A stretch of 60,850 nt of DNA, from positions 1-60,850 of IMG/VR virus record IMGVR_UViG_3300033149_001248; one strand, given 5' to 3'. Of this stretch, positions 1-60,850 are shown piece by piece; position 1 is the first letter of the stretch; the number at the start of each line of letters is the position of its first letter. The translations under genes were made by a program, and so were the position numbers. Below the pieces are notes generated by a model that had not been told where the DNA came from, did no database searches, and was given only the letters and a program-made list of their open reading frames with translations. Source of the stretch: a virus.

Positions 1-114
1 GCGCCATCGGTCCATCCCCCGAGAACCTAGCGGTAGGTTCCGGGGCGGGTCTTCGATCCGGGGAACCCCGTAGCAATCGCAGCCAGGTCTCCAGCCCACC
101 GTAGTCGAAGGCCA
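1..114. repeat. Left terminal repeat, identical to 60176-60289
   Basis: These 114 bases match 60176-60289 exactly, inside the methyltransferase gene and in the same codon phase. Beyond 114 the two edges stay alignable but diverge (by eye about three quarters identical) up to the right edge. This looks like contig ends of a circular or circularly permuted genome meeting in a variable gene, or two tandem paralogues. Confidence 0.9.
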
Positions 115-1092
115 GCAACCCCCGCCTACCTGACTCATCTCCCGACTCTGACTACCGTAGGGGGAGTCGGCTTTCCGTTTAGTCGGTCTAGGGTTCGTGT
201 AGGGCCGTCTAGATATAACCCTCTCCCAACCCCGGCCACAAGTAGGGCAGGCCCCATATCGGCTCGTACCGGCGCTCAGGCAGACCCGTACCAACTCTGG
301 GGGAAAGACGGCACAGTGGCTCCCTGGGTGGGCGCAAACCCCAATCGTCCAGAACGATGGCCGATTGCGGCCTGTGTCCAACTCGATGGCCCGCTTAGGG
401 GCGTCGTTTTTGAGGGGACCTAGCCTATACTGGCCTTCGGTTCGCAGGTGTCCAACCGATCCGCTGCGTATATCAGTTGTGACGATCCGGCCCCCACGTT
501 TGGCAGCTTGCTTCATCACTCCAATCGAATAGGGTACTTTGATGGCTTCGGCATCATAGTAGTATTTGGTTCCAGTCGTAAGCAGAAAGACGTATTCATG
601 AGCCTTGGTACAACGGCTCTTCGCTGCTGACTCTGGTACGGGATTCGGCTTCGCCCAAACGATGTCTTGCCGTAGGGTCCAGCCGTCGTTGTTCAACGCG
701 AAGGCTACCCGCCACGGCAACCCCATTACGCTACCCCCGCCCCCCGAGTAAGTATCACCTAGGTTTAGCCAGACGGTCCCATCGGGTCGAAGCACCCGCT
801 TGACTTCCCGAAACACCTCAACCAACCGGCAAACGTAGCATTCACCGCATAGCCCGTCCGTTCGCCGTAGTCGTTTCCCGTTCCGCTCGCAGTCGGCTAT
901 CGGCTCGCAGCCTAGCTCTAGCCTCTTATCGGTTCCCCGATAGTTTCGCAGGGACCAGTAGGGCGGGGAAGTTACTACGCTCTGAACGCAAGCGTCGGGT
1001 AGCTCCTTCAAGATTCGGGTAGCATCTCCGTGATAGAGTCGCACTCGTTGTTGATCGGTAGTGCTCCAATAGGGCTTGATCCTCTTAGGCAT
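1..1092 (-). CDS. DNA methyltransferase, N4-cytosine/N6-adenine type (cut by left edge)
   Basis: Open frame from an ATG at 1092 with no stop before the edge. Motif IV is TSPPYW near residue 41; SPPY is more typical of N4-cytosine than N6-adenine enzymes. Further in are a region matching YVFLLTTGTKYYYDAEAI and a Cys-rich segment (CPTCG, then CDCYG) that may bind zinc. The SAM-binding motif expected at the C-terminus lies outside the edge. The start overlaps the primase stop by 8 bases (ATGCCTAA), so the two are translationally coupled. Joining base 1 to 60175 continues the frame to a stop at 59906 and gives a 453-residue protein carrying DPFVGSGTT, a complete beta-order methyltransferase. The target sequence cannot be read from the protein. 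Confidence 0.85.
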   Translation of the reverse strand, partial: MPKRIKPYWSTTDQQRVRLYHGDATRILKELPDACVQSVVTSPPYWSLRNYRGTDKRLELGCEPIADCERNGKRLRRTDGLCGECYVCRLVEVFREVKRVLRPDGTVWLNLGDTYSGGGGSVMGLPWRVAFALNNDGWTLRQDIVWAKPNPVPESAAKSRCTKAHEYVFLLTTGTKYYYDAEAIKVPYSIGVMKQAAKRGGRIVTTDIRSGSVGHLRTEGQYRLGPLKNDAPKRAIELDTGRNRPSFWTIGVCAHPGSHCAVFPPELVRVCLSAGTSRYGACPTCGRGWERVISRRPYTNPRPTKRKADSPYGSQSREMSQVGGGCWPSTTVGWRPGCDCYGVPRIEDPPRNLPLGSRGMDRWR

Positions 1093-3286
1093 TAGACCGC
1101 TCCTTGGTCGAACGAACGGGCCGCTGAATACCAATAACCTGAACCCGGTGATAGAGTTTCTTGATCCGCTCCGTGGCCCGCCAACGTTGGTGTAACCGGC
1201 TTTTACCCGGCCCTTCGGGGGCATATATCTCGATCACTCCGATTCCCTTTAGAAACCGCAGCAAGTGTCGAGCCTTATCATCGGGCAGATTCATAATCCC
1301 TGCTAACGTACTAAAGCGCAGCCCCTCGGGATACGTACACAGGTGTTCCAAGGCCGTTAGCGTTACGCCACGGGCCGTATCGAGGGCCACCCGCTTGACT
1401 CGACGCATGACGTGACGATCTACAGACGAACGGTTTAAGACTAGCGCCAGACACTTCGCTAGCCGGGTTAGCTGGCTTACCAGCCTAGCTCCAAACTCCC
1501 GTTCCGCCGTTTCGATCTGGCGGGTGGACGGACGGGCGCGCATATAGGCTACAAACTTGCCTAGTGCAACCAACTGCCGTCGGGCTGTATCGTCTATCTT
1601 GATCTTAGGCAGCAATCGGGGAGCGTTTTCCCGCAGCCACTCGACGTAACCCCCTGTAGCTCGCATAGCCTTGACCTTTTCTGGGCTATAGAACGATTCG
1701 GGTTTGCCGTTGGACTGGGTGCTGATCTCTTGCTCCGCTCGGTTGACTACCCGCCAGAGGATATCATCCTCAAGCTCATCGTCGATCCGCTCCATGATAA
1801 CGCAGTCCAAGAACCGTTCCCCTAGCTCTGATTGATCTAGGCTTCGGATAGCCGACGTTCCGCAGAGGATCCAGGTCATACGCACATTTTCGTATTCCCG
1901 GCTAGTCGCGTTTCGGTAATGACTCCGCGAAACACAGTCGTATATGTCGCGCGCTTCGGCTAGAATCTGCGAAAGGTTCGGCGCTTGAAGCAACGTATCC
2001 CCGTCTTTGATCACTAGGGTCTTGTCCCGTAGCTGGTTGATTAGCGAATAGTCCTGCCCGTCTTCGGTACGGAACCCGCTTAGGAATCCCCGAATACTCG
2101 ACTTCGCTACGACATGCTGCCGAGCAACGGCTAACGCTTCGCAGAGGGTTGACTTCGCCGTAGCGGCGGGACCGACTACCTTAAGCCATAGCTGGTCGCC
2201 GATGAATGGGGTACTAGCTACCGTAGCCAGCATAGCGGCCAGAGCGTGGTCGAGACCATCGGTCCACTTGAGGGCTTTTCTCCAGTGTCGTATCAATTCC
2301 CGATAGCTCGTACACCGAGCGGGTCTAAGCCGTAGGGGGTCGGCTCCGCTATCGCCCTTTGCTTCAATCCAATCCTGGGGCACGGGCCGGGTCCAGTCCA
2401 GCAACAGCTGGAGTCGTTCCCCCCGTTGAACGTCTGGCCGACCGAGTAGATCACGAACGTCGGCCCCTTCCCGCTCACTGAGGTTCGACTCCGCCCAATC
2501 CAGACAGTACAGCTTCGTGAGAGGAACCCCATGGGCATGGAGCAAACGGGCTACCCGCAACATCCCGTTTCGACCCCCGGTGTCGTTGTCGTACAGTAGG
2601 TGCACCGCTTCCCGGTCCTTGAACAGGGCTACCCATTCATCACGAAACACAGAGCAACCGGGTACGGCTAAAACCCCGGCCCCCTGGCCAAGACTGTTTG
2701 CTACGGAACCTGTCGGAACCAGGCGGTGGCCCAGGGGCTTGTAGCTCCGTAGGGTTTCCCAGAGCACGATGGCATCCCACAACCCTTCGCAAAGCCAAAT
2801 CGTTTTCGGCCCCTTCGGTGACGACTTCGGCAACAAGGGAATACCGAGTAGCTGGTGGCGAAACGGCTTCGGAGTCGCTAGGAGCACCCGTCGGCCTCTA
2901 GCCGTAGTGTAACGATATACCTGGCGGATATGGCCCCGTAGGTCGTAGGCTGGAACCAACCAATCCCCCAGCAACGGAGAACGGCAGACGCCCCAAGCCC
3001 AGAGGCTTTCCGCCCGACAACCCCGTTCCTCTGCCAGGGGTTCTAGGTCTTCCACTCGACCCGCTTTCTGGCCGATCTCACAAAGCCACTTCAAAAACCC
3101 GTAGGCGTTTCCGGCCCAGTTGCATACCCAGCAATGAAACCGCCCATCATCGGTACGCACGGCTAGTTTTCCGGCTTTCCCACATACAGGGCAATCTCCC
3201 GTTGCTTCCTCAGAACCGTCTTCCCAGGATAGCTCTAGGCCGTGAAACAGATAGACCCGTAGTCCTTCCGGTGCAACTTTAGGCAT
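1085..3286 (-). CDS. Primase-helicase (zinc finger, Toprim, P-loop ATPase)
   Basis: A 733-residue replication protein. The N-terminus has a CHC2-like zinc finger with Cys 32, 35, 52 and 55. A Toprim-like region follows (CEGLWDAIVLWE, then HLLYDNDTGGRNG). The second half is an ATPase with Walker A GPAATAKST, the region ILCGTS and the arginine-containing LGERFLD. This order matches phage primase-helicases that prime and unwind the fork. It ends 8 bases inside the downstream methyltransferase start and begins 8 bases inside the end of the MazG gene, so all are in one leftward operon. The helicase subfamily is uncertain. Confidence 0.85.
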   Translation of the reverse strand: MPKVAPEGLRVYLFHGLELSWEDGSEEATGDCPVCGKAGKLAVRTDDGRFHCWVCNWAGNAYGFLKWLCEIGQKAGRVEDLEPLAEERGCRAESLWAWGVCRSPLLGDWLVPAYDLRGHIRQVYRYTTARGRRVLLATPKPFRHQLLGIPLLPKSSPKGPKTIWLCEGLWDAIVLWETLRSYKPLGHRLVPTGSVANSLGQGAGVLAVPGCSVFRDEWVALFKDREAVHLLYDNDTGGRNGMLRVARLLHAHGVPLTKLYCLDWAESNLSEREGADVRDLLGRPDVQRGERLQLLLDWTRPVPQDWIEAKGDSGADPLRLRPARCTSYRELIRHWRKALKWTDGLDHALAAMLATVASTPFIGDQLWLKVVGPAATAKSTLCEALAVARQHVVAKSSIRGFLSGFRTEDGQDYSLINQLRDKTLVIKDGDTLLQAPNLSQILAEARDIYDCVSRSHYRNATSREYENVRMTWILCGTSAIRSLDQSELGERFLDCVIMERIDDELEDDILWRVVNRAEQEISTQSNGKPESFYSPEKVKAMRATGGYVEWLRENAPRLLPKIKIDDTARRQLVALGKFVAYMRARPSTRQIETAEREFGARLVSQLTRLAKCLALVLNRSSVDRHVMRRVKRVALDTARGVTLTALEHLCTYPEGLRFSTLAGIMNLPDDKARHLLRFLKGIGVIEIYAPEGPGKSRLHQRWRATERIKKLYHRVQVIGIQRPVRSTKERSNA

Positions 3287-3680
3287 GATCGTTCTCCGTC
3301 ACCATGTTGAGTGCTTGTTCTTCGGCAACCAAATCCCGATGCGCGGCCCGTTCGTCTGAATAGCGTTCCGGGTATCGTATCCGCAGCTTATTGATGTTGG
3401 CCTGTAACACCCGCTCCATAGACATCCCCAAGGCGTTACAGGCCAACGCGATATACCAAAGCATATCGCCTAGCTCCTCAACCAGCCGAACCCGATTGAG
3501 AGGTTGACCGTAGTGAATGTGTTTCTCCCATTCGCAAGCCAATTCCCCGACTTCCCCCATCAGGCCAATAAGAGCATGATTGAGTCGGGTATTAGTAACC
3601 GAGCTAGCCAACCGATGGTGGGCCGCTCCTTGGACGCATTCGGTCCGCTTCGCTAATCGTTGATACTCGTTAACATCCAT
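3279..3680 (-). CDS. MazG-like nucleotide pyrophosphohydrolase
   Basis: A 133-residue all-alpha protein with the MazG metal-binding pattern: EVGELACEWEKH followed by VEELGDMLWYIALACNALG. Family members hydrolyse NTPs or dNTPs to monophosphates and pyrophosphate. Next to a thymidylate-synthase relative and a nucleotidase, it plausibly reshapes the dNTP pool, for example dUTP to dUMP as substrate, or removal of dTTP. The substrate is inference. A GAGGGG ribosome site precedes the ATG at 3680. Confidence 0.85.
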   Translation of the reverse strand: MDVNEYQRLAKRTECVQGAAHHRLASSVTNTRLNHALIGLMGEVGELACEWEKHIHYGQPLNRVRLVEELGDMLWYIALACNALGMSMERVLQANINKLRIRYPERYSDERAAHRDLVAEEQALNMVTENDHA

Positions 3681-3695
3681 TCGTCAATCCCCTCA

Positions 3696-4250
3696 CTAGT
3701 ACAAACGAACTTCCCAGAAAACCGTATTATACCCCGGCAGCGTTCCCCAATTCACGGAGTAGGTGGAAAACTCAACTACGTGATCGGGGTAGCGGTCTAG
3801 TAAGACCTGGAGCCACTCATAGCTGTTAGGGCATAGGAATCGTTGCAGCAGACACAACGCGAACACACCTCTAACCGTTCGTCCTTGGAGGCGTAATGCT
3901 TCGCGCATCGGTCGAGCTACGCAACTGTAGTATAGGTCGAGGCCCCACAGCCCCCGCTGAACTTCGCCCTGAAAGACGGTTTTATCAGTGGGGGCCATGG
4001 CGCTAATATACAACTGGTCGGCCCGATAGTAGCGTAGGGCTTCCGCCCACGCCCGCTCGAACCCCTCTGGGGGAACGTTATACCAGGTCCGCGCTCCGGC
4101 TACCCGGTTGCGGATATGGACTAGCCCCTTGTATCCGTCGGCTAAATACTCCTGGCGCGTTCCCCAAGTAGGGGAGTGATTACCAAATTCGCCTCGGATA
4201 TACCGCTCAACGAAGTCGGCTTTAGTCAAAACAGGCGGGAAGTCGGCCAT
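3696..4250 (-). CDS. Unknown protein inside the modification cluster
   Basis: 184 residues, rich in Tyr, Trp and Arg, with no motif I can assign. Stretches such as GLVHIRNRVAGARTWYNVPP and a C-terminal half with several aromatic residues suggest a folded soluble enzyme or adaptor. No membrane segment or signal is visible. Its start overlaps the end of the thymidylate-synthase-like gene by 29 bases, and it sits between that gene and mazG. By guilt of association it is a candidate modification or nucleotide-pool enzyme; the function is not inferable from sequence. Confidence 0.75.
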   Translation of the reverse strand: MADFPPVLTKADFVERYIRGEFGNHSPTWGTRQEYLADGYKGLVHIRNRVAGARTWYNVPPEGFERAWAEALRYYRADQLYISAMAPTDKTVFQGEVQRGLWGLDLYYSCVARPMREALRLQGRTVRGVFALCLLQRFLCPNSYEWLQVLLDRYPDHVVEFSTYSVNWGTLPGYNTVFWEVRLY

Positions 4251-5283
4251 GACGTTTCTCCAACCAGAGGGCTAGGGCGTTTCTCCAACCGAAGTCTTTT
4301 ACACGACGCATCCACCGAGTCGCCCCTTCCACGTTCCCGGTTCGATGACAGAAAAAGCTATTCACGGCCGGGGCGACTACCTTAGCCAGCCACTGACTCT
4401 TCCAAGCATCCGGGTCGAGCAGGTGCTGGTATCCTACCAGACTATCGGTAAACGCTCCGGCCTCTTCCAACGCGATCCCATCGGGTTCCGGCCCTCTGGG
4501 GGAAGACACATAGTCGCTCAGCAACTGCCGGGTACTCGGCAACTCGTACCAGTCCAACCAGGTCTTCGCTCCGGCCAAAATAAAGCTATAGACGTGAGCG
4601 TTGTTCGTGAACTGGTAGTAACTCCCCTGCGGATAACCGGATAGACTAGCGACTACCGAGTGAATATAGCTGAAGTGGACTACGTTAGCCCCTAGTGCGC
4701 CCCAAACCAGGTCGTTAGAGCGGTTACAAACCGTCATCCTCAGACGACCGTTTTTCTCGACCATGAAATACAGATGCGTATTGCAGGGCAGGTCTTTGGA
4801 ACCGCTCGCCAACCCCCGTAGGTCAATCTCGGGGTTCCATATTGCCACGACTACCCGCCGTGTGTTGGGATCACGCTTGAGCTCATCGGCGGCTAGTCTT
4901 AGCTGGTCGATACTCAGAGGCGGGTATCGCCTCATGCGGTGTCCGTAGGCTCCCGACAACGTACAACCGTCGTCACTGTATTCGGCCATCCGCCGATTGA
5001 ACAGCGTCAGGGGTTTTACGTCGTTACGACCGGCCAGCATCCAGACGGTTTCAACTAGGTGAAAGACGGGGTTGGCATCTCGGGGCTGATTAAGCAATAC
5101 CCGAAGATACGGCATACGATACTCGATCAGCAACGGCTCCGTCAGTTGATAAATATGGCCTACCCGACTGTCTCGATAGCCGATGTCAGGGTCGGTTAAC
5201 TTCGCGTGGTCTGTTGCCCGTCGGTAAAACAAGCCAATCAAATCTTGAAACGCCTGGTTAACGTGCGCGTACCTGACTTCCAT
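4222..5283 (-). CDS. Thymidylate synthase homologue, probable dUMP hydroxymethylase
   Basis: 353 residues from the ATG at 5283 (AAAGGG six bases upstream; the frame extends further upstream but only within the nucleotidase gene). Family landmarks are DPNTRR near 138-143, the catalytic Cys167 in LPCNTH, NRSND at 187-191 and the substrate-sensing Asn200 in WGALGAN. That Asn is kept in dUMP enzymes and replaced by Asp in dCMP hydroxymethylases, which points to dUMP. Canonical ThyA has PCH at the active site; here it is PCN. With a DNA kinase-like protein and an amino acid:DNA transferase-like protein in the same operon, I infer that it makes 5-hydroxymethyl-dUMP rather than dTMP. Ordinary ThyA activity is the alternative. 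Confidence 0.85.
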   Translation of the reverse strand: MEVRYAHVNQAFQDLIGLFYRRATDHAKLTDPDIGYRDSRVGHIYQLTEPLLIEYRMPYLRVLLNQPRDANPVFHLVETVWMLAGRNDVKPLTLFNRRMAEYSDDGCTLSGAYGHRMRRYPPLSIDQLRLAADELKRDPNTRRVVVAIWNPEIDLRGLASGSKDLPCNTHLYFMVEKNGRLRMTVCNRSNDLVWGALGANVVHFSYIHSVVASLSGYPQGSYYQFTNNAHVYSFILAGAKTWLDWYELPSTRQLLSDYVSSPRGPEPDGIALEEAGAFTDSLVGYQHLLDPDAWKSQWLAKVVAPAVNSFFCHRTGNVEGATRWMRRVKDFGWRNALALWLEKRHGRLPACFD

Positions 5284-5848
5284 GGCGTACCCTTTCGACA
5301 TTAGGGGATTCAGACAAAACCTCAGACAACCGCTGCTTGAGGTAACGTATCGGGTCGTGGGTGTATAGTCGGTTTTGACTACACGGAAACAGAATCGCTT
5401 TCCCGCCCGCACGGCGGAATCCAATTATAGTCGATTCCCGGTCGTCTATGAGAACATTATCGGGTCGGGCTAATGCTGTCTTATGGGGCGTAAACACGTA
5501 GCGGTCGAACGTTTCCCCGAAGTATCTTCGCAACCAGCGTATCTTTCCGGCTACGCACTCGGGGTGCATCGACGGCGCGCTAACGATTAGCCACGGCACC
5601 CCCTGGTTCTCCACCAACTTGACTACGGACCAAAACCAAGGGGTAGGCTCTAGCCGCTCCCAAAACTCTGCCCCTAGTCGGTTAATCGGCTCCCAAAATT
5701 GGCGGGCGTTTAGACCCATAGGTTCGAGAATCGACCAGGCTCCCGGCTCTTTGCGCTCTAGTAGCCGCTCCCAATTCCAGCCGTGGACCCGTAAAGCACC
5801 CCCCACAAAGTCGGCTAGAACCTCATCCATGTCCAGCAAAATCATCAT
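5258..5848 (-). CDS. 5'(3')-deoxyribonucleotidase-like HAD phosphatase
   Basis: 196 residues. The HAD nucleophile motif is LLDMDEVLADF (Asp6, Asp8); motif II is LIVSAPS and motif III is NVLIDDRES. This is the 5' deoxyribonucleotidase type, which dephosphorylates pyrimidine deoxynucleoside monophosphates. In this cluster it could remove dTMP so that canonical thymine is not incorporated; that role is inference. It is the first gene left of the divergent control region and overlaps the next gene by 26 bases. Confidence 0.8.
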   Translation of the reverse strand: MMILLDMDEVLADFVGGALRVHGWNWERLLERKEPGAWSILEPMGLNARQFWEPINRLGAEFWERLEPTPWFWSVVKLVENQGVPWLIVSAPSMHPECVAGKIRWLRRYFGETFDRYVFTPHKTALARPDNVLIDDRESTIIGFRRAGGKAILFPCSQNRLYTHDPIRYLKQRLSEVLSESPNVERVRHGSQVRAR

Positions 5849-5893
5849 CGTAAACCCTTTAGCTATAACGACTTACAACTTTTTCCAAAATCG

Positions 5894-5935
5894 GTCAAGA
5901 AAACCCCTTGACTTGCCGATAGGATTAGCTATAAT
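5894..5935 (+). promoter_or_regulatory. Rightward sigma-70 promoter with back-to-back -35 palindrome
   Basis: TTGACT (5908-5913), 16 bp, TATAAT (5930-5935), reading into the small regulator gene at 5993. GTCAAG (5894-5899) and CTTGAC (5907-5912) form an inverted repeat, so a second -35 faces left toward the nucleotidase operon, although I see no good leftward -10 at 16-17 bp. The palindrome could also be an operator. Confidence 0.75.
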
Positions 5936-5992
5936 GGAGGTGTCGGTTGAACGTTATTCGTTTCGTTAACCCGTTCGTGAAGGAGTGGAGCA

Positions 5993-6337
5993 ATGGCTAA
6001 GACCCGTACCCCCAAAACCACGAAGACCACCAAGACCGCGAAGAAACCGGCCGCGAAGAAACCGGCCAAGAGCAACGGCCCGGCGTTGGGCAAGGTCCAC
6101 GTTCGGATTCTCCGAGCGCTCGCCAAGTCTGGAAAGCCTATGTCTCGTACCCAACTGGCCAAAGCAGCCCAAGTCCACCCGTCGGTCATCGGCAAATATG
6201 CCGGGTACGTCAACCCCGATATCAACGCCCGGCCCGTTCATAGCGGGAACCTGCTCAACCAGGGAATGGTTAAGATTGAAGCGCACCCCGACGGAACATA
6301 CTACGCTATTACCCCTAAGGGCCGTAAGGCCGTATAG
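5993..6337 (+). CDS. Small basic winged-helix DNA-binding protein
   Basis: 114 residues. The first 30 or so are a Lys/Thr/Ala/Pro tail resembling histone-type tails (KTTKTTKTAKKPAAKK), followed by a winged-helix fold: VHVRILRALAKSGKPMSRTQLAKAA, HPSVIGKYAG as recognition region, and a wing YYAITPKGRKAV. It is the only rightward gene in the leftward 1-19 kb block, with its own promoter and terminator, so it is a self-contained regulator or nucleoid-like protein. It lies exactly between the two halves of the modification cluster and could regulate them or bind modified DNA; that is inference. Confidence 0.8.
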   Translation: MAKTRTPKTTKTTKTAKKPAAKKPAKSNGPALGKVHVRILRALAKSGKPMSRTQLAKAAQVHPSVIGKYAGYVNPDINARPVHSGNLLNQGMVKIEAHPDGTYYAITPKGRKAV

Positions 6338-6370
6338 CGGCCCCGTAAACAGCCATAGCCACAGCCTAGG

Positions 6371-6406
6371 CCCCCTAGCCCCGTATCGGCTAGGGGGTCT
6401 TTTCTT
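6371..6406 (+). terminator. Rho-independent terminator of the small regulator gene
   Basis: A perfect 10-bp stem, CCCCCTAGCC (6371-6380) with GGCTAGGGGG (6388-6397), 7-base loop, followed by TCTTTTCTT. It terminates rightward transcription. The tail overlaps the stop of the converging amidoligase gene. Confidence 0.9.
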
Positions 6407-7385
6407 ATGGGTACAGGTGTTTGTACGGTTCGTTAGACACATCATCAAATCTCCCCTCTAGAATGGCCTGCCGGTTTCTAGCGACTATGGCTCTTGTATT
6501 CTTGGAGTAAGACGTTGCTTGCCAACGACGTTCTCGCCACCCAAGAAACTTCGGTCTCGGGGGAAACTCCCGATGCGCGTATCGTTCCCAATAGACGGCT
6601 AGCGGGTCGGTTCCCTCAATCAAGCAGATTAGTAGATCACGGCATAGCTCTATAGCGGTCAATACCTGCTCCGGCGTTTCCGCCTGGAAAAACGGCCGGA
6701 ACTCGATTGTATCGCTTTGGAGTAGCTGCCGGATATTAACCGTCGGCCTTGGTTGGGCGTGGTATAGCGGCTTTCCCGCTTTCGACCAGGGGCACTCTAG
6801 GCTGATTAGCTCCTCAACGGTTTTAGCCTCTAGCTGCTTACGAACTCGGTATTCGGGGATAATCGTCCAATGACTCCGTTTGATATGAGCTAGCCACTGT
6901 TTCAGTAACTTCCTATCGGCCGTTGTTTCGCAGGGATAATAGTCGGCATCTAGCGGGTCGATGACCTCTAGAAACGGACGCAAATTGAGACAATTGGTTT
7001 GTATCCGTTTCAGAATCTCAAGACCCCGCTCCCGTAAGCCGGGAACCCGGATATGGACTTGGGTACCTGCCCGGTGGGTTACTCTAGTTTCAGGGAATCG
7101 GGTTAGAAACTCATGGAACAGCTGGGCCTGCCCGTCCGGGGTATCGGTCGGCGGGGTGTTAATCTCCGCTCCAAACGGGTAGTCTTTCAGCGTTGGGTCG
7201 CCTGCTATTCCGTTCGTGTTTGTAATCTGAGGTTCTGGGTCTCGACCGTAGCCCTCCCAACCCCGGCGGGTGTCCCAGTCGGACAGCTCGTGCTCCGCTC
7301 CATAGGTCCAATACTTCGGGTCGAGCCAGTGATACTTAGCTATTCCCCATAGTCGTTGCCGTTTCTTCCGTTGTTTCTTCGCCAT
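6405..7385 (-). CDS. Amidoligase-like enzyme (glutamine-synthetase-like fold)
   Basis: 326 residues. The pattern matches the amidoligase family related to glutamine synthetase: GAEHEL near 29-34 (metal-binding acids), GAEINTPP, HIRVPG, RPTVNIRQLLQ and TIEFRPFFQ. Family members are thought to use ATP to form amide bonds between a carboxylate and an amine. Directly after the PLP enzyme and the DNA transferase-like gene, it may extend or cap an amino acid on thymine, or prepare the substituent; this is inference. Assignment rests on motif order; the N-terminal 20 residues are a basic tail. Confidence 0.65.
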   Translation of the reverse strand: MAKKQRKKRQRLWGIAKYHWLDPKYWTYGAEHELSDWDTRRGWEGYGRDPEPQITNTNGIAGDPTLKDYPFGAEINTPPTDTPDGQAQLFHEFLTRFPETRVTHRAGTQVHIRVPGLRERGLEILKRIQTNCLNLRPFLEVIDPLDADYYPCETTADRKLLKQWLAHIKRSHWTIIPEYRVRKQLEAKTVEELISLECPWSKAGKPLYHAQPRPTVNIRQLLQSDTIEFRPFFQAETPEQVLTAIELCRDLLICLIEGTDPLAVYWERYAHREFPPRPKFLGWRERRWQATSYSKNTRAIVARNRQAILEGRFDDVSNEPYKHLYP

Positions 7386-7399
7386 GGCCTAGCTCCTGC

Positions 7400-8254
7400 T
7401 CAGCCAATATTCCAAAACAGCGTATCCGGGTAACGTTCCCGTTCTCGCACCCACCAACGAAACGCCTTTAGGTCATAGTACGGATTGCAAGGCCAATCAG
7501 GTGTCGGTCCGGGGCGGGCCGTATCCCGATATTGATAACCCTCGTCAATTACCTCAACCGGGAAGTCATCTACTCCTGACATCTTCAACAAGTATTTCAA
7601 CACGGCTGTTTCTGGCCGGGAATACCCCAGGTGAATCAGAAACCTAGCCACCTGAATCCCCCGCTCAACGAACCCTCGTATAACCCCCGCTGCAATCGTT
7701 CCGCTACTAGCCGGAATCAGGACGTAACGGAACGGACGGTTAGGCACTTCGGCCGCTGTCTCCGCCACCGTTTCTGGTAGCTTCAGCGCGTTGGGCATCA
7801 TATAACCGCCTTCGGCTTGGCATAGTTTCTTCGCCTGGTGATAGAGGATAGCCGATCTTCCGGCGGGTAGCCCGACTAGCTCCGCTCCGTAGCTCTGGGC
7901 TAGTCGCTGGGGGGCCCTCGGCCCTGGTTCACGTTTGTACTCGGGATAGTAGTTGAGGCATCGCTTACCTAACGACCTACAGACTCGGGCGACGGCCGCT
8001 CCGGCTTGGCTATGGTAGGTGTCTAGCACTCCGATAACCGCTTCAGGGCGGCTAGCAATTCGCCGATAGCATCCCCGAATCTTGGAAAAGTAGGGGCCAG
8101 GGGGTAGGCAGGCTAGGTCTTCGCGCTTCACCCACAGCCCCCATTCCTCACGAAACTCTATCGGGGTGCCTACTCGGATAATACCATGAACAACCCGGCC
8201 CCTAGAGCGTCGGCAGGTGTTGGAGCAATCGTTGGTTGGTTCTCGTTTTGGCAT
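7400..8254 (-). CDS. PLP-dependent enzyme, fold type II (ACC deaminase/threonine synthase-like)
   Basis: 284 residues from MPKREP, chosen because many phage proteins here begin MPK; an in-frame ATG at 8287 is the alternative. WVKREDLACLPPGPYFSKIRG places the likely Schiff-base lysine at Lys58, and PASSGTIAAGVIRG is the phosphate-binding loop of fold type II enzymes. Such enzymes do beta/gamma elimination, replacement or deamination of amino acids. In characterised phage pathways PLP enzymes act on thymine-linked amino acids in DNA; here the fold type differs from a typical decarboxylase, so I do not predict the reaction. It overlaps the transferase-like gene by 53 bases. Confidence 0.75.
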   Translation of the reverse strand: MPKREPTNDCSNTCRRSRGRVVHGIIRVGTPIEFREEWGLWVKREDLACLPPGPYFSKIRGCYRRIASRPEAVIGVLDTYHSQAGAAVARVCRSLGKRCLNYYPEYKREPGPRAPQRLAQSYGAELVGLPAGRSAILYHQAKKLCQAEGGYMMPNALKLPETVAETAAEVPNRPFRYVLIPASSGTIAAGVIRGFVERGIQVARFLIHLGYSRPETAVLKYLLKMSGVDDFPVEVIDEGYQYRDTARPGPTPDWPCNPYYDLKAFRWWVRERERYPDTLFWNIG

Positions 8255-8993
8255 ATCTAAGCAACGCCTTTCTGATATCATGAACATCTTTCCCGATGTA
8301 GTAGTGGCCCGATAGGTGCGACTTCCACTTGCAGAAAACCGTTTCCGTTTCCTGAACGTTCAGCCCCCGTTCGCCTCTGGGAGGCGCTAGTCGTTCGCCC
8401 AACCCGTCGAGTAGGTATCTATGAGCGTCAACTAGCGTTCCCCCGCCTAGGTATCGTTCGGCTACTAGATTTGCCCCCTGCTTTGATGTAACGAACATGT
8501 CGTCCAGGTCGGCTTCGCTAAACTCGATGGGCGCTATAGCTAGTCGCTCTAGCATATCGGGAACCTTCCACTTAATCCACTCGCCAAACCCCGGCAACTC
8601 CGTTACCCGTCGCATCACGTCTCCGGCCTTCGGCCCGGCTTCGATCAACCAGTCAATAACGGCTCCCGCCCCCTGGGGGAAACGATTGCGTAGATACCCG
8701 ATAGCCCGTTTGGCTATCCGCCCCCGGAAGTGCCTACGCTCAACCCCTCTAGGCCAATGGGTTCCGCCTTCGACTATAGCCATCATACCCTTCCAATACT
8801 CAGTCGAGTCGGCTATCTCGCTAACGATACCACAGACCCCGGGATGGTAGTAGCACCAGTAGGTTACTAGCCAACGACGTAGCTGGTCCGGGGGTAGCTC
8901 CGCTTTCCAGAGCGCTACGTACAGAGGATCAAGGTCCAGGGTATCGACTAGCCGCTGGCCAAACTCGATGGCCGGTAAAGCGTCTTTGTTCAT
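8202..8993 (-). CDS. Amino acid:DNA transferase-like protein (thymine pyrophosphorylase family)
   Basis: 263 residues from MNKDALPAIE, where GGGAGA sits 7 bases upstream. The mostly helical sequence has WLVTYWCYYHPG near 41-52, EGGTHWPRGVERRHFRG near 75-91 and a helix-hairpin-helix-like segment LPGFGEWIKWKVPDM at 133-147. To my knowledge this is the signature of the alpha-glutamyl/putrescinyl-thymine pyrophosphorylase family, also called amino acid:DNA transferase. These enzymes displace the pyrophosphate of phosphorylated 5-hydroxymethyl-dU in DNA with an amine. The attached amino acid cannot be read from sequence. Confidence 0.75.
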   Translation of the reverse strand: MNKDALPAIEFGQRLVDTLDLDPLYVALWKAELPPDQLRRWLVTYWCYYHPGVCGIVSEIADSTEYWKGMMAIVEGGTHWPRGVERRHFRGRIAKRAIGYLRNRFPQGAGAVIDWLIEAGPKAGDVMRRVTELPGFGEWIKWKVPDMLERLAIAPIEFSEADLDDMFVTSKQGANLVAERYLGGGTLVDAHRYLLDGLGERLAPPRGERGLNVQETETVFCKWKSHLSGHYYIGKDVHDIRKALLRYAKTRTNQRLLQHLPTL

Positions 8994-9007
8994 CGTTCGG
9001 TCTCCCG

Positions 9008-10327
9008 TTAGATACCCCGCCAGGGTCGTTGAAGGTCTTTCAGTCGCAGCTTCCGCGCTTCGCCCATGAGCGTATCTCCGCATGGGGGCACATCTCCCTC
9101 ATGCTCTACGCAATACAAGCATCCCGACGGCGGGCAGCAGTCTAGGGGCTGGAACGGCTCATCGAGTGAGTGGCGTCGATAGACGGGCACGGCCGGTCCA
9201 TGACACTGAGCCGCTGTCGTGAATCGAGGCCCAAGGCTTGCTAGTGGTTCCCCTTTCCCCGTTGAGCAATACTCGTAGCATAGCCCGTAGGTTAGCCCTA
9301 ATCGTCTAGCCGCGGCCCGAAGTCGCTTATGGGCGCGTATCCGATAGTCTTCGTCAACGGTTCGCTGCCCGCCGATGTTCTGATTGAACAACCGCTCGAA
9401 CTGCTTACCTCGCTTGCCAAACACTCGTATCATCCGGCTAACCAACGTTGGTGCCCAGGAGAAACCAGCCTCCACAAACTTAACGATCACGTGGTCGGCT
9501 CCGGCATCGGCTAGCATGCGGAACAACTCGACTAGCTGATCGTTGCTAGTGACTCCGGGGATGACCGGATTAACCTGAATTGATACGTAGATACCAGCGT
9601 CATGTAACCGCCGAACATCCCGTAGCTGGTCGTCTAGCGGTGGAGCCCCTGGACTCATACGTCGCCAGTCATCGGGGTCCGACGTATTGATTGACTTTTG
9701 CGCATAGCTGTAGGGGTTCCGCCGTAGGAGCCCAATTGCCCAGGTTGGGTAGGTTAACCGGCTTAGGAAGAAAATTGGCAGCCCTCGATTAACGAACGCT
9801 CCGGCCGTTCGCATCGAGTTACCATACCACGATTCTAGCGGATTGAACGGGTCGTGAAAGCTAGTAATGTATCCGGCGGCAGCCCTATAGCAACGGTCTA
9901 GCTCCCGACCGACTTGCTCCCCGTAGTTAACTGGAACGGTTACTAGCCCCGTGCCCCGATAGCCGCGCACCCCGGCGTTGACGTAGCAATGAATACATCG
10001 CACGGGACAATAGCCCCCGTATGGCTCGGTCAGTAGCGCTTCAGTATAGCAAGGTCGAGGCCGTACCCCGGCCGGTTCGTGCTTCGACTTGTACCAGCCC
10101 TGAATCGACTTCCCCCGCTCTAACCGAATATGCGGGTAGGGGTCTAGATACACCTTGACGCGCATCTTTTCCTTGGCGTTTCGCACCATACCTATCTCCG
10201 CCCATCGTACTCGCATCTTCCGGCGGAGTAGGGGGTCATCCTCTAGCTCGATTGGGCCTAGGTACTTGCAAGGCTCCGGTCGCATGAAGTAGGCATAGCC
10301 GGTTTCGTCAGTCTTGGTTTTTGGCAT
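9008..10327 (-). CDS. Radical SAM enzyme, spore photoproduct lyase-like
   Basis: 439 residues. CxxxCxxC is at Cys107, 111 and 114 (YCPVRCIHCYVNAG), which binds the 4Fe-4S cluster and SAM. The barrel resembles the spore photoproduct lyase group, which acts on thymine in DNA. The C-terminal 60 residues carry extra cysteines (CCPPSGCLYC and a later Cys), possibly a second cluster. Radical SAM enzymes rearrange thymine-linked amino acids in known phage pathways; that role here is inferred from position between the kinase and transferase-like genes. It overlaps the kinase by 20 bases. Confidence 0.85.
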   Translation of the reverse strand: MPKTKTDETGYAYFMRPEPCKYLGPIELEDDPLLRRKMRVRWAEIGMVRNAKEKMRVKVYLDPYPHIRLERGKSIQGWYKSKHEPAGVRPRPCYTEALLTEPYGGYCPVRCIHCYVNAGVRGYRGTGLVTVPVNYGEQVGRELDRCYRAAAGYITSFHDPFNPLESWYGNSMRTAGAFVNRGLPIFFLSRLTYPTWAIGLLRRNPYSYAQKSINTSDPDDWRRMSPGAPPLDDQLRDVRRLHDAGIYVSIQVNPVIPGVTSNDQLVELFRMLADAGADHVIVKFVEAGFSWAPTLVSRMIRVFGKRGKQFERLFNQNIGGQRTVDEDYRIRAHKRLRAAARRLGLTYGLCYEYCSTGKGEPLASLGPRFTTAAQCHGPAVPVYRRHSLDEPFQPLDCCPPSGCLYCVEHEGDVPPCGDTLMGEARKLRLKDLQRPWRGI

Positions 10328-10874
10328 TGATCGACTCCCTTATCCAACGCAGTATTAGGTCAGGGGCCTGTTCGCAGGTAACTCGCCGACACTCGACCCC
10401 AGCCTCGGTAAGCCTCTGTCTAGCCCGCTCAATAACCTTCACCCGCCTAACCGTCTTAAACGTATTCAGTGGCTTCGTATTTCCAACACTCAACCGCCGT
10501 TTCCGTATCCGCTCTAGACAGGTGTCTATCGGGGTGGTCAGAAACACAACCTTGAGCCGATTCAACTGTGAACTCCACTTAACATCTTCGCTCAGTAATA
10601 GCCCCTCCGCGAGAACAACGGCGGGGTCGTGCTCGGTTATCACCTGTTGAATCAGCTGGTAGATAGCTCGGGCGTTTCCTATCGTATCCCCGCCACCGGA
10701 AGGGCTTTCGTAATGGCCTAATACGATTATACCCTCACTCTTGTAGTACAAAGGGTTTCGCCGTCGGGGTCGATACACGGGATACAGGGTTCGGTTTAAT
10801 CGTTTCAAGACTTCACGCATGACGGTGCTTTTGCCGGAACCCGATGTTCCTCGAATCTGAATCACGGTGGTCAT
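10308..10874 (-). CDS. 5-hydroxymethyl-dU DNA kinase-like P-loop kinase
   Basis: 188 residues. Walker A is GTSGSGKST at 9-17, followed by IIVLGHYESPSGGGDTIGN, a pattern I associate with phage 5-hmdU DNA kinases, then VVLAEGLLLS and CLERIRKRR as lid-like region. These kinases phosphorylate 5-hydroxymethyluracil in polymerised DNA, activating it for substitution. A GTGGAG ribosome site precedes the ATG. The next gene upstream, 3 bases away, matches the kinase's helical domain, so a protein that is fused elsewhere appears split here. Confidence 0.8.
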   Translation of the reverse strand: MTTVIQIRGTSGSGKSTVMREVLKRLNRTLYPVYRPRRRNPLYYKSEGIIVLGHYESPSGGGDTIGNARAIYQLIQQVITEHDPAVVLAEGLLLSEDVKWSSQLNRLKVVFLTTPIDTCLERIRKRRLSVGNTKPLNTFKTVRRVKVIERARQRLTEAGVECRRVTCEQAPDLILRWIRESINAKNQD

Positions 10875-10876
10875 GG

Positions 10877-11725
10877 CTAATTCTCCACACGATAGATTCT
10901 CTTAGGTCGGCCCTGATTAAACAGCGTCCGTTCGTATCGGTCAAACTCGCACAGGCAATTCTGCCAGTCAATCGCTTCCATGCGTCGGGTTAGTCCTCTA
11001 GGTAGCTTCGGTTCTAGGTTGTTTATTAGCTCAGTGAGGTAGCTCTCAAACGCCTCTTGGTTTAGGGGATGATTCAGGCGTCGCTCTAGAACACGATTCA
11101 ATCCACGACGGGAACCCGGACCCATCGGCGCCCATACCCGGCGGTCTTTCCACTGGCCGGTTAGAGCTAAGCGCAGGTCAGCCGTAATTTGCCCAGCCAT
11201 AAACGATCCCATGCCGCGTCGAGGCACCAGCGCAGCCCAGGTCTCCCGCATGCTGTCGGTATTGATCGGTGGAGGATTGTCGGCTAGAGGACAGACCGTA
11301 TAATCAACGACGCACGATACCTTGTCTGTCCCATCGTTACCCCTGACCATATAGGCGCCGTTGAAAATCGTGTTGCCCTGACGTCTGTAGGCCCGTAGTT
11401 GTTGCTTTACCCGCTCCGGCTCCCATGTCTCCGGGAACCCGATTAGCTCTAGGGTCTCCGGCCGGTTGAAGAATCTCGCTAGCGCGCAGGCGATTAGCAT
11501 ATTGGGATGGTCTTTATAGGGATTATACCAGTGGCGGATCAGCCACCGACTAACCCGGTCATCCCGTCGGATAACATTACAGAAACGATAACGCCTCAGA
11601 ATCGGATCATCCGTCCAGGGCCAGGGTTCCCCGGCCTCTTTACGCTGGCGGATAGTCTCCCGTTCCCGAATCCAATAGACTAGCCGATCAATCGGCCGCA
11701 GCTTCGCTACCCGTTCCAGGTCCAT
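10877..11725 (-). CDS. 5-hmdU DNA kinase helical-domain protein
   Basis: 282 residues from MDLERV (TGGAGG 6 bases upstream). Conserved features are EREtIRqRKEAGEPWPWTDDPIL (20-43), YRFCNVIRRDDR (46-57), RFFNRPETLELIGFP, IFNGAYMVRG and a late GPGSRRGLN. To my knowledge this is the helical domain that accompanies or is fused to 5-hydroxymethyluracil DNA kinases in phages and some eukaryotes. It probably recognises DNA or the modified base. It is the first gene of the cluster, 30 bases downstream of the polymerase. Confidence 0.75.
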   Translation of the reverse strand: MDLERVAKLRPIDRLVYWIRERETIRQRKEAGEPWPWTDDPILRRYRFCNVIRRDDRVSRWLIRHWYNPYKDHPNMLIACALARFFNRPETLELIGFPETWEPERVKQQLRAYRRQGNTIFNGAYMVRGNDGTDKVSCVVDYTVCPLADNPPPINTDSMRETWAALVPRRGMGSFMAGQITADLRLALTGQWKDRRVWAPMGPGSRRGLNRVLERRLNHPLNQEAFESYLTELINNLEPKLPRGLTRRMEAIDWQNCLCEFDRYERTLFNQGRPKRIYRVEN

Positions 11726-11755
11726 GGCTTCCTCCAAATAGTCGTCTAGGATGTG

Positions 11756-13894
11756 TTAGGCATCGTCTAACGGGCTTCCGTCGGAACCTAGCCGAATCCC
11801 CTCACTCCAGTTGTCGCTGTGGTATTCGATACCTACGGGCGTGGGAACCCCTATATCATCCCCGACCCGCTCCATAAGCCGTCGAATCTTCATGATCTTC
11901 GGCAGGTTTTCCCGCCAAGGCTCTGGCCCCCGGCCCCTGGGAAAGTCGAAGACCAATTCATCGTGTACCTGAATCACCATATAGTAGCCCCTAGGGTCTT
12001 TCCGATTCAGCATATTTAGATACCAAAAGCAGTTAATCATTGCTTTCATCATCCACCAGCAAGCCGTTCCCTGTACCCGATAATTCAGAGGAACCGTCGG
12101 CCGAACCCCGCCCCACCTGGTGCGTTCGCAGACTAGGGGATAACCTCGTTTCGGGTCCACGGTTTTATCGGGGAACGTTTCCACGTAGCCGTTCTCATCA
12201 GCAAACCGAATCGACTCTTGATTCAACTGGTGTATCTGCTTAAACCGTTTCTGAATCTTCGCCTGCGCCCCCTTAACGTGGTAAGCACGGTCGGCGGTTC
12301 CGCTCGATTCGACGGCCCCGTATTGTACAGCAAAATTGCCGTTTTTCACCCACTGGTACCAGGTAGCCTTGTATTTTTTCTTGAACAACCGACCATCTAT
12401 CTCACCATCCGGACCCCGGCATTCCTCGAACAACTCGGGGTGGAGGATATGCGCCACTAGTAGATGATAGCTCCCGTAGTACGGTGGCTCACCGGGCCGC
12501 TCGAACAAACGGATCATCTCCCGTTCGCCCGCTTTGTAGGCGGGTATGCGTAGCTCGATATTCTCCGCGTCCAGCGACCACCACTCCCGCCCCGGCCCTG
12601 GGCCGAAACAGTAGCGTAGGTTGAAGCCTTCCTGCTTGCTGATATTTTGTTCGTTAGGGTTCTGACTCGACCACCGCAACGTGTTTGTTCCCGTCGGGTT
12701 AAGACTCGGGTGAAGCACCATCCAACCTTCGTCATCCGTCGGTAGCCAAAACCGCTCGTAGCCCTTTAGGTAGTTGATCGCCGTATCCCGTTTCCGTTTC
12801 TCCGCTAGGGCTTTCAGGAACCGATAGGCATCGGATTCCGGGGGTAGCCGGTCTAGGTAGCTCGATATAGCATACTTGTTTAGCTGTAGCTGCCCCGTCT
12901 TCGATGAACGGAGAATCGCTTTTGAGCCGATAGTTTCTCCCATCGTTCCCGCCCGGTCCCAGGGGGCTTGTTCGGCTAGACGATCTACGTCAACCAACGC
13001 TTCGGTCAACAATCGTTCCGCCACCGCTAGCAACGAGCGGTTGTTTCCCGCCCGGGGTAGCTCTAGCTCCATCCCATGACGGGTGGCTATCGCTTTACAA
13101 CGGTTGCCGAACCGGCGGCTTTCGCGCTGGTAACGCATCCGTAGTTGTCGGAGTCTCGGGCGGTTTACGGTGATCCCTCGCCGTTCCATAGCGCAGACTA
13201 TCGGCAGAACCTTCAGCCGCTCCCTGTAGATACGCACCAATCTCCGTTGCCAAATCAATCGACGCTGTACCCGCCAAAGGGCTAGCGTCGTTGCGCTATC
13301 GGCATTTGCATATTCGGCTGCTACCAGTCGCCAGGGGTGGTCCTGGGGGTAGCCCTCTAGCTCCGCTAGCTGAGCGGGCAGCCAACTATCAAACTTCCAA
13401 ACCGATTGCTTCGCGCTCGGCATATCGGGCCGTCCTGCGGCGGCTATCTGAATATCGGGGTATTGCCGGCGGGCTAGATTCCGCGCTTGCTGGACTGCTT
13501 CCGACAACCGCTTTTCGTATTCGGATATGTCCACCCCTAGATACTCCAGCGCCATGGTCGTTAGGTCGTGGGGGTGGAGGCTATTCAGCAGGTGCCCGGC
13601 TAGTAGGGTATCCCGAACCTTCGACCAATCCCAGCGAAGGTCGGGCATAATCGTCTTGAGCGCTTGATAGTCAAACTTGGCGTTCTGGAGAACAAGCACT
13701 GTTGCCCGATCTATCGCGTCCTGAATCTCCGCTAGTGAGCGTTCGTCTATCTTCGGCTCACGGGTTTGGGGATCGACCTCAAACGTCCACCACTCTTGCT
13801 CCCCGTTTGCCCAAGCCATCGTGACTAGATACGGTTTGGCTCCGTGGTAGAGGTCTAGACCAGTCGTTTCGGTATCCAGCGCAGCAGTAGTCAT
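11756..13894 (-). CDS. DNA polymerase, family A with 3'-5' exonuclease
   Basis: 712 residues. The exonuclease domain is N-terminal (ALDTETTGLDL with the DxE pair, then LQNAKFDYQAL). Polymerase motif A is WWSLDAENIELRI, motif B the O-helix region WVKNGNFAVQYGAVESSG, and motif C VIQVHDELVFDF. There is no 5'-3' exonuclease domain, as usual for phage enzymes. Motif A has AEN where most family A enzymes have SQ, and motif B reads KNGNFAVQYG rather than KAINFGLIYG. The enzyme would have to accept 5-hydroxymethyl-dUTP if the modification model holds. Confidence 0.95.
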   Translation of the reverse strand: MTTAALDTETTGLDLYHGAKPYLVTMAWANGEQEWWTFEVDPQTREPKIDERSLAEIQDAIDRATVLVLQNAKFDYQALKTIMPDLRWDWSKVRDTLLAGHLLNSLHPHDLTTMALEYLGVDISEYEKRLSEAVQQARNLARRQYPDIQIAAAGRPDMPSAKQSVWKFDSWLPAQLAELEGYPQDHPWRLVAAEYANADSATTLALWRVQRRLIWQRRLVRIYRERLKVLPIVCAMERRGITVNRPRLRQLRMRYQRESRRFGNRCKAIATRHGMELELPRAGNNRSLLAVAERLLTEALVDVDRLAEQAPWDRAGTMGETIGSKAILRSSKTGQLQLNKYAISSYLDRLPPESDAYRFLKALAEKRKRDTAINYLKGYERFWLPTDDEGWMVLHPSLNPTGTNTLRWSSQNPNEQNISKQEGFNLRYCFGPGPGREWWSLDAENIELRIPAYKAGEREMIRLFERPGEPPYYGSYHLLVAHILHPELFEECRGPDGEIDGRLFKKKYKATWYQWVKNGNFAVQYGAVESSGTADRAYHVKGAQAKIQKRFKQIHQLNQESIRFADENGYVETFPDKTVDPKRGYPLVCERTRWGGVRPTVPLNYRVQGTACWWMMKAMINCFWYLNMLNRKDPRGYYMVIQVHDELVFDFPRGRGPEPWRENLPKIMKIRRLMERVGDDIGVPTPVGIEYHSDNWSEGIRLGSDGSPLDDA

Positions 13895-13916
13895 ACCACC
13901 CCCATCGAAGATAGAG

Positions 13917-13973
13917 GCGGGCGGCCAGCGACCAACCGCGACCGGGGCCGCAGGAAGCCACCGGCCGACCCGC
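13917..13973 (-). repeat. Intergenic hairpin between SSB-like gene and polymerase
   Basis: GCGGGCGGCC (13917-13926) pairs with GGCCGACCCGC (13963-13973), with one bulged base. There is no T run on the leftward side, so it is more likely an RNA-stability or partial attenuation element than a full terminator. Confidence 0.5.
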
Positions 13974-14008
13974 TAAGGCAAGGAGAAACGACCATGCGCC
14001 GCACCCGG

Positions 14009-15067
14009 CTAGCCTTCGTGAAGCTCGGTCCAAGGCACGGCTTTGAACGTTCGGTTGTCGTCCAGGGCTTTGACCGTAGCCGTCTTTCGGCCAGCGAAAA
14101 CCTTGGTTACCTCAACCTCGATGGACTTGCGCGCCTTGGGCGGGCGGTACAGATAAATCTCACCAACCTCGGGCGCCCATTCCTCGGGGGATTCGTCTTC
14201 ATCCCCGTCGGCCTCATCCTCAAACGGGGCGTCATCATCCCCGTCGGCCTCATCTCCGTCGGCCCCGGCGTTTTGTACCATCTCAACTACGTCGGTCCAG
14301 GTCTCAGCCGCGTCGATCTGATCCTGGGTTAGCCCGGCCTGGAGGGCTAGCTCGTTAAGCCGGTCTGCGGCTTCCGGCACGCCACGGTCGGCCTGCTCGG
14401 CCAAAGTATCGAGGTCCGTTTCGGATTGCGTGTCTGGCCCTGTCTCGGCCTCAGAGGGGGTATTCTCGGCCCCGTCGGCTCCGTCTTCGTCCGACCCCGT
14501 AGCGTCTTCTACGGCGTCCGCTTCCCCGCCGTCCGATTCGGCGTATTCGCAGACCCCCCGCCACTGGTGCTGCACCCGCGGGTTCGGGAACTGCTCGGTG
14601 GGCGTACCCTGCCAGGTACGAAACCGGAAGTAAGGCCCGGCCTGCTTGAGCATATCAACCACGGCGTCCAAATCCTCGAACGACAACCCGGCCGTATCAA
14701 CACCGAGTTTTCGCAACTCGTTGAGGACCCAAGCCAGGTGATCCTCGACGGTTTCCCGGCTCCGTCCGGGGGTATCGCAGAGCGGTTCCATGATCGACGT
14801 TCGCAGACCCTCAATCCGAATACCATCGAACACTTTCGGTTCGACCACGACTCCGGCAGCGTAAAAGTACGGCTCACCCTCGAAGTCGCCGGATTTGTAG
14901 GTGTCAAACTTACACTCCACGAGTCGAGCAATACCGCCCTCGATCCCGGCGGGCAAGTCTCCGCCCGCTCCATAGTTGGTCTCATCGTTCTTGTGGGCAT
15001 CGAACGCTTTGCGTCCGGCTTCGCCCAGCTTCGACAACAGCTTGCTCTTGCTTCGTTGCTTAGCCAT
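14009..15067 (-). CDS. Single-strand DNA-binding-like replication protein
   Basis: 352 residues from MAKQRSKSK (TTGGAGGTC upstream). The N-terminal 160 residues form a beta-rich domain with ARLVECKFDTYKSGDF and GEPYFYAAGVVV. The middle is long and very acidic (runs of Asp/Glu), followed by a C-terminal beta domain from about residue 290 (VGEIYLYRPPKARKSIEVEV). This layout and its position beside the ATPase, nuclease and polymerase suggest a single-strand DNA-binding protein. The assignment is from gene context and general resemblance, not a diagnostic motif. The acidic run could mimic DNA or bind partner proteins. Confidence 0.55.
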   Translation of the reverse strand: MAKQRSKSKLLSKLGEAGRKAFDAHKNDETNYGAGGDLPAGIEGGIARLVECKFDTYKSGDFEGEPYFYAAGVVVEPKVFDGIRIEGLRTSIMEPLCDTPGRSRETVEDHLAWVLNELRKLGVDTAGLSFEDLDAVVDMLKQAGPYFRFRTWQGTPTEQFPNPRVQHQWRGVCEYAESDGGEADAVEDATGSDEDGADGAENTPSEAETGPDTQSETDLDTLAEQADRGVPEAADRLNELALQAGLTQDQIDAAETWTDVVEMVQNAGADGDEADGDDDAPFEDEADGDEDESPEEWAPEVGEIYLYRPPKARKSIEVEVTKVFAGRKTATVKALDDNRTFKAVPWTELHEG

Positions 15068-15303
15068 TACTGACCTCCAACCGATTGAGGAAACACGATC
15101 TTGACCGTGGCTTGAGAGGCGTGTAAATCGTTTGTTTCTAACGCATCCACCCCCAGCCACACTTCATCGTCTAGACGGTTCTCCCGTCTTTCTACGCTAA
15201 CGACCGTTACACGAATCGCCTTCGGTACGCGACGGTTCGGGGCTTCGCTACCTTGAATCGGCAGCACTAGGTCTTCGTTTCGTACTAGCTTGACCACTTT
15301 CAT
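15067..15303 (-). CDS. Small unknown replication-module protein
   Basis: 78 residues, mainly beta by composition, with no motif I recognise. Start at 15303 with AAGGGAAG upstream. It overlaps the ATPase gene end by 4 bases and its stop abuts the SSB-like gene's start, so it is coupled to both. Confidence 0.75.
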   Translation of the reverse strand: MKVVKLVRNEDLVLPIQGSEAPNRRVPKAIRVTVVSVERRENRLDDEVWLGVDALETNDLHASQATVKIVFPQSVGGQ

Positions 15304-16190
15304 CGTTTCTTCCCTTTGCTCTTGCTGCTAGCGGTCGATTGCCCCTTTACCAGTTTGATAAACTTATCATACGTCGGATCCACAATTACGTCTGGGAGCA
15401 CCGTACCACGGGGAATCCGAAACTTTGTTATGTACACATCATGAGGGCCGGTTCGCAAACAGTATTCTACCCCGGAGCCACGAGCCATCGTAACGACTTC
15501 CTTGCCCCCTATTGTAGCCCGTTTCTCGACCATGCGCGGACGGATAAACGTTTGGCAGATGTAGTCACAAGCTGGGTTTAGCCAACCCATAACGCTCGGA
15601 GTTAGTGCGCTGCCGACGTAGGGGGTTAGTAACTCGCCACTTTCCTCGACGTTGAACTCCCGCTCCTGAGCAACGATAACAACGTTGCAGGGTAGGTTGA
15701 GCAACGCCCGCAGTAGCTCCTTCATCTGAAGCGAACACTGACCCCAGTCCTCGCGCTTCGCCATCCCCCAGCTTTTCTGGGCAGGTAGCTCGTCCAACCC
15801 TAGTATCTCCTTGAGCACTAGGTCTTGGAGGCCCGTAGCATGATCGAGCACAACGGTTTGGTACTTCCCGGATTCGACTATGTGGTCGGTCAGGGGCCGT
15901 ATCTCCGATGACTCTTGGAGCGCTACTTGGTCAATCGTTTTGCGATACTCGGGGGTGTCGATGGACAACAACTCACCCGGTTGCGAACCGCCCGAAGCGA
16001 TGACGGCCAGAATCGGTTTCGGAAACGTGGCCCAAAACGTAGTCTTACCCGTTCCGCTCCGGCCGTAAAGACTCAGTTTGATTCCCTCGCTCAACGGCTT
16101 CAGGGGGGCAATCCTTGCAACCACGTCATTCGACGCCCGCTGCTTAGACTTTCTACCCCCGCTAGCGCTCACTCTACTGACTTTAGGCAT
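15300..16190 (-). CDS. RecA-like phage ATPase (Sak4-type recombination protein)
   Basis: 296 residues from MPKVSRVSASGG (GAGGTG 5 bases upstream). Walker A is LSLYGRSGTGKTTF; Walker B is YQTVVLDHATGL; later NVVIVAQEREF. Family members are single-domain RecA-like recombinases or NTPases found beside SSB and exonuclease genes in phages. It probably loads on single-stranded DNA with the neighbouring SSB-like protein. Upstream is a RecB/Cas4-like nuclease, which completes a recombination set. Confidence 0.8.
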   Translation of the reverse strand: MPKVSRVSASGGRKSKQRASNDVVARIAPLKPLSEGIKLSLYGRSGTGKTTFWATFPKPILAVIASGGSQPGELLSIDTPEYRKTIDQVALQESSEIRPLTDHIVESGKYQTVVLDHATGLQDLVLKEILGLDELPAQKSWGMAKREDWGQCSLQMKELLRALLNLPCNVVIVAQEREFNVEESGELLTPYVGSALTPSVMGWLNPACDYICQTFIRPRMVEKRATIGGKEVVTMARGSGVEYCLRTGPHDVYITKFRIPRGTVLPDVIVDPTYDKFIKLVKGQSTASSKSKGKKR

Positions 16191-16198
16191 GATACACC

Positions 16199-17251
16199 TC
16201 ACAATTCGGGGAACAACGTATCAATCCGCCGCAGCCCGGCGGTCGAACCCGTATCCAGGTATTCATCCAAATCCGTTCCGCCACCATCGGCCAACGGGTT
16301 GTAAATCCCATAGGGCGTCCGCCAGTGGTAGCGGTTCGTTTTCTTGATCACTTTCCAAACGTACCAATCCCAAATGTTCTCCAAGACCGGCTCTAAAAAC
16401 TCTATCCAGAATCGGTATAGGTGACGGCCGGGTACTTCGACTTCCCATCGCATGAAGTAGTGCTCTGGCTCACCCCGGATAAGACCTCCTAACCGTTCGT
16501 AAAACTCATCCGTTGACTCACCCTTACGTTGGCGAATCGAGTGTTTACCCCCGGCTAGCGGTCGGCGGACAACGTTGTATATTACCCCGGCCGGAGCCTT
16601 CGGAAGTTTAGGCTCAAGCCGCTGCCGTCGGTGCTCCTGAAGGGCGAATAGATAGAGGCCCGTTTGTAGGTCGAACAGCAGCTGGCGTTGTAGCCGTTCC
16701 GGCTCGACTTGCCCCTTGGTTTTATGCTCGCGCAGGTAGAGTTTGTTTCGCAACAGGTCAACCCCGTCCCACTTACCCCGTAGTCTAACCCGACGGCCGG
16801 AACCTAGCTGGACGGTAACGTCAAACGTAGTTTCCTGGAGCAGGGGCTTTCGGTTCACGGCGGTATCCCGATGTTCCCAATACTCCAGATAGGCCGGGAA
16901 CTGTACGCAACAGACCCGATACCAGTGTTCGATCTGGGGGGAACTATCCGGGTACCGACGCATGAGGCCTCGGCAGTAGTCGGCTAATGGCTTCCGCCAA
17001 TCGCCGTCTTTTGCCCAACCGGCTTCGGCCGTATGCCACATCTGGCCATACTCGATACGGTGGTTGAACTGATCAACGGGAGCAAGACCCTCCATAACCT
17101 GGACTCGGAACCGCTCCCGACAAATCAAGAATAGGTTAATCATCGACTGGGTTAGACCATCCTCCTCCGGCCCCTGCCACGGCCGAAACCCGGTCCGTTC
17201 CCTGGCTTGAACATTCTCCAAAGACGCCTTTAGCTTGCTCGGTAAAGCCAT
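16199..17251 (-). CDS. PD-(D/E)XK nuclease, RecB/Cas4-like
   Basis: 350 residues from MALPSKLKA (TGGAGTGGAG upstream). A helical start (QSMINLFLICRERFRVQ) carries the YxLCxxxF-like entry pattern of RecB nucleases. The active site is GKWDGVDLLRNKLYLREHKTKG, with Asp, then Glu-x-Lys. The C-terminal cysteine cluster of Cas4 is not evident. The likely role is an exonuclease for recombination or DNA processing, next to the RecA-like ATPase. Confidence 0.8.
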   Translation of the reverse strand: MALPSKLKASLENVQARERTGFRPWQGPEEDGLTQSMINLFLICRERFRVQVMEGLAPVDQFNHRIEYGQMWHTAEAGWAKDGDWRKPLADYCRGLMRRYPDSSPQIEHWYRVCCVQFPAYLEYWEHRDTAVNRKPLLQETTFDVTVQLGSGRRVRLRGKWDGVDLLRNKLYLREHKTKGQVEPERLQRQLLFDLQTGLYLFALQEHRRQRLEPKLPKAPAGVIYNVVRRPLAGGKHSIRQRKGESTDEFYERLGGLIRGEPEHYFMRWEVEVPGRHLYRFWIEFLEPVLENIWDWYVWKVIKKTNRYHWRTPYGIYNPLADGGGTDLDEYLDTGSTAGLRRIDTLFPEL

Positions 17252-17283
17252 AGTCTCGCTCCACTCCAAGTGGCCCTTGGGGG

Positions 17284-17357
17284 GATTCTCGGGCCGCGCC
17301 CCAACGTCCGATAATGTTTCTTACGTTCGGTCGCAGACCCGCTTTTCCCCGAGAATC
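17284..17357 (-). repeat. Inverted repeat after the glycosylase stop codon
   Basis: GATTCTCGGG (17284-17293) and CCCGAGAATC (17348-17357) are perfect 10-base arms around a 54-base spacer. It begins right at the stop codon of the uracil-DNA glycosylase. With no T run leftward, it is a candidate attenuator or RNA-protecting hairpin. Confidence 0.5.
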
Positions 17358-18215
17358 TTACAAACAACGATTATAGCCCCTCCCGTCTAGCGATTCCCGT
17401 AGGTCCGCTAGGGAAACAATAGCCCGCTGCACGGCTAGGTCTTTTGCCCAGGATTCTAGCCGGAGTATCGCTGCGGGGTGGACTATCTCCTTGGTCAATA
17501 GCCGTTCCCGTTGATCTTCGGGTAGAGCGTAAGGGCCGTGCTTAGCGGCTAACCGCCCAACCCACACGACGGCTCTGGGGTGACTCATAGCTAGAAACTC
17601 CGCCAGCCTCGGGCGGCAAGCCTCGATCCACTCGGGTATCGGCTCGATCTTAGCAGCGTCGATGTTCTCAAGAAACAACTCCCGTAGCAACTCCCCGTAG
17701 CAAGCCTCGCTACCCCCGCAACCGCAACCGATCCGTAACCCGGCTAGGACGGGCAGTCGTTTAAGCCGTTGCTTCCCCTCACGGGTGTCGGTGTACCAGC
17801 CCCGCGCCCTCTGAACCCCGGCCGGGGTATCTACCCGAAACGGCAGCGACCACTCCCGGCTCTTAGGCAGCCATACGTCCGAAGACCGAGGGTCATGAAC
17901 TACTTGCGGCGGACTAAGGGCCGGGAAGCATCCGACTAGGTTAGTGATAGCATAGCTTCGGAAGTCGGGGCCTAACCCCTGGGTAATGACGTAGTCAAGT
18001 AGGTGCCCGGCCGGTCCAACGAACGGTCGCCCAATTACGTTCTCGCTAGCTCCGGGGGCTTCCCCGACAAAGACTACTTCAGCCGGAACCCGACCCCTAG
18101 CTAGTACCACTCGGTTACGACACTGCGATAGCCTACAACGCTGGCATCGAGACCAACGACGGGCGTGTCTCTGGAAGGGGGTCAATCGACTCTTAGCTGG
18201 CTTGGTTGACTTCAT
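17358..18215 (-). CDS. Uracil-DNA glycosylase, Fe-S family 4/5-like
   Basis: 285 residues. Fe-S cysteines are at 24, 27 and 32 (CQRCRLSQC) with later CGCGG/ACYG cysteines. Motif A is FVGEAPGASEN (49-59), followed by IGRPFVGPAGHLLD. An insertion of about 80 residues separates the two halves, longer than in typical 200-residue members. The enzyme removes uracil from DNA. In a phage that may polymerise hydroxymethyl-dU it could police uracil misincorporation without touching the modified base. ATGA overlap with the preceding gene. Confidence 0.85.
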   Translation of the reverse strand: MKSTKPAKSRLTPFQRHARRWSRCQRCRLSQCRNRVVLARGRVPAEVVFVGEAPGASENVIGRPFVGPAGHLLDYVITQGLGPDFRSYAITNLVGCFPALSPPQVVHDPRSSDVWLPKSREWSLPFRVDTPAGVQRARGWYTDTREGKQRLKRLPVLAGLRIGCGCGGSEACYGELLRELFLENIDAAKIEPIPEWIEACRPRLAEFLAMSHPRAVVWVGRLAAKHGPYALPEDQRERLLTKEIVHPAAILRLESWAKDLAVQRAIVSLADLRESLDGRGYNRCL

Positions 18216-18814
18216 GACCGTTTCCCCTCAATTCGTTTTGCGTATTCGGCTAACAGCAAAGCATCACAGGTACTTAGGGTTATCTGTCGGCCTAGGTCGG
18301 GGAATAGCTCCTGTGCCCGAGCCTTGAGCCGGTTCTTGAACCGGGTCTTGGGTTCGTTCTTCGCCCGGGGGCTGATTCCGAGTAGTTTTTGCCAGGCCCT
18401 AGGCGTCACATCCTCAAACGGGATTCCCCGGCCGACTAGCGCCATGCGTAGCGCTCCATAGCTAGCTCCGAAACGGAACATGTACGAACCCGGTTGGCCG
18501 GGTACCCAGGTGGTAGTACCGCAGGCCTTACACCGTATCGGTCGGCCGGAACCCGTTACGTACCCTCCAACCCGCTCGATTATAGCTAGCCGGTGAACTA
18601 CCTTCGGATCGTTTAGAGCGGCTAGCTCTGCTAGTAAGTGCCACAAGTCAACCTCGGTACTAGGCATCCGGGTAACTGTAGGAGCGGTTTCTATACCTAC
18701 CAACTCCGCTCCCCGTTGATAGGTAGTTACCCTAAGCGCGGCTAGACCCCCGGCTTTACCCGGATCGACCCCTAGATAGACACAGGCCCGTTCAATTACA
18801 GGTAGTTTAGGCAT
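18212..18814 (-). CDS. RuvC-like Holliday-junction resolvase
   Basis: 200 residues with the RNase H-fold start YLGVDPGKAGGLAAL (catalytic Asp17), a second acidic segment LAIIERVGG and late STCDALLLAEYAKR. A CxxC pair (CKACG) lies in an insert. It likely resolves branched replication intermediates before packaging. It has a strong ribosome site (AAGGAG) and is the first gene of the leftward replication operon. Confidence 0.8.
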   Translation of the reverse strand: MPKLPVIERACVYLGVDPGKAGGLAALRVTTYQRGAELVGIETAPTVTRMPSTEVDLWHLLAELAALNDPKVVHRLAIIERVGGYVTGSGRPIRCKACGTTTWVPGQPGSYMFRFGASYGALRMALVGRGIPFEDVTPRAWQKLLGISPRAKNEPKTRFKNRLKARAQELFPDLGRQITLSTCDALLLAEYAKRIEGKRS

Positions 18815-18863
18815 TAGCCGACTCCTTGATAACTCTTAGTTGAACGTTTCTAGTTGTTCTTAT

Positions 18864-18869
18864 ATTATA
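18864..18869 (-). promoter_or_regulatory. Possible leftward -10 element for the replication operon
   Basis: ATTATA on the plus strand reads TATAAT leftward, 50 bases before the resolvase ATG. No good -35 lies 16-17 bp upstream because the site abuts the hairpin at 18884. The promoter is therefore tentative. Confidence 0.45.
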
Positions 18870-18883
18870 AGTCCTTAATAAAG

Positions 18884-18927
18884 GCGCCTTAGCGCTAGCG
18901 CGCGCTAAGGCGCTAGCGCGCGCTAGC
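18884..18927 (-). terminator. Nested inverted repeats, leftward terminator candidate
   Basis: GCGCCTTAGCG (18884-18894) pairs perfectly with CGCTAAGGCGC (18903-18913). Leftward this is followed by CTTTATT. A second palindrome, GCTAGCGCGCGCTAGC (18912-18927), overlaps the stop of the small gene. The first arm fits a terminator of that gene just before the next operon. Confidence 0.6.
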
Positions 18928-19114
18928 TCTTAGGGTAGATAACCGCTTCAATAGTATCTCCGTTGATCGTTATAGATACCCGGCGGTTGTATCGTACAGC
19001 AGCGTTACGAATCTGGCAAGCCATCCCGTGAGGTTGGCAACTAAAGTCTCGGCCCCGTACCAACACTAGTCGTTTTCGATTCATCCACTTTTTCCACGGG
19101 TAGAGTCGCTTCAT
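18923..19114 (-). CDS. Small basic unknown protein
   Basis: 63 residues from MKRLYPWKKW, chosen for the TAGGAGGG ribosome site 6 bases upstream; a longer in-frame version starting at 19282 would run through the promoter. Strongly basic N-terminal half, then a short beta-rich C-terminus (VSITINGDTIEAVIY). It is first in the leftward direction from the divergent promoter, so probably an early gene. Function not recognised. Confidence 0.7.
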   Translation of the reverse strand: MKRLYPWKKWMNRKRLVLVRGRDFSCQPHGMACQIRNAAVRYNRRVSITINGDTIEAVIYPKS

Positions 19115-19157
19115 GGGAACCCTCCTATGCTTTAGGGAAACGAAACCTACTCTTACA

Positions 19158-19200
19158 ATTATAGCTACCCGGCCGGTGTAGTCCCCGAGCCGGGTATAAT
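19158..19200. promoter_or_regulatory. Divergent promoter pair with shared palindrome
   Basis: ATTATA at 19158-19163 (TATAAT leftward) and TATAAT at 19195-19200 (rightward) face outward. ACCCGG and CCGGGT lie just inside them and form an inverted repeat. Neither has a consensus -35, so both may need an activator or be controlled by a protein bound between them. They divide the leftward replication arm from the rightward early arm. Confidence 0.6.
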
Positions 19201-19262
19201 CGGAGTAGGAGAGCCAAACAAAACCGTTTTGGAGACTATCCACTAGAGAAAGGGGATGTAAA

Positions 19263-19565
19263 ATGGGTGCCCAAGCCGACAAACAAGTGCCGTGGGAAGT
19301 TGTTAATACAAATCAGGGTTATGCGATTCGCGGTGACTGTAAGGCCTCTAATGGCGCGGTTATTCAACGATATATCGCACAACTTATCCCAGACAAACGC
19401 ACAGCCAAACTCATGGCTTGTGCGAAGAAAATGAAGACACTGCTTGAGGACGTCACCCAATACCTCGCTGATGGACCCACTGGTGAAGAGTCGGGTTGTC
19501 AAGACATCAAGGGGCAGCGCCTTTATCGTGAAATTTGCAAACTGCTCAGGGGGCTGAGAAAGTGA
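19263..19565 (+). CDS. Unknown protein of a moron-like cassette
   Basis: 100 residues; AAGGGG lies 8 bases before the ATG. The centre reads LMACAKKMKTLLEDVTQYLADG, a helical stretch; no known motif. It has its own promoter and terminator, no CTAG at all, and a codon style unlike its neighbours (more TTT, ACA, GAA), which suggests recent acquisition. Function unknown. Confidence 0.75.
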   Translation: MGAQADKQVPWEVVNTNQGYAIRGDCKASNGAVIQRYIAQLIPDKRTAKLMACAKKMKTLLEDVTQYLADGPTGEESGCQDIKGQRLYREICKLLRGLRK

Positions 19566-19584
19566 GCTATTACACAATCGCAAC

Positions 19585-19660
19585 GGGAGCGGGGGTCGTT
19601 TCTCTCCAGCCACTTCCCCTCGTTCGTCTGTCACCCTACGGCGCCCGCTCCCCTGTTTTT
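19585..19660 (+). terminator. Terminator of the moron-like cassette
   Basis: GGGAGCGGG (19585-19593) pairs with CCCGCTCCC (19644-19652), followed by TGTTTTT. The loop is long (50 bases) and could fold internally. Confidence 0.65.
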
Positions 19661-19700
19661 CTAGCTAGATTCCCCCAGAATCCCCGCAGAAAATGGGGGG

Positions 19701-19729
19701 TTTACTAGCTCCGAACGACTAGCTATAAT
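19701..19729 (+). promoter_or_regulatory. Rightward promoter for the ParB-like gene
   Basis: TTTACT (19701-19706), 17 bp, TATAAT (19724-19729). A hairpin, CGTTCCC with GGGAACG-like arms near 19744-19765, lies in the leader before the GGAGG site of the gene at 19807. Confidence 0.75.
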
Positions 19730-19806
19730 AGCTACATAGGTTTCGTTCCCTACGGTCGGGGAACGGAGAACGGATCAATGGTTTCTAGCTGATTGGAGGA
19801 TCGACC

Positions 19807-21504
19807 ATGGCGAAGTCGAAGACGAAACGGAAGACCGGGGCTAAGGCCCCTACCCCCGCCGTACCCCAGGAGCCTACGGCACGGGTCTGCATCGGGGCAG
19901 ACGCTATAACTGCCGATCAAGCCAAGACGCTCCTAGGCTGGTCGGCGGAAACCGAACAGGTACGCTTCGGCACCGACTACCTACTCAAGGACTACCACGG
20001 GGTAAAGGTCCGTTGTCTCAACAACGTTCATAACCGGCCCCTCTATACGTCGGTGGTACAGACGTTGAAGCAGGAAATTCTCAGAAAGCGCTGGCGATTC
20101 AACGGTGAACCGATCATCGTTGGCAAGAACGGCTCGATCCTGAACGGCCAGCATACCCTAGTCGCCCTGGTACTAGCCGACCAGGAGTGGCGGGAATCCG
20201 AGTGTTGGAAGGCTTACTGGGAAGACGCCCCGGTGATCGAGAAAATGATCGTTTACGGAGTGGGCGAGGCAGACGAAGTAGTCAATACGATGGACACCTG
20301 CAAGCCCCGGTCGCTGACCGACGTAATCTATCGCAGCGAATACTTCGCCCATATCGGTTCTAAGGACCGTAGGGCCTGCGCTCGTATGGCGGACTACGCA
20401 GTGCGGTTGCTTTGGCATCGAACCGGGGCAACCCTCGACGCTTTTGCTCCCCGCCGTACTCACTCGGAGTCGCTAGACTTCATCAACCGGCACCCTAAGA
20501 TTCTCGAAGCCGTAGCGCATATCTATCAGGAAGACCGGGGCAAGCCTATCTCGAAACTCATCCCTGCGGGGTATGCTGCTGGGCTGCTGTATCTGATGGG
20601 CTGCTCGGATACCGACCCGTCAGAGTACCAAGACGCCCAACTGCCTAACGAGTCGTTGCTCGATTGGAGTCGGTGGCCTGAGGCGTGCGACTTTTGGGTA
20701 GCGCTTCAAGCCGACCCGAAGCTAGCCGCTGCCCGCAAGATGTTGCTCATGGGCCGGGAACATGGCATGTCGCACCAAGAACGTTGGGCCGTGGTAGTCA
20801 AGGCCTGGCACGTATTCTTGAAAGGCCGGACGGTTTCCGACTCTGACCTGAGGCTTAGCTATCGGGAAACCGAAGACGGGGTTAGGATTCTTGATGAGTG
20901 CCCCGTGGTTGGAGGCATCGACGTGGGTGATCCCCGATTGGTTGATGAATCGTTGCTTCCCGGCAAAGACCCGACCCCCCAGGAGATAGAGCAACGAGCC
21001 AAACAGGTACGGGAGAAACGAAACGGCCAAAAGCCTAAAGCCTCAACCAAGCGACGGCCTAAGCTCAAGCCTCACAAGGCCGGAAACGATTGGGCTGTTG
21101 GTGACGTAGCCTGGGTAGTCGATCCGGGTATGCCGGATGAACCCTACCTGGCGCGAATCGTTGATGTTTATGACTTGGGGCATGAAGAGGTAGCGATAAC
21201 CGTTGAGGATCAAGACGGCAATCAGTGGGAAGCTAGGCCGGATTGGCTTCAGCTAGAACCGGCTACGACCAAAACCGAGTCGGCTAATTCCCCTTCCCCC
21301 CAGAAACGGAAACGCCAAACGGCTCCCAAATTGGGCAAGACCTATTGGGTTAACGAACCGGACGGGGAACCTTGGCGGGGCAAGCTCATGAACCTAGACG
21401 GAGAAACGGCTACCCTCAAAGTGATTAACGGGTTTCAGGGGGCGGGCACAAAGCGTCAAACCCCCGTTGCCCGTCTAAGTACGGAGCAACCCGTGCGGGA
21501 CTAG
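19807..21504 (+). CDS. ParB/sulfiredoxin-fold domain protein with C-terminal beta repeats
   Basis: 565 residues. After a basic tail, the ParB-like domain spans about 55-130 (NRPLYTSVVQTLKQEI, IIVGKNGSILNGQHTLVAL). The GQH segment matches the GxHR-type motif of phage ParB-like proteins. A helical middle follows to about 380. The C-terminus has a basic stretch and two similar small beta modules (VGDVAWVVDPGMPDEPYLARI and LGKTYWVNEPDGEPWRGKLM), reminiscent of SH3/Tudor-like barrels. It could be a DNA-binding regulator or a nuclease; the basic tails support DNA contact. Monocistronic: own promoter and terminator. Confidence 0.75.
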   Translation: MAKSKTKRKTGAKAPTPAVPQEPTARVCIGADAITADQAKTLLGWSAETEQVRFGTDYLLKDYHGVKVRCLNNVHNRPLYTSVVQTLKQEILRKRWRFNGEPIIVGKNGSILNGQHTLVALVLADQEWRESECWKAYWEDAPVIEKMIVYGVGEADEVVNTMDTCKPRSLTDVIYRSEYFAHIGSKDRRACARMADYAVRLLWHRTGATLDAFAPRRTHSESLDFINRHPKILEAVAHIYQEDRGKPISKLIPAGYAAGLLYLMGCSDTDPSEYQDAQLPNESLLDWSRWPEACDFWVALQADPKLAAARKMLLMGREHGMSHQERWAVVVKAWHVFLKGRTVSDSDLRLSYRETEDGVRILDECPVVGGIDVGDPRLVDESLLPGKDPTPQEIEQRAKQVREKRNGQKPKASTKRRPKLKPHKAGNDWAVGDVAWVVDPGMPDEPYLARIVDVYDLGHEEVAITVEDQDGNQWEARPDWLQLEPATTKTESANSPSPQKRKRQTAPKLGKTYWVNEPDGEPWRGKLMNLDGETATLKVINGFQGAGTKRQTPVARLSTEQPVRD

Positions 21505-21521
21505 CTCCTACCTTTCCCCAG

Positions 21522-21583
21522 AAACCCTAGGGCGGGGTGGGGGTTTCCGGCCGGATTCCCGGCCCCGTTGCCCTAGGGTTTTT
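21522..21583 (+). terminator. Terminator of the ParB-like gene
   Basis: AAACCCTAGGGC (21522-21533) pairs perfectly with GCCCTAGGGTTT (21570-21581), and the T run (21579-21583) follows. Additional GC-rich pairs lie in the loop. Confidence 0.85.
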
Positions 21584-21691
21584 GGCGGAAAATTTGGGGT
21601 TTTTCAAAAAAACTTGTCGCCCTAAGTCCTTAATTTTCAACTACTTAGGAAACCGGCCCAGAAAAACTTGATAAAATTGGGGTTATGGGGG

Positions 21692-21719
21692 TTGACTTGT
21701 TCAACCGATTAGGTATAAT
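21692..21719 (+). promoter_or_regulatory. Main rightward early promoter
   Basis: TTGACT (21692-21697), 16 bp, TATAAT (21714-21719). It is the best promoter in the rightward arm and heads the run of small genes up to 28.9 kb. The preceding 100 bases are AT-rich compared with the rest of the genome. Confidence 0.85.
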
Positions 21720-21936
21720 AGACCGTAGAACGATTGAGATTTACGGTTCTTTGAAAATTTGAGCGGCCCCGACCTCCAGGCCCTGGTGGTGGACCGGTAC
21801 AAAGCCCGGCGGGGATGGGCGAACGAACCGAAACCGAAAACTCCGCTCCTCAAACGAGCGGGGTTCGCGTAGGGCTGGGCTCCCTACGCCTGATGATGGT
21901 AGCCCGGTTTTTCGACTCTTTATAGGGAGAACGGTC
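21720..21936 (+). promoter_or_regulatory. Structured 5' leader of the early operon
   Basis: About 210 bases without a clear gene. It holds hairpins CCGCTC/GAGCGG (near 21843-21862) and GCGTAGGG/CCCTACGC (near 21868-21890), plus an upstream GC-rich fold. An ATG near 21816 opens 36 codons but has no good ribosome site. The 14 bases ATTGAGATTTACGG near 21734 recur in the first gene near 21977, as if a gene start had been duplicated and lost. Confidence 0.45.
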
Positions 21937-22110
21937 ATGGCTAACAAAGAAACGAAGGATAAGCCCCACAAATCTATTGAGATTTACGGGGTACGGGGGC
22001 TCAAGAGCCGACCCTTCCGACGGGTTTTTAATAGTCAACGAGCGCTCGAACGTTGGCTTGAGAAAAACGGAGACGATTGCGAAGTTTACGGGTATCGGGA
22101 ACTCAACTAA
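21937..22110 (+). CDS. Small unknown protein (57 residues)
   Basis: Begins MANKETKDKPHKSIEIYG after an AGGGAGA ribosome site and ends ...YGYRELN. Sequence is charged, with a central basic patch (KSRPFRRVF) and an amphipathic helix (QRALERWLEKNG). No known family. First gene of the early operon. Confidence 0.75.
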   Translation: MANKETKDKPHKSIEIYGVRGLKSRPFRRVFNSQRALERWLEKNGDDCEVYGYRELN

Positions 22111-22167
22111 ATTCAGAAGATAGGAACCCGGTTTTCGATTCTATTACGCTAGCCTAGGGGAACGATC

Positions 22168-22506
22168 ATGGCGACCACGAAAAATGTTAGCTTCCGGGCG
22201 GGTTATAGTCGAATGAACCTGACTATCCCACGGCGGCACGCCCGCCACCTGCTCTCCGTCTTGGGGTTCTACCCGGACGGGATTCTCAGCGAGCCGGAAG
22301 GCGAGCTAGATGCCGGAGAATTGTATATCGCTATCGCTCAGCTGCGGCATAAAATCATGCTGGGCGAGGATTCCGGCCTGGCTCTGGCTCCGACTAAAAA
22401 CGATTCGGGGCTTACCCGAGAGCAATTCGTTGAGCTGCTGGACCGATTCTCTCGGGTCGTCCAACGGGCCGTCGATATTTGGACCGACGTGCTCTACGTT
22501 GCTTAG
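22168..22506 (+). CDS. Small unknown early protein, paralogue of the next gene
   Basis: 112 residues after CTAGCCTAGGGGAACGATC. Shares with the following protein the opening pattern of a beta strand, then INxxHARxLLxxLGxxxxxxL and a GELD/GELN segment, so the two probably arose by duplication. C-terminal half helical. Soluble; function unknown. Confidence 0.8.
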   Translation: MATTKNVSFRAGYSRMNLTIPRRHARHLLSVLGFYPDGILSEPEGELDAGELYIAIAQLRHKIMLGEDSGLALAPTKNDSGLTREQFVELLDRFSRVVQRAVDIWTDVLYVA

Positions 22507-22541
22507 TCCGGCTTACCCCTACCCTATCTAGGAGAAACACC

Positions 22542-22901
22542 ATGGCGCTTACGTTTACCGCAGGCACGGATTACGATATTACCATCTCCAACGTCAACGC
22601 CCGATGGCTTCTGGAAGCGCTCGGGTACGATACCCGGGAGCTTCTGGACGAAACGGGGTGGACGGGGGAGCTTAACCCCGTTGACCTGGGTCGGCGGTTG
22701 GTAAAGCTCGACCTGGCCCGTACCTACCAACCGACGGAGTTTACTCGGAGCGGTCGGGTAGAAAAGGATGCCGATGGCGTCACGGTCTATGACGGCGGGA
22801 TTGACCCGCTCCGGCTCGACGATTATATCGTTGGGCTTCAACAACTGGCCCTGGCCGCTATCGTAATGGAGGGCTCGGATCACGTGATCCGATATTACTA
22901 A
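22542..22901 (+). CDS. Small unknown early protein, paralogue of the previous gene
   Basis: 119 residues from MALTFTAG, chosen for CTAGGAGA 8 bases upstream. Features ITISNVNARWLLEALGYDTREL and GELNPVDLGRRLVKLD parallel the upstream protein. It has an extra central segment of about 30 residues. Function unknown. Confidence 0.8.
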   Translation: MALTFTAGTDYDITISNVNARWLLEALGYDTRELLDETGWTGELNPVDLGRRLVKLDLARTYQPTEFTRSGRVEKDADGVTVYDGGIDPLRLDDYIVGLQQLALAAIVMEGSDHVIRYY

Positions 22902-22912
22902 TCCCGACTCCG

Positions 22913-22957
22913 CCCGTGCCGGAAAACGGAACGGCCGAATCGCACGGGGATTCGGCC
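22913..22957 (+). ncRNA. Covarying loop-complement RNA element, copy 1
   Basis: Hairpin GGCCGAATC (22933-22941)/GATTCGGCC (22949-22957) with a 7-base loop GCACGGG. The whole loop is complementary to CCCGTGC at 22913-22919, 13 bases upstream. It lies 11 bases after a stop codon and 39 before the next ATG. Confidence 0.7.
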
Positions 22958-22996
22958 CCCTAGTACTACCCCTCACTTTGCCTAGGAGAAACGATC

Positions 22997-23368
22997 ATGG
23001 CTACCACCTACAAGACGTTCAACCGGAATACGATTCGGGGTGCTTTTCGGCGGGTTGCCGAATCGGTAGGGTTCCGTTTCCGGGGCGCTGAGACGCAGCC
23101 CTACAATTTTATCAGTTGGTTCGACTACCCGGCCGGGGTGAAGACCCCGACCGGCCGTTATAAGGCTATCCGCCGTCTGCTCAAAGCCCTGGACGAAAAC
23201 GGGGTACTGGCCCAATCTACGGGTCACGAAGGGGAATGGATAATCGGCAATAACCTGGCCTGGCTTTCGCTGGACGACCGAGAAGTGGTCGGAGCCGACT
23301 TCGTACTGGAAGTGCCCCGAACCGCCCGCACAGCGTTGTTCCGCCGGTATGGTCGTGAGGCCGAATAG
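22997..23368 (+). CDS. Small unknown early protein
   Basis: 123 residues after GCCTAGGAGAAACGATC. Basic first half (RNTIRGAFRRVAESVGFRFRG), then a region with ISWFDYPAGV and WIIGNNLAWLSLDDREVV. No known motif. Located in the early operon downstream of RNA element copy 1. Confidence 0.8.
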   Translation: MATTYKTFNRNTIRGAFRRVAESVGFRFRGAETQPYNFISWFDYPAGVKTPTGRYKAIRRLLKALDENGVLAQSTGHEGEWIIGNNLAWLSLDDREVVGADFVLEVPRTARTALFRRYGREAE

Positions 23369-23374
23369 TCCGAT

Positions 23375-23418
23375 AGGTTACGTTCGGGTCGGGCCGGTTT
23401 TCCGGCCCGGCCTAACCT
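23375..23418 (+). repeat. Long intergenic hairpin
   Basis: GGTCGGGCCGG (23387-23397) pairs with CCGGCCCGGCC (23402-23412) around TTTT, extended by AGGTTA (23375-23380) with TAACCT (23413-23418). It has a 4-base loop and no 7-base complement, so it differs from the covarying elements. No T run follows. Confidence 0.6.
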
Positions 23419-23439
23419 TAACTACCTGGAGAAACGATT

Positions 23440-23862
23440 ATGTCTAGCCCGAGAATGCTGCTCTGCGACACCGTTGACCGAATCTATAACGAACTCCAAA
23501 AGCCGATTAACCGATTCAAGCATGCCGTCGAAGACGACGGCCCGACTTACGCCGTCCGCTATTGCTTGTTTGAAGCATTGGTTGCCGAAGCGCTCCGCGA
23601 ATCGCTAGCGGAGTTTCAGGCCGACGTTCCCACCCAAGACGCGGTACGGGGGTGGCTCGACCAGCTAATCGAGGCGAAGACCGAAGAAACGCTGCGATGT
23701 GCAGCGGAGTTTGCTAGCCGTGACCATAACCCGGAAACCGCCGCTCGCCGTAGGGCGTTGGTCGTCTTCGTCCACCTGCTCAAGCAGTTGGCTACGGCTT
23801 GGCGAGCCGTCACCGAGGACGGGGCCGACCCCGTAACGGCCTTTGAAACCGTCACTGTCTGA
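23440..23862 (+). CDS. Small unknown early protein, helical
   Basis: 140 residues, largely alpha-helical by composition, with TRP-like spacing of Ala and Leu (ALVAEALRESLAEF, RALVVFVHLLKQLATAWRAV). Start at 23440 after CTGGAGAAACG. No motif or signal recognised. Confidence 0.8.
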   Translation: MSSPRMLLCDTVDRIYNELQKPINRFKHAVEDDGPTYAVRYCLFEALVAEALRESLAEFQADVPTQDAVRGWLDQLIEAKTEETLRCAAEFASRDHNPETAARRRALVVFVHLLKQLATAWRAVTEDGADPVTAFETVTV

Positions 23863-23895
23863 GCTCCTCGTTTCGCTAGCCTAGGGAGAATGACT

Positions 23896-24144
23896 ATGAA
23901 AAAGCCAATTCGCTGCTATGGCCAATACGCTAGCCCTAACATCGTACAGGAAGTCTATGAGACGGCCAGTCGTGACGCTGGCCGTCGGGTTCGCCAGCTA
24001 CGGAAAGCCGGATTCCAAGCGGTTAGCAGTCCGATGGGGCCACAGGTCACCCCGGTCGGGGTTGTTAAGCTCACCATGGTAACTATCTTTACTACCGAGT
24101 CGGAGCGGTTGCCGACGGACAATTGGAAACTCATAAGGCTCTAG
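23896..24144 (+). CDS. Small unknown early protein
   Basis: 82 residues from MKKPIRCYG. An ATG six bases earlier is in frame, but the ribosome site CTAGGGAGA is spaced like its neighbours for the second ATG. Helix with RDAGRRVRQLRKAGF, then beta C-terminus. Function unknown. Confidence 0.7.
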   Translation: MKKPIRCYGQYASPNIVQEVYETASRDAGRRVRQLRKAGFQAVSSPMGPQVTPVGVVKLTMVTIFTTESERLPTDNWKLIRL

Positions 24145-24203
24145 TCTAGGGAAAGCTAACCGGCTTTCTCTGTTTCGTTTCCTCTAGCCTAGGGAGAACG
24201 ATT

Positions 24204-24494
24204 ATGGAACGATTTTGGTTGACTTGGGGTCCGCAGCGGTTTCCTCAATTTATGTGTTTCACCGTTTGCGGAGAACAGGTCAAGGTTGTCGGACCTATCG
24301 GGTCGGGCTTCGTTGACCGCTCCGTCATGTCCCGTAACGAAGCGCGAACCCTGTGGCGTAGGTATCTTAGCCGGGGTTGGCGTCCGGCCGACCCGGCTAT
24401 CGTACCACCATGGGTAGCCCGCAAGGCCCGTAGGCTGGCCGTAGGGGATACGACGGTTTTCAATTTGGAAACCCCGGCCCGTCCGGTCTGCTAG
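24204..24494 (+). CDS. Small unknown early protein
   Basis: 96 residues after CTAGCCTAGGGAGAACG. Beta start (WLTWGPQRFPQFMCFTVCGEQVKVV), then a basic helical part (RNEARTLWRRYLSRGW). Two cysteines only. Function unknown; upstream hairpin GAAAGC/GCTTTC lies at 24151-24168. Confidence 0.8.
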   Translation: MERFWLTWGPQRFPQFMCFTVCGEQVKVVGPIGSGFVDRSVMSRNEARTLWRRYLSRGWRPADPAIVPPWVARKARRLAVGDTTVFNLETPARPVC

Positions 24495-24507
24495 AAACCC
24501 AGCCCTG

Positions 24508-24555
24508 CCCGCACCAGGGAAGCGACGCCCGACCGAACCGTGCGGGGGTTCGGTC
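24508..24555 (+). ncRNA. Covarying loop-complement RNA element, copy 2
   Basis: Hairpin GACCGAACC (24531-24539)/GGTTCGGTC (24547-24555) with 7-base loop GTGCGGG, fully complementary to CCCGCAC at 24508-24514, 16 bases upstream. It starts 13 bases after a stop codon. Confidence 0.7.
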
Positions 24556-24578
24556 TTCGCTCCGTCTAGGAGACAGCC

Positions 24579-24629
24579 ATGAATCTCCAAGAACCAGTTG
24601 ACCGGGGCTATCGTCCAAGCATGGCCTGA
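24579..24629 (+). other. 16-codon reading frame with strong ribosome site
   Basis: CTAGGAGACAGCC precedes an ATG opening MNLQEPVDRGYRPSMA then stop. Either a micropeptide or the front of a gene lost by deletion; 55 bases without a gene follow before the next start at 24685. Confidence 0.35.
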
Positions 24630-24684
24630 CGCTACGGAATACCAGCGCGGACGGCCCTAATCTTCGAGCAATAGGGAGCCCACG

Positions 24685-25143
24685 ATGTGCTACCTAGTAC
24701 TAATCGACGGTCAGGTACGTGGCCGCCACACCCGGCTTGCATATGCCAATCGGGCGGCCCGAGCATATGCTGCTAGCCGACCGGGTAGAGTCGTGCTAGT
24801 AGTTAAGCAGACGGGGAAACGGCGCAGGCCTGTAGCGCTGGCCTACAAAGTCCTAGGTTCCCGACCCGTACCTATGGGGTTGGTAGTAACCCGGCTCCTA
24901 CGGCTACTGCGTCGTTGGCGAGCTAACGAAAGCACCCCGCAAAACTTCGGTTGGTTCGATGGGGATTATGAGCGGCAGCTAGAGCAGGCCGCGGCAAGCC
25001 TAATCCGCTCCCACGGGTATGACCCCGATACGTTTTGGGAGCGGGTACGAGCGGTTACAACCGACCACTGGGCGACCAAATACCTCAGTTGGTTGCCCCT
25101 AGGCGACTACCTACCTTCGACCATTAAGCCTTTCGGAGAATAG
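24685..25143 (+). CDS. Small unknown early protein
   Basis: 152 residues after AATAGGGAGCCCACG. A short beta unit (MCYLVLIDGQVRGRH) is followed by basic helices (LVVTRLLRLLRRWRANES) and an acidic, aromatic C-terminal half. Possibly two domains. No known motif. Confidence 0.8.
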   Translation: MCYLVLIDGQVRGRHTRLAYANRAARAYAASRPGRVVLVVKQTGKRRRPVALAYKVLGSRPVPMGLVVTRLLRLLRRWRANESTPQNFGWFDGDYERQLEQAAASLIRSHGYDPDTFWERVRAVTTDHWATKYLSWLPLGDYLPSTIKPFGE

Positions 25144-25145
25144 CC

Positions 25146-25346
25146 ATGAACCTAACCGAGTTTGAACGCTGCCGTAAGACCCTCACCGACGCGATTCGGG
25201 TAGCCGGTCGGGTCGAGCGGCAGACCGGCCTTCCTGCCTACGTATATCGACAGACGACCGGCCCTGAGCCGGTTTTCGTAATCGTATCCCGCCCACCGAT
25301 TCATGGTACGTGGTGGGATAGCGACGGAGTGAAGCACGAATCCTAA
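25146..25346 (+). CDS. Small unknown early protein
   Basis: 66 residues; starts 2 bases after the preceding stop with its ribosome site (CGGAGAA) inside that gene, so it is coupled. Amphipathic helix then a short beta hairpin. Function unknown. Confidence 0.75.
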   Translation: MNLTEFERCRKTLTDAIRVAGRVERQTGLPAYVYRQTTGPEPVFVIVSRPPIHGTWWDSDGVKHES

Positions 25347-25382
25347 CCCCCTACCCCCGTTTTTTCGCAAGGAGAACTGACC

Positions 25383-25586
25383 ATGAAAGCAACTGAACTC
25401 CGAATCAACGAAGTCTATTTGGCGAAGGTTTCTGGCCGAATCGTGCCCGTGCGGTTGGACCGGATTCAACTACGTATCCACCATAGCTCCGGTCGGGCCT
25501 ACAGGGAGTATCATGTAACAAACCTCAGAACGGGCCGCAAGCTAACCTTCCGAAGCCCCCAGCGCTTTCGACGCTCCGCCGTCTAG
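25383..25586 (+). CDS. Small basic unknown protein
   Basis: 67 residues after CAAGGAGAACTGACC. Beta-barrel-like pattern (INEVYLAKVSGRIVPVRLDRI, YREYHVTNLRTGRKLTF), strongly basic at the end. Resembles small nucleic-acid-binding beta proteins, but I cannot assign a family. Confidence 0.75.
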   Translation: MKATELRINEVYLAKVSGRIVPVRLDRIQLRIHHSSGRAYREYHVTNLRTGRKLTFRSPQRFRRSAV

Positions 25587-25600
25587 CAACGAGAACCCCG

Positions 25601-25647
25601 CCCGCGCCGGAATTGCCCTGGGCCGTTGCTGCGCGGGAGCGCGGCCC
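25601..25647 (+). ncRNA. Covarying loop-complement RNA element, copy 3
   Basis: Hairpin GGGCCGTTGCT (25620-25630)/AGCGCGGCCC (25638-25647), one bulged T, 7-base loop GCGCGGG, complementary to CCCGCGC at 25601-25607, 12 bases upstream. It starts 14 bases after a stop codon. Confidence 0.7.
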
Positions 25648-25667
25648 AACCCTAGTGGAGGAAAACA

Positions 25668-26021
25668 ATGGGCGTAAAGATTCCACGTATAATCAGCCAC
25701 AAAAACATGGGTCCATTGCTGAAAGCGTTGTCCGAAGAACCCTGTTATCAACCAGGGTCGCAGACAGCGCCGCAGCCAGAGGATTGGCACCAACGGCCGG
25801 TTTGGTTAGAGGTGCCTGTTGGTGAATTGGTCCGGGATGAACTAACGACTTTAGCGCTGGTGGGGCGCAACCCATACGAAATTGTGCCCTTGACCGGGAA
25901 GGAAGGATTCCGTGCCCAAGGTTTGGAGGGGAAAGTCCGTATTCGGAAGACCCTCTTTGCGGCCTTGATGGCTCTTCGAGACATTGTGCCTCAATATCGG
26001 GGTCGAATCGTGGTAAGCTAG
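25668..26021 (+). CDS. Unknown early protein with foreign-looking composition
   Basis: 117 residues after GTGGAGGAAAACA. No CTAG occurs until the stop region, and codon style differs from flanking genes, as in the cassette at 19.3 kb. Sequence includes WLEVPVGELVRDELTTLALVGRNPY and a basic C-terminal helix (VRIRKTLFAALMALRDIV). It is bracketed by RNA elements 3 and 4, as if inserted as a unit. Function unknown. Confidence 0.75.
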   Translation: MGVKIPRIISHKNMGPLLKALSEEPCYQPGSQTAPQPEDWHQRPVWLEVPVGELVRDELTTLALVGRNPYEIVPLTGKEGFRAQGLEGKVRIRKTLFAALMALRDIVPQYRGRIVVS

Positions 26022-26032
26022 CTCTTGCCCCG

Positions 26033-26087
26033 CCTGCGCCGGGAAAGCCGAACGGGGGTCGGTATCGCGCAGGGGTGCCGACCCGTT
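26033..26087 (+). ncRNA. Covarying loop-complement RNA element, copy 4
   Basis: Hairpin 26051-26066 with 26074-26087 (14 pairs, two G bulges), 7-base loop GCGCAGG at 26067-26073, complementary to CCTGCGC at 26033-26039, 11 bases upstream. It starts 11 bases after a stop codon. Confidence 0.7.
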
Positions 26088-26108
26088 TTACTAGTCTAGG
26101 AGAATCCG

Positions 26109-26357
26109 ATGATTACCGAAGAACAACGACGTCAGTTGCTTGACTTAGTTGGCCAACGTACCCAAACCGAAGACGACGGGCTACGGAACCGGCTAGCCGA
26201 CCTGATCGAACAGGTCATCAAGAGTGGAACGGCCGACCCTTACGAGCAGGGGGTGCTAACGATGCTTCGGTTTGCGAACCTGTCGAGGCGGATTCACCCC
26301 CAGGTTCGGTCCTGCGTAGAATTGGCCCTAACGTTCTACTGGCTGGCCGCAACGTAG
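26109..26357 (+). CDS. Small helical unknown protein
   Basis: 82 residues after GTCTAGGAGAATCCG. Almost entirely helical, acidic N-terminal half (EEQRRQLLDLVGQRTQTEDD). No motif recognised. Confidence 0.75.
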   Translation: MITEEQRRQLLDLVGQRTQTEDDGLRNRLADLIEQVIKSGTADPYEQGVLTMLRFANLSRRIHPQVRSCVELALTFYWLAAT

Positions 26358-26374
26358 TAGTAGGGGGAACCGCT

Positions 26375-26788
26375 ATGAAAACGAAGACCGTCTATAAAGT
26401 GCTTAGACGGAGCGGGGGCCGGTTGCTTTCGTCCAACATAGCCGTTCCCGGATGGGAAACCGAATACCAACCCGGCCAACCGACCTATCCTCCACCCCTC
26501 AGCTATCTTTATGCCTTTGATAGTCTAGCCGGTGCTAGGCAATTCGCTAGGGCGATGAACGCCCGGGTAATTAAAAGTCTTCCCGGGGTGGAATATGAGG
26601 TTTGGCAGGCTGAGGCCGAAGTCGTTGACCAAAAACCCCGCCGGATTCACTGGCCGGATACCCCGCCAATCCTAAGGGCATTCTGGGCTAACCAAGACTT
26701 CCCCCTACGGGCTGAAAACTATCCCAGCGCCCCGCCGGGAACGGTCTGGTGTCGATTCGTAACTATTCAATTCAAGCTAAAGGAGTAA
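26375..26788 (+). CDS. Small unknown early protein
   Basis: 137 residues after GTAGGGGGAACCGCT. Begins with a beta strand-turn (KTVYKVLRRSGGRLLSSNIA), then FDSLAGARQFARAMNARVIKSL, a strand-helix pattern of the kind seen in small alpha/beta proteins. No assigned family. Confidence 0.75.
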   Translation: MKTKTVYKVLRRSGGRLLSSNIAVPGWETEYQPGQPTYPPPLSYLYAFDSLAGARQFARAMNARVIKSLPGVEYEVWQAEAEVVDQKPRRIHWPDTPPILRAFWANQDFPLRAENYPSAPPGTVWCRFVTIQFKLKE

Positions 26789-26791
26789 GTC

Positions 26792-27082
26792 ATGACGCTA
26801 GTTTACAGAGTCGTTCGGCTCGATACCTATGTCCTTAACCAGAAACAGAGGAAAGCCGTTGAGGCGGTCCTGGCTAAGATTCGGGAACTGGGCGCCCAGG
26901 GTATCGACCTGGCCGATGCCCGTTACCGAGTGGTCCGTGCGTTGCGGAATAACAGACCGTTGTATCTGGAAACGGGTTACGCTGGTGGTCCCGGCCGTTT
27001 GTTCGAACCAGTCGATCATAATGACCGGATCGAGGCGGAAACGCTCTGCCAAACTTCGACCCGATGGTTCCGGCTCGTATAA
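26792..27082 (+). CDS. Small unknown early protein
   Basis: 96 residues, 3 bases after the preceding stop; ribosome site AAAGGAG is inside that gene. Contains a long helix (LNQKQRKAVEAVLAKIRELGAQG). Function unknown. Confidence 0.75.
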   Translation: MTLVYRVVRLDTYVLNQKQRKAVEAVLAKIRELGAQGIDLADARYRVVRALRNNRPLYLETGYAGGPGRLFEPVDHNDRIEAETLCQTSTRWFRLV

Positions 27083-27127
27083 AATCTAGTTTCGCTTCCA
27101 ACCCACTAGCCTAGGGAGAACGTATCC

Positions 27128-28696
27128 ATGACCGAAGCTAAGACCAAAACTCGAACCAAACGCAAACCCCGTTCGGCTCGGAAGAAACCCGCCCCGCATT
27201 TGATTATCGAGGCCAGAGCGGGTACGGGCAAGACTACGACCCTCATTGAAGGGTTACGGGTTATCACGGGGAAGAAACCCCGGATCAAACCCTCAGAACA
27301 GCAAAGCCGTATTTGGGACGCCATGCGACAGGGGCCGAAACCTAAAACCGTTTGCTTCGTGGCGTTCAACAAGTCGATTGCTACGGAGCTTCAACGACGG
27401 GTTCCGGCCGGTTGTTCGGCCTCGACACTCCATAGCCTAGGGCTTCAGATTATCCGCCAGTCGTATCCCCGGATACGAGTCAACGGAAGTCGAACGGTGA
27501 ACTTACTAGCGGAGCACCTAGGCTATACCCCCAGGGAACTTCGCCGTGACCCGTTCTGGGGGTCGATGGTTTCGCCAATCAGCCAACTAGTACGCCTTGC
27601 TAAGCTCAACCTAATCGACCCCGATCCGACGGCCCTATACGAGCTAGCTTTGCGCTACGGCATAGAGGCCGATGAACGGGTCTGCTCAACGGCAGCCCGT
27701 ATCCTAGAACGTGCCCGTTCGCTGGACGATAATGAGGTTGACTTCGATGACATGGTTTGGCTAGGCGGGGAACTGCCAACGTCAACCATGTTCGACTTGC
27801 TCCTGGTTGACGAAGCCCAAGACCTCAACCCGGCTCAACAACGGCTCGTTCAACGGGTAGGCCGTCGGCTCATCCTCTGCGGTGATCCGTGCCAGGCTAT
27901 CTACGGTTTTGCCGGAGCGGATACCGAAAGCATGACCCGGATGGAGTCGGCCCTATCGCAAACCGAAGTCGGGGTTGAGCACTTGCACCTCACCGTTACC
28001 CGTCGCTGCGGACGGGCGATTGTTGAAGAGGCGAAACCCTACGTTCCCCAGTTTGAAGCGCACCCGGATAATCCCGAGGGTCGAGTTAGCTTTACCCAGC
28101 TAACCGGCCCCCAGGGTTCAACGGTGCTAGACCTAGCGGAACCTGGCGACATGGTTCTGAGTCGGGTCAACGCCCCGCTCGTATCGCTCTGCTTCCGGTT
28201 CATCAAAGCCGGTCGGAAAGCGTCGATCCAGGGGCGCGACATAGGCCAAAACCTAACTAGTACAATCAACCGGCTCTGCAAGCCGGATGATACGGTGGTC
28301 CGGCTCCTAGACCGGCTAGCCGAATGGCTAGACCGGGAAGTGTCCAAAGAACGGGCCAAGGCCGGGGGCCGTTACAATCCTGAAGGGCGCATCGCAGCCC
28401 TCCAAGACCGGCACGATTGTATCGTGGCGTTTACTGACGAAGCAAAGACGGTGCGCGAAGTGCTTGCTAAAATCGAGCAAGTGTTTACCGATGACGAAGA
28501 CCGGCCTGATATCCGGTTATCGTCTATCCATAAGGCTAAGGGCCTGGAGGCTGACCGGGTCTTTGTTCTCCGGAACCGTCACGCCCCGCTGCCTCACCCC
28601 ATGGCTAAACTGGCATGGGAAAAAGAGCAGGAACGTAACCTAACCTACGTAGCTATTACCCGAGCTATTCAAACCCTCGTTTGGGTAGGCGACTAA
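27128..28696 (+). CDS. UvrD/Rep-like superfamily 1 helicase
   Basis: 522 residues. Basic tail, then motif I ARAGTGKTTTL (30-40), motif II LLLVDEAQDLNPAQ, motif III GDPCQAIYGFAGAD, motif V region IRLSSIHKAKGLEADRVFV and motif VI NLTYVAITRA. Compact relative to host UvrD (about 720 residues) because the 1B/2B domains are shortened. 3'-5' helicase for replication or repair; the only recognisable enzyme of the rightward operon. Ribosome site CTAGCCTAGGGAGAACG. Confidence 0.92.
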   Translation: MTEAKTKTRTKRKPRSARKKPAPHLIIEARAGTGKTTTLIEGLRVITGKKPRIKPSEQQSRIWDAMRQGPKPKTVCFVAFNKSIATELQRRVPAGCSASTLHSLGLQIIRQSYPRIRVNGSRTVNLLAEHLGYTPRELRRDPFWGSMVSPISQLVRLAKLNLIDPDPTALYELALRYGIEADERVCSTAARILERARSLDDNEVDFDDMVWLGGELPTSTMFDLLLVDEAQDLNPAQQRLVQRVGRRLILCGDPCQAIYGFAGADTESMTRMESALSQTEVGVEHLHLTVTRRCGRAIVEEAKPYVPQFEAHPDNPEGRVSFTQLTGPQGSTVLDLAEPGDMVLSRVNAPLVSLCFRFIKAGRKASIQGRDIGQNLTSTINRLCKPDDTVVRLLDRLAEWLDREVSKERAKAGGRYNPEGRIAALQDRHDCIVAFTDEAKTVREVLAKIEQVFTDDEDRPDIRLSSIHKAKGLEADRVFVLRNRHAPLPHPMAKLAWEKEQERNLTYVAITRAIQTLVWVGD

Positions 28697-28711
28697 CCTA
28701 GGAGACTAACC

Positions 28712-28921
28712 ATGGTCAGACCAAAGACCCCGAAGACCCGCTGCGCTAACTGCGGTAAGACGATGACCGACCCGATGCAAGAGCGCTACACCTGCCCCTA
28801 CTGCGGTTGTAGCCCCGTTCCGAGTCGGGTTTACCCGGCGGATAGCGGCTTTCATCCCAAGACCCTAACCCCCCGGCTCCGCCAACTAATCGAGCAACGG
28901 CGCAGGGCCGCTCAGAGCTAG
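28712..28921 (+). CDS. Small zinc-ribbon protein
   Basis: 69 residues with Cys11, 14, 28 and 31 (CANCG...CPYCG), a classic zinc ribbon, and a basic C-terminus. Follows the helicase by 15 bases with ribosome site CCTAGGAGAC. Could be a transcription or replication accessory factor. Last gene before the terminator. Confidence 0.8.
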   Translation: MVRPKTPKTRCANCGKTMTDPMQERYTCPYCGCSPVPSRVYPADSGFHPKTLTPRLRQLIEQRRRAAQS

Positions 28922-28984
28922 GCTAGAGCCTCGGTTGTTCGTTATCGCCCGCTCCGCCATACCATATAGCCGTTTTCCCTAGGC

Positions 28985-29029
28985 ACCGCCCCCGTAGTTA
29001 GCTCGTAGCGCTGCGGGGGCGGTTTTTCT
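28985..29029 (+). terminator. Terminator of the rightward early operon
   Basis: ACCGCCCCCGTAG (28985-28997) pairs with CTGCGGGGGCGGT (29011-29023) with one wobble, followed by TTTTTCT. Strong rho-independent form. Confidence 0.9.
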
Positions 29030-29034
29030 ATGCG

Positions 29035-29347
29035 CTCGGGGTCGGGGAACGGCGGGAGAACGGGAATCTAGCCTAGGTTCCTGCCCCCGACGGCCCGAGA
29101 ACCGACCGTTCCGGCTCTGCTCCGGCCCATAGCCCAAATCTCCCGGCCCCCAACGGTTCCGAAGCCGGGCAGGGGGAGAATTTGGGCTATGGCCGCTGTA
29201 GGGCCTAGAATCGGGTTTCCGTACCTTCGGGGGGTAGCTTAGAACGGTTATGCTTCCGCGGATTCGGCCGGGGAATCCTAGGGGGGCCGTTTCTAGGTCC
29301 GGAGCAAACCGCCGTTTCTAGGGCCGGAGCGGGCCATAGCCCCAATC
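29035..29347. repeat. Cluster of inverted and direct repeats in the convergent gap
   Basis: No gene seen from 28922 to 29522. CTCGGG-GTCGGGG (29035-29047) pairs with CCCCGAC-GG-CCCGAG (29085-29099). Its loop holds a 19-base near-palindrome centred on CTAGCCTAG (29063-29081). A 20-bp imperfect stem follows, 29124-29144 with 29174-29194 (two bulges). The core GGCCATAGCCC recurs near 29326-29347. Candidates: transcription barrier, replication or packaging signal. Confidence 0.6.
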
Positions 29348-29422
29348 CTAGGCCGTCCACGGGGTTTCGGCCGTCGGCCGTAGGGGTTCGATCCTGGGGG
29401 TTATAGAGGGGCCAAACAGAAC

Positions 29423-29508
29423 AAAGAGAAACCGCCCCCGCCGTAGGGGCCGTCGAGCGGAGTGGAGCGCTGCGGGGGAGAAACCCGACGGCAGGGGGCG
29501 GGGGCGGT
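29423..29508 (-). terminator. Terminator of the leftward structural operon
   Basis: ACCGCCCCCGCC (29431-29442) pairs perfectly with GGCGGGGGCGGT (29497-29508). Leftward it is followed by TTCTCTTT (29430-29423). It stops the late operon 14 bases after its last gene. Confidence 0.85.
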
Positions 29509-29522
29509 TCAGGGGTCTGAGG

Positions 29523-30368
29523 CTAGGTGCCGGGGGTCCATAGGGGAATAGGGTTGCGGATTATTACATGCGGTACGTTCTCCGTTCCGGTCGTAGAGTC
29601 GGGGTTGGGTTCGGGGGCTTCGGCCGATTCGGCCAGGTTCCCCAGGGCGTCCCAGTCTTCGCCCGGCCATGAGAGGCTAGGTTCATGACGTCGGTTACCC
29701 GTAACCGAAGGTAGGTCGGAACGGTGCTGGGCTAGGCTAGGCCAGTGGACGTATTCGTACAGACCGGCCTGGCGGATAGCCGTAACGATAGCTCCGTCAA
29801 CGCTCCGCCAACCCCGGGTCGAGTCGCGCAAACGATCACGCATATGGGGGGCGATCAAAACCCGACTTAGTACGTCGGCCGGAAACACCAGCGCTACGGC
29901 GCCTAATCCCCGTTGAAGGCTAGGTCGATGAAAGCCGGGTCGAGGCGGTCCGTCTTTCGATTCTTGCCTGAGCAACTGCTCATAGGTTCGATACGTGTAT
30001 AGGTTCCAGTAGCCGTCCTTTGGTCCTGGCCTGCGCTCTAGGTAGGGCCGAACGTTTCGGCAGAGGCGCAGGTCATCCTGGAAGATAGCTAGGTGGGTTG
30101 AGCCGGGGGTGCGTATCCATAGCTCCCATGCCGCTAGTACCCAAGCACCCGCTGTTCGTGCCGGGGGTCGGTGGACGGTTACGGCTTGAGGGGCGGGGTC
30201 TAGGGAGTCGATAGCTCGTTGCGCTTCCTCGGTCAACGGCCCGTCAACTGATAACAGATGGACGGTGCGAAACCCGCTCCGTACTATTGATTGATAGCTT
30301 CGCAGGGTTTCTCCGTTAGCTAGTCGTTCGGGAACGGTCGTCATTGCTACAGCCCAACGATAGGCCAT
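29523..30368 (-). CDS. Glycosyltransferase, GT-A-like
   Basis: 281 residues. Start pattern WAVAMTTVPERLANGETLRSY, then STHLAIFQDDLRLCRN with a metal-binding QDD, and YWNLYTYRTYEQL. This resembles phage glycosyltransferases of the GT2/GT25 kind. The C-terminal 50 residues are Pro/Glu-rich and probably disordered. Last gene of the late operon, next to another glycosyltransferase pair and a radical SAM gene; likely decorates virion or DNA with sugars. Confidence 0.7.
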   Translation of the reverse strand: MAYRWAVAMTTVPERLANGETLRSYQSIVRSGFRTVHLLSVDGPLTEEAQRAIDSLDPAPQAVTVHRPPARTAGAWVLAAWELWIRTPGSTHLAIFQDDLRLCRNVRPYLERRPGPKDGYWNLYTYRTYEQLLRQESKDGPPRPGFHRPSLQRGLGAVALVFPADVLSRVLIAPHMRDRLRDSTRGWRSVDGAIVTAIRQAGLYEYVHWPSLAQHRSDLPSVTGNRRHEPSLSWPGEDWDALGNLAESAEAPEPNPDSTTGTENVPHVIIRNPIPLWTPGT

Positions 30369-30370
30369 GG

Positions 30371-31333
30371 TTAGGTCTCCTGTCGGTTAGCGGGTTCGGA
30401 TAGCTTTGCGTTTTGAAGATAGCACGTTACCCGTCCGACGCTTCCCCCTAACTGGTCGAGGCGGGTAACGTGTTGAATGCCAGCAGGTCGCCGAAGTCCT
30501 CGACGCATGGCGGTCGAGTAGTGGGTTCTAGTAACCTGTGCGGGGGCATCGGTTTGTCGATCTAACGATCCCCAACCCCGTAAAGGTACGCCACAACGGG
30601 GGCAGTAGAAACGGGCTTGTTCTCCGAAGACTTCCCAGCCCTGCTTCCACCAACCCGGCTCGACCGTCACTCCTAGGTCGGGCCAATCGGGTTCCCCGTA
30701 ATGGAAGGTAGCTAGCGCCCCGGCTATCTCGCAAAAGTAGCCCCTTAACCGGCCGTTGACAACAGCGACCATCGCTGACCAGTGGCGGTTAATATCGCAA
30801 CGGGTAATCTTCGCCCACTGTTGTTCGGGCGGTAGTAGGTCTTGAACGGCCGTAAGGATCGGCGGGTGTCGGCTAGGCTGGTCGAGGCCGAACGGTTTTG
30901 CTTCGGGCCAACCCCTCCGTATCTCGTTAAATGCTTCCCTTGAACCGTGAACGTTAAGGTTGCTGTAGGCCGGGTTAAACGTCTTCGCGCAAACGGGGCC
31001 GTATTGGTAGATACGGTTGGACCAGAGGCCGCACTGTTCGGCCGGGAAGTACCGTTGAAGAATCTCGCAGAGTAGGGCGAACTGCGAATGGAGGCAGGGG
31101 TTTCCGCCGAAGACGCCTACCACGCCCCAATAGCCCCGCAGACTAGCTACCGCTCGTTCAAACTGCTCGGGCGTCATAGTCGTATCCCAGCCAATCTTTC
31201 GCCAATCGCATAGCTGGGTACAGTTAGGGCAAGAGCCGTCGCAATGGGACGTTACCCGAATCTGAATAACGCCTTCGCGCGGTTTGCCCGGTCGGCGGTC
31301 TCTGGGGAGAATCATTACTTCATATGGTTCCAT
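30371..31333 (-). CDS. Radical SAM protein in the glycosyltransferase cassette
   Basis: 320 residues. CxxxCxxC at Cys31, 35 and 38 (SHCDGSCPNCTQLC), then GVFGGNPCLH and a C-terminal FYCPRCGVPL that may hold an auxiliary cluster (SPASM-like). It is distinct from the radical SAM enzyme of the modification cluster. Two bases separate it from the neighbouring glycosyltransferase. Substrate unknown. Confidence 0.8.
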   Translation of the reverse strand: MEPYEVMILPRDRRPGKPREGVIQIRVTSHCDGSCPNCTQLCDWRKIGWDTTMTPEQFERAVASLRGYWGVVGVFGGNPCLHSQFALLCEILQRYFPAEQCGLWSNRIYQYGPVCAKTFNPAYSNLNVHGSREAFNEIRRGWPEAKPFGLDQPSRHPPILTAVQDLLPPEQQWAKITRCDINRHWSAMVAVVNGRLRGYFCEIAGALATFHYGEPDWPDLGVTVEPGWWKQGWEVFGEQARFYCPRCGVPLRGWGSLDRQTDAPAQVTRTHYSTAMRRGLRRPAGIQHVTRLDQLGGSVGRVTCYLQNAKLSEPANRQET

Positions 31334-31336
31334 GGC

Positions 31337-32119
31337 TCAATCCCTACTGCTAGGGTTGGAAAGTCGTTCGTGTTGGTATCGGTCGGCCCCCTGCTTACCT
31401 CGACGTTGGCGAAGATAGTCAGCTAGCCGTCGCTGTCGCTGGAGGCTTTTGGAGGGAAGCCGGTTTTGGCTATCGGGTAGGGTTCGACCGCACCAGTTGA
31501 TTCCGCACGGGCCTAGGTGAAGCACGGGCCACTCTAGTCGTATTCGATGCTTTCTAGGCCAAAGGGCTTGGAACCAACTATCCGCTCCCCCGGCGTGTCG
31601 CCAATCGGTCTGATGCCAAGGGGGTTCGGGTAAGTGGGGGTCTTCGGCATGGAATATCTGCGTATAGCCTGGCCACTCGGCTAGGTTTCGATGCATAGGT
31701 AGTTTGTCCCATTGATCCTCTGGCGGGATAGGGTCGAAAGCGCGATCCAGGATGTATCGTTTCGGGCCGTAGAGGTAGCCTACTTGCAAGTCCAGCAAGG
31801 GGGCTTTCCTCGGCCAGAGAATATCTACGTCCATCAGACACATCCAGCCCCACCGCCCGAACCAGTCTAACGCCTCTTCCAAAGCTAGCCACTTGTTAAA
31901 GTCGGCTCCGTCTTTGTAAAACGATTCGGTTTCATAGATACAAACCCGGAGACCGTTTCGCCGCGATATGTCAATAGCAACGTCTTTGGTTTTCCGGTCG
32001 TAGGGAGTAGTAACGATAAGTAGCTTTTGGAAGTGATGTATGTTCCAAGGCAACGTTCGCGCTAGGATGTCCGCGAAGTCAACGCAAACTATAGCTGCTC
32101 GTAGCTGGGGTTTAGGCAT
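31337..32119 (-). CDS. Glycosyltransferase-like protein with DxD motif
   Basis: 260 residues. IVCVDFADILARTLPWNIHHF opens a Rossmann-like GT-A fold; WMCLMDVDILWPRK holds the DxD for nucleotide-sugar metal binding; WPVLHLGPCGINW is near the end. Strong AGGAGA ribosome site. Basic C-terminal tail. Works probably with the flanking enzymes on one glycan. Confidence 0.7.
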   Translation of the reverse strand: MPKPQLRAAIVCVDFADILARTLPWNIHHFQKLLIVTTPYDRKTKDVAIDISRRNGLRVCIYETESFYKDGADFNKWLALEEALDWFGRWGWMCLMDVDILWPRKAPLLDLQVGYLYGPKRYILDRAFDPIPPEDQWDKLPMHRNLAEWPGYTQIFHAEDPHLPEPPWHQTDWRHAGGADSWFQALWPRKHRIRLEWPVLHLGPCGINWCGRTLPDSQNRLPSKSLQRQRRLADYLRQRRGKQGADRYQHERLSNPSSRD

Positions 32120-32136
32120 GATCGGTCTCCTATCCG

Positions 32137-33255
32137 CTAAGCAAATATGTTCTCCGGTTGCGGCTTACAACTGGCGGTTGATGGAACGGAGGCATGGTAG
32201 TTAATCCTAAGCCTATCTATGGCAAGGGATAGTTGAATCCCTAGGTAGCGATAGTTGTAATGACGAACGGCTAACCTAGCGTAATGGTACTGTCGGTCAG
32301 TGTAGTAGTCGGCTAGGGCTTGTCGTACCGCACCACGAACCTGTGCAGGGGTAGCGTCGGTGGGAATACGAATCAGGTTTTCATCAATACCCGGCAACCG
32401 ATCCTCTGGCGGTAGGTCTGTGATTACCCGACAGCCTACTGCCGTTGACTCTATAATCTTGCGCAGGGCATAGCCGTACCGACTACAAGTACAAATTGAC
32501 ACCTTGTAGTGGCTCAACTTATGGAGGTAGCTAGGCGTTAGGCACCCACGCCGGTGGTAGCCCGGGTGATGCTGGAAGTCAACTAGGTTAGCTAGCTCTG
32601 TGCTTCCGTATAGTCGTTTGCGTAGCGGGTAGTGACGGCTAATAGCCCCCGTAAGAATAGCCGGTTTCCGACGGCGGCCAAGACGAAACGGTGGAAGCGC
32701 GTTGGGGTCGATGCTATGGTAGGTACGGATTAGGTGTTGTGGTCTCACGTAGGGGGCTAAGTGAGCAACTATCTGAGGGTGGTAGTAGATAATCCACGCG
32801 TGGCATCCCATCTCTATAGCGCCGCGGCGGTGGTAGATAGGACGGTGATGGGCGTCTTTGAGGATAGTGAGCTTGAATATGTCGGGTCGCTCGGCTAGCG
32901 CCTCTACATGGGTAAACCGCGCGCGGTATTCTCGCCAGTCGCCCTGAGCTACGTCCCACTCACGCTTGTCTTGAACCACGACTACATCGGTTTCTGGTCG
33001 CTGTTCTAGAATCCGGCGCACGTCGGTGTCCCCGTTAGGCAGGTTGAATCCCCATAACTCATACCCTGCGTGCTGTAGCGCTAGCATAATCTGCCACCCT
33101 TCATCGGTCATATGGTGGCGCATAGACTCTACGGCTAGCGCCAACCGCCCCCCGTTACCACACGGTCGATTCTGGGGGGAATAGGTAGGCGCTGGCAAGG
33201 GTTGCATACCGCGCGGTCTAGGCAACTGGCTGACAATCTTGCTTAACGGATTCAT
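32137..33255 (-). CDS. Glycosyltransferase, GT-B-like
   Basis: 372 residues. RLALAVESMRHHMTDEGWQIMLALQHAG resembles an N-terminal GT-B Rossmann domain; YGYALRKIIESTAVGCRVITDLPPED is a C-terminal donor-binding segment of family GT4/CgeB-like enzymes. Start overlaps the end of the next upstream gene; ribosome site weak. Confidence 0.7.
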   Translation of the reverse strand: MNPLSKIVSQLPRPRGMQPLPAPTYSPQNRPCGNGGRLALAVESMRHHMTDEGWQIMLALQHAGYELWGFNLPNGDTDVRRILEQRPETDVVVVQDKREWDVAQGDWREYRARFTHVEALAERPDIFKLTILKDAHHRPIYHRRGAIEMGCHAWIIYYHPQIVAHLAPYVRPQHLIRTYHSIDPNALPPFRLGRRRKPAILTGAISRHYPLRKRLYGSTELANLVDFQHHPGYHRRGCLTPSYLHKLSHYKVSICTCSRYGYALRKIIESTAVGCRVITDLPPEDRLPGIDENLIRIPTDATPAQVRGAVRQALADYYTDRQYHYARLAVRHYNYRYLGIQLSLAIDRLRINYHASVPSTASCKPQPENIFA

Positions 33256-33529
33256 AGGCTCGTGCTCGGTGAATGGCGTAGGTGACTAGTTGGCGGGCGA
33301 CTCGTCTAGAGAACGGCAAGTGCCGCTGGTGGGCGCTTTCTGCCAACCAATCAACGATAGTCTCCAGGTTTTCTTCGCACCAATCCGGTCCCATCTCGTC
33401 CATCAACAACGCGCGCTGGTCGCACTGGCACCCATCCCCGGAACGGATCCAAAACCGGGCTAGAATCCGCTTCAGCTGGGTACCTGGTCCGTTAGGGTTA
33501 GGTGAGTTTGACGATATAGGCGTCTGCAT
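33218..33529 (-). CDS. Small conserved phage protein with CxC motif
   Basis: 103 residues from MQTPISSNSPN; start uncertain because no ribosome site is visible. GPGTQLKRILARFWI, GDGCQCDQRALLMDEMGPDWC and ETIVDWLAESAHQR form a pattern I have seen next to phage glycosyltransferases. Function not known; cysteines could bind metal. Confidence 0.65.
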   Translation of the reverse strand: MQTPISSNSPNPNGPGTQLKRILARFWIRSGDGCQCDQRALLMDEMGPDWCEENLETIVDWLAESAHQRHLPFSRRVARQLVTYAIHRARAYESVKQDCQPVA

Positions 33530-34412
33530 CTGAAATATACAGGTCTCCAGGGGAACCGTATATCTTGCTATAGTCAATCGTTACCCGTAAGTCGTAGTTA
33601 TCGGTTCCAGCTATCCAAAGCAACGATGTCTGAACGTAAAGCGTATAGGCGTCCTCGTAAATTAGTCTAGCGGTATCGAAGGCCTGCTGGGCTAAGCCGG
33701 TCGTTTCTAGGGTTAGTAAGGCTCGCCCGATCTGGGGGCGGTACTTATCATATTGGTGAGTGTGGCCGTCGGCCGTCGTTGTATCCTCTTGACTATAGTT
33801 AGAAACCGACCCCCAACCCGTCTGGGATATGGCGGCCCAAACGTGAACGTAGTATATGGACCCTTCGGATGAACTACTAATGAACGGGTCAACGTTGCTA
33901 GAAACCGTTTGGAGGGTTAGTCCCATAGAGGCCAAGTCGTTACCCGAACTAACGCTCCAACCTAGGGCAGCCGACCCGCCGCTAAGGGTTTGAGACGGGG
34001 CGGCATTGAACGAGCCTAGCTTTGCTGCCTTCGGCCCCGGCGCACCCGTTCGTGTAGCAATCCACCGGCCCCACTTATCCCGAACGGCTAGAATCCAATC
34101 GTTTTCTAGCTCGTGGTCAAACGGGTTATAGACTGTAACGGGGTGTGATTCGACCTGAACTATTCGGTTATCTGATTCTCGAATCTGGTAGATATAGCAC
34201 TGGGCCGAACCCGGCGTAGTGTAACCGCCGAAAGTCGTTGCGGCGGGGATCGTACCTGTACCAACGGGGTGCGCTAGATAGACTTCGGGGGCATAGCGTA
34301 AGAACCGATCAGGCCTCTGTACACGATTGGGGATAGGTCGCTGCCGATCTATTCGGCCTAGATAGCCCCGTAGCTTCGCTAGGCTCTGCTCACCCAATAC
34401 GTAGATACCCAT
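33498..34412 (-). CDS. Tail-region structural protein
   Basis: 304 residues, beta-rich, Thr/Ser-rich after residue 130, with no signal peptide. Ribosome site GGAGGG. Located at the distal end of the tail module, so probably a minor tail or fibre-associated protein. No diagnostic motif. Confidence 0.55.
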   Translation of the reverse strand: MGIYVLGEQSLAKLRGYLGRIDRQRPIPNRVQRPDRFLRYAPEVYLAHPVGTGTIPAATTFGGYTTPGSAQCYIYQIRESDNRIVQVESHPVTVYNPFDHELENDWILAVRDKWGRWIATRTGAPGPKAAKLGSFNAAPSQTLSGGSAALGWSVSSGNDLASMGLTLQTVSSNVDPFISSSSEGSIYYVHVWAAISQTGWGSVSNYSQEDTTTADGHTHQYDKYRPQIGRALLTLETTGLAQQAFDTARLIYEDAYTLYVQTSLLWIAGTDNYDLRVTIDYSKIYGSPGDLYISDADAYIVKLT

Positions 34413-34414
34413 GG

Positions 34415-34873
34415 CTATCCCTCCGATGGAACTGCATAGACGGTGATCTGGCTTGGTCTGCCTAGTGAGCGGAGTAGAATATCGGGGCTGGAAGGTTTCC
34501 CGGCTAGGAAGCGCCGAGGCGGGACTAGCCAGGTGCCGGAAACCCCCGGTTCAATCCCCGAACCGATAAGTACCTCGACCCCTCGACCGGCATAGCTTTC
34601 CGGCTCATCGTTAACAATTACAAGCATCTCCGGGCTTTTCGCCCAAGCCAGGTCTAACGGGGTCCACTCGCTGGGCACTAACAACGGCCGTCGGTAGAGA
34701 CCGTCATAGGTATCTAGCAAGGTCTCAAACCGATGGTCGGCTTGCTCTGTCCGTTCAGCCGTATCAGTGAAGTAGATTGTTAGAATAGCTGCCAAACGGG
34801 CTACTGGAGTCGGTCGAGCGGGAACGTCGGCAGGGGCTAGCTCCGACGGGTCGATATGGTTGGGCAACGACAT
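34415..34873 (-). CDS. Tail-region protein
   Basis: 152 residues from MSLPNHIDPSE (TGGAGTGGAG upstream); a longer in-frame reading to 35014 overlaps the next gene and is less likely. Acidic, mixed alpha/beta, with GVSGTWLVPPRRFL. Likely structural from context only. Confidence 0.6.
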   Translation of the reverse strand: MSLPNHIDPSELAPADVPARPTPVARLAAILTIYFTDTAERTEQADHRFETLLDTYDGLYRRPLLVPSEWTPLDLAWAKSPEMLVIVNDEPESYAGRGVEVLIGSGIEPGVSGTWLVPPRRFLAGKPSSPDILLRSLGRPSQITVYAVPSEG

Positions 34874-34901
34874 GGCTCCACTCCATTCTCTAGGGAAAAG
34901 A

Positions 34902-35333
34902 CTAGGATTCAAACGCCTCAACCAGTAGGTCCGCCACTCCGCCGTCGCAACGAGCCCATAGCTGGTTAGCGGCTCCCAGGGTTCCCGTACCGCTAGTGCC
35001 GGTGCTGAGGTCACGGCTCAGGTAGCTGCTCAGGCGGAAGATATAGTTTTCCCCTGGCTTCAATTCGATCATGGGGAAGAAACGGTCACTATCGCTGTCA
35101 TATATCCCAACATGAATCGTGTAGGTATCATCGAGGTTTTGCATACGACACATCCCCGGATGGGCCAACTCGGATAGGTCTATCTGAGTACCCATGGCCC
35201 CAACGGAAACTGCCCCGGGAGATGGGCCTTTAGCCCCGTCCATGTCGGCACGAAACGAGGTAGGCCGGGAAGCGTAGTCGATCTGGCCGGAACTGATAAC
35301 TAGTTGTCCTGTAACGGTGATCTCGTTGGCCAT
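34902..35333 (-). CDS. Small tail-region structural protein
   Basis: 143 residues, beta-rich and Gly/Ser/Thr-rich, typical of phage virion beta-sandwich proteins (VTGQLVISSGQIDYASRP, ELKPGENYIFRL). Context suggests a tail or appendage component. Confidence 0.6.
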   Translation of the reverse strand: MANEITVTGQLVISSGQIDYASRPTSFRADMDGAKGPSPGAVSVGAMGTQIDLSELAHPGMCRMQNLDDTYTIHVGIYDSDSDRFFPMIELKPGENYIFRLSSYLSRDLSTGTSGTGTLGAANQLWARCDGGVADLLVEAFES

Positions 35334-35346
35334 CGTTTGTTCTCCG

Positions 35347-36303
35347 TTAGCTCAGGGTGGCTGGGATACCAAGCAGGAAAAAGTTGTTCTCCTGGTAGTA
35401 TTCTACGTTGATGAAGTGAGGATTGTTGATGTCCGTTAGCGGCTTCCCCGTTCCGTCTAGTAGAATCGACTCAACGGGGTTGCCTTTGCGGTCCACGGCT
35501 TGAATAAAGTGGGCCGGGTTGTTGGGGTCGGGGTCGCTGCCGTTGATCTTGTCGAGGGTCCATTCGCCTGTTGACTCATCCCAATGCCCGTTTAGAACCT
35601 TGGAACCACGGTCGGCTATTAGTCGGTCATGACCCCCGTAACGTATCTCGAACTCATAGGTGATCTGGAAGTAAAAACTACAAGTCCCGTATAGCTTACG
35701 CTCCCAGGTTACGCGCGATAGACGCACGCACCGTTTCGGCAATCCCCACATAGGAACGGCGTTCACCGTATTATGCATCTGGGTGATTAGCGGTAGGTCG
35801 AGGGTTAGCTGATTGATTGTGATGGCTACTGTTGGGTAGCCCGTCTCAAACTCTAGCTCGGGGCCAGACAACCGCTCATGGCTGCTAGATAGGATCGGTT
35901 GTCCGTTGCGGTCGTATCCGGCCTCTTCAGAGTAGGTTACAAACTGGCCGGATATGCGTGGTGGTTCTAGCAGTGGGTTGGTGATAGCCTGGTTCTGGCA
36001 ACGATCATGCCTCGGGGGTCGGGTCGTAAAGTACTGGGTAACGATCCAGTACCGCCCTGGCGCTCCCGCCCGATAATGGGGGTCTCGTTCAACGTCTAGA
36101 CGGGCTTGGCACCATGCCCAGGTGTCAGCATCGCCCTCTACAACCCAAGCAGCCCCTACGGGGTATAACCCCGTAGCATTCATCACGGCCGCGGGGCCTT
36201 CGCTTTCTGAGGAACGTACACGGAAACGTACCTCATAAAGCCGGTGGCCCTCATCGTCGATTCGGCCTTTCCAACCAATTGGTCCGCCAATCACTGTAGC
36301 CAT
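35347..36303 (-). CDS. Minor tail protein downstream of tape measure
   Basis: 318 residues, beta-rich. Comes directly after the tape measure, where the distal tail or baseplate hub protein is usually encoded. Contains GPIGWKGRIDDEGHRLYEVRF and AITINQLTLDLPLI. No motif that separates distal-tail from other hub proteins. Confidence 0.6.
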   Translation of the reverse strand: MATVIGGPIGWKGRIDDEGHRLYEVRFRVRSSESEGPAAVMNATGLYPVGAAWVVEGDADTWAWCQARLDVERDPHYRAGAPGRYWIVTQYFTTRPPRHDRCQNQAITNPLLEPPRISGQFVTYSEEAGYDRNGQPILSSSHERLSGPELEFETGYPTVAITINQLTLDLPLITQMHNTVNAVPMWGLPKRCVRLSRVTWERKLYGTCSFYFQITYEFEIRYGGHDRLIADRGSKVLNGHWDESTGEWTLDKINGSDPDPNNPAHFIQAVDRKGNPVESILLDGTGKPLTDINNPHFINVEYYQENNFFLLGIPATLS

Positions 36304-36305
36304 GG

Positions 36306-38771
36306 TTAGATTCCCGCTTCATCTACGTTGCCGAGTTTCTGATCGATCTCACCTAGTATGTTTGCTAGTCGGTCAACTCCCCTAGCAAACGCATTGCTGA
36401 TAGCGGCTAGCCCTCGGCCCACGCCTTGACCGAGACCAGCAGCTACGGCTTGGGAGGTAGGCATAGGGGCGGCGACTTCGATGGGTTGTTTAGGAGCTAC
36501 TGGCGCTCGATAGACGTAGGCTTGTTGGGCTAGTAGGGCGCTGAGTAGCTTTGCCGAACCCGCTCCTAAGGCCTCAATCTCCTTAGGTGGTAGGATAATG
36601 GGTTGAATACGGGTTTCCTGAACGGGGGGTACAATAGGCCGGGCGCGGAAGTAGTCTTTCAACCGTTCCCAGGCAGTCATCGCCCCCTTAAACAGCCAAC
36701 GCAGAAAGTCCTCTGCTTCGCGGCGCCGGTGCTGACGCACTAGGTCGCTCCAAAGCCGGGTGATCAACTTGTTACGTTCCCGCACTAAGTCCTCTACCCC
36801 TTCGCCGATAGCGTCTAGCTGGGTCTGGAGAGACTGTTCGATCTGGGCTAGGTCTTTCTGCTGCTGGGAAGCTATGGCGTCTAGGTTCTTCCGGTGTTGG
36901 TCCTGGAGAGACTTGGAAAATGCGCTTTGGGAATTGAGCAGTCGCTGTAGCTGCTTGATAGTATCGTTGGTGATACTGTCCCCTATAATCGGAACCTGTC
37001 TGAGGGCCTGAACGACTTGAATAAACGCCCGGATAGCGGCGCGGCGCAGGGCGTCGAAGGCTTTGGCGAATTGACTGACTACCCAATATCGCACGTCCTC
37101 CAGCGCCGTTTTCAACCCGGCTACTAGGTTTGTCCAAGACCGGGCGGCGCTAGCTTGAAGCCGGGCTAGTCCCGAGCGGACCCAACCCAAGAACTTAATG
37201 AGTAGTACCTGGGCGCTTAGTAAGACTAGACGCATGGCGGCTCGTAAGTCACCGGCTTGAATAGCCAAGGCGATACCCCGCCAAGTGGTACGAAACTCTC
37301 GCACCAGGGTTTCCCAGCCTTGCCTGAACTGCTCTAGGGCAGCGTCTAGTAGCCCTAGCTTTGCTCCTACCACGGCAGCGGTTCCCCCGATAGCCGCAGC
37401 TATCAGCCCTGGTACCGAAGTCAGGAACGACACCAGGGAAGCTAGCCCGCTAGTTAGTGCTATTACGGCCGGAACCACCACGGTTCCTACTACGCTGGCT
37501 AGACTACCTAGTAAGACCAACACTGGCCCAGCCGCAGCCGTTAGACCAGCGAGCACTAAGACTAGCTCTTGTCCCTGAGGGGATAAACGGTCCCACCAGT
37601 CTATTACCCGGTTGGTAACCGAGCGCAACCGATCCATCACTCGAACCATTACGGGACCGATACGCTGACCAATAGTCACTAGTATTGACTTTAACCGGCT
37701 CCACACCTGTGAAGCAGCGAAGGCTACGGTGCCGTGTAAAGCCTCGAAGGCTCGTTGGGTACTGTTGGCTGAATTACGGACACCTTCCATAACGGAACGA
37801 ACGGTGTCGGCGTCTTGAGCTAGAACGTTCATGACGCCTCGCAAGGCTCGGACGTTAGGAACGATCTGGGCTAGCGCTTCCTCGTTGTCTCCGAACCGTT
37901 CGTCAAGCAACCGGATAACGTCGAGTAACCCGCCGGGTTGGGCCGCAATATTGCGCAATTCCTGGAAGCTCAAGCCAACTTGGCTTAGGATTCGACGGGC
38001 GGCTGCGCTCGGTTTCTGGAGCGTCATAAGGATAGCTTGAACGCTGACAGCCGCTTCGGCCGCGTCCATACCCGTGCGGCTCATAACGGCCATCGTTCCG
38101 GCTACGTCCTCAAAGTCAACGTTCAACGCTGCGGCCATAGGCAATAGTCTGCCGATAACCCCGGCTAGGCTATCAGCCTCTAGCTTGCCTTCGCGCACTG
38201 TAGCCACGAGAATATCCGTAGCCCGGGCTGCCGTCATCCCGACTTTGGCATAGGCATTCATAGCTGACGTAACAGCGTCGGCTACAACCATTGTTTCACC
38301 CAGACCACCGACGCTAGCCTTAGCCGAGGCGGTTAGAGCGTCGATTGCTCTAGACCCCCGCAACCCAGCTGACGTGATGAAGAATAGTGCGTTGGCTAGC
38401 TCCTGGGGGGAACGGCCTAGAGCGGGGGCCATAGCTACTAGGTCTTTCTTCCACTGATCGACTTGGCGTTGAGAGACCCCAACTAAGCCAACGATCTTTT
38501 GCATCGAAGCCTCGAAGTCGGCCCCCATCTTCACGGCCGCTCCCCCGGCCGCTGCTAGGGGAAGCGTGACCCGGGTTGTAAGCCAACGACCGCCTTGTTG
38601 CAGGGCGCGACCGGCGGCTAGCATACTACCCTTGATAGCCTCCATCTGGCGGGCGGCTCGGCGGATAGCTGCGGCAGCCCGGTTGGCTTGGTGTTGAGCC
38701 TGGCGAAGCATGTGCTGATAGCTGGCGGAGTCGCCGACTAGCCGAACAACAAGTCTAAGCACTTCATCCAT
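36306..38771 (-). CDS. Tail tape measure protein
   Basis: 821 residues. Helical start with many Ala/Arg/Gln (RQAQHQANRAAAAIRRAARQ), then the TP901-type core (AAVKMGADFEASMQKIVGL, TSAMNAYAKVGMTAARATDIL, MSRTGMDAAEAAVSVQAILM). Hydrophobic segments follow near 405-470 (LVLVLAGLTAAAGPVLVLLG), and a coiled coil near 640-690. At about 1.5 angstrom per residue it predicts a tail of roughly 120 nm. Overlaps the chaperone T frame by 8 bases. Confidence 0.95.
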   Translation of the reverse strand: MDEVLRLVVRLVGDSASYQHMLRQAQHQANRAAAAIRRAARQMEAIKGSMLAAGRALQQGGRWLTTRVTLPLAAAGGAAVKMGADFEASMQKIVGLVGVSQRQVDQWKKDLVAMAPALGRSPQELANALFFITSAGLRGSRAIDALTASAKASVGGLGETMVVADAVTSAMNAYAKVGMTAARATDILVATVREGKLEADSLAGVIGRLLPMAAALNVDFEDVAGTMAVMSRTGMDAAEAAVSVQAILMTLQKPSAAARRILSQVGLSFQELRNIAAQPGGLLDVIRLLDERFGDNEEALAQIVPNVRALRGVMNVLAQDADTVRSVMEGVRNSANSTQRAFEALHGTVAFAASQVWSRLKSILVTIGQRIGPVMVRVMDRLRSVTNRVIDWWDRLSPQGQELVLVLAGLTAAAGPVLVLLGSLASVVGTVVVPAVIALTSGLASLVSFLTSVPGLIAAAIGGTAAVVGAKLGLLDAALEQFRQGWETLVREFRTTWRGIALAIQAGDLRAAMRLVLLSAQVLLIKFLGWVRSGLARLQASAARSWTNLVAGLKTALEDVRYWVVSQFAKAFDALRRAAIRAFIQVVQALRQVPIIGDSITNDTIKQLQRLLNSQSAFSKSLQDQHRKNLDAIASQQQKDLAQIEQSLQTQLDAIGEGVEDLVRERNKLITRLWSDLVRQHRRREAEDFLRWLFKGAMTAWERLKDYFRARPIVPPVQETRIQPIILPPKEIEALGAGSAKLLSALLAQQAYVYRAPVAPKQPIEVAAPMPTSQAVAAGLGQGVGRGLAAISNAFARGVDRLANILGEIDQKLGNVDEAGI

Positions 38772-39111
38772 CGGAACGCTCCGGGGTTATGCGCCTGATC
38801 GTAATAGCTTTCGGCCCTCCAAGACACCTAATCCAGCACTGCTTCGACTCATCGACGCTCCGGGGCTTGGAGGATTCGGTGCGGAAGCGTAGTAGGTATT
38901 GATCCAGAGGTCGAAGTTTTCCGGTGCGAAGACCATCCGTCAGCTGACATAACTGCATAAGGTAGTAGTCGCTCCGTTCGGGAACCTCCAGCCGACAACG
39001 GAACCAGCGACGCCATAATTGAAACTCCCGGTGGGAAACCCGTTGCTGGCATTCGGCTAACGGCATGCCCAGGGTAGCCGCTAGCCGAAGCCAGTCATAG
39101 GTTATTGGGTC
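38764..39111 (-). CDS. Tail assembly chaperone, T part (made by -1 frameshift)
   Basis: Open frame continuing from the slippery site; the segment after the slip reads DPITYDWLRLAATLGMPL, then REFQLWRRWF, the usual start of T domains. An ATG at 39066 is inside the frame, but no good ribosome site precedes it. The full G-T fusion would be about 238 residues (39479 to 38764). Confidence 0.8.
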   Translation of the reverse strand, partial: DPITYDWLRLAATLGMPLAECQQRVSHREFQLWRRWFRCRLEVPERSDYYLMQLCQLTDGLRTGKLRPLDQYLLRFRTESSKPRSVDESKQCWIRCLGGPKAITIRRITPERSDG

Positions 39112-39479
39112 AAAGGGTCCGCCGTCTCCTGGTCAATCAGGTCTTCGCTCGGAACGGATACCTGGCTGATCTCGGCGGCTTTCTGGTACAAGTCGCGCAC
39201 GACTCGATAGGGCCAGCCCTGAATTGTTTCCAGGGGTACGTTTTCGCCTTTGTCGTTGAACAAGCAGAGGCTTACGAGCAGAGCCTCGATATGATCGACC
39301 TGTTGAAACCCTACAACCTTCGGGGTTCCGGTGGTGGGGTCGGTAGCGATCTTGAGACCCTTCATGACGGCGTTTCGCCACTGGGTAGCGGCCCAACCGC
39401 TCGCTTCCCGAAGCGTGTAGTTGTGGCCGTCGATAGTGACGGGAATCTCCTGCGGCTTCGTGTCGAACGAAAGACTCAT
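39102..39479 (-). CDS. Tail assembly chaperone, G part
   Basis: 125 residues, before the tape measure as expected. Alpha/beta with TIDGHNYTLREASGWAATQWRN and VEALLVSLCLFNDKG-like region. Ribosome site AAGGAG. Zero-frame stop follows the slippery heptamer by two codons. Confidence 0.85.
   Translation of the reverse strand: MSLSFDTKPQEIPVTIDGHNYTLREASGWAATQWRNAVMKGLKIATDPTTGTPKVVGFQQVDHIEALLVSLCLFNDKGENVPLETIQGWPYRVVRDLYQKAAEISQVSVPSEDLIDQETADPLTQ
39111..39117 (-). promoter_or_regulatory. -1 programmed frameshift slippery site CCCTTTG
   Basis: Reading leftward, C CCT TTG in the zero frame fits X XXY YYZ; both tRNAs can re-pair as CCC TTT. Zero frame stops (TAA at 39104) 6 bases later, while the -1 frame stays open to 38764. 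Confidence 0.85.
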
Positions 39480-39504
39480 ACTCCACTCCTTGTGCTAGAG
39501 GTAG

Positions 39505-39566
39505 TTAGGGGGTCGAGGGCTAGATGCTCTGCGCCTGTGGCCGGTCTAGAGCGTCTAGCCCCCTAA
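39505..39566 (-). repeat. Hairpin between tail tube and chaperone genes
   Basis: TTAGG + GGGCTAGA + GCTCT (39505-39530) pairs with AGAGC + TCTAGCCC + CCTAA (39548-39566), with small bulges. Lies in the only long gap of the tail module, so may partly terminate transcription to keep tail tube protein in excess. No T run. Confidence 0.6.
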
Positions 39567-39575
39567 AATCCAGGG

Positions 39576-40061
39576 TTAGGTTCCGGCTACCTCGGTCAAC
39601 ACCGGCCCGGATTCCTCATCGTTGGCATCGTCATAGTTGGTTGGTACGATGGTTAGCGTCACTTCGGGGGCGGTTCCCCGCTCGTGCGAACCCGGTTCGA
39701 TACTTCGCAAGTAGCCCCAAAACGCCAGCGTCGATCCGTCCGGGAAGTGAATGGTGATCTCGGTGTTGACGTTGACTAGTTGGGCGGTAATCGCTGCCAA
39801 GTCATAGAGGTTCGGGTCATACAGGGCGGTAACCTGAAACTCGCCCAGGTCTAGCAGCGATTGGGGACCACGGGTCACCCAAGCCGAATTGTGCATAGTA
39901 GTCAAGTCAATCGGATCGCCACCATCGACCGCAGGCGGAGTCACGGTCTTTTCCCAAAAGCAAATATCCGGGTCGGTTTTGAAGGCAATCTTGGTAGGGT
40001 ATCCGTCCTGGAGAGGGATACCCGAGGGGGCGCTTCGGACGGTGTCGCTAGGTGCAGTCAT
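39576..40061 (-). CDS. Major tail tube protein
   Basis: 161 residues, beta-rich; KTDPDICFWEKTVTPPAVDGG near the start, GYLRSIEPGSHERGTAPEVTLTIVPTN typical of tail tube proteins. Strong AGGAGA ribosome site. Position between tail completion and chaperone genes supports the call. Confidence 0.8.
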   Translation of the reverse strand: MTAPSDTVRSAPSGIPLQDGYPTKIAFKTDPDICFWEKTVTPPAVDGGDPIDLTTMHNSAWVTRGPQSLLDLGEFQVTALYDPNLYDLAAITAQLVNVNTEITIHFPDGSTLAFWGYLRSIEPGSHERGTAPEVTLTIVPTNYDDANDEESGPVLTEVAGT

Positions 40062-40085
40062 CGTTTGTCTCCTGCTTATCTAGGG

Positions 40086-40520
40086 TTAGGTTGAGGCTAC
40101 TTTGGCGTTTAGGGTGAACAAGTTTCGGGCAGCGCCGCGCTGCTCCCTTCCTAGGTACAATATACCCGTTGTCCGGGTAGCGGCATATATCAAATACGAT
40201 TCGGATTCGCTAAGGGATACGGTCCGAAGGTCTAGGGCGTCCAGGGCATCGGCTATCGCGCGCGCTTTCGTCCAACCGTCTAGGTAGGCGGCCGACCGAA
40301 CCCGAATCTGGACGGTGGGCTGCTCGACGGCCCGACCGTCCGGTTGCCGGAACCCTTGAAGAGCGCTACCCGTATCATATACTGTGATACAATCATCCGG
40401 GTCATCCGGTTCATAACCGCAATACACAGGCCACTCGCTCCCGACCGTCGGGTCGGTCGCTAGGTTCAAGTCGATCAGCAGTTGCTGAACGATTCCGGCA
40501 GTGCTTGTGGCTTGACTCAT
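40086..40520 (-). CDS. Tail terminator/completion protein
   Basis: 144 residues. VYCGYEPDDPDDCITVYDTG and VQIRVRSAAYLDGWTKARAIADALDAL match the minor-capsid/tail-terminator family that caps the tail at the neck. Its start overlaps the previous gene by 4 bases. Confidence 0.75.
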   Translation of the reverse strand: MSQATSTAGIVQQLLIDLNLATDPTVGSEWPVYCGYEPDDPDDCITVYDTGSALQGFRQPDGRAVEQPTVQIRVRSAAYLDGWTKARAIADALDALDLRTVSLSESESYLIYAATRTTGILYLGREQRGAARNLFTLNAKVAST

Positions 40521-40867
40521 AGCTTTCTGGTGGTTGCGCTTGCTCGAAGCGTACCCGTGTCAACGGGTACCCGTTTCTGGGATTCGCGTTGAATCCGTAG
40601 CCCGGCCCGGAGTAGGGCTTGTTCCAGGGTTCGACCTAGCCGAAGGTCTTGTTTAACCAGGTCGGATAACTCCCCGCTATCGGATAATTCCCGAGCGGGT
40701 CGTTCCAGAAACTTCGCTTCCCCTACTACGTGACGGGCTTTGAGGTTCTCGTGGACATAGATTGCGTAGTTGGTTCCGTAGCCGACTACTACCGATGGTG
40801 ATCCGGCTACTTGGTCGAGTAGTCGGCGGAGTCGCTGATTCAATCGTTTAAGGCCGATAATCTCCAT
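40517..40867 (-). CDS. HK97 gp10-like tail completion protein
   Basis: 116 residues. GLKRLNQRLRRLL, YAIYVHENLKARH and the C-terminal QRESQKRVPVDTGTLRAS are hallmarks of HK97 gp10-like neck proteins. Ribosome site AGGAGA. Confidence 0.85.
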   Translation of the reverse strand: MEIIGLKRLNQRLRRLLDQVAGSPSVVVGYGTNYAIYVHENLKARHVVGEAKFLERPARELSDSGELSDLVKQDLRLGRTLEQALLRAGLRIQRESQKRVPVDTGTLRASATTRKL

Positions 40868-40869
40868 AG

Positions 40870-41214
40870 CTAGCTTGTCTCCTGTACGTCGATTCTGAGG
40901 TGACCCTTCCGAACGGGAAACGTTTCCCGGTCCGTACCTTCGATCACGATAAAGTAGGCATAATATAGCCCCGCTGTATCAACGTCGGCGGATTGGAACT
41001 GGTACTGGACCTGCCCCTGGGAAGCGTTAGTGATCGTGACGTTATCTTCGGTTTCGGCTACCTTAGTTGTACCATCGGGGGCAACCATCTTGAACTTCAC
41101 CGTGATCCCCGTACCCGAGAGGTCAACCACTGACCCGTCGGGCCGTACTAGGGTGGCAGTCAACGGTGTTCGAGTATCGCCGACTTGTAGGTAATGCGTC
41201 TGTGGGGTACTCAT
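40870..41214 (-). CDS. Beta-sandwich protein, fibre/baseplate N-domain-like
   Basis: 114 residues. LTATLVRPDGSVVDLSGTGITVKFKMV and VQYQFQSADVDTAGLYYAYFIV follow the BppU-type N-terminal beta-sandwich seen in fibre and baseplate proteins. Located just before the fibre genes in the leftward order. Confidence 0.65.
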   Translation of the reverse strand: MSTPQTHYLQVGDTRTPLTATLVRPDGSVVDLSGTGITVKFKMVAPDGTTKVAETEDNVTITNASQGQVQYQFQSADVDTAGLYYAYFIVIEGTDRETFPVRKGHLRIDVQETS

Positions 41215-41217
41215 GGC

Positions 41218-41388
41218 TTAGTCCGTTTCGTGCTCGTCTTGTTGAGGCCCGACTAGGCTATAAGCCATAGCCGCGATGCCCTCTAGCTCGTAGGGGTTTT
41301 CGTCTGTTCCAACTAATAGTCGCTGGCTTTCGGGTTCTATCCCTGGCCAGTGAAGGATCCAGCTAAGTAGGTCGATCCAACCGCTCAT
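41218..41388 (-). CDS. Small unknown protein (56 residues)
   Basis: Starts MSGWIDLLSWILHWPG immediately after the fibre gene's stop, GGGAG 8 bases upstream, and ends 3 bases before the next gene. Hydrophobic, Trp-rich first 16 residues, then acidic. Function unknown; tight packing argues it is real. Confidence 0.7.
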   Translation of the reverse strand: MSGWIDLLSWILHWPGIEPESQRLLVGTDENPYELEGIAAMAYSLVGPQQDEHETD

Positions 41389-43389
41389 CTAGCTGACTCC
41401 CGTGATCGGCTTAGCGTTAGCGCGGGTTGTGACGGTCTTTTCTACTAGCGTGGTTCCGTCCGTTTTGCGAATCGTCCAGGTGGTTCCGTTGATAGACGAT
41501 TCCAACCCGGCCATAACCAGAGTGCAAAGGCTGTGCTCGGGGGCGCTGTTCTCTACATCGCTCATGTCGGTAGTGAATACGAGACTTGGAACCTCCGAAA
41601 CGGCCGCATCTAGGTTCCCGATATTGTTTGCTAAAGCCGTGGCCACTTCGTCATCCCCGGTGATCTTTTGAACGTCCGCCTGGACGGAACCCGTATCATC
41701 CGTTACGATCTTATAGGCGGGGTTGACTAAAACGTAGCTTCCGGGGTCTTCCCCGTCACCGTATCCCGAAACCTGAACGGCTATATCGTTTCCGGCTATA
41801 TCTCGCAGCAACCCGTCTTCCAGAACTAGGTCATAGACCCCACCGATTGCGTATATACCATAAGTGGAACCGCCGCAAACGAAACCGGCTCCGGCCAACG
41901 AGGAAAACGTAACTGCATCCCCGGTCGGGTTACTGATGGTTAGGCTCCGAGCGGAAAGGTCAACGTTGTCGCTCGCCCCTTGTCCGGTAAACACGCTCTT
42001 TACGTTGTCCGCAGCCATATCACTTCCGCTAATCAAGACCGTATCGGCTAAGGCGTAGCCGCTGGAATCGGTCTGAAGCGGGTTATCGGGGTTGGCTAGA
42101 ATCCTTTGGGCTATATCGGCAGCGTTACAGACCGACGTATAAGTGACATACGCCTGGTCGATATACAGCGTTGTGCCGTCGAGTAGGCTATCCCCATAAA
42201 ACCGAATCCGAATTAGGTTCGTTCCGTCTTGCCGGTGTCGAGGGAACAACGGGATGACGATGACCGAATCATCGGTAGGGTCGCTGTTTGCTACCCCGGT
42301 GAATCCGCCGTTCGGCGGGACAATCGTATCCCACGAATCGGCTTCCCAGTTACGCACCTGAATAGTAACGCTATCGCGGCCCCCTGGTTGGCTGCCTTCG
42401 TGGAGTCGGCCCTTGACGTGGAAGGCAACCGGGACATAGACGCCTCCTAGGTCGAAGTCATACTGGACGTCAATCACGTTAGGGGTAGCGGTTCCCGTAC
42501 TTACTGCGGCGGTAACGCTGTGGTAGGTTCCATCTAGGGTGTGCGTATTAGCAAAGTCTCCACCTTCGCTTCCATCGACAATCGTATAGTCACTGGCGAC
42601 CATACCGACGCTAGCCGACGCCACCCCGATGTCGTAAACGGCTTTTAGAACGTCATCCACGGATGCATCGAGGTACACTAGCCTATCTGCATAAGCCTCT
42701 AACGTATCGGCCGTGGTAGCGCTTCCGCTGATCTGGGTGGAGTTTACGGGCACTAGGTCTCCACTACTAGTCTCAATCGTACCCGTACCACCGAGAACAA
42801 GGTCAGCCCTACCCGCAACCCCGCCTACGCCTTGTAGCCAGACGGCGGGGCCTTGGCTAGTCGATCTTGCTAGTAACCCGGCATCACGCCCTATACACTC
42901 CAGCGCGTTCCCTAGGTCGGATACCAGATACACGGCAACCCCAGTATCGTTATGAACCGTCAAAGACCGGATACTCAAGTCAACGTCGTCAGCTGCGCCC
43001 GTACCCGTAAAGACCGACTTGACGTTGCTAGCTGCCATGGGGGAAAGGGCTAGGCTTTTCACGTCCACTTGTCCGTCCAAAACGTCCGTGCCGGTCCAGA
43101 CTAGCGAACCCGCTTCAAAACCGGACAGGTCGGCTTCCTGAAGGACGGCTCCGCTAATACTGCCTACTAGCAACACGTAGGCCCCGGCCGAAACCGCTGA
43201 GGGGAACGTTCCTAGGTACACCCCCGTGTTACCAGTTTCGGTTAGAGCAATTTCATAATCTGACAGGTTGGCGGAGTTATACGCCTCGAAGGTCTCGGAC
43301 GTACTATTCCACCACTCGCCCTGATCGTTCAACAGGCAAGCCCGCATGGTCAGGCCGGATAGGTCTTTGACGATGATCTTGTTGCTCAT
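41389..43389 (-). CDS. Tail fibre/baseplate protein with repeated beta modules
   Basis: 666 residues. Opens with a BppU-like domain (KDLSGLTMRACLLNDQGEWWN, SGAYVLLVGSISG). The motif SNVKSVFTGTGAADDVDLSIRSLTV near 120 recurs near 465 as DNVKSVFTGQGASDNVDLSARSLTI, so two internal repeats exist. A central part (about 285-425) resembles a jelly-roll carbohydrate-binding module. Probably a receptor-binding fibre. Confidence 0.75.
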   Translation of the reverse strand: MSNKIIVKDLSGLTMRACLLNDQGEWWNSTSETFEAYNSANLSDYEIALTETGNTGVYLGTFPSAVSAGAYVLLVGSISGAVLQEADLSGFEAGSLVWTGTDVLDGQVDVKSLALSPMAASNVKSVFTGTGAADDVDLSIRSLTVHNDTGVAVYLVSDLGNALECIGRDAGLLARSTSQGPAVWLQGVGGVAGRADLVLGGTGTIETSSGDLVPVNSTQISGSATTADTLEAYADRLVYLDASVDDVLKAVYDIGVASASVGMVASDYTIVDGSEGGDFANTHTLDGTYHSVTAAVSTGTATPNVIDVQYDFDLGGVYVPVAFHVKGRLHEGSQPGGRDSVTIQVRNWEADSWDTIVPPNGGFTGVANSDPTDDSVIVIPLFPRHRQDGTNLIRIRFYGDSLLDGTTLYIDQAYVTYTSVCNAADIAQRILANPDNPLQTDSSGYALADTVLISGSDMAADNVKSVFTGQGASDNVDLSARSLTISNPTGDAVTFSSLAGAGFVCGGSTYGIYAIGGVYDLVLEDGLLRDIAGNDIAVQVSGYGDGEDPGSYVLVNPAYKIVTDDTGSVQADVQKITGDDEVATALANNIGNLDAAVSEVPSLVFTTDMSDVENSAPEHSLCTLVMAGLESSINGTTWTIRKTDGTTLVEKTVTTRANAKPITGVS

Positions 43390-45095
43390 GGTACAGGTCT
43401 GGGCGGAATCAGGAATACCTCGATCTTGGAATAGCCGCTGGACAGGCTGGCGTTGGCTTTAGCCACGGCGGTATCTCCGCTGCCCGCTTTACAGAGGGCC
43501 CCCCAACGGGAAGCGTTGGCGGTTTCGTCAGCGATACAGAGTAGGTCACCCCGGGTGACCGCCCCTAAGTCGGCATCTACGTAGCAGAGGGCTGGACCCA
43601 TGGTGCGGACATATCCCCCGTAGCCGTTAGCTAGATACGCTTGATTGACTCCTAGGTAGCCGGGATCGTTTTTCTGGTTGGGAAGCCGAACCTCGTTGAC
43701 ACGTGTGCCCCCAGTGTTTGCGCAGAGGGCATTGCCGCTGCCCAGGGTAGCCCCCGTGCTGTTCCATGCCGGAACGGATTCGATGCGCAGGGCGTTCTCC
43801 GGGTAGGTGCGGTAGTAGCCCCGCAGGTCCACGGTGGCCCCGACTAGTTTGCTATGGTTTGTGCCGTCAACTAGCGGGGAAGTACTGCCCGATACCTGCC
43901 CGGTGATGCGCGGGTTATCCACTACTCCCATGCTGGGGGCGAAGTCGATGATAGGGCTGCCGGAGTGGGGGCGGAACTTCACGCCTTCCAGGATAGGACC
44001 GACACAGGCTTTGTCAGCAAACGGGCTAAAGCGTACGCAAGGGGCGTTAGCCGTAGATTCGATGAACCCGCCCTGTACAACCCCGCCCCAGTTGGCATAG
44101 CCGTGCATAATGAGCGCAGGCATGTTGTCCCGGTCGGTGTGAATCTCGCAATTGCTCCAGCATACGTAGCCGGAACGTGCCCCGCAGCCATAGGGGTCGT
44201 CGGATAGGTAATTGCGACCGTTCTGGGCCACCTTTACCCCGGTGATGAACCCGTGCCAGTCGGCCTGAATACCTACGTTGCAATCTTCAACCCAGGCGCC
44301 CCGCTGCTGGTAGCCCCAGCCGTAGGTTACTGCAATGCCGGTTCCTAGGAAGTACCGAGACTCTACGTCACGCACGTGTACGTCGAAGGCGGCCCCGTTG
44401 ACCAGCCCGGCATGTTCCCAGGAGTTAGCCGGAGTCTGGTTGGCGTAGTTGCCTTGTAGGCTAAGCTCATGAACGTGCTGGCCCCCCACGGCGTAGTCGC
44501 CCTCGGTAGTGGTGTGTAAGAGGATGCAGTTGGCTCCGGTCTGATGGCTGAGGATGGTATGAAGAGGCCCGGCCCCCTCTAGTGAAACCCAGGGTCGTAA
44601 CCGTAGGGAAGATTGGGGGCGTACCCAATTGACGTTATCGAAGCTGTAATAGCTGATGCTGAAAAGCTGAATTAGCGTTCCAGTCTCGGGAACGTCCATA
44701 ACCGCTACCCAACCGTGGCAACCATAGTATTCGAGGGTATTGCCGCTATGGTCTCCGCCCCGCAGGTACACTACGTCTCCGGCTTGGAACTTAGCCCGGT
44801 TAGCTTCGCTGCCTACGTCTAGCCAACACTTTCCCCCGCTACCTTCGCCCGTACCATAGAACTTGCCGGTTCCAGCTACACGTTCCGTATCCGAATGAGC
44901 ACCCAGTCGGAAGTTTCCCCCGGATAACCGCAGGCAACCCCGCCCGTTGTTCCATACGTAGTCGATGGCCTCCTGAAGAATCACATGGTCATCCGTTCCC
45001 GTACAACGCCAGTAGGCCCGCCGTTTCTCGGAAGATAGGGCGTCGGCAGCCGCTACAAACAGCCGATCCTGAGGCATGCGTTGAATAACGGGCAT
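43386..45095 (-). CDS. Tail fibre/tailspike-like beta-helix protein
   Basis: 569 residues. After DDHVILQEAIDYVWNNGRGCLRLSGGNF, typical of pectate-lyase-fold phage proteins, come repeated short beta coils (for example VHVRDVESRYFLGTGIAV). The C-terminus has a small beta domain with ADETANASRWGALCKAG. It probably binds or degrades a surface polysaccharide. Overlaps the next fibre gene by 4 bases. Confidence 0.75.
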   Translation of the reverse strand: MPVIQRMPQDRLFVAAADALSSEKRRAYWRCTGTDDHVILQEAIDYVWNNGRGCLRLSGGNFRLGAHSDTERVAGTGKFYGTGEGSGGKCWLDVGSEANRAKFQAGDVVYLRGGDHSGNTLEYYGCHGWVAVMDVPETGTLIQLFSISYYSFDNVNWVRPQSSLRLRPWVSLEGAGPLHTILSHQTGANCILLHTTTEGDYAVGGQHVHELSLQGNYANQTPANSWEHAGLVNGAAFDVHVRDVESRYFLGTGIAVTYGWGYQQRGAWVEDCNVGIQADWHGFITGVKVAQNGRNYLSDDPYGCGARSGYVCWSNCEIHTDRDNMPALIMHGYANWGGVVQGGFIESTANAPCVRFSPFADKACVGPILEGVKFRPHSGSPIIDFAPSMGVVDNPRITGQVSGSTSPLVDGTNHSKLVGATVDLRGYYRTYPENALRIESVPAWNSTGATLGSGNALCANTGGTRVNEVRLPNQKNDPGYLGVNQAYLANGYGGYVRTMGPALCYVDADLGAVTRGDLLCIADETANASRWGALCKAGSGDTAVAKANASLSSGYSKIEVFLIPPRPVP

Positions 45096-45129
45096 CTGTT
45101 TCTTCCCCTATTAGGCGACTAGGTTTTTG

Positions 45130-45483
45130 CTAGGGCCTCCATCCAAGCCACCAGGTTATCCCGGCTAGCGCTAAGCCGCTAACAACCCCGATAAGACTAC
45201 TAATCAAGTGCGAAACAGCCCACCAGTATCGACGGGCTATCCCGTTCGTTACCTGTTCGACCTTCATCATACGCCCCACCAACCCGTTTTCCATCCGGCC
45301 GTCGGTTCCGAAAACAGCGGTCTTTAGCGACTTGATATCCGTGCGGCAAGCCGGACACTGCGCTTTGATCACGGCTACGTCCTGCGCTACTTCGGCTAAC
45401 CGCTCCGATAGTTGGTCTAACTTATGGTCCTGCCCTTCCAATCGTTGTTGTATCGACTGAAGCAATCCGTTAGGGTCGGCCAT
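45130..45483 (-). CDS. Holin candidate: coiled coil plus C-terminal membrane helix
   Basis: 117 residues. Heptad-like N-terminal half (LQSIQQRLEGQDHKLDQLSERL), CPAC pair, and one membrane segment near 92-113 (LISSLIGVVSGLALAGITWWLG). Same layout as XhlA/hemolysin-type lysis accessory proteins. CGGAGA ribosome site. Confidence 0.6.
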   Translation of the reverse strand: MADPNGLLQSIQQRLEGQDHKLDQLSERLAEVAQDVAVIKAQCPACRTDIKSLKTAVFGTDGRMENGLVGRMMKVEQVTNGIARRYWWAVSHLISSLIGVVSGLALAGITWWLGWRP

Positions 45484-45506
45484 CTCATCTCCGTTTTCAG
45501 CTAGGG

Positions 45507-45572
45507 GAAAACCCCCGCCGGAGCAAAGCTAGGGGGCGTCGGTGGTACCAGGGGGAAGCGCTCCGGCAGGGG
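45507..45572 (-). terminator. Leftward terminator before the holin-like gene
   Basis: CCCCGCCGGAGC (45513-45524) pairs with GCTCCGGC-A-GGGG (45560-45572) with one bulge; leftward it is followed by GTTTTCCCC. Short T run, so possibly partial. Confidence 0.6.
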
Positions 45573-45590
45573 TCGGTCCTAAGGGGTTAG

Positions 45591-46019
45591 CTACGGGGCG
45601 GGGGTCTCCTGCTGCTGTTGCTGGGCGGCCAACTCCCGCCGTCCGCTAGGGGAGTCGAGGATGGCTTTGACGATGGCCTTGGTATCCGTCGGATGCTTTT
45701 CATCGAGCATCTGGGGGAGAACGTCGTAAAAGCACGGACGGATCAGGTCCAGGAACTTCTCATGCTTGTCCTCGGCCTGCATGATCTCCAACCGCAACTG
45801 TCGAATCTTTTGGACGGCTCCGCTGACGTTGATAGCGCTAATCGAACGGAAAACGTCCGCTAGCCGGTGAAGTTTTTTCGACGCCAACCAGCCAGCGAAC
45901 TCGCCGACTTCCTCTTGCCATACGTCAACGGTTTTGTCAACCGCGAGCAGTTTCTTCACTAGCAGGTAGGCGACCACCGCCGCCAAAACCGCGATAGCGA
46001 TGGTTTGAAGATTAAACAT
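45591..46019 (-). CDS. Membrane-anchored protein, lysis region
   Basis: 142 residues. One N-terminal membrane helix (IAIAVLAAVVAYLLVKKLL), then a charged helical domain, Gln-rich C-terminus (AAQQQQQETPAP). AAGGAG ribosome site. Could be a holin or a membrane tether; unknown. Confidence 0.6.
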   Translation of the reverse strand: MFNLQTIAIAVLAAVVAYLLVKKLLAVDKTVDVWQEEVGEFAGWLASKKLHRLADVFRSISAINVSGAVQKIRQLRLEIMQAEDKHEKFLDLIRPCFYDVLPQMLDEKHPTDTKAIVKAILDSPSGRRELAAQQQQQETPAP

Positions 46020-46043
46020 AACGTGTCTCCTTGAGGGTTAGAG

Positions 46044-46736
46044 TCAACCACGAAAACGGAAAGCACCGAGCAGGTGCTGTACGACGGGAACAACCGCCCC
46101 TACCAACGCTCCGATAGCCCCCAGCCAAATCGGAGCCAACGGGTTCCCCGCGTCCGGTCGGGTAGCGTCGAGGTCCGGCACAGGCGTTACGTCCGGCTTC
46201 GGCTCAGGCTCCGGTTTCGGTTCCGGTTCGGGTTCGGGAGTAGGCTTCGGCCTTCGCCACGGGCAAACGTAGATAGGCCGCGCTCGCCACAGCCTCAACA
46301 GAGGGCCAGCAACCCGCTCCCCGTCGAGCGTCGGGCCGGATTGCTTAACCAGAATCTGCCCGTCGCTTCGCTGAACGAGCAAGCAGGGAAACTCGGTCAC
46401 AACCGAGCGGAACCGGGTTCGGTAGATGGACGACTCGGGGGTGTAAATATGAAAGTGGGTTTGGGCCTTAAGGCTTCGCAAAGCCGGGTCGGCCTCGAAC
46501 ATCGCAACCAACTGACGTTCGTTCGCCCGGCTCCGCCAATCGGAGTGGAGGAACAAACTCACGTGGTAGGCTTCCCCGTCATCGGGCAATTCGATGATCG
46601 CCGATTGGACGGGAACGTTTTGGCCGTAGGATATCACGTGATCGATCACCTGGTTCTGCTGATACTGAACGTACATGAGCCCCAAGACGGCTCCGCTCAG
46701 CGCCAGCAGCGCTACCACCAACGTCCAACCTCTCAT
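46044..46736 (-). CDS. Bitopic membrane protein with thioredoxin-like middle and PEPEP linker
   Basis: 230 residues from MRGWTLVV (CAGGAGACC upstream). N-terminal membrane helix (TLVVALLALSGAVLGLMYV); a middle domain with HVSLFLHSDWRSRANERQLVAMFEADP and a beta-hairpin CLLVQRSDGQILVKQSG, similar to thioredoxin-like folds but without CxxC; a Pro/Glu/Lys linker (PEPEPEPKPEPEPKP); and a C-terminal membrane helix (IWLGAIGALVGAVVPVVQHLLG). The linker could span the envelope, as in spanin or TonB proteins. Function unknown. Confidence 0.6.
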   Translation of the reverse strand: MRGWTLVVALLALSGAVLGLMYVQYQQNQVIDHVISYGQNVPVQSAIIELPDDGEAYHVSLFLHSDWRSRANERQLVAMFEADPALRSLKAQTHFHIYTPESSIYRTRFRSVVTEFPCLLVQRSDGQILVKQSGPTLDGERVAGPLLRLWRARPIYVCPWRRPKPTPEPEPEPKPEPEPKPDVTPVPDLDATRPDAGNPLAPIWLGAIGALVGAVVPVVQHLLGAFRFRG

Positions 46737-46752
46737 AGCTCGGTCTCCTGGT

Positions 46753-47394
46753 TCAAGGGTAGGTCCACGGCCGACTAGGCCACGGACTATAAACGGGTAC
46801 CAACGCCTTGCCCCCGTAGGCTTTCCACTGATGAACAAACACCCCTTTGGGGATGTACTCTAGCCGGTGCGGGTAGTTGTTATCGCAGATAACGGCGTAG
46901 GTTCGGCCGTCCCGCTCGACGTAGCCGAAGAAACTCACTGCATGGAGGGGCTTGTAGTGAATCGCCGCTCCCCTTCGGGTTCGGCTAGCCCACTCCAGTA
47001 GCCTCTCATCCCCCGTAGTAGTCCAGGCGTAACGCAACCCTAACCGCTCGCTGATTCGGGCTAGGTCCGATACGCTGGCTGCTCCGCCGTAGGTTCGGCG
47101 CCAACGGTCGGCTAGGTCGTCTAGGCCCTGCCAGCGAAGGATCGTGATCAGCGATGCGTGCATACACGAACCGCCCCCGTAATTTCGCTGCCGTAGCTCG
47201 GGGGGTAGGTCCACGGGGGGCAGCGCTCGGTAGGCCGGGGGTATCGCGTCGGCCGGAGCCCAGCCCGGCACCCCCGAAACCCCGAAACGGCCCTCTAGGC
47301 CCCCTAGGACGGCCAACAACACAATCCCTGCGGCCCCTAGGCCGATTAGGCCGGGGAGCGGGTGATTGGGGCTATGGCGGTCTAACAGGGCCAT
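46753..47394 (-). CDS. Membrane-anchored papain-like cysteine peptidase (C39-like)
   Basis: 213 residues from MALLDRHSPN (TAGGAGAAACGCCG upstream). N-terminal hydrophobic helix (LIGLGAAGIVLLAVLGGLEG). Catalytic pattern NYGGGSCMHASLITIL (Cys), HYKPLHAVSFFGYV (His) and CDNNYPH (Asp/Asn). Either a lysis-related peptidase or a processing enzyme. Placed with a second cysteine peptidase next door. Confidence 0.7.
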   Translation of the reverse strand: MALLDRHSPNHPLPGLIGLGAAGIVLLAVLGGLEGRFGVSGVPGWAPADAIPPAYRALPPVDLPPELRQRNYGGGSCMHASLITILRWQGLDDLADRWRRTYGGAASVSDLARISERLGLRYAWTTTGDERLLEWASRTRRGAAIHYKPLHAVSFFGYVERDGRTYAVICDNNYPHRLEYIPKGVFVHQWKAYGGKALVPVYSPWPSRPWTYP

Positions 47395-47405
47395 CGGCGT
47401 TTCTC

Positions 47406-47972
47406 CTACGGGATCAGGGTCCAACGATACTCTAGCAGCGCGCTACGGGCTAGGTCGGCCGGTTCCGTAAGCCGGTCGGCCAGTCTCGGCACCGGGTCCA
47501 CTCCGCCGTAAACCCGTAGGGCGGTAGCTACGGCCTGGGAGCAAAACGGGGGCCGCTTCCCGACCGCGTTGTCGTCTAGCTCTGGGCGAACGAACAACCG
47601 GATTAGCGGTAAGTGGAGGGTAGCGGCGTGAAGTAACCCTAACCAACCGTAGCTACAACCGCAAAGGCTACGCATATATCGAACGGCCCTAGCCCGGTCA
47701 ACGTTTGGCTCCGTAAGGCGGTAAACGTCTATGCGCCCCGGCCGTTGACGAACATAGCGTTCTAGGCTAACGGCACGGCCCCCATAAAAGCCAGTAACCT
47801 CTAGCACGAACGGGTCGCCGTCCCATGTGGCGTACATCCCGGCGTGGCTATAGATACTACGGCCCGCAACGGCTATCAGCCCCGGACGGCGGAAAAGCAG
47901 AACGTCGCCGTCCTGGGCTTCCCGGTGGACCAGCTGGGCGGATAGGTAGCGGGGATGGAGGGGGCTGTGCAT
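47406..47972 (-). CDS. NlpC/P60-type permuted papain-fold hydrolase (YiiX-like)
   Basis: 188 residues. DGDVLLFRRPGLIAVAGRSIYSHAGMY provides the His, PPFCSQAVATAL the Cys, in the permuted order of YiiX/LRAT-like proteins. Such hydrolases cut peptide or amide bonds, and may act on cell wall peptides in lysis or entry. Confidence 0.75.
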   Translation of the reverse strand: MHSPLHPRYLSAQLVHREAQDGDVLLFRRPGLIAVAGRSIYSHAGMYATWDGDPFVLEVTGFYGGRAVSLERYVRQRPGRIDVYRLTEPNVDRARAVRYMRSLCGCSYGWLGLLHAATLHLPLIRLFVRPELDDNAVGKRPPFCSQAVATALRVYGGVDPVPRLADRLTEPADLARSALLEYRWTLIP

Positions 47973-47974
47973 AA

Positions 47975-48358
47975 CTATCTCACCGTAGGCATCGAGTCAT
48001 GGTAGCGGGTAAGCAACGCTTGGACGCAAGCGCCCCGCCCGTTCACTCTAGGAACGGAACGGACGCCCGCTACTCGGAACAGGTCCGACGTGGGGGTACT
48101 TCCGGCTAGGTCAACGAGCGTTCCCTTCCAGACGATAGCTCCTAGGGGTAAGGGGTTTTGGAGTATGATGCTGGCCTCGATCTGAACGGGTTCGCCCGTC
48201 GGGTTTTGAATCAACCGGCTTTCCCATTCCCATCGGCATAGGTACTCTTCACCGTCTTCGAGAACGGGGCGACCGTAACGATCACGGCTAGTCCGCTGCC
48301 AGACCACTACAGTATCGGTTAACCGTCTAGTCCAGGCGGGTTTAGTTGCGCTCGTCAT
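47975..48358 (-). CDS. Head-tail connector (head closure) protein
   Basis: 127 residues, beta-rich; TVVVWQRTSRDRYGRPVL and VPRVNGRGACVQALL match small neck proteins that close the portal. Position in the neck gene series supports it. Confidence 0.65.
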   Translation of the reverse strand: MTSATKPAWTRRLTDTVVVWQRTSRDRYGRPVLEDGEEYLCRWEWESRLIQNPTGEPVQIEASIILQNPLPLGAIVWKGTLVDLAGSTPTSDLFRVAGVRSVPRVNGRGACVQALLTRYHDSMPTVR

Positions 48359-48767
48359 AGGTCAATTGCTCCGACTCCGTTTTGCCTAACCAGGCCGCTC
48401 CGGCTCGGGCGCCAGTTTCTACCCGCCGACTGAGGGCAGCTAGTCGGCCCGATACATCTAGGAGAATTGCCCTCTGGCCGTGCTGAGTAGCTGACAGCCC
48501 GTAGCCGGTGCGGCCCTGGTAGGTGGCGGTGGCAGCCCCGACGCGCTCGGCCTGGAGGGGGAGGTCGGTGGCTTGGTAAAAGTGGGCGGCTAGGTAGGCT
48601 TCGATCTCGGTTAGCAGGGTAGCGTTCAACTGGTCTCCGCCGTCTTCGCTCGCCAACCAATCGGTTAGGGCTTCGGCAGCGGACATGAACGGTTCCAGGT
48701 CGGTCGAGCCGTCCCAAAGGGAACCCAGTACCTGTTGAACCTTGCTAACCGATGCGCGCCTAGTCAT
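48342..48767 (-). CDS. Head-tail adaptor protein
   Basis: 141 residues. TEIEAYLAAHFYQATDLPLQAERVG and ATYQGRTGYGLSATQHGQRAILLDVSGRL form a known phage adaptor pattern. It overlaps neighbours on both sides (17 and 8 bases). Confidence 0.75.
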   Translation of the reverse strand: MTRRASVSKVQQVLGSLWDGSTDLEPFMSAAEALTDWLASEDGGDQLNATLLTEIEAYLAAHFYQATDLPLQAERVGAATATYQGRTGYGLSATQHGQRAILLDVSGRLAALSRRVETGARAGAAWLGKTESEQLTYDERN

Positions 48768-49062
48768 TATCGCCCTCTGAGGTTTCGGGGGTTTCGGCCG
48801 GGTTTTGGAGGCGATGGACGATAGCCTGAATCAGCGCGGGCTTCGATGCTCGCTGGGGGATATTAGCCCCCAACCGGGTAGCGTATTCCCGCAGCTGACT
48901 CGTGCTCAGAGCCTCTAGGGCTTCGGCCGAATAGACGGCTTCAAACTTAGGGGGGCCACCCCTATTCAGTCGGGTCAAATCGGTTCGGCTAAAGACCAAT
49001 TCCCCCGTCTGATAGGTGCGGCCCCCTTCCCGGTGAAGTCCGATCAAAACGCGATACAACAT
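48760..49062 (-). CDS. Small head protein with SAP/HeH-like C-terminus
   Basis: 100 residues. N-terminal beta part, then LSTSQLREYATRLGANIPQRASKPALIQAI, which fits the LEM/HeH/SAP helix-extended loop-helix fold seen in phage head proteins and terminators. Possibly a neck or DNA-contacting component. Confidence 0.65.
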   Translation of the reverse strand: MLYRVLIGLHREGGRTYQTGELVFSRTDLTRLNRGGPPKFEAVYSAEALEALSTSQLREYATRLGANIPQRASKPALIQAIVHRLQNPAETPETSEGDND

Positions 49063-49089
49063 TGCTCCACTCCATAGTAGCTAGGAACG

Positions 49090-50271
49090 TCAGCTGGTCG
49101 TGGCATGAACGATTCCGCAATTGCCGTTGTAGTCGGCCCGTAGTTGCGGAACCATGATCGCCATCACCTTGAAGTGCAACTCCATACCGCCTTTTGTCTC
49201 CCACTGAACGGTGGTCAGGTCCATGCCGATAACGGCTCGGGCTACGTCGGCCGTCATCTGAACCATCACCAGAGAAAACGTATCGGTGAAAAAGTCCAGA
49301 CGGCGGACCCCCTGAATGCCCTCGATAGCGGCTAGCCGTTGACGAAGCGTCATGTTCGTTCCGGCTACTCCGGCCGACGGGTCGCCCTTAACGTAATCGT
49401 CGTCCAGGTACGTGTCCCAGTCGCTGCTGTGGTACAGCATGAACGGGCCATAGTATTTGGCGTTGTAGAGCAGCTGGCGCATCTCCAGCACTTCGCTCAA
49501 CAACGTTTCGGGCTTCCAACCGGAGTCGGTCGGGGCGGTGAGGTCCGTCTTCGTGATACGGTTCGGAAAGTTGGTGTAACCGTACACCGTGGGGCTTCGG
49601 CCGTAGTCGTTGCTGTTCCCGTAGGTAAGGCCGGTGACGGAACCGATCAGGGTTTTCTCGATCATCTCCGCTACCCGGCGCCCGGCAATCTCCGCCTTGA
49701 CGGTATCGAGCGGGGTGTTTCCGTTTCGGGAAACGGCCAGGCGTCGGCTACTGAAGCTGAAGTCGAAGTGGGTAATCGGCAGGGGCAGGCCTTCCAGCTG
49801 GAACAGCACGTTCGTATCCTGGCTTTCGCTCAAACCGTCCATGTCCACGACGGCTTCGCCCGGATCGTTCATAGTCTCGTGTTCCAGGATCATCCGGCTC
49901 ATGCCGTCGAACCCGCCGAACGTATTAGCGGCGGCCAAGTCGGCCCAGGCCCGCAACCGCTCCCGGGCGGCCCGGAGAACGGCCGTATCGAGCATGATCC
50001 ACTCATCCTTGCGCAACGTAGTAGCGTTGAGAACCGGGTGGTAGATACCCTGGTTCATTACCTCTTGAACCAGGCGTTTCTCATAGACCGGCTCCATACG
50101 CTGTCGTTCCTCGTTCCAGCGCATACGGCCGGTGTTAACCGTCACGCAGGGGCGGCCCTTTTCATCGAAGTAGGGCCGGAGCAAACCAGGGTCGTAACGA
50201 ACCTGGCCCAAGGCGTTGCCCACGGGTCCGTGGGGTCGGCCGTTAAGCACGTAATCGTTGAACACAAACAT
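49090..50271 (-). CDS. Major capsid protein
   Basis: 393 residues. Follows a decoration-like protein and precedes neck genes. Long helix and E-loop-like start, then repeated segments (KAEIAGRRVAEMIEKTLIG, FPNRITKTDLTAPTDSGW) typical of HK97-fold capsid/encapsulin-related proteins. Strong AAGGAG ribosome site, consistent with high expression. Confidence 0.85.
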   Translation of the reverse strand: MFVFNDYVLNGRPHGPVGNALGQVRYDPGLLRPYFDEKGRPCVTVNTGRMRWNEERQRMEPVYEKRLVQEVMNQGIYHPVLNATTLRKDEWIMLDTAVLRAARERLRAWADLAAANTFGGFDGMSRMILEHETMNDPGEAVVDMDGLSESQDTNVLFQLEGLPLPITHFDFSFSSRRLAVSRNGNTPLDTVKAEIAGRRVAEMIEKTLIGSVTGLTYGNSNDYGRSPTVYGYTNFPNRITKTDLTAPTDSGWKPETLLSEVLEMRQLLYNAKYYGPFMLYHSSDWDTYLDDDYVKGDPSAGVAGTNMTLRQRLAAIEGIQGVRRLDFFTDTFSLVMVQMTADVARAVIGMDLTTVQWETKGGMELHFKVMAIMVPQLRADYNGNCGIVHATTS

Positions 50272-50309
50272 AGGGGTCTCCTTGATTGCTGGTTAGGTTC
50301 TGGGGGGAA

Positions 50310-50792
50310 TCAGTAGCCGGTGAACATACAGCGAACCAACGTGCCTTCCGCCGTTACGTCGGACACGGCCTCCATAGCCATGAACGGTTCGCACTCGGGG
50401 GTTCCCGTAGTCGTGATCAGCAGACCCGTTCCGTCATCGGGAATAGCCAGGTCGCCGATAGCCACACTATCGCCGGTTCCGGTTCCGGCAGCGCTCCAGA
50501 GCACGTTCAATTCTTCGCCCGGCAACGGAGCGTAAACGAACACTCGGTCGCCGTCTGAGTAGCTGTCCGAGTAGGTTTTGCCCTGAAGCGTATCTTCGAG
50601 CACCACGAAGAACGGCCCCTGAGGCCGGTTTCCGTCGGCGTCACGATTGTACTTTTCAAACACGGGGCGACCGCTCACAAGGTCGGTGGCCTTGATCTGC
50701 ACGATCATACCCGGCTTGAGGGTTCCAGAGGCTTTGCCCTCCAGAAACACGCCTCTGGGGTGAGACGATACCATGATTCCGGTGCCGTACAT
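50310..50792 (-). CDS. Capsid decoration-like protein
   Basis: 160 residues, beta-rich: ASGTLKPGMIVQIKATDLVSG, DRVFVYAPLPGEELNVLW and SVAIGDLAIPDDGTGLL resemble head decoration proteins. Directly before the major capsid gene. AGGAG ribosome site. Confidence 0.7.
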   Translation of the reverse strand: MYGTGIMVSSHPRGVFLEGKASGTLKPGMIVQIKATDLVSGRPVFEKYNRDADGNRPQGPFFVVLEDTLQGKTYSDSYSDGDRVFVYAPLPGEELNVLWSAAGTGTGDSVAIGDLAIPDDGTGLLITTTGTPECEPFMAMEAVSDVTAEGTLVRCMFTGY

Positions 50793-50829
50793 TTGTTGGC
50801 TCCTGTTAGGTTAGAGGTTCGGTTAGGGG

Positions 50830-51189
50830 TCACTTATCTGAGAACACCAAGCTAGGCAACGGCAGGAACGATGCGCGGTCCTGCTCATCCATCTCCCGGT
50901 TGACCGTCGGGGGCGGGGTAGCCGCTCCGGCCCAGTTAGCAACCGGCATCGGTTCCGGTTTCGGTTCCGGCGGAGCAACGGCGTCGAGCAGCTGAACATC
51001 TCGCTCCAGGTCTTCCAGGCTCCGCTCGTTCAATCGCTTAACGTGTTCGGCCTTTTGGGTCTCGTCTTTGACGTTAGCCGTCAACCGCTCGATCAGCTGC
51101 TGCTTTCGCTTGGCCTTTTCGTTACGGGCGAAAGCAATGTCCTCACGGATCGACTCCGGCGCGGCGGCCAACCATTCTTCCTCGGTCAT
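50830..51189 (-). CDS. Scaffold-like protein, C-terminal part
   Basis: 119 residues; helical and charged (NEKAKRKQQLIERLTANVKDETQKAEH), a typical scaffolding protein style. An AAGGAG ribosome site 9 bases before the ATG could allow independent translation. Without the 38-base duplication upstream it would be in frame with the next gene, forming one 223-residue protein. Confidence 0.6.
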   Translation of the reverse strand: MTEEEWLAAAPESIREDIAFARNEKAKRKQQLIERLTANVKDETQKAEHVKRLNERSLEDLERDVQLLDAVAPPEPKPEPMPVANWAGAATPPPTVNREMDEQDRASFLPLPSLVFSDK

Positions 51190-51539
51190 GGGCTTAGTCT
51201 CCTTGGCGTTGCCCGTAGGTTTCTGGGGGGAATCGGTGGGGGCGGGTTCGACGTTCTCCGCCAGCAGCCCCCGGCGGGGGCGGGTTCGACGTTCTCCGCC
51301 AGCAGCCCCCGGCGTTTGGCTTCGCTAAGCAACACCTCATCGCTTAGCTGTTCGGGGGTGAGCGGGGCGGGTTCGCCCTGGTTAGCCGTAGTCTTGGCCT
51401 GGTTCGTCTTCAACGACTTCGCCAAGCGTTTCAGCACGGCGCCGTCCAGCTTACTAAGCAGGGGGCGGTCCGCCTCGGTCCAGCAACAATCATCGTTGCT
51501 GTTCTTGATCAAATAGTCGATCATCTCTTGCTTAGTCAC
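51186..51539 (-). pseudogene. Scaffold-like protein, N-terminal part broken by tandem duplication
   Basis: Starts with GTG at 51539 (CAGGAG upstream). 117 residues, of which the last 40 or so after VEPAP are read in a shifted frame through the second repeat copy (Pro/Arg-rich nonsense-like tail). Deleting one 38-base copy restores continuity with the downstream gene. Could be a true mutation, a sequencing/assembly error, or a tolerated split. Confidence 0.65.
51239..51314. repeat. 38-base tandem duplication causing a frameshift
   Basis: Two exact copies, 51239-51276 and 51277-51314. 38 is not a multiple of three, so the reading frame changes; this explains the two overlapping frames here. 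Confidence 0.95.
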
Positions 51540-51637
51540 GGGGTTTCTCCTGTTTCTGAGGATAGAGGGAAGGTCTTTAGTGGTTTTCTTCGGATTGAAC
51601 TTGAGCCAGGCTTTTCGTACCCGGCTTTTGACGGCCT

Positions 51638-52567
51638 TCAGCTGGTCTCGGGGGATACGTACCTTGCGGCCTCGATAGCCTTTGCTTTGCCTAGAGCAGC
51701 CACGGCCGCGGCTACGTGGGCCTTATCGTGAATCGGTAGTTTCCAGGTCGATGGTTTCTCGGGGTCGGGAACGTAGGCAAACTTATCGGCGGTCAACCGC
51801 TTTCCACCCACCGTCTTAGTCGGGGCGTTGGTACGCATGCCCGTATCAACTAGCTTTTCTCGATTCAACGAGTGGACGTGACTCGGGTCGCCCGCTCGTC
51901 GAACCTTGAAGTCAGCGATCTGATGCATATGGCCGTCCTCCCAATTAGTCCAACCGTAGCCGTCCGGGTCAACGGTTATGGTATGGGCATGATCGTTACT
52001 GGTTCCCGTTCGACCCATAAGTACGGGGCCGGAATTAAACACACCGCAGCCGTCTTTCACGGAACAGGCTCCTACGCTATCGGGGAGCAGGGCTAGGTGG
52101 TCGGGTTGGTAGTCTCGCGCGATAGCCCAATAGGGGGCGTTCGGCGGGGCCGGTTCGTTTCGGGTGAATAGCCCCGTTGATAGCTCGATAGGTTCCCCTT
52201 CGATGAACCGTTGATAGAGGCCCAGTTGCTTGAGTCTCTGCTCGTCAAAGTAACCGTAGGCCCTTAGCCGTCCGTCCGGCTCAACCCAGGGGCGTCGAAC
52301 CATACCCAAACGCACTTCGGCCGGAGCATCACTAGCCGATACGAAAGAGCCGTCTAGAGGGTCACTAGGATGGTTCAGCGTAATCGGCACCCCGTCCCAG
52401 CGACTAACCGAAGCGCGCACCTCATCGGCCGGGTAGTACAAAGGCCCGTGGCTTCCGTTCAACACCCCCGGAACGATCAGGGTCATAGGGGCGACTAGGT
52501 AGCGCTTACCCCGATAGACTACCCGTTTCAAAGACTTACCACTATAGTTGACTACAACCCGTTCCAT
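51638..52567 (-). CDS. Head maturation-type protein (DUF2213-like), possible protease
   Basis: 309 residues. GRLRAYGYFDEQRL, PIELSTGLFTRNEPAPP and YQPDHLALLPDSVGACSVKDGCG are landmarks of the DUF2213 phage family, found where the prohead protease is expected. The middle has His motifs (DHAHTI, GHMHQI, PSHVHSL). C-terminal extension resembles a small KRI-like domain. No ribosome site; see the promoter immediately upstream. Confidence 0.65.
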   Translation of the reverse strand: MERVVVNYSGKSLKRVVYRGKRYLVAPMTLIVPGVLNGSHGPLYYPADEVRASVSRWDGVPITLNHPSDPLDGSFVSASDAPAEVRLGMVRRPWVEPDGRLRAYGYFDEQRLKQLGLYQRFIEGEPIELSTGLFTRNEPAPPNAPYWAIARDYQPDHLALLPDSVGACSVKDGCGVFNSGPVLMGRTGTSNDHAHTITVDPDGYGWTNWEDGHMHQIADFKVRRAGDPSHVHSLNREKLVDTGMRTNAPTKTVGGKRLTADKFAYVPDPEKPSTWKLPIHDKAHVAAAVAALGKAKAIEAARYVSPETS

Positions 52568-52574
52568 ACCATGG

Positions 52575-52602
52575 AGTATAAGGTGCTTCCACCAGGCGTC
52601 AA
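52575..52602 (-). promoter_or_regulatory. Leftward promoter ahead of the head genes
   Basis: Leftward TTGACG (52602-52597), 16 bp, TATACT (52580-52575). The expected start of transcription coincides with the ATG of the head maturation gene, so its mRNA may be leaderless. Likely boosts capsid gene expression. Confidence 0.7.
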
Positions 52603-52650
52603 AGGTTTCTTCACCGACTTTTAACCCCCTAGATTAGCGTTAGAGGATTA

Positions 52651-52929
52651 TCAATCCGGTTCCGACCGACTAATGAGCATCACTAGTCGATACGTAGATT
52701 GACGCCTAGCCCCATGGTATTCGCAGAGAATATCCAACCCGTAGGGCCGTATCCGAGAACGTAGTTGGCTTAGGTGTACCTTTAGACTTTCCGCCCCGCT
52801 ATTAGGATCATACAGACATCGAATCAACTCCCGCCTATAGTGACTTTCGCCGTCCAGCAGGACCTCTAGTAGCCTTCGCTGAGTAGGCGATAGCCGCTCT
52901 AATCCCCTTAGCTCGATCCGTATGCTCAT
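52651..52929 (-). CDS. Winged-helix DNA-binding protein (OmpR C-domain-like)
   Basis: 92 residues. LSPTQRRLLEVLLDGESHYRRELIRCLY, then ESLKVHLSQLRSRIRPYGLDIL matches the response-regulator winged-helix, without a receiver domain. Likely a transcription regulator of late genes; ATGA overlap with the acetyltransferase gene. Confidence 0.75.
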   Translation of the reverse strand: MSIRIELRGLERLSPTQRRLLEVLLDGESHYRRELIRCLYDPNSGAESLKVHLSQLRSRIRPYGLDILCEYHGARRQSTYRLVMLISRSEPD

Positions 52930-53417
52930 CCCGCCGTTCCCCTCATCCTACGGTTTAACCGCTCCCTCCACATAGGATACTCCAAACGGTACTCATCATC
53001 TTCCCCCGTCACTTTCGCCCTACGCACCCCCGTAGCCCAGAACCCTACGCTAGACAGGAACAGCTGGACCCCTAGCAACCGCTCCGGCACGTAGGCCACG
53101 ATACCTTCCACCCCCCGTTCCGACGCTTTCAAAATCAACCGCCGTATCAGCACCGTTCCGCAGCCCCTTCGCCGATACTTCGGGTCAATCACTATCCGCT
53201 CTAGTCGTACCCACCGTTTCGCCCCTTCCCAAGTCGGCCGATAGACCAGATAGCCGACCGCCACGCCCCCTACTTCCATCACCGACCCGTTCGCCCCGAT
53301 AGGTCTTAGAGCGCGGCGCAACCGCTTCATATCCCAGGGGTCATCCGTTCCCCGTCGCTCGATGTCTAGAATACGCTCGATATGCCTTCGGTTGAACTTC
53401 GGTTGCTGTAGTTGCAT
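52926..53417 (-). CDS. GNAT acetyltransferase (RimI-like)
   Basis: 163 residues. VGYLVYRPTWEGAKRWVRLERIVIDPKYRRRGCGTVLIRRL holds motif A with RRxGxG acetyl-CoA binding; later LSSVGFWATG. Might acetylate a protein N-terminus, or an amine on modified DNA; substrate unknown. Confidence 0.85.
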   Translation of the reverse strand: MQLQQPKFNRRHIERILDIERRGTDDPWDMKRLRRALRPIGANGSVMEVGGVAVGYLVYRPTWEGAKRWVRLERIVIDPKYRRRGCGTVLIRRLILKASERGVEGIVAYVPERLLGVQLFLSSVGFWATGVRRAKVTGEDDEYRLEYPMWRERLNRRMRGTAG

Positions 53418-53449
53418 AGCTTCCCTCCGTGACCCACGCCATTAGAATC

Positions 53450-54523
53450 CTAGACCAACCGATCTGCCCCCAGCCATCGGCTTTTCTCCAATCCCCCTTC
53501 CGGCTCGACGCTGCGCAATACCCGCCCCCGGATACCCCGGCGGGTGGCTACCCGGCCTTTGACTTTTCCTTCGCCTACGTAGGCCGGGATCCAAGCGCAG
53601 CGACATTGAGGGTGACGGGGAATCATCCCCCTCGCCTCGTGAATCGGAAGCGTTACCCCGTCTAGCGCAGTACAGAGGGGGCAGGTCCGCCCATCCTTCG
53701 TAATCTCCCATTCGACCATAACCCCTACCCGATCAACCCCTAGGGCCTCTAGACCGTCTAGTTGGCCTTCGGCGTGCGCCCGTATGATCTCCGTTCGTGC
53801 GATGATAACGGCCCGGCGTTTTCCAATCCCGTCGATCTGCTCTTTGATAGCGCGGGCTATCGTTTTCGGATTCTGACCAGCCACTAGCCCGTCGGCCAAT
53901 ACCCGTTTGACCGTAGTAGCCATGGCTTGAGTAGCCCCTTTAAGGTCCATGAACGTTCGAGCCGCTAGCGTCTTTACCCGCTCGACGGCTATGGGCTGTC
54001 CGAAAGCCATCTCCAAAAAGTCTTCCCTCGTTCCGTAGTACCACTCTAATGGAGCGTCGGTCCCATAGGCTTTGACGCGCTGCATACGATGTACGTCATC
54101 AAACGCTCGACCCATCCCCTTTCGGTAGCCCTCTTCAACGTAGGCTTGCCAGTAGTCTTGGTCAACGAGAACATCCCTCGATATTCTAGATTCCAACCAC
54201 CGTTCAAACTCCGCTAGCTGCTCGGGGGTAGTAGCGAACTGCCAACGGGTGTGGGTTACCAGGCCGAAGGCGTTTTCCTCGACTATTAGCTGATCGATGG
54301 CTTGCTTTAGCCGATCAAACCGCCGTCTTAGGTCGGCCACCATTCGTCTTCGCAACCCACTGGTCCTACTCGGATCAACCTGTAGGGGGTTGAGGTTCTG
54401 GGCTAGGATAGCACGGGCTTGGCGCAAGGCCCGTTCCTTAGCCCTAGGCCCTGTGTAGCAATAGCCGTGCCTTCCCCACTTCCAACCGGGTTTTCCGTCA
54501 CGTTGGCATCTCATCAACGGCAT
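53450..54523 (-). CDS. Phage head morphogenesis protein (Mu F/SPP1 gp7-like)
   Basis: 357 residues. Helical N-terminal part, then the conserved RAVIIARTEIIRAHAEGQLDGLEALGV, WEITKDGRTCPLCTALDG, IPRHPQCRCAWIPAY. Minor head protein associated with the portal. Basic C-terminal tail. Confidence 0.9.
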   Translation of the reverse strand: MPLMRCQRDGKPGWKWGRHGYCYTGPRAKERALRQARAILAQNLNPLQVDPSRTSGLRRRMVADLRRRFDRLKQAIDQLIVEENAFGLVTHTRWQFATTPEQLAEFERWLESRISRDVLVDQDYWQAYVEEGYRKGMGRAFDDVHRMQRVKAYGTDAPLEWYYGTREDFLEMAFGQPIAVERVKTLAARTFMDLKGATQAMATTVKRVLADGLVAGQNPKTIARAIKEQIDGIGKRRAVIIARTEIIRAHAEGQLDGLEALGVDRVGVMVEWEITKDGRTCPLCTALDGVTLPIHEARGMIPRHPQCRCAWIPAYVGEGKVKGRVATRRGIRGRVLRSVEPEGGLEKSRWLGADRLV

Positions 54524-54533
54524 AGGTTTGCTC

Positions 54534-54869
54534 CTAAACAGCGCCCGGTCGGCGTCCGTTGTAGCGGCGGTCTTGACGAATGATCCGCACCATCACGGGC
54601 GGTAGCTCATGGACCATCCGCCTTTGGCGTTCTTCGGGAGTCCACCCCTCTTGAATCTCCAGGCATCGTTTGCGTATCTCGTCAGGCGTAGGCAAATACA
54701 CCGAGCTACTTTTGTTTAACAACCCGGTGATCTGACGGGGAGTCAACTGAAACCTCTTGGCAATCTCTAGAATCGAGACCCCCGCCTGACGCAGCTTAAC
54801 GACCTGCTCCCGCTGTTCTTCCGTGAGCTTAGGCTTCCGGTTCTTCCGGTTGCTTCGGTTCCGGCTCAT
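54534..54869 (-). CDS. Helix-turn-helix protein between portal and head genes
   Basis: 111 residues. TEEQREQVVKLRQAGVSILEIAKRFQLTPRQITGLLN is a Hin/Sigma-like helix-turn-helix. Basic tail (MSRNRSNRKNRKPK). Overlaps the portal end by 41 bases in another frame. Perhaps a regulator or DNA-contacting neck factor. Confidence 0.7.
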   Translation of the reverse strand: MSRNRSNRKNRKPKLTEEQREQVVKLRQAGVSILEIAKRFQLTPRQITGLLNKSSSVYLPTPDEIRKRCLEIQEGWTPEERQRRMVHELPPVMVRIIRQDRRYNGRRPGAV

Positions 54870-56322
54870 TGTCCTCCATTCCTTCCACGGCTCCAGCTAG
54901 AATCGTCTGCGCTTCCTCTTCACCAAGACCCAAGAACCGAGTCAGATAGTCAATCGGCGGAATCAGGGCATCGACTTCGCCCGCCACGTACTTAGCCAGG
55001 GCGTTGGTCTTAACCTCAGCCACCTTTGCTTTTTCCAACTCGGTTAGAGCGTCAATGTCTGGCCAGTACACTCGATAGCCGTCTTTAGGCTCGGGGAGCA
55101 CGCGGAGCGCGATTAGCCGATTGATAAACGGCACAATCACCCTTGGCGTTAGATAACGGGAACGGCGTTCCTGTAGTCTATCGTTCCAAGTGGTCTGGTC
55201 TTGGCTTGAGGCTAACTCCCCCCGCTCCGATCCCAGAAAGATTCGCTTAGGAATACCCAGCTTGATGCAGATAGCGTTCAAGTCGGCCTCGATATGAGGC
55301 GTGGGATCAACGACGGTCGGCGCCAGAGGGCGGGCGGTCATGCCCATGAGGGTTAGATACCGCTGGAGACCTTCGCCGTAGTTTTCCATCATGTCCCGTA
55401 GGCTTTCAACGTCCACGGCTACATCGCCCCCTAGCTGCGGGTGAGTTTCCAGCGATAGGCCGAAGAACGCTCCGCGCCAGTACATCTCCGGGGCACTGCC
55501 GTAGAGTTTCCGCAGATTAAGGACGTGGTTCAGAACTGGCTGGAGCCTAGGTACCCCGAACACTTCGCTAGAACCTAGATTATCCGCTACGTGAACAACT
55601 CTGGTCCAGTGTACGGTTCGCGTAGCGATGTCGAGGCCCTGGCCCTGTTTGTCCTGGGCTTCGATTGTAGCGAAGCTAACCTGGTACTCTAGGGGCTGCC
55701 CGTATCGGGGGCTGGTCGGATCAGTAACATACTTAGCAACTTGAACCAACGACTCATCGAACACTCTCAAATAGAGCAACCGCCGTTGGCTTCCCGAACG
55801 GGATAGCTCCCCCGTCATCGGGTCCAACCCATCGGCCGGTTCGCGCAGGTCTCGACCGTCATCCAGGCCCAACAGCAGGACACCAAAACTGCCGATACCT
55901 GACATGACATCAAGCCGTTGAAGAATCTCCCAAATCGCGTAGGATTCTTCGCTCTGGTACCAGTTAACCCCGCCCCCTAGCCCCCTAGCTAAATCTTTCC
56001 AGGCCCCCTCAAAGACCGTTTCCCGATTCACGTCTTCGTCTTCGTAAACCGACGGTTGAACCCGCCAGCTTTCCATGGGCAGCACTTCGACTACCCGCGC
56101 AGCTACAGCCCATCGGTCGTACAACCGCCGATACTCTTGAGGGGATACGGCGTCGGGATAACCGCATTCCTTGTCGATGTCCCGCCGGGGGTCCGGCTCG
56201 TATGTCCGGTCGATAGCCGCGCGGCTCAACGTAGTAGCGTTGAGCGCTTGGGCTAGTTGGTTAATCAAAATCGGGTCTCGGAACCCGGCGTAAGAGGAAC
56301 GTTCGTGCGCAACGTCAATCAT
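54829..56322 (-). CDS. Portal protein (DUF1073-like)
   Basis: 497 residues. PQEYRRLYDRWAVAARVVEVLPMESWR, MSGIGSFGVLLLGLDDGRD, GVPRLQPVLNHVLNLRKLYGS and ELASSQDQTTWNDRLQERRSRYL are typical of this portal family. Ring at the packaging vertex. C-terminus Glu/Pro-rich. Confidence 0.9.
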   Translation of the reverse strand: MIDVAHERSSYAGFRDPILINQLAQALNATTLSRAAIDRTYEPDPRRDIDKECGYPDAVSPQEYRRLYDRWAVAARVVEVLPMESWRVQPSVYEDEDVNRETVFEGAWKDLARGLGGGVNWYQSEESYAIWEILQRLDVMSGIGSFGVLLLGLDDGRDLREPADGLDPMTGELSRSGSQRRLLYLRVFDESLVQVAKYVTDPTSPRYGQPLEYQVSFATIEAQDKQGQGLDIATRTVHWTRVVHVADNLGSSEVFGVPRLQPVLNHVLNLRKLYGSAPEMYWRGAFFGLSLETHPQLGGDVAVDVESLRDMMENYGEGLQRYLTLMGMTARPLAPTVVDPTPHIEADLNAICIKLGIPKRIFLGSERGELASSQDQTTWNDRLQERRSRYLTPRVIVPFINRLIALRVLPEPKDGYRVYWPDIDALTELEKAKVAEVKTNALAKYVAGEVDALIPPIDYLTRFLGLGEEEAQTILAGAVEGMEDNEPEPKQPEEPEA

Positions 56323-56866
56323 CGGCTAGCTCCTGTAACTGGTTTTGGCAGTGCTCGATGTCCGCTTTTAGCCACTCTAGCCGTTGCTCGATAGCCAACC
56401 AATCTACGTTTTCGACGGTTCCCCAACCGGCGGTTCGGCCGTCCGGGGATTGGGTGGTTCCGTCGGCGGAACCCGGCCAACGGGTTCGCTGCTGCAACGG
56501 CGCGCTCTTGGTTGCCTGTAGGGCTTTGAGCGCCATGTAACGCCCCCTAAGCAAATTATACTCCCGTTTTACAATGCTCAACCGCCGACGCCAGTATATC
56601 CGGCTCAACGCCTTCGCCCGTTCGGGCGATTCTGGGGGAAACTCCGGCCCGGCGTAGCTCGTTAGGCTGTACTGCCAACCGTCGGGAAACAATAGCTTCC
56701 CGGCCCAGACAACGGGATGTAGCCCGTGAATCGAACAAAACCGCTCGAAGTAGGCCCTCCAATCTAGTCGGGGAACGACCCCGGTGGTAGGGTCGGTTAG
56801 CTGGCGGATTAGCCCCCGCAGGTTTACCCGCCTACGTCGTTTCAGGTCTCTAACTACTCGTCTCAT
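56315..56866 (-). CDS. Unknown protein between large terminase and portal
   Basis: 183 residues from MRRVVRDLKRRRR (GGGAG 8 bases upstream; ATGA overlap with terminase). Basic N-terminus, Trp/Tyr-rich centre, a low-complexity link near 125-150, and a helical end (LEWLKADIEHCQNQLQELADD). Function unknown; possibly packaging-related. Confidence 0.7.
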   Translation of the reverse strand: MRRVVRDLKRRRRVNLRGLIRQLTDPTTGVVPRLDWRAYFERFCSIHGLHPVVWAGKLLFPDGWQYSLTSYAGPEFPPESPERAKALSRIYWRRRLSIVKREYNLLRGRYMALKALQATKSAPLQQRTRWPGSADGTTQSPDGRTAGWGTVENVDWLAIEQRLEWLKADIEHCQNQLQELADD

Positions 56867-58449
56867 CGGATAGCTCCCGCTACTGGACGAACGGCCTTTG
56901 AGGCACCGCTCTGAGCCCATACAGCCAACGTTAGAGCGTCCGCTTCATCTGGGCTATGCCCTACTAGGTCTGTGAGACTGGGCCGATTAGAGCCTTGCTT
57001 TCGGGTCTTCGGTAGAATCACTAGCCTACCCTCTTCATCATAGGTCAGAGGGATCACGGATAGCTGACGGCGCAATTCTCCGTACTGGCGGGGGATAGCA
57101 AACGGTTGACCGCTAGAGGGGTCTAGCCGTTGCCGTAGGGTGCCGTACAACTGGCCCCGCCGGTTGACGTAAGCGTAACGGGCCTCATCGGCTAGCCGTC
57201 GGTCCTTCAACGGCATGCGACCCGCTCGACGTTCGGGGGTCGCCGACTCGCCAAATCCTACGGTTCGCACCCCCTGGTAGCCTAGCGCGCGTAGCCGGTC
57301 GGCGTGTTGCTTACCGCCACCGCCCCGGTCGAATACGATGTCCGTTGGGCTGATGTTCCAACGTCGAGCCAAAGCTATCGTTTGATTGACTACCTGTACG
57401 GTGTCCGGGGTTCGCTGGGCTATTAGCTCGACTAGCCCATATTCCGAACAGATAGCCCAAGCCGTCTTGTCTCCCCCTTCGGCGCTATCTACTCCCATGG
57501 TTAGTCGCCCCCGCCGTAGTCCGTTTGGTCCTAACCGCTCCGCTATCTCAGCTGACTTTTCAAGCCATTCAGGCGGGAACATCTTAACCTCTGCCCCCTC
57601 GTAAAACTCCGCCCGGTGGCTGACGGCTTTCTGAATCTCATCCCAGAGTAGTTGTTCCCGTTGATACTCATCCCAAATCTTGACCCCTGGTACAAGTATC
57701 CGCCCGCTAGGTTTCTTCCCTTGGGCTATTTCAAGACGGGCTAGCCGAATATTCGGGCTATCTTCGGCCGTAATCCGAATCACTTTGCGGTAGTAGTAGT
57801 CACCGTCTTTGGCTGGTATGTCTCCGCCTGGGATACCCCTAGCCGGGTCGCCCGCAATCGCCCGTTTGAAAAAGTTTTCGCAGGGCCAGGTATTCCCGAT
57901 GATCAGCTTCCGGTGCGCCCAGGTATCGCACTTTTTGTAGTAGTCGTCAGGAACCGATGAGCTTTCGTCTGAAACGAATAGGGTCATCGGTCTTCCGTCC
58001 GGGGGCATAGCAATGTGGTGCCCTTGCATAGCCGCGATTCGGTCGGGGCTAGCAACCATCCCCTTGACATAGCTGAGCGGGCACTCCTGGCCTTTGTATA
58101 TCCGCCGTAATTCCCGGCTAAGAACGATTAGCGGTCCGCCTTCATCGACTCGGAGCGGGTAGGCACTCTCAGCGATGAACCGATGAATCTCACCCCACAG
58201 TACGTCTAGGTGATCGTCTTTCGCGCTAGTTGTAACGATTCGGCAGGGCACCCTAGTGAGGAAAAACCAGAGAACGATGAACGCTGAAACGAAGTCTTTA
58301 CCTAGCTTGTTCCCCGCCGCTACAACCGTCTCGTTATTCCTCTGCACAGAGTAGATGATCTGCTCTTGCTGCTTGTAGAACCGTATGTGTGGCCATAGTT
58401 TCTTCGCTAGTTGTAGCGGGTCAACCTCTTTAGGCCGTCCGTTGCTCAT
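56863..58449 (-). CDS. Terminase large subunit
   Basis: 528 residues from MSNGRPKE, chosen because its ATGA overlaps the upstream gene's stop. ATPase: Walker A-like VVAAGNKLGKDFVS, Walker B MTLFVSDESSS. Nuclease: LTMGVDSAEGGDKTAWA, DIVFDRGGGG and SPDEADALTLAV supply the acidic residues. Packages DNA with the small subunit and portal. Confidence 0.95.
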   Translation of the reverse strand: MSNGRPKEVDPLQLAKKLWPHIRFYKQQEQIIYSVQRNNETVVAAGNKLGKDFVSAFIVLWFFLTRVPCRIVTTSAKDDHLDVLWGEIHRFIAESAYPLRVDEGGPLIVLSRELRRIYKGQECPLSYVKGMVASPDRIAAMQGHHIAMPPDGRPMTLFVSDESSSVPDDYYKKCDTWAHRKLIIGNTWPCENFFKRAIAGDPARGIPGGDIPAKDGDYYYRKVIRITAEDSPNIRLARLEIAQGKKPSGRILVPGVKIWDEYQREQLLWDEIQKAVSHRAEFYEGAEVKMFPPEWLEKSAEIAERLGPNGLRRGRLTMGVDSAEGGDKTAWAICSEYGLVELIAQRTPDTVQVVNQTIALARRWNISPTDIVFDRGGGGKQHADRLRALGYQGVRTVGFGESATPERRAGRMPLKDRRLADEARYAYVNRRGQLYGTLRQRLDPSSGQPFAIPRQYGELRRQLSVIPLTYDEEGRLVILPKTRKQGSNRPSLTDLVGHSPDEADALTLAVWAQSGASKAVRPVAGAIR

Positions 58450-59321
58450 AGCAAATCCTTTGCTGTTTCGGCTACCTTCGGATGAACATATAGGCATTCT
58501 ACCCTAGGTTGTTTTCGCTTCGCAGCCCCTCGTCCTTGAATCTCAGTTAGCCGGGTACGAGCGGCCACGCTACAAACCGTATTCCAGCGCTTTACTACCC
58601 AGCCCGCATCTACTAACGGTCGGTAAACCGGGTGCTCATAGGCGCTTAAAACCGCTGCGCCCTTTAATGTCAGTAGCGACTCGGTTAACGATTCATGATC
58701 GCTTACTGTTAGCTCATGCGAGTACACCGATCCCTTCCTAGTCGTTAGTACGTATGGAGGGTCGCAATAGAACAAGGTTTTAGGCGTATCATAGCTCTTT
58801 AAGACCGAACGAAAATCGCTGCACTCAATTTGAACTCGCTGGAAACGGGCGTGTACTTCGGGTAACCCTTCGATAGTCGATAACCAAGCGCTAACGGTCT
58901 TAGGCATCCTCCGGGTAATAGTTGATACCGAGTAGCCCCAGCTATGCCCAAAATTTCCGCCGAATGATTGACGGGCAACTACAAACCACATAGCGACTCG
59001 CTTAACCAGATCAGTTTGCTTCGACCAGTTAACTCGGCAATCGCAATATAGCTTTCGGCTATAGGGAAGCACGGCCACTCGACGGTAAAATTGATGAAAC
59101 AATTTAGGGTCGGATATTACGGTGAAGAAGTCGTATAACCCCCGGTCTATATCGTTATACACTTCCATCCCAACCGGGTCTTTCGATAGCAACAAACTAG
59201 CTCCGCCCCCGAACGGCTCGACGTAGGTTTGGTGGGGCCATCGTTCTAGAATCGGCACTATTTTGCTTACCATCTGACCCTTTCCCCCTACCCAAAGCAG
59301 TGGTCCTCGGAGTTTACGCAT
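58446..59321 (-). CDS. Dam-like N6-adenine DNA methyltransferase
   Basis: 291 residues. LLWVGGKGQMVSKIVPIL (motif X/GGK), TYVEPFGGGASLLLSKDPVG (motif I) and TLFYCDPPYVLTT (motif IV, DPPY) define the D12 class. Inserted between the terminase subunits, overlapping both by 4-8 bases. Likely protects DNA or marks packaging substrate. Confidence 0.9.
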   Translation of the reverse strand: MRKLRGPLLWVGGKGQMVSKIVPILERWPHQTYVEPFGGGASLLLSKDPVGMEVYNDIDRGLYDFFTVISDPKLFHQFYRRVAVLPYSRKLYCDCRVNWSKQTDLVKRVAMWFVVARQSFGGNFGHSWGYSVSTITRRMPKTVSAWLSTIEGLPEVHARFQRVQIECSDFRSVLKSYDTPKTLFYCDPPYVLTTRKGSVYSHELTVSDHESLTESLLTLKGAAVLSAYEHPVYRPLVDAGWVVKRWNTVCSVAARTRLTEIQGRGAAKRKQPRVECLYVHPKVAETAKDLL

Positions 59322-59913
59322 TGGAGTTTCCTTCCGTTTCGTTCGGTGGCTCTTGGGCCAATAGCTCTTGTTCTACGGGGTTCGTTTCCGTCGGCGGGGT
59401 AGCTAGCGCGTCCCAGTCGATTCCGTCTTTCGCCGTAGCCTCGATCTGGTGACGCTCAGGGGCCAAGAGACCCTTATGTTTCATCGCTAGGTCAACCGCT
59501 CCTAGCTTCGGAGACAACCGCAGACGGGTGCGAACCTTTTTCTCACCCCGCTCTAGGTCGATGGTTACCACCTGGTCTAGCCCGTCGATAACCGCGCGCG
59601 CTCGCTCGCTCATCAACGGGACAGGAAGCACTGCTCCTTCGTCATCGACCATCTCACCTACGTCTCGGGTGACTAGGTAGTACAGCTGGGTTAGAATCTC
59701 CTCGTGAGTCAATTCCCGTTGGCGGTTATCCCGCCGTACTTGCTCTTGAATAGCAGCCTTAACGTGCGGGGTTTTCAGTAGTCGAGCGGCCGCATGCGAT
59801 GGTCGCTTATACCCGGCGGCCTTAGCGGCTCTAGCCCCGTTGTAGTCAACTAGATACTCCGCTACAAAGACTAGCTGTCGGTCCGTGAGTTTATGGTCGA
59901 GTGATCTAGCCAT
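59314..59913 (-). CDS. Terminase small subunit
   Basis: 199 residues. LTDRQLVFVAEYLVDYNGARAAKAAGYKRPSHAAARLLKTPHVKAAIQ is the Terminase_2-type DNA-binding start. Coiled/acidic C-terminus. Recognises the packaging site. Its ATG overlaps the methyltransferase stop by 8 bases. Confidence 0.9.
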   Translation of the reverse strand: MARSLDHKLTDRQLVFVAEYLVDYNGARAAKAAGYKRPSHAAARLLKTPHVKAAIQEQVRRDNRQRELTHEEILTQLYYLVTRDVGEMVDDEGAVLPVPLMSERARAVIDGLDQVVTIDLERGEKKVRTRLRLSPKLGAVDLAMKHKGLLAPERHQIEATAKDGIDWDALATPPTETNPVEQELLAQEPPNETEGNSNA

Positions 59914-60850
59914 CGTTAACCGTCCGTCCTAGTACGGGCGCTTGCTGACCCGCCCCGATCAGCGGGGCCAAGCCGGGGTGGTCGAGCATCGCACCTTGAA
60001 TCCGGGGTATCGCATCGTTTTTCAGGTAGGTCTCCGAAAGGTCTATTCCCCAGCATCGCAGCCCTAGGCCCAACGCCACTACAACGGTCGTACCGCTACC
60101 CACGAACGGGTCCAACACTAGTTGAGGCTCTACTACCAGCTTATTATACGCCTTGGACAACGCCCGCCATCGTCTGCGCCATCGGTCCATCCCCCGAGAA
60201 CCTAGCGGTAGGTTCCGGGGCGGGTCTTCGATCCGGGGAACCCCGTAGCAATCGCAGCCAGGTCTCCAGCCCACCGTAGTCGAAGGCCAAGAACCTAGCG
60301 GTAGGTTCCGGGGCGGGTCTTCGATCCGGGGAACCCCGTAGCAATCGCAGCCAGGTCTCCAGCCCACCGTAGTCGAAGGCCAATAGCCCCCGCCCGCCTG
60401 GTTCAATTCTCTGCCGTGTTGTTTGTAAGGGGAGTCGGGTTTTCGGCGCATAGGTTGTTGTTTCGTATAGGGCCGTCTAGACACAACCCTTTCCCAGCCA
60501 CGGCCGCAAGTAGGGCAGGCCCCGTAGCGGCTCGTTCCCGCAGCTAGGCAGAGGCGTACTAGCTCTGGAGGGAACACAGCACAGTGGCTACCCGGGTGGT
60601 TCCCCGGCGCAATCGTCCAGACCGACCGGCGGTTTCGCCCCGCTCCTAGCTCGATGGTCCGGCGGGGCGCTCGATCCTTACGGGTACACATCCCGTATTG
60701 CCCCTCGGAGCGTAGTTTCCCGATGGAACCGCTACGGATGTCGGTGACGATTAGCCGGCCATCTGCCGCTTGACGGCGGGTCGCTTCGCTGTACGACTCT
60801 TTGATCGCCTCGGCATCGTAGTAATACTGCGAACCGAGCGTTAGCAGAAA
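59906..60850 (-). CDS. DNA methyltransferase, second allele or paralogue (cut by right edge)
   Basis: Frame open through the right edge; an ATG at 60691 is internal, not the real start, because codons upstream align with the left-edge copy (FLLTLGSQYYYDAEAIKESY against FLLTTGTKYYYDAEAIKVPY). Contains CPTCG, a duplicated 31-residue segment, and the SAM motif LDPFVGSGTTVVVALGLGLRCWGIDLS. Same family as the left-edge gene. Confidence 0.85.
   Translation of the reverse strand, partial: FLLTLGSQYYYDAEAIKESYSEATRRQAADGRLIVTDIRSGSIGKLRSEGQYGMCTRKDRAPRRTIELGAGRNRRSVWTIAPGNHPGSHCAVFPPELVRLCLAAGTSRYGACPTCGRGWERVVSRRPYTKQQPMRRKPDSPYKQHGRELNQAGGGYWPSTTVGWRPGCDCYGVPRIEDPPRNLPLGSWPSTTVGWRPGCDCYGVPRIEDPPRNLPLGSRGMDRWRRRWRALSKAYNKLVVEPQLVLDPFVGSGTTVVVALGLGLRCWGIDLSETYLKNDAIPRIQGAMLDHPGLAPLIGAGQQAPVLGRTVNDG
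60176..60289. repeat. Right copy of the terminal repeat
   Basis: Identical to bases 1-114. If the molecule is circular, base 1 follows 60175 with the methyltransferase frame kept, and 60176-60850 would be a diverged overlap. Confidence 0.85.
60197..60382. repeat. 93-base in-frame tandem duplication
   Basis: Two identical 93-base units (60197-60289 and 60290-60382) encode a doubled 31-residue segment starting WPSTTVGWRPGCDCYG. The left-edge copy of the gene has one unit. In frame, so the protein stays intact. Confidence 0.95.

Follow-up and report, generated by a model that had tools for sequence, protein, structure and literature searches.

A predicted GS/GCS-fold amidoligase in an M6-type thymine hypermodification cluster suggests an amide-bearing phage DNA base

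Introduction

What does an ATP-dependent ligase do among the thymine hypermodification genes of a phage, and which base would result? The question is raised by IMGVR_UViG_3300033149_001248, a stretch of viral DNA of 60,850 nt that was analyzed as a whole and is called the window below. A sequence-only reading of positions 3279-11725 described a thymine hypermodification cluster with an amidoligase-like protein, and proposed a novel amide-bearing thymine derivative as the probable product. Both branches of thymine hypermodification end with the loss of the amino acid carboxyl, which leaves a primary amine. The DNA of Pseudomonas phage M6, a Yuavirus, contains 5-(2-aminoethyl)deoxyuridine (5-NedU) (PMC6449724). 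CmoY, an asparagine-synthetase homolog, is a proven amide ligase on phage DNA that joins 5-carboxymethylcytosine and glycine (PMC12783734). We found no report in the literature of a GS/GCS-fold amide ligase acting on thymine; an earlier mention in clusters of this kind is possible. TET-linked clusters of a comparable sort were reportedly discussed by Iyer in 2013.

Results

We re-read the locus as ten minus-strand ORFs spanning 3279-11725 and scanned them against Pfam, PHROGs, and NCBIfam. Eight of the nine proteins named earlier matched their proposed families directly, confirming a thymine hypermodification cluster of the 5-hmdU-kinase/amino acid:DNA transferase type with the same backbone as known phages. 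All of the named genes do lie on the minus strand, but the single leftward block that had been described is interrupted by a conserved plus-strand gene at 5993-6337. The helical-domain partner of the 5-hmdU DNA kinase (10877-11725) matched PF18723 at 2.8e-47, and the P-loop kinase itself (10308-10874; motif GTSGSGKS) matched the HMUDK family PF18748 at 9.6e-6, with a score of 25.7 bits that is just below the curated cut-off of 27. The amino acid:DNA transferase (ADDT; 8202-8993, ORF to 9083) matched PF18724 at 1.1e-13, above the cut-off, and a profile of its family matched the PDB entries 25qc (1.5e-122) and 8z2m, a glycinyltransferase (3e-109). The radical SAM protein (9008-10327) carries the cluster motif CPVRCIHC and matched phrog_9252 at 3e-154, with a weak match to Pfam Radical_SAM (1.3e-3); it is a probable isomerase of glycyl-thymine. 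The fold-type II (PALP) PLP enzyme (7400-8254, ORF to 8287; PF00291 4e-12, phrog_7093 9e-62), in which the lysine of SKxRG is invariant, is a probable decarboxylase of C-linked glycyl-thymine.

The ThyA-family protein (4222-5283; PF00303 2e-20, phrog_5131 1e-79) is encoded by an ORF that extends to 5424, and counting from the internal ATG at 5283 yields the Cys167 and Asn200 given previously. Its top PDB match was CMP 5-hydroxymethylase (8e-17), and because Asn stands where that enzyme has Asp, the protein is dUMP-type and a probable dUMP hydroxymethylase. A HAD-family 5'-deoxynucleotidase of the NT5C type lies at 5258-5848 (PF06941 5e-12). The MazG nucleotide pyrophosphohydrolase (3279-3680; PF03819 2.6e-9, phrog_229 4e-39; EVGE and ELGD motifs) has the probable role of removing dTTP or other nucleotides that lack the modification.

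Comparison with M6 placed this backbone more precisely. Six window proteins have counterparts at 30 to 53% identity among M6 gp51 to gp58: the transferase (gp51), PALP enzyme (gp52, 48%), radical SAM protein (gp53, 53%), kinase (gp54, 30%, 1e-16), helical partner (gp55, 30%), and ThyA relative (gp58, 38%). M6 differs in its gene order, in having an HD rather than a HAD nucleotidase, and in having no counterpart of the amidoligase, which supports the earlier view of that gene as an addition. The HAD enzyme probably stands in for the M6 HD nucleotidase (gp59); related loci carry one or the other. The PLP enzyme had been taken for a different class from that of known phages, a view that fell with its assignment as the counterpart of gp52; the enzyme was found in 69 phage records, 53 of them from Pseudomonas phages. 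A ViI-type pathway is not favored, given that a radical SAM protein is present and that the PALP-bearing organisms include no Salmonella phage. Pseudanabaena phage Pam3 has the same six-gene backbone, with a PALP enzyme 55% identical to that of the window, but likewise lacks the amidoligase. Since the window has six M6 homologs and M6 DNA contains 5-NedU, we consider its backbone to be M6-type and the amidoligase, the only departure from M6 among the pathway enzymes, to be an addition.

The amidoligase gene (6405-7385, minus strand) encodes a putative ATP-dependent ligase of the Amidoligase_2 type. Searched alone against Pfam, the protein gave no match at E values up to 1, nor up to 10. Among 46 aligned relatives gathered from viral contigs, however, 40 matched PF12224 (Amidoligase_2) at E up to 1, the best at 2.1e-8, and a further relative, L113, gave a weak match. 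The label therefore rests on family homology and not on a curated model, and together with the predicted fold this family evidence upholds the original call. The columns G29xE31xE33, D63, G72xE74, H111, R213, and TxE228FR230 are invariant in the alignment. In the AlphaFold model (pLDDT 92.6), Foldseek matches listed from the PDB were mostly GS/GCS-fold proteins, namely glutamate-cysteine ligase, YbdK, glutamine synthetase, Pup ligase, and depupylase, with a best E value of only 7.6e-3; among predicted viral structures (BFVD), annotated phage amidoligases were matched at 1.8e-11 and 1e-7. The protein thus resembles Amidoligase_2 in family-level profile matches, motif, and fold, but differs in setting, because the phage modules described for that family pair it with GGCT and ATP-grasp proteins (PMC11945000), whereas here it accompanies base-modification genes. 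No cluster protein matched the Pfam family of the asparagine-synthetase (AMP-forming) ligase, and the amidoligase has, by its model, a GS/GCS fold.

Among sequenced phages the family is rare: only 2 of 50,697 records matched at E 1e-3, those of phage Simon and Vibrio phage 2.275.O, and a distant relative used as the query found the same two. Like the window, Simon (PQ683277), a sewage isolate, has an amidoligase of this family together with ADDT, kinase, helical-partner, and ThyA-relative genes. It differs in having the flavin-dependent lyase branch and a low-molecular-weight phosphatase (LMW-PTP)-like gene adjoining the ligase; radical SAM and PALP genes were not found in the stretch examined. 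A search of bacterial genomes returned four weak matches only, all in Bacteroidales-type MAGs or genomes, which carry no host information.

We examined the genes around the amidoligase on metagenomic contigs, which are partly redundant. At least one base-modification partner was present in 76 of 80 amidoligase-selected contigs, and these formed two groups. Thymine-type clusters contain the ThyA relative, kinase, helical partner, and transferase, with either the radical SAM and PALP pair or a flavin enzyme; the latter matches two solved flavin-dependent lyases, 8z79 and 8z2o (4e-72). TET-type clusters contain a TET/JBP oxygenase, a GAT-II amidotransferase, a divergent transferase (ADDT match 6e-21), and a P-loop kinase, a gene set that suggests cytosine as the target. 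Only two loci cross this split: L077, with a ThyA relative and helical partner beside GAT-II, and L054, with TET beside a flavin enzyme.

To avoid selection on the amidoligase, contigs were also chosen by transferase alone, 60 of which had enough context. Ten carried the amidoligase, three with radical SAM and PALP genes and seven with the flavin lyase. Taking either of these as the amine-forming branch, the ligase was present in 10 of 51 loci with a branch and in none of nine without, a difference that is not significant by itself. In the same set, PALP was restricted to radical SAM loci (26/31 versus 0/29, p 2e-12), and the LMW-PTP-like phosphatase gene to amidoligase loci (6/10 versus 0/50, p 4e-6). 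Among 52 non-redundant amidoligase clusters that also encode a transferase, 25 had a branch without GAT-II, 24 had GAT-II without a branch, none had both, and three, all close to a contig end, had neither; the p value of 7e-12 for this exclusion is inflated by relatedness, because the split mostly tracks the thymine and TET types. On the amidoligase tree, radical SAM pairing requires at least four changes, with the window, L002, L009, and L115 in one clade and L014, L042, and L113 placed separately, which we read as repeated recruitment.

Comparison of related loci separated a lineage core from a variable cassette. The core consists of polA, the helical partner, often the kinase, and then the HAD, ThyA relative, 184-aa protein, MazG, and primase/helicase genes. 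The cassette lies between the kinase and the opposing winged-helix-like gene and occurs as radical SAM, ADDT, and PALP genes with or without the amidoligase, as ADDT and flavin lyase with the amidoligase (L205), or as a markedly different set of genes that includes radical SAM-like ones; the window has the radical SAM, PALP, and amidoligase version. Two genes at this locus had been absent from the earlier description, the opposing gene and that of the 184-aa protein. The former (5993-6337, plus strand), between the amidoligase and HAD genes, encodes a protein with a Lys/Ala-rich tail and sub-threshold HTH matches only in Pfam, and homologs occupy the same place in related loci (L002, L003, L004, L005, L009, L011, L012, L017, and L115). 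With a promoter-like site at 5908-5935 and a terminator-like stem at 6368-6400 around it, this gene is a candidate regulator at the cassette edge.

The 184-aa protein (3696-4250, minus strand) had no match in Pfam, PHROGs, or NCBIfam. Its predicted structure (pLDDT 92.3) is ATP-grasp-like, all 50 of the 50 PDB matches listed being ATP-grasp enzymes, with a best E value of 1.6e-4; no homolog was found within the 18 kb of M6 examined. In most of 37 loci, including loci with neither ligase nor transferase, this gene follows that of the ThyA relative, and it co-occurs with the ligase in two, so a tight link between the two proteins was rejected. As part of the core and not of the cassette, it was left out of the amide step, although by its modeled fold this second ATP-dependent ligase-like protein could take part.

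Discussion

Taken together, these data suggest M6-type thymine hypermodification with one added tailoring step, in which the ligase acylates the aminoethyl amine; we put the probability of this reading at roughly 0.55. The M6 reaction order followed here draws on general background and on a by-elimination reading of the M6 genes. The ThyA-like enzyme would make hydroxymethyl-dUMP, and the pool of ordinary thymine nucleotides would be depleted by MazG and the HAD nucleotidase. After 5-hmdU is copied into DNA, the kinase and helical partner would add a phosphate to it, which the transferase would exchange for glycine. The radical SAM enzyme would then shift the glycyl group from N-linkage to C-linkage, after which decarboxylation by the PALP enzyme would give 5-(2-aminoethyl)-dU. 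Finally, a small acid, probably an amino acid, would have its carboxyl activated by the amidoligase at the expense of ATP and be joined to the amine, giving an N-acylated aminoethyl-dU. The matches of the transferase family to solved DNA glycinyltransferases, and of the alternative branch to solved flavin-dependent lyases, support this scheme. Because the ligase has been recruited repeatedly to clusters that end in an amine, acylation of that amine is the simplest reading, and N-acylation of the 5-aminoethyl group is its most likely activity, with action on the base, the amine as acceptor, and the donor all deduced from gene context. The same recurrent link to hypermodification clusters makes an amide-bearing base, as originally proposed, the best prediction for the window.

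The ligase might instead work with the opposite polarity, activating the glycyl carboxyl on the base, before or in place of decarboxylation, and adding an amine or ammonia. The CmoA/CmoX/CmoY system of Synechococcus phage S-B43 offers a precedent in which a phage enzyme uses ATP to form an amide on a DNA base, CmoY joining glycine to a carboxyl that the base supplies, but CmoY is an AsnS-type ligase of unrelated fold and its base is cytosine (PMC12783734). The TET-type clusters also fit ammonia amidation, since they pair the ligase family with GAT-II and have no carboxyl-removing branch; the carboxyl should remain there, GAT-II can supply ammonia, and the same ligase family may amidate that carboxyl. 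In the window, however, no GAT-II match was found, and the amidoligase gene lies 14 bp downstream of an M6-type PALP gene in the same direction, whose product should take off the carboxyl in question. The same carboxyl is removed by the flavin-lyase branch, with which the ligase is most often paired in thymine clusters. For the window, too, this polarity is the main rival, though we regard it as unlikely.

If instead the amidoligase were inactive, active only under some conditions, or without bearing on the final product, the virion base would be plain 5-NedU, as in M6. The backbone is the same in kind, and the window ligase is divergent, with an end branch of 1.04 and at most 48% identity to its relatives. 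Against decay, however, its frame is intact and every invariant motif residue is kept, and the recruitment seen on the tree argues for a function in such clusters, which makes an idle ligase improbable. That the amidoligase targets a host protein, metabolite, or peptidoglycan, as proposed for the GGCT/ATP-grasp/amidoligase modules of Pseudomonas phages (PMC11945000), draws on the many phage proteins named amidoligase with the same fold and on the small ATP-grasp-like protein 2.2 kb away, but we give it little credence in view of the base-modification partners in nearly all amidoligase-selected contigs, the position of the ligase between pathway genes elsewhere (PALP-amidoligase-radical SAM in L113; immediately following the flavin lyase in L205), the failure of the ATP-grasp-like gene to track it (2/37), and the lack of a GGCT protein among the part of the window's ORFs scanned.

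The M6-type backbone is already known; what is new is the amidoligase and, through it, a predicted DNA base that has probably not been described. If acylation of the aminoethyl amine is correct, the amidoligase would represent a new enzyme class for phage DNA hypermodification, and would place amino-acid-like side chains on thymine that exceed the known amines in size and so would probably block restriction more effectively. The presumed substrate of the ligase is already present in M6 DNA, so that its assignment is directly testable, and phage Simon is one sequenced isolate carrying both an amidoligase and a thymine cluster, whose DNA is open to analysis now. More tentatively, the GS/GCS-fold amidoligase family might serve generally to tailor phage DNA bases by forming amides, acting on thymine in amine-forming clusters, together with GAT-II on TET-derived cytosine, and next to 7-deazaguanine genes in Vibrio phage 2.275.O, with an undescribed acylated, perhaps aminoacylated, aminoethyl-dU as its product here. 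One ligase would then be common to thymine, cytosine, and perhaps deazaguanine systems.

Conserved genes flanking the modification enzymes

The gene for thymidylate synthase-like ThyA is followed by the gene for a 184-aa protein (3696-4250, minus strand) in most of 37 loci, with or without the amino acid:DNA transferase (ADDT). This core protein of the lineage had no family match in Pfam, PHROG or NCBIfam, and its predicted model is similar to ATP-grasp enzymes such as D-Ala-D-Ala ligase, PurK and biotin carboxylase. A conserved winged-helix-like gene with a basic tail (5993-6337, plus strand) runs in the opposing direction, and its position is kept in nine related loci. At this gene we found a promoter-like match (11/12) and a terminator-like stem of 13 pairs. 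The M6 5-hmdU kinase, NC_007809 gp54 (phrog_800), is labeled "terminase small subunit" in both its record and PHROGs, which is probably a misannotation.

Other genes and contig ends

A Uracil-DNA-glycosylase superfamily protein (17358-18215, minus strand; PF03167, 3e-16) carries a Cys cluster in its N-terminal part; it is encoded by a phage whose DNA is expected to hold 5-hmdU. A second radical SAM-like protein, with a CDGSCPNC motif, is encoded in the tail-gene region (30371-31333, minus strand). The same DNA methyltransferase is encoded at both ends of the window (1-1224 and 59906-60850) with slightly different sequences, and bases 1-114 are repeated at 60176. Probably, this contig represents a nearly complete genome in which the join spans strain variants.

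Amidoligase neighborhoods in related loci

In the two nearest relatives, L009 and L002, the fold-type II PLP enzyme and the amidoligase are separated by differing uncharacterized proteins (L009, 10875-11666; L002, 4825-5499), the latter beginning with a sulfotransferase-like GCGRSGT. A low-molecular-weight (LMW) phosphotyrosine phosphatase-like gene directly follows the amidoligase in the viral locus L029 (10848-11312) and in many other amidoligase loci; none was found in the window or in transferase loci lacking the amidoligase. In Vibrio phage 2.275.O (L024), the amidoligase relative (11866-12978) adjoins the 7-deazaguanine modification genes queF, GTP cyclohydrolase and queD, and a GAT-II-like gene is also present. 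Clusters of TET/JBP, GAT-II, divergent ADDT, amidoligase, LMW phosphotyrosine phosphatase and P-loop kinase genes occur in L046, L052, L053, L055 and similar loci, and these clusters apparently represent a cytosine counterpart of the ADDT pathway.

What the first reader, a model, noticed from the sequence alone, without database searches (positions are those of the whole stretch)
6405..8254. PLP fold-type II enzyme paired with an amidoligase behind a DNA transferase
The two genes are adjacent (14 bases) and directly follow the transferase-like gene. Fold-type II enzymes do elimination or replacement rather than classic fold-type I decarboxylation. An amidoligase would add an amide-linked group. 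This pair does not match the sequence of steps I know from characterised pathways.
Basis: partly seen in the sequence, partly recalled or inferred. Interest (0 to 1): 0.75.

Follow-up and report, generated by a model that had tools for sequence, protein, structure and literature searches.

The report
Amidoligase in phage thymidine-modification cassette
This phage carries the known gene set that turns thymine in its DNA into an amine-bearing base, plus an unrecognised ligase-type enzyme that, judging from more than 60 related viruses, probably attaches a further group (perhaps an amino acid) to that amine, which would be a new kind of DNA base decoration.

Summary
The PLP gene (7400-8254, minus strand) has the D-cysteine-desulfhydrase/ACC-deaminase fold and is the orthologue of the PLP enzyme in the phage M6 thymidine-hypermodification pathway, so that half is known. 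The adjacent gene (6405-7385) has no direct Pfam, PHROG or NCBIfam hit. Its predicted fold matches the glutamine-synthetase/glutamate-cysteine-ligase superfamily, catalytic-type residues are invariant in 60 of 60 relatives, and close relatives match Amidoligase_2. In an unbiased search its relatives are viral and sit almost only in base-modification cassettes (57 of 60 clusters), beside one of four enzyme sets that should each yield a primary amine on a base: rSAM+PLP, a FAD enzyme, a glutamine amidotransferase, or QueF. In FAD/PLP cassettes they take the position otherwise held by a GNAT acetyltransferase and never co-occur with it (0 of 17 against 7 of 14, p=0.0013). Best explanation: an ATP-dependent amidoligase that forms an amide on the base-linked amine. 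This is inferred; donor unknown, no chemistry shown. M6 and the other annotated PLP-bearing phages lack this gene. The one published phage DNA amide ligase I found (CmoY) is AsnB-like and uses a carboxyl on the base. New variant of a known kind.

The parts
6405..7385 (-). AMLIG: GS/GCS-fold carboxylate-amine ligase (amidoligase), 326 aa
   Evidence: AF2 model and fold matches; E31, E33, E74, E228, R213, R230 in 60/60 relatives; relatives L021, L028, L048, L060 above the PF12224 cut-off
7386..7399 (-). 14-base gap PLP-AMLIG with AGGAG ribosome-binding motif
   Evidence: sequence
7400..8254 (-). PLP enzyme, fold type II (D-Cys desulfhydrase/ACC deaminase-like); orthologue of M6 gp52; candidate Schiff-base Lys58 in the SK-x-RG motif (start codon uncertain)
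8202..9083 (-). ADDT / aGPT-Pplase2, amino acid:DNA transferase (real start may be ATG near 8993, after the rSAM stop)
   Evidence: PF18724 E 1.1e-13, phrog_6364 E 5.5e-59
9008..10327 (-). radical SAM enzyme, M6 gp53 family
   Evidence: phrog_9252 E 3e-154
10308..10874 (-). P-loop 5-hmdU DNA kinase-like
   Evidence: HMUDK_HMUD1 E 9.6e-6, just under its cut-off; homologue of M6 gp54
10877..11737 (-). HMUDK_hel / aGPT-Pplase1
   Evidence: PF18723 E 2.8e-47
4222..5424 (-). thymidylate-synthase-like, candidate dUMP hydroxymethylase
   Evidence: PF00303 E 1.9e-20; M6-type TS homologue
5258..5848 (-). NT5C deoxynucleotidase (accessory, also in L021)
   Evidence: PF06941 E 5e-12
3279..3680 (-). MazG-like pyrophosphohydrolase (accessory, also in L021)
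   Evidence: PF03819 E 2.6e-9
11756..13894 (-). DNA polymerase A at the upstream end of the cassette
   Evidence: sequence; synteny with L021

Best explanation
The window holds an M6-type thymidine-hypermodification operon with one added step. Expected from the known pathway: 5-hmdU in DNA is activated by the kinase/HMUDK_hel pair, ADDT attaches an amino acid (glycine in M6), the radical SAM enzyme rearranges it, and the PLP enzyme decarboxylates it to leave 5-(2-aminoethyl)-dU. Inferred here: the gene 6405-7385 is an ATP- and metal-dependent GS/GCS-fold amidoligase. It activates the carboxyl of a small acid (glutamate by its gamma-carboxyl, or another amino acid) as an acyl phosphate and joins it to the primary amine of the modified base. 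The result would be an amide-capped base, in place of the acetyl cap expected from GNAT-bearing sister cassettes. Shown: fold, conserved catalytic-type residues, cassette membership, and replacement of GNAT. Inferred: the amine of the base as nucleophile, the donor, and that it happens on DNA.
For: Fold: all 50 chains listed are of the GS/GCS ligase superfamily, best Z 10.0 over 212 residues; six Glu/Arg positions are invariant in 60/60 relatives. Unbiased context: relatives were fetched with AMLIG patterns only. Of 60 clusters at 90% identity, 53 have ADDT and 51 the kinase within 10 kb, mostly on the same strand, and 57 have ADDT, kinase, HMUDK_hel or QueF. Baseline: ADDT was found in only 102 of 50,697 phage records. 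Convergence on an amine: the amine-making slot is filled by a GATase (28 clusters), the FAD enzyme (19), PLP (7), QueF (1) or GATase+QueF (1), with none found in 4. The AMLIG tree shows PLP contexts in at least 3 places and a QueF context nested inside the FAD clade. Substitution test: among 31 FAD clusters, 17 have AMLIG, 7 have GNAT and none has both, p=0.0013; no GNAT occurs in any of 94 AMLIG loci. GNAT lies directly after FAD or PLP in all 10 cases; AMLIG lies directly after in 16 of 26, as in the window.
Against: No biochemistry exists. The functions of the FAD lyase, the PLP decarboxylase and GNAT rest on my memory of Lee et al. 2021, which was not held. The two QueF genomes have no DpdA or TGT match, so their target being DNA is unproven. 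The rSAM-PLP-AMLIG contigs of L005 and L013 have neither ADDT nor HMUDK_hel. The window copy departs from the family at H109 (Q) and H231 (P), each H in at least 54 of 60, so its activity may differ. A phosphatase-like partner gene (LMWP), next to most relatives and fused in L028, is absent from the window and has no assigned role here. The p-value treats 31 clusters as independent; the FAD tree is poorly resolved.
Confidence: 0.6

Rival explanations
1. AMLIG makes a free small molecule (for example a gamma-glutamyl or isopeptide compound) that ADDT then transfers to activated 5-hmdU; it does not touch DNA.
For: ADDT is the commonest neighbour (53/60); GS/GCS enzymes usually act on free metabolites (general knowledge).
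Against: AMLIG persists in QueF genomes that lack ADDT (L010, L002). ADDT is also present in AMLIG-free cassettes. AMLIG, not ADDT, is what exchanges with GNAT.
Confidence: 0.13
2. Opposite polarity: AMLIG activates the carboxyl of the base-linked amino acid before PLP or FAD acts and joins it to an amine, like CmoY on 5-carboxymethylcytosine.
For: CmoY shows that a phage ligase can amidate a base carboxyl with glycine (PMC12783734).
Against: PLP decarboxylation and the FAD step are expected to remove that carboxyl, and preQ1 in the QueF genomes has none. GNAT, which acylates amines, takes the same slot.
Confidence: 0.12
3. AMLIG modifies a host protein, peptide or cell wall and sits in the cassette only by chance, like the amidoligase modules of LUZ24-type phages.
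For: LUZ24 carries Amidoligase_2, GATase_6, RimK and GGCT genes without base-modification genes; such modules are proposed to act on peptidoglycan (PMC11945000).
Against: The AMLIG profile does not match LUZ24 gp18 (E 0.14 among 8 proteins). Co-location with base-modification genes in 57 of 60 clusters and exclusion with GNAT.
Confidence: 0.06
4. The PLP enzyme performs beta-elimination or replacement (as D-Cys desulfhydrase does) rather than decarboxylation, and AMLIG acts on that different product.
For: The closest solved folds are eliminases/deaminases.
Against: Orthology and synteny with the M6 PLP gene, a pathway for which decarboxylation is reported (memory of Lee et al. 2021); a fold does not fix the reaction.
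Confidence: 0.09

Closest known systems
Thymidine hypermodification cassette of Pseudomonas phage M6/YuA (gp51-gp58), also SN1 (PMC9476957) and Pseudanabaena phage Pam3
   Same: HMUDK_hel, kinase, ADDT, rSAM, PLP and TS-like genes all present and homologous
   Different: None of the 69 phage records with the PLP gene carries AMLIG (only Simon and Vibrio phage 2.275.O matched); no Nmad5 match in the window
CmoY of Synechococcus phage S-B43 (Nat Commun 2025, PMC12783734)
   Same: A phage ATP-dependent ligase that forms an amide on a DNA base
   Different: AsnB-like, AMP-forming; the base gives the carboxyl and glycine the amine, on cytosine. AMLIG has the GS/GCS fold and the base is inferred to give the amine
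GNAT acetyltransferases of FAD/PLP cassettes (e.g. L189, a 59,878-base record of the same length as phage PaMx11; L112)
   Same: Same gene position and same presumed substrate amine
   Different: GNAT needs acyl-CoA; AMLIG is an unrelated ligase fold and never co-occurs with it
Amidoligase_2 modules of LUZ24-type phages
   Same: Same broad ligase superfamily; a GATase_6 partner as in the GATase branch (LUZ24 gp19 matches the GAT profile)
   Different: Amidoligase not matched by the AMLIG profile; RimK/GGCT neighbours, no base-modification genes
GS-like ligases that put glutamate on amines (YbdK/GshA; 1-naphthylamine GS)
   Same: Fold (Z 8.2-10.0); the amide-forming chemistry would be analogous
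   Different: Substrates are small free molecules; identity 8-14%

Membership tests
M6-type thymidine hypermodification pathway | HMUDK_hel + kinase + ADDT + rSAM + PLP genes in one operon | tested here: met
M6-type thymidine hypermodification pathway | pyrimidine hydroxymethylase (TS-like) supplying 5-hmdU | tested here: inconclusive
   TS-family gene 4222-5424 present; hydroxymethylase activity not testable
M6-type thymidine hypermodification pathway | modified thymidine in virion DNA | not testable with these tools
   needs nucleoside LC-MS
PLP fold type II (D-Cys desulfhydrase/ACC deaminase-like) | fold over nearly the whole chain | tested here: met
   Z 23.6, rmsd 2.5, 253 residues
PLP fold type II (D-Cys desulfhydrase/ACC deaminase-like) | Schiff-base lysine | tested here: met
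   Lys58 (SK-x-RG after KRED) invariant in 12/12; assigned by motif position, not by a ligand structure
GS/GCS carboxylate-amine ligase superfamily | fold | tested here: met
   (Foldseek prob 0.98 but E 1.9e-3; Z up to 10.0)
GS/GCS carboxylate-amine ligase superfamily | conserved metal/ATP acidic residues and arginines | tested here: met
   E31, E33, E74, E228, R213, R230 60/60; the His-x-His pair is Q109/H111 in the window; mapping to GS residues from general knowledge
GS/GCS carboxylate-amine ligase superfamily | ATP-dependent amide formation | not testable with these tools
   needs an enzyme assay
Pfam Amidoligase_2 (PF12224) | profile match above the gathering score | tested here: inconclusive
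   window protein: no hit; relatives L021 30.1, L060 31.0, L028 23.6, L048 22.5 against 22 bits
CmoY-type DNA amide ligase | asparagine-synthetase-like (AMP-forming) fold | tested here: inconclusive
   AMLIG matches GS/GCS folds; no asparagine synthetase among the rows shown, which does not exclude it
LUZ24-type amidoligase module | homologous amidoligase with GATase/RimK/GGCT neighbours | tested here: not met
   profile does not match gp18; no such neighbours in the window

The most novel reading that the evidence does not exclude
A virus-specific amidoligase family, usually with a small phosphatase-like partner, is a general amine-capping module for modified DNA bases. It has been re-coupled several times to different amine makers, on both thymidine and 7-deazaguanine, and installs amino acids by amide bonds, so that the base bears an isopeptide-like group.
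Probability: 0.4. Interest if true: 0.78.

Novelty: new variant of a known kind. Interest (0 to 1): 0.62.

Why it matters
It predicts a class of DNA base, an amide-extended aminoalkyl-uracil (and perhaps 7-deazaguanine), in around a hundred uncultured phages and at least one sequenced phage genome, Simon. It assigns a likely role to a gene that library profiles cannot place. It shows that phages exchange an acetyltransferase for a ligase at the same step. It also makes open questions directly testable: which acyl groups phages put on base amines, what the phosphatase-like partner does, and whether one capping enzyme can serve both pyrimidine and deazapurine bases.

Tried and rejected
Pfam, PHROG and NCBIfam gave nothing for the window amidoligase itself; sequence search of PDB found no true relative. 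A single-sequence scan of viral contigs found nothing; alignments were needed. The scan of 84,980 prokaryote genomes found no relative. Megablast of the first 25 kb against phages: no match. I considered that LMWP absence was specific to the PLP branch (0 of 7 clusters), then rejected this: L028 is an AMLIG-LMWP fusion in a PLP cassette, and L127 has PLP, AMLIG and LMWP. TGT and DpdA were sought in the QueF genomes and not found. No asparagine-synthetase fold appeared among the rows shown. Lee 2018/2021, the EcoSal review and the 2023 7-deazaguanine paper are not held, so statements from them are from memory; they or Iyer et al. 2013 might already mention amidoligases in such operons. Paper searches combining amidoligase with DNA hypermodification gave none.

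Full report
WHAT IS THERE. On the minus strand the window carries a compact operon: DNA polymerase A (11756-13894), HMUDK_hel (10877-11737), kinase (10308-10874), radical SAM (9008-10327), ADDT amino acid:DNA transferase (8202-9083), PLP enzyme (7400-8254), the gene in question (6405-7385), NT5C nucleotidase (5258-5848), TS-like (4222-5424) and MazG (3279-3680). The window is a 60,850-base virus record with terminase, portal and tape-measure genes. The PLP stop and the next ATG are 14 bases apart with an AGGAG motif between them. The PLP ORF overlaps the ADDT stop by 53 bases. Its N-terminal 19 residues have very low model confidence, so the true start may lie later.

THE PLP ENZYME IS A KNOWN PART. 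It is 47% identical to phage M6 gp52 and 54% to Pam3_43. It matches 69 of 50,697 phage records, mostly Yuavirus-type Pseudomonas phages, and in M6 and Pam3 it sits in the same cassette. The SN1 paper lists the M6 cassette as hydroxymethylase, Nmad5, aGPT-Pplase1, kinase, rSAM, PLP enzyme and aGPT-Pplase2 (PMC9476957). The model has the D-cysteine desulfhydrase/ACC deaminase fold (Z 23.6 and 23.0), and the lysine of the SK-x-RG motif that follows KRED is invariant in 12/12 relatives. From memory of the abstract of Lee et al. 2021 (Nucleic Acids Res, gkab781; not held), the pathway uses radical SAM isomerases, PLP-dependent decarboxylases, flavin-dependent lyases and acetyltransferases acting on amino acids installed on 5-hmdU; 5-aminomethyl- and 5-aminoethyluracil are listed as natural phage bases in PMC11550810. 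So the PLP step most likely yields 5-(2-aminoethyl)-dU.

THE NEIGHBOUR IS AN AMIDOLIGASE. Library profiles miss the window protein. An AF2 model from 13 relatives (pLDDT 85, pTM 0.84) matches glutamine-synthetase and glutamate-cysteine-ligase structures: YbdK Z 10.0 over 212 residues, GshA 9.6, GS 8.7, 1-naphthylamine GS 8.2. Foldseek alone is weaker (E 1.9e-3, prob 0.98). E31, E33, E74, E228, R213 and R230 are identical in 60 of 60 relatives, in the motifs GxExE, GGE(I/L)N and T(I/V)EFR, which resemble the GS/GCS metal/ATP motifs (general knowledge). Relatives L021, L028, L048 and L060 match Amidoligase_2 above its cut-off. The window copy differs from the family at H109 (Q) and H231 (P).

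RELATIVES SIT IN BASE-MODIFICATION CASSETTES. Patterns from the amidoligase alone fetched 103 relatives from IMG/VR, 80 of which were kept and read. None was found in 84,980 prokaryote genomes, and two in annotated phages: Simon (36%) and Vibrio phage 2.275.O (25%). After clustering at 90% identity, 60 remain: 53 have ADDT, 51 the kinase and 46 an LMW-phosphatase-like gene (LMWP) within 10 kb, nearly always on the same strand. 57 have ADDT, kinase, HMUDK_hel or QueF; of the other three, two are contigs of 4-6 kb and one is L020, with rSAM-PLP-AMLIG. ADDT itself was detectable with the window query in 102 of 50,697 phages, a lower bound because divergent ADDTs are missed.

FOUR NEIGHBOUR SETS, ONE LIKELY PRODUCT CLASS. 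In one slot near the amidoligase lies a class-II glutamine amidotransferase (28 clusters), the FAD enzyme (19), PLP with rSAM (7), QueF (1) or both GATase and QueF (1); 4 have none found. Each would be expected to leave a primary amine on a base: aminoethyl, aminomethyl, ammonia-derived aminomethyl (my inference), or preQ1. [quoted passage not shown] The amidoligase tree places the window in a five-member PLP clade (100/99), has PLP contexts in at least three places, and nests one QueF context inside a FAD clade with good support. So the amidoligase was re-coupled to different partners.

IT TAKES THE PLACE OF AN ACETYLTRANSFERASE. A separate scan with the FAD enzyme gave 35 loci (31 clusters): 17 carry the amidoligase, 7 carry a GNAT (PF13508 E 9e-11), none carries both (Fisher p=0.0013). 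No GNAT of this family occurs in any of the 94 amidoligase loci. The GNAT directly follows FAD or PLP in all 10 cases; the amidoligase does so in 16 of 26, including the window. On a poorly resolved FAD tree the two labels are intermixed. The PLP scan gave 79 loci, 8 with the amidoligase. It is therefore an optional tailoring step. This substitution is the strongest single argument that the amidoligase acylates the same amine.

PARTNER PHOSPHATASE-LIKE PROTEIN. LMWP (PF01451 E 5e-15 in Simon) directly follows the amidoligase in 33 of 60 clusters, keeps Cys7, Arg13, Ser14, Asp115 and Pro116 in 46/47, and is fused to the amidoligase in L028. The window lacks it. Its role is open: it might clear a phosphorylated intermediate or donor.

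PRECEDENT AND DIFFERENCE. The only phage DNA amide ligase I found in held papers is CmoY, which joins glycine to the carboxyl of 5-carboxymethylcytosine and is AsnB-like (PMC12783734). LUZ24-type amidoligases sit in a different setting and are not matched by the AMLIG profile. An amide ligase of the GS/GCS fold acting on a base-linked amine would be new as far as I could check, but the main papers on this pathway were not readable here.

WHAT IS SHOWN AND WHAT IS NOT. Shown by computation: fold, residue conservation, cassette membership, partner exchange. Inferred: that the base supplies the amine, that the reaction is on DNA, that the donor is an amino acid. Limits: 23 relatives not read; 10 kb windows; contig ends; independence of clusters assumed; QueF genomes have no DpdA or TGT match; L005/L013 contigs lack ADDT and HMUDK_hel.

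Noticed in passing
L028:9731-11410: One ORF fuses the amidoligase (PF12224) to the LMW-phosphatase-like protein (PF01451), which links the two functionally.
   Followed up: partly
L014, L016, L017, L046-L092: A large branch pairs ADDT and the kinase with a stand-alone class-II glutamine amidotransferase (GATase_6) and has neither FAD/PLP nor HMUDK_hel/TS nearby: possibly direct use of ammonia to make an aminomethyl base.
   Followed up: partly
L005:7023-11882 (same contig as L020): rSAM-PLP-amidoligase plus a second large radical SAM gene on a 59.5 kb contig with no ADDT or HMUDK_hel match; several AMLIG-free PLP loci (L164-L180) look alike. A different route to the base may exist.
   Followed up: partly
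L021:9186-9977 and L022:4825-5499: Glycosyltransferase-like (MDDDLD) and P-loop sulfotransferase-like ORFs (by eye, no Pfam hit) lie between PLP and the amidoligase in two of the closest relatives: further decorations?
   Followed up: partly
L010:8234-11280 and L002:11866-24559: QueF/QueE cassettes with the amidoligase but without any DpdA or TGT match in the whole record.
   Followed up: partly
L153:7388-8987: In some AMLIG-free PLP loci two ORFs, one looking GNAT/FemAB-like and one methyltransferase-like by eye (no Pfam hit), recur in 7-9 loci: other candidate tailoring enzymes.
   Followed up: no
window 17358-18215: Uracil-DNA-glycosylase family gene (PF03167 E 3e-16) in a phage that probably carries modified uracil bases.
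   Followed up: no
window 5993-6337 (+): Small basic K/A/P-rich protein with a weak HTH match, opposite in strand to the operon; the same arrangement in L021 (11006-11410) and L022.
   Followed up: no
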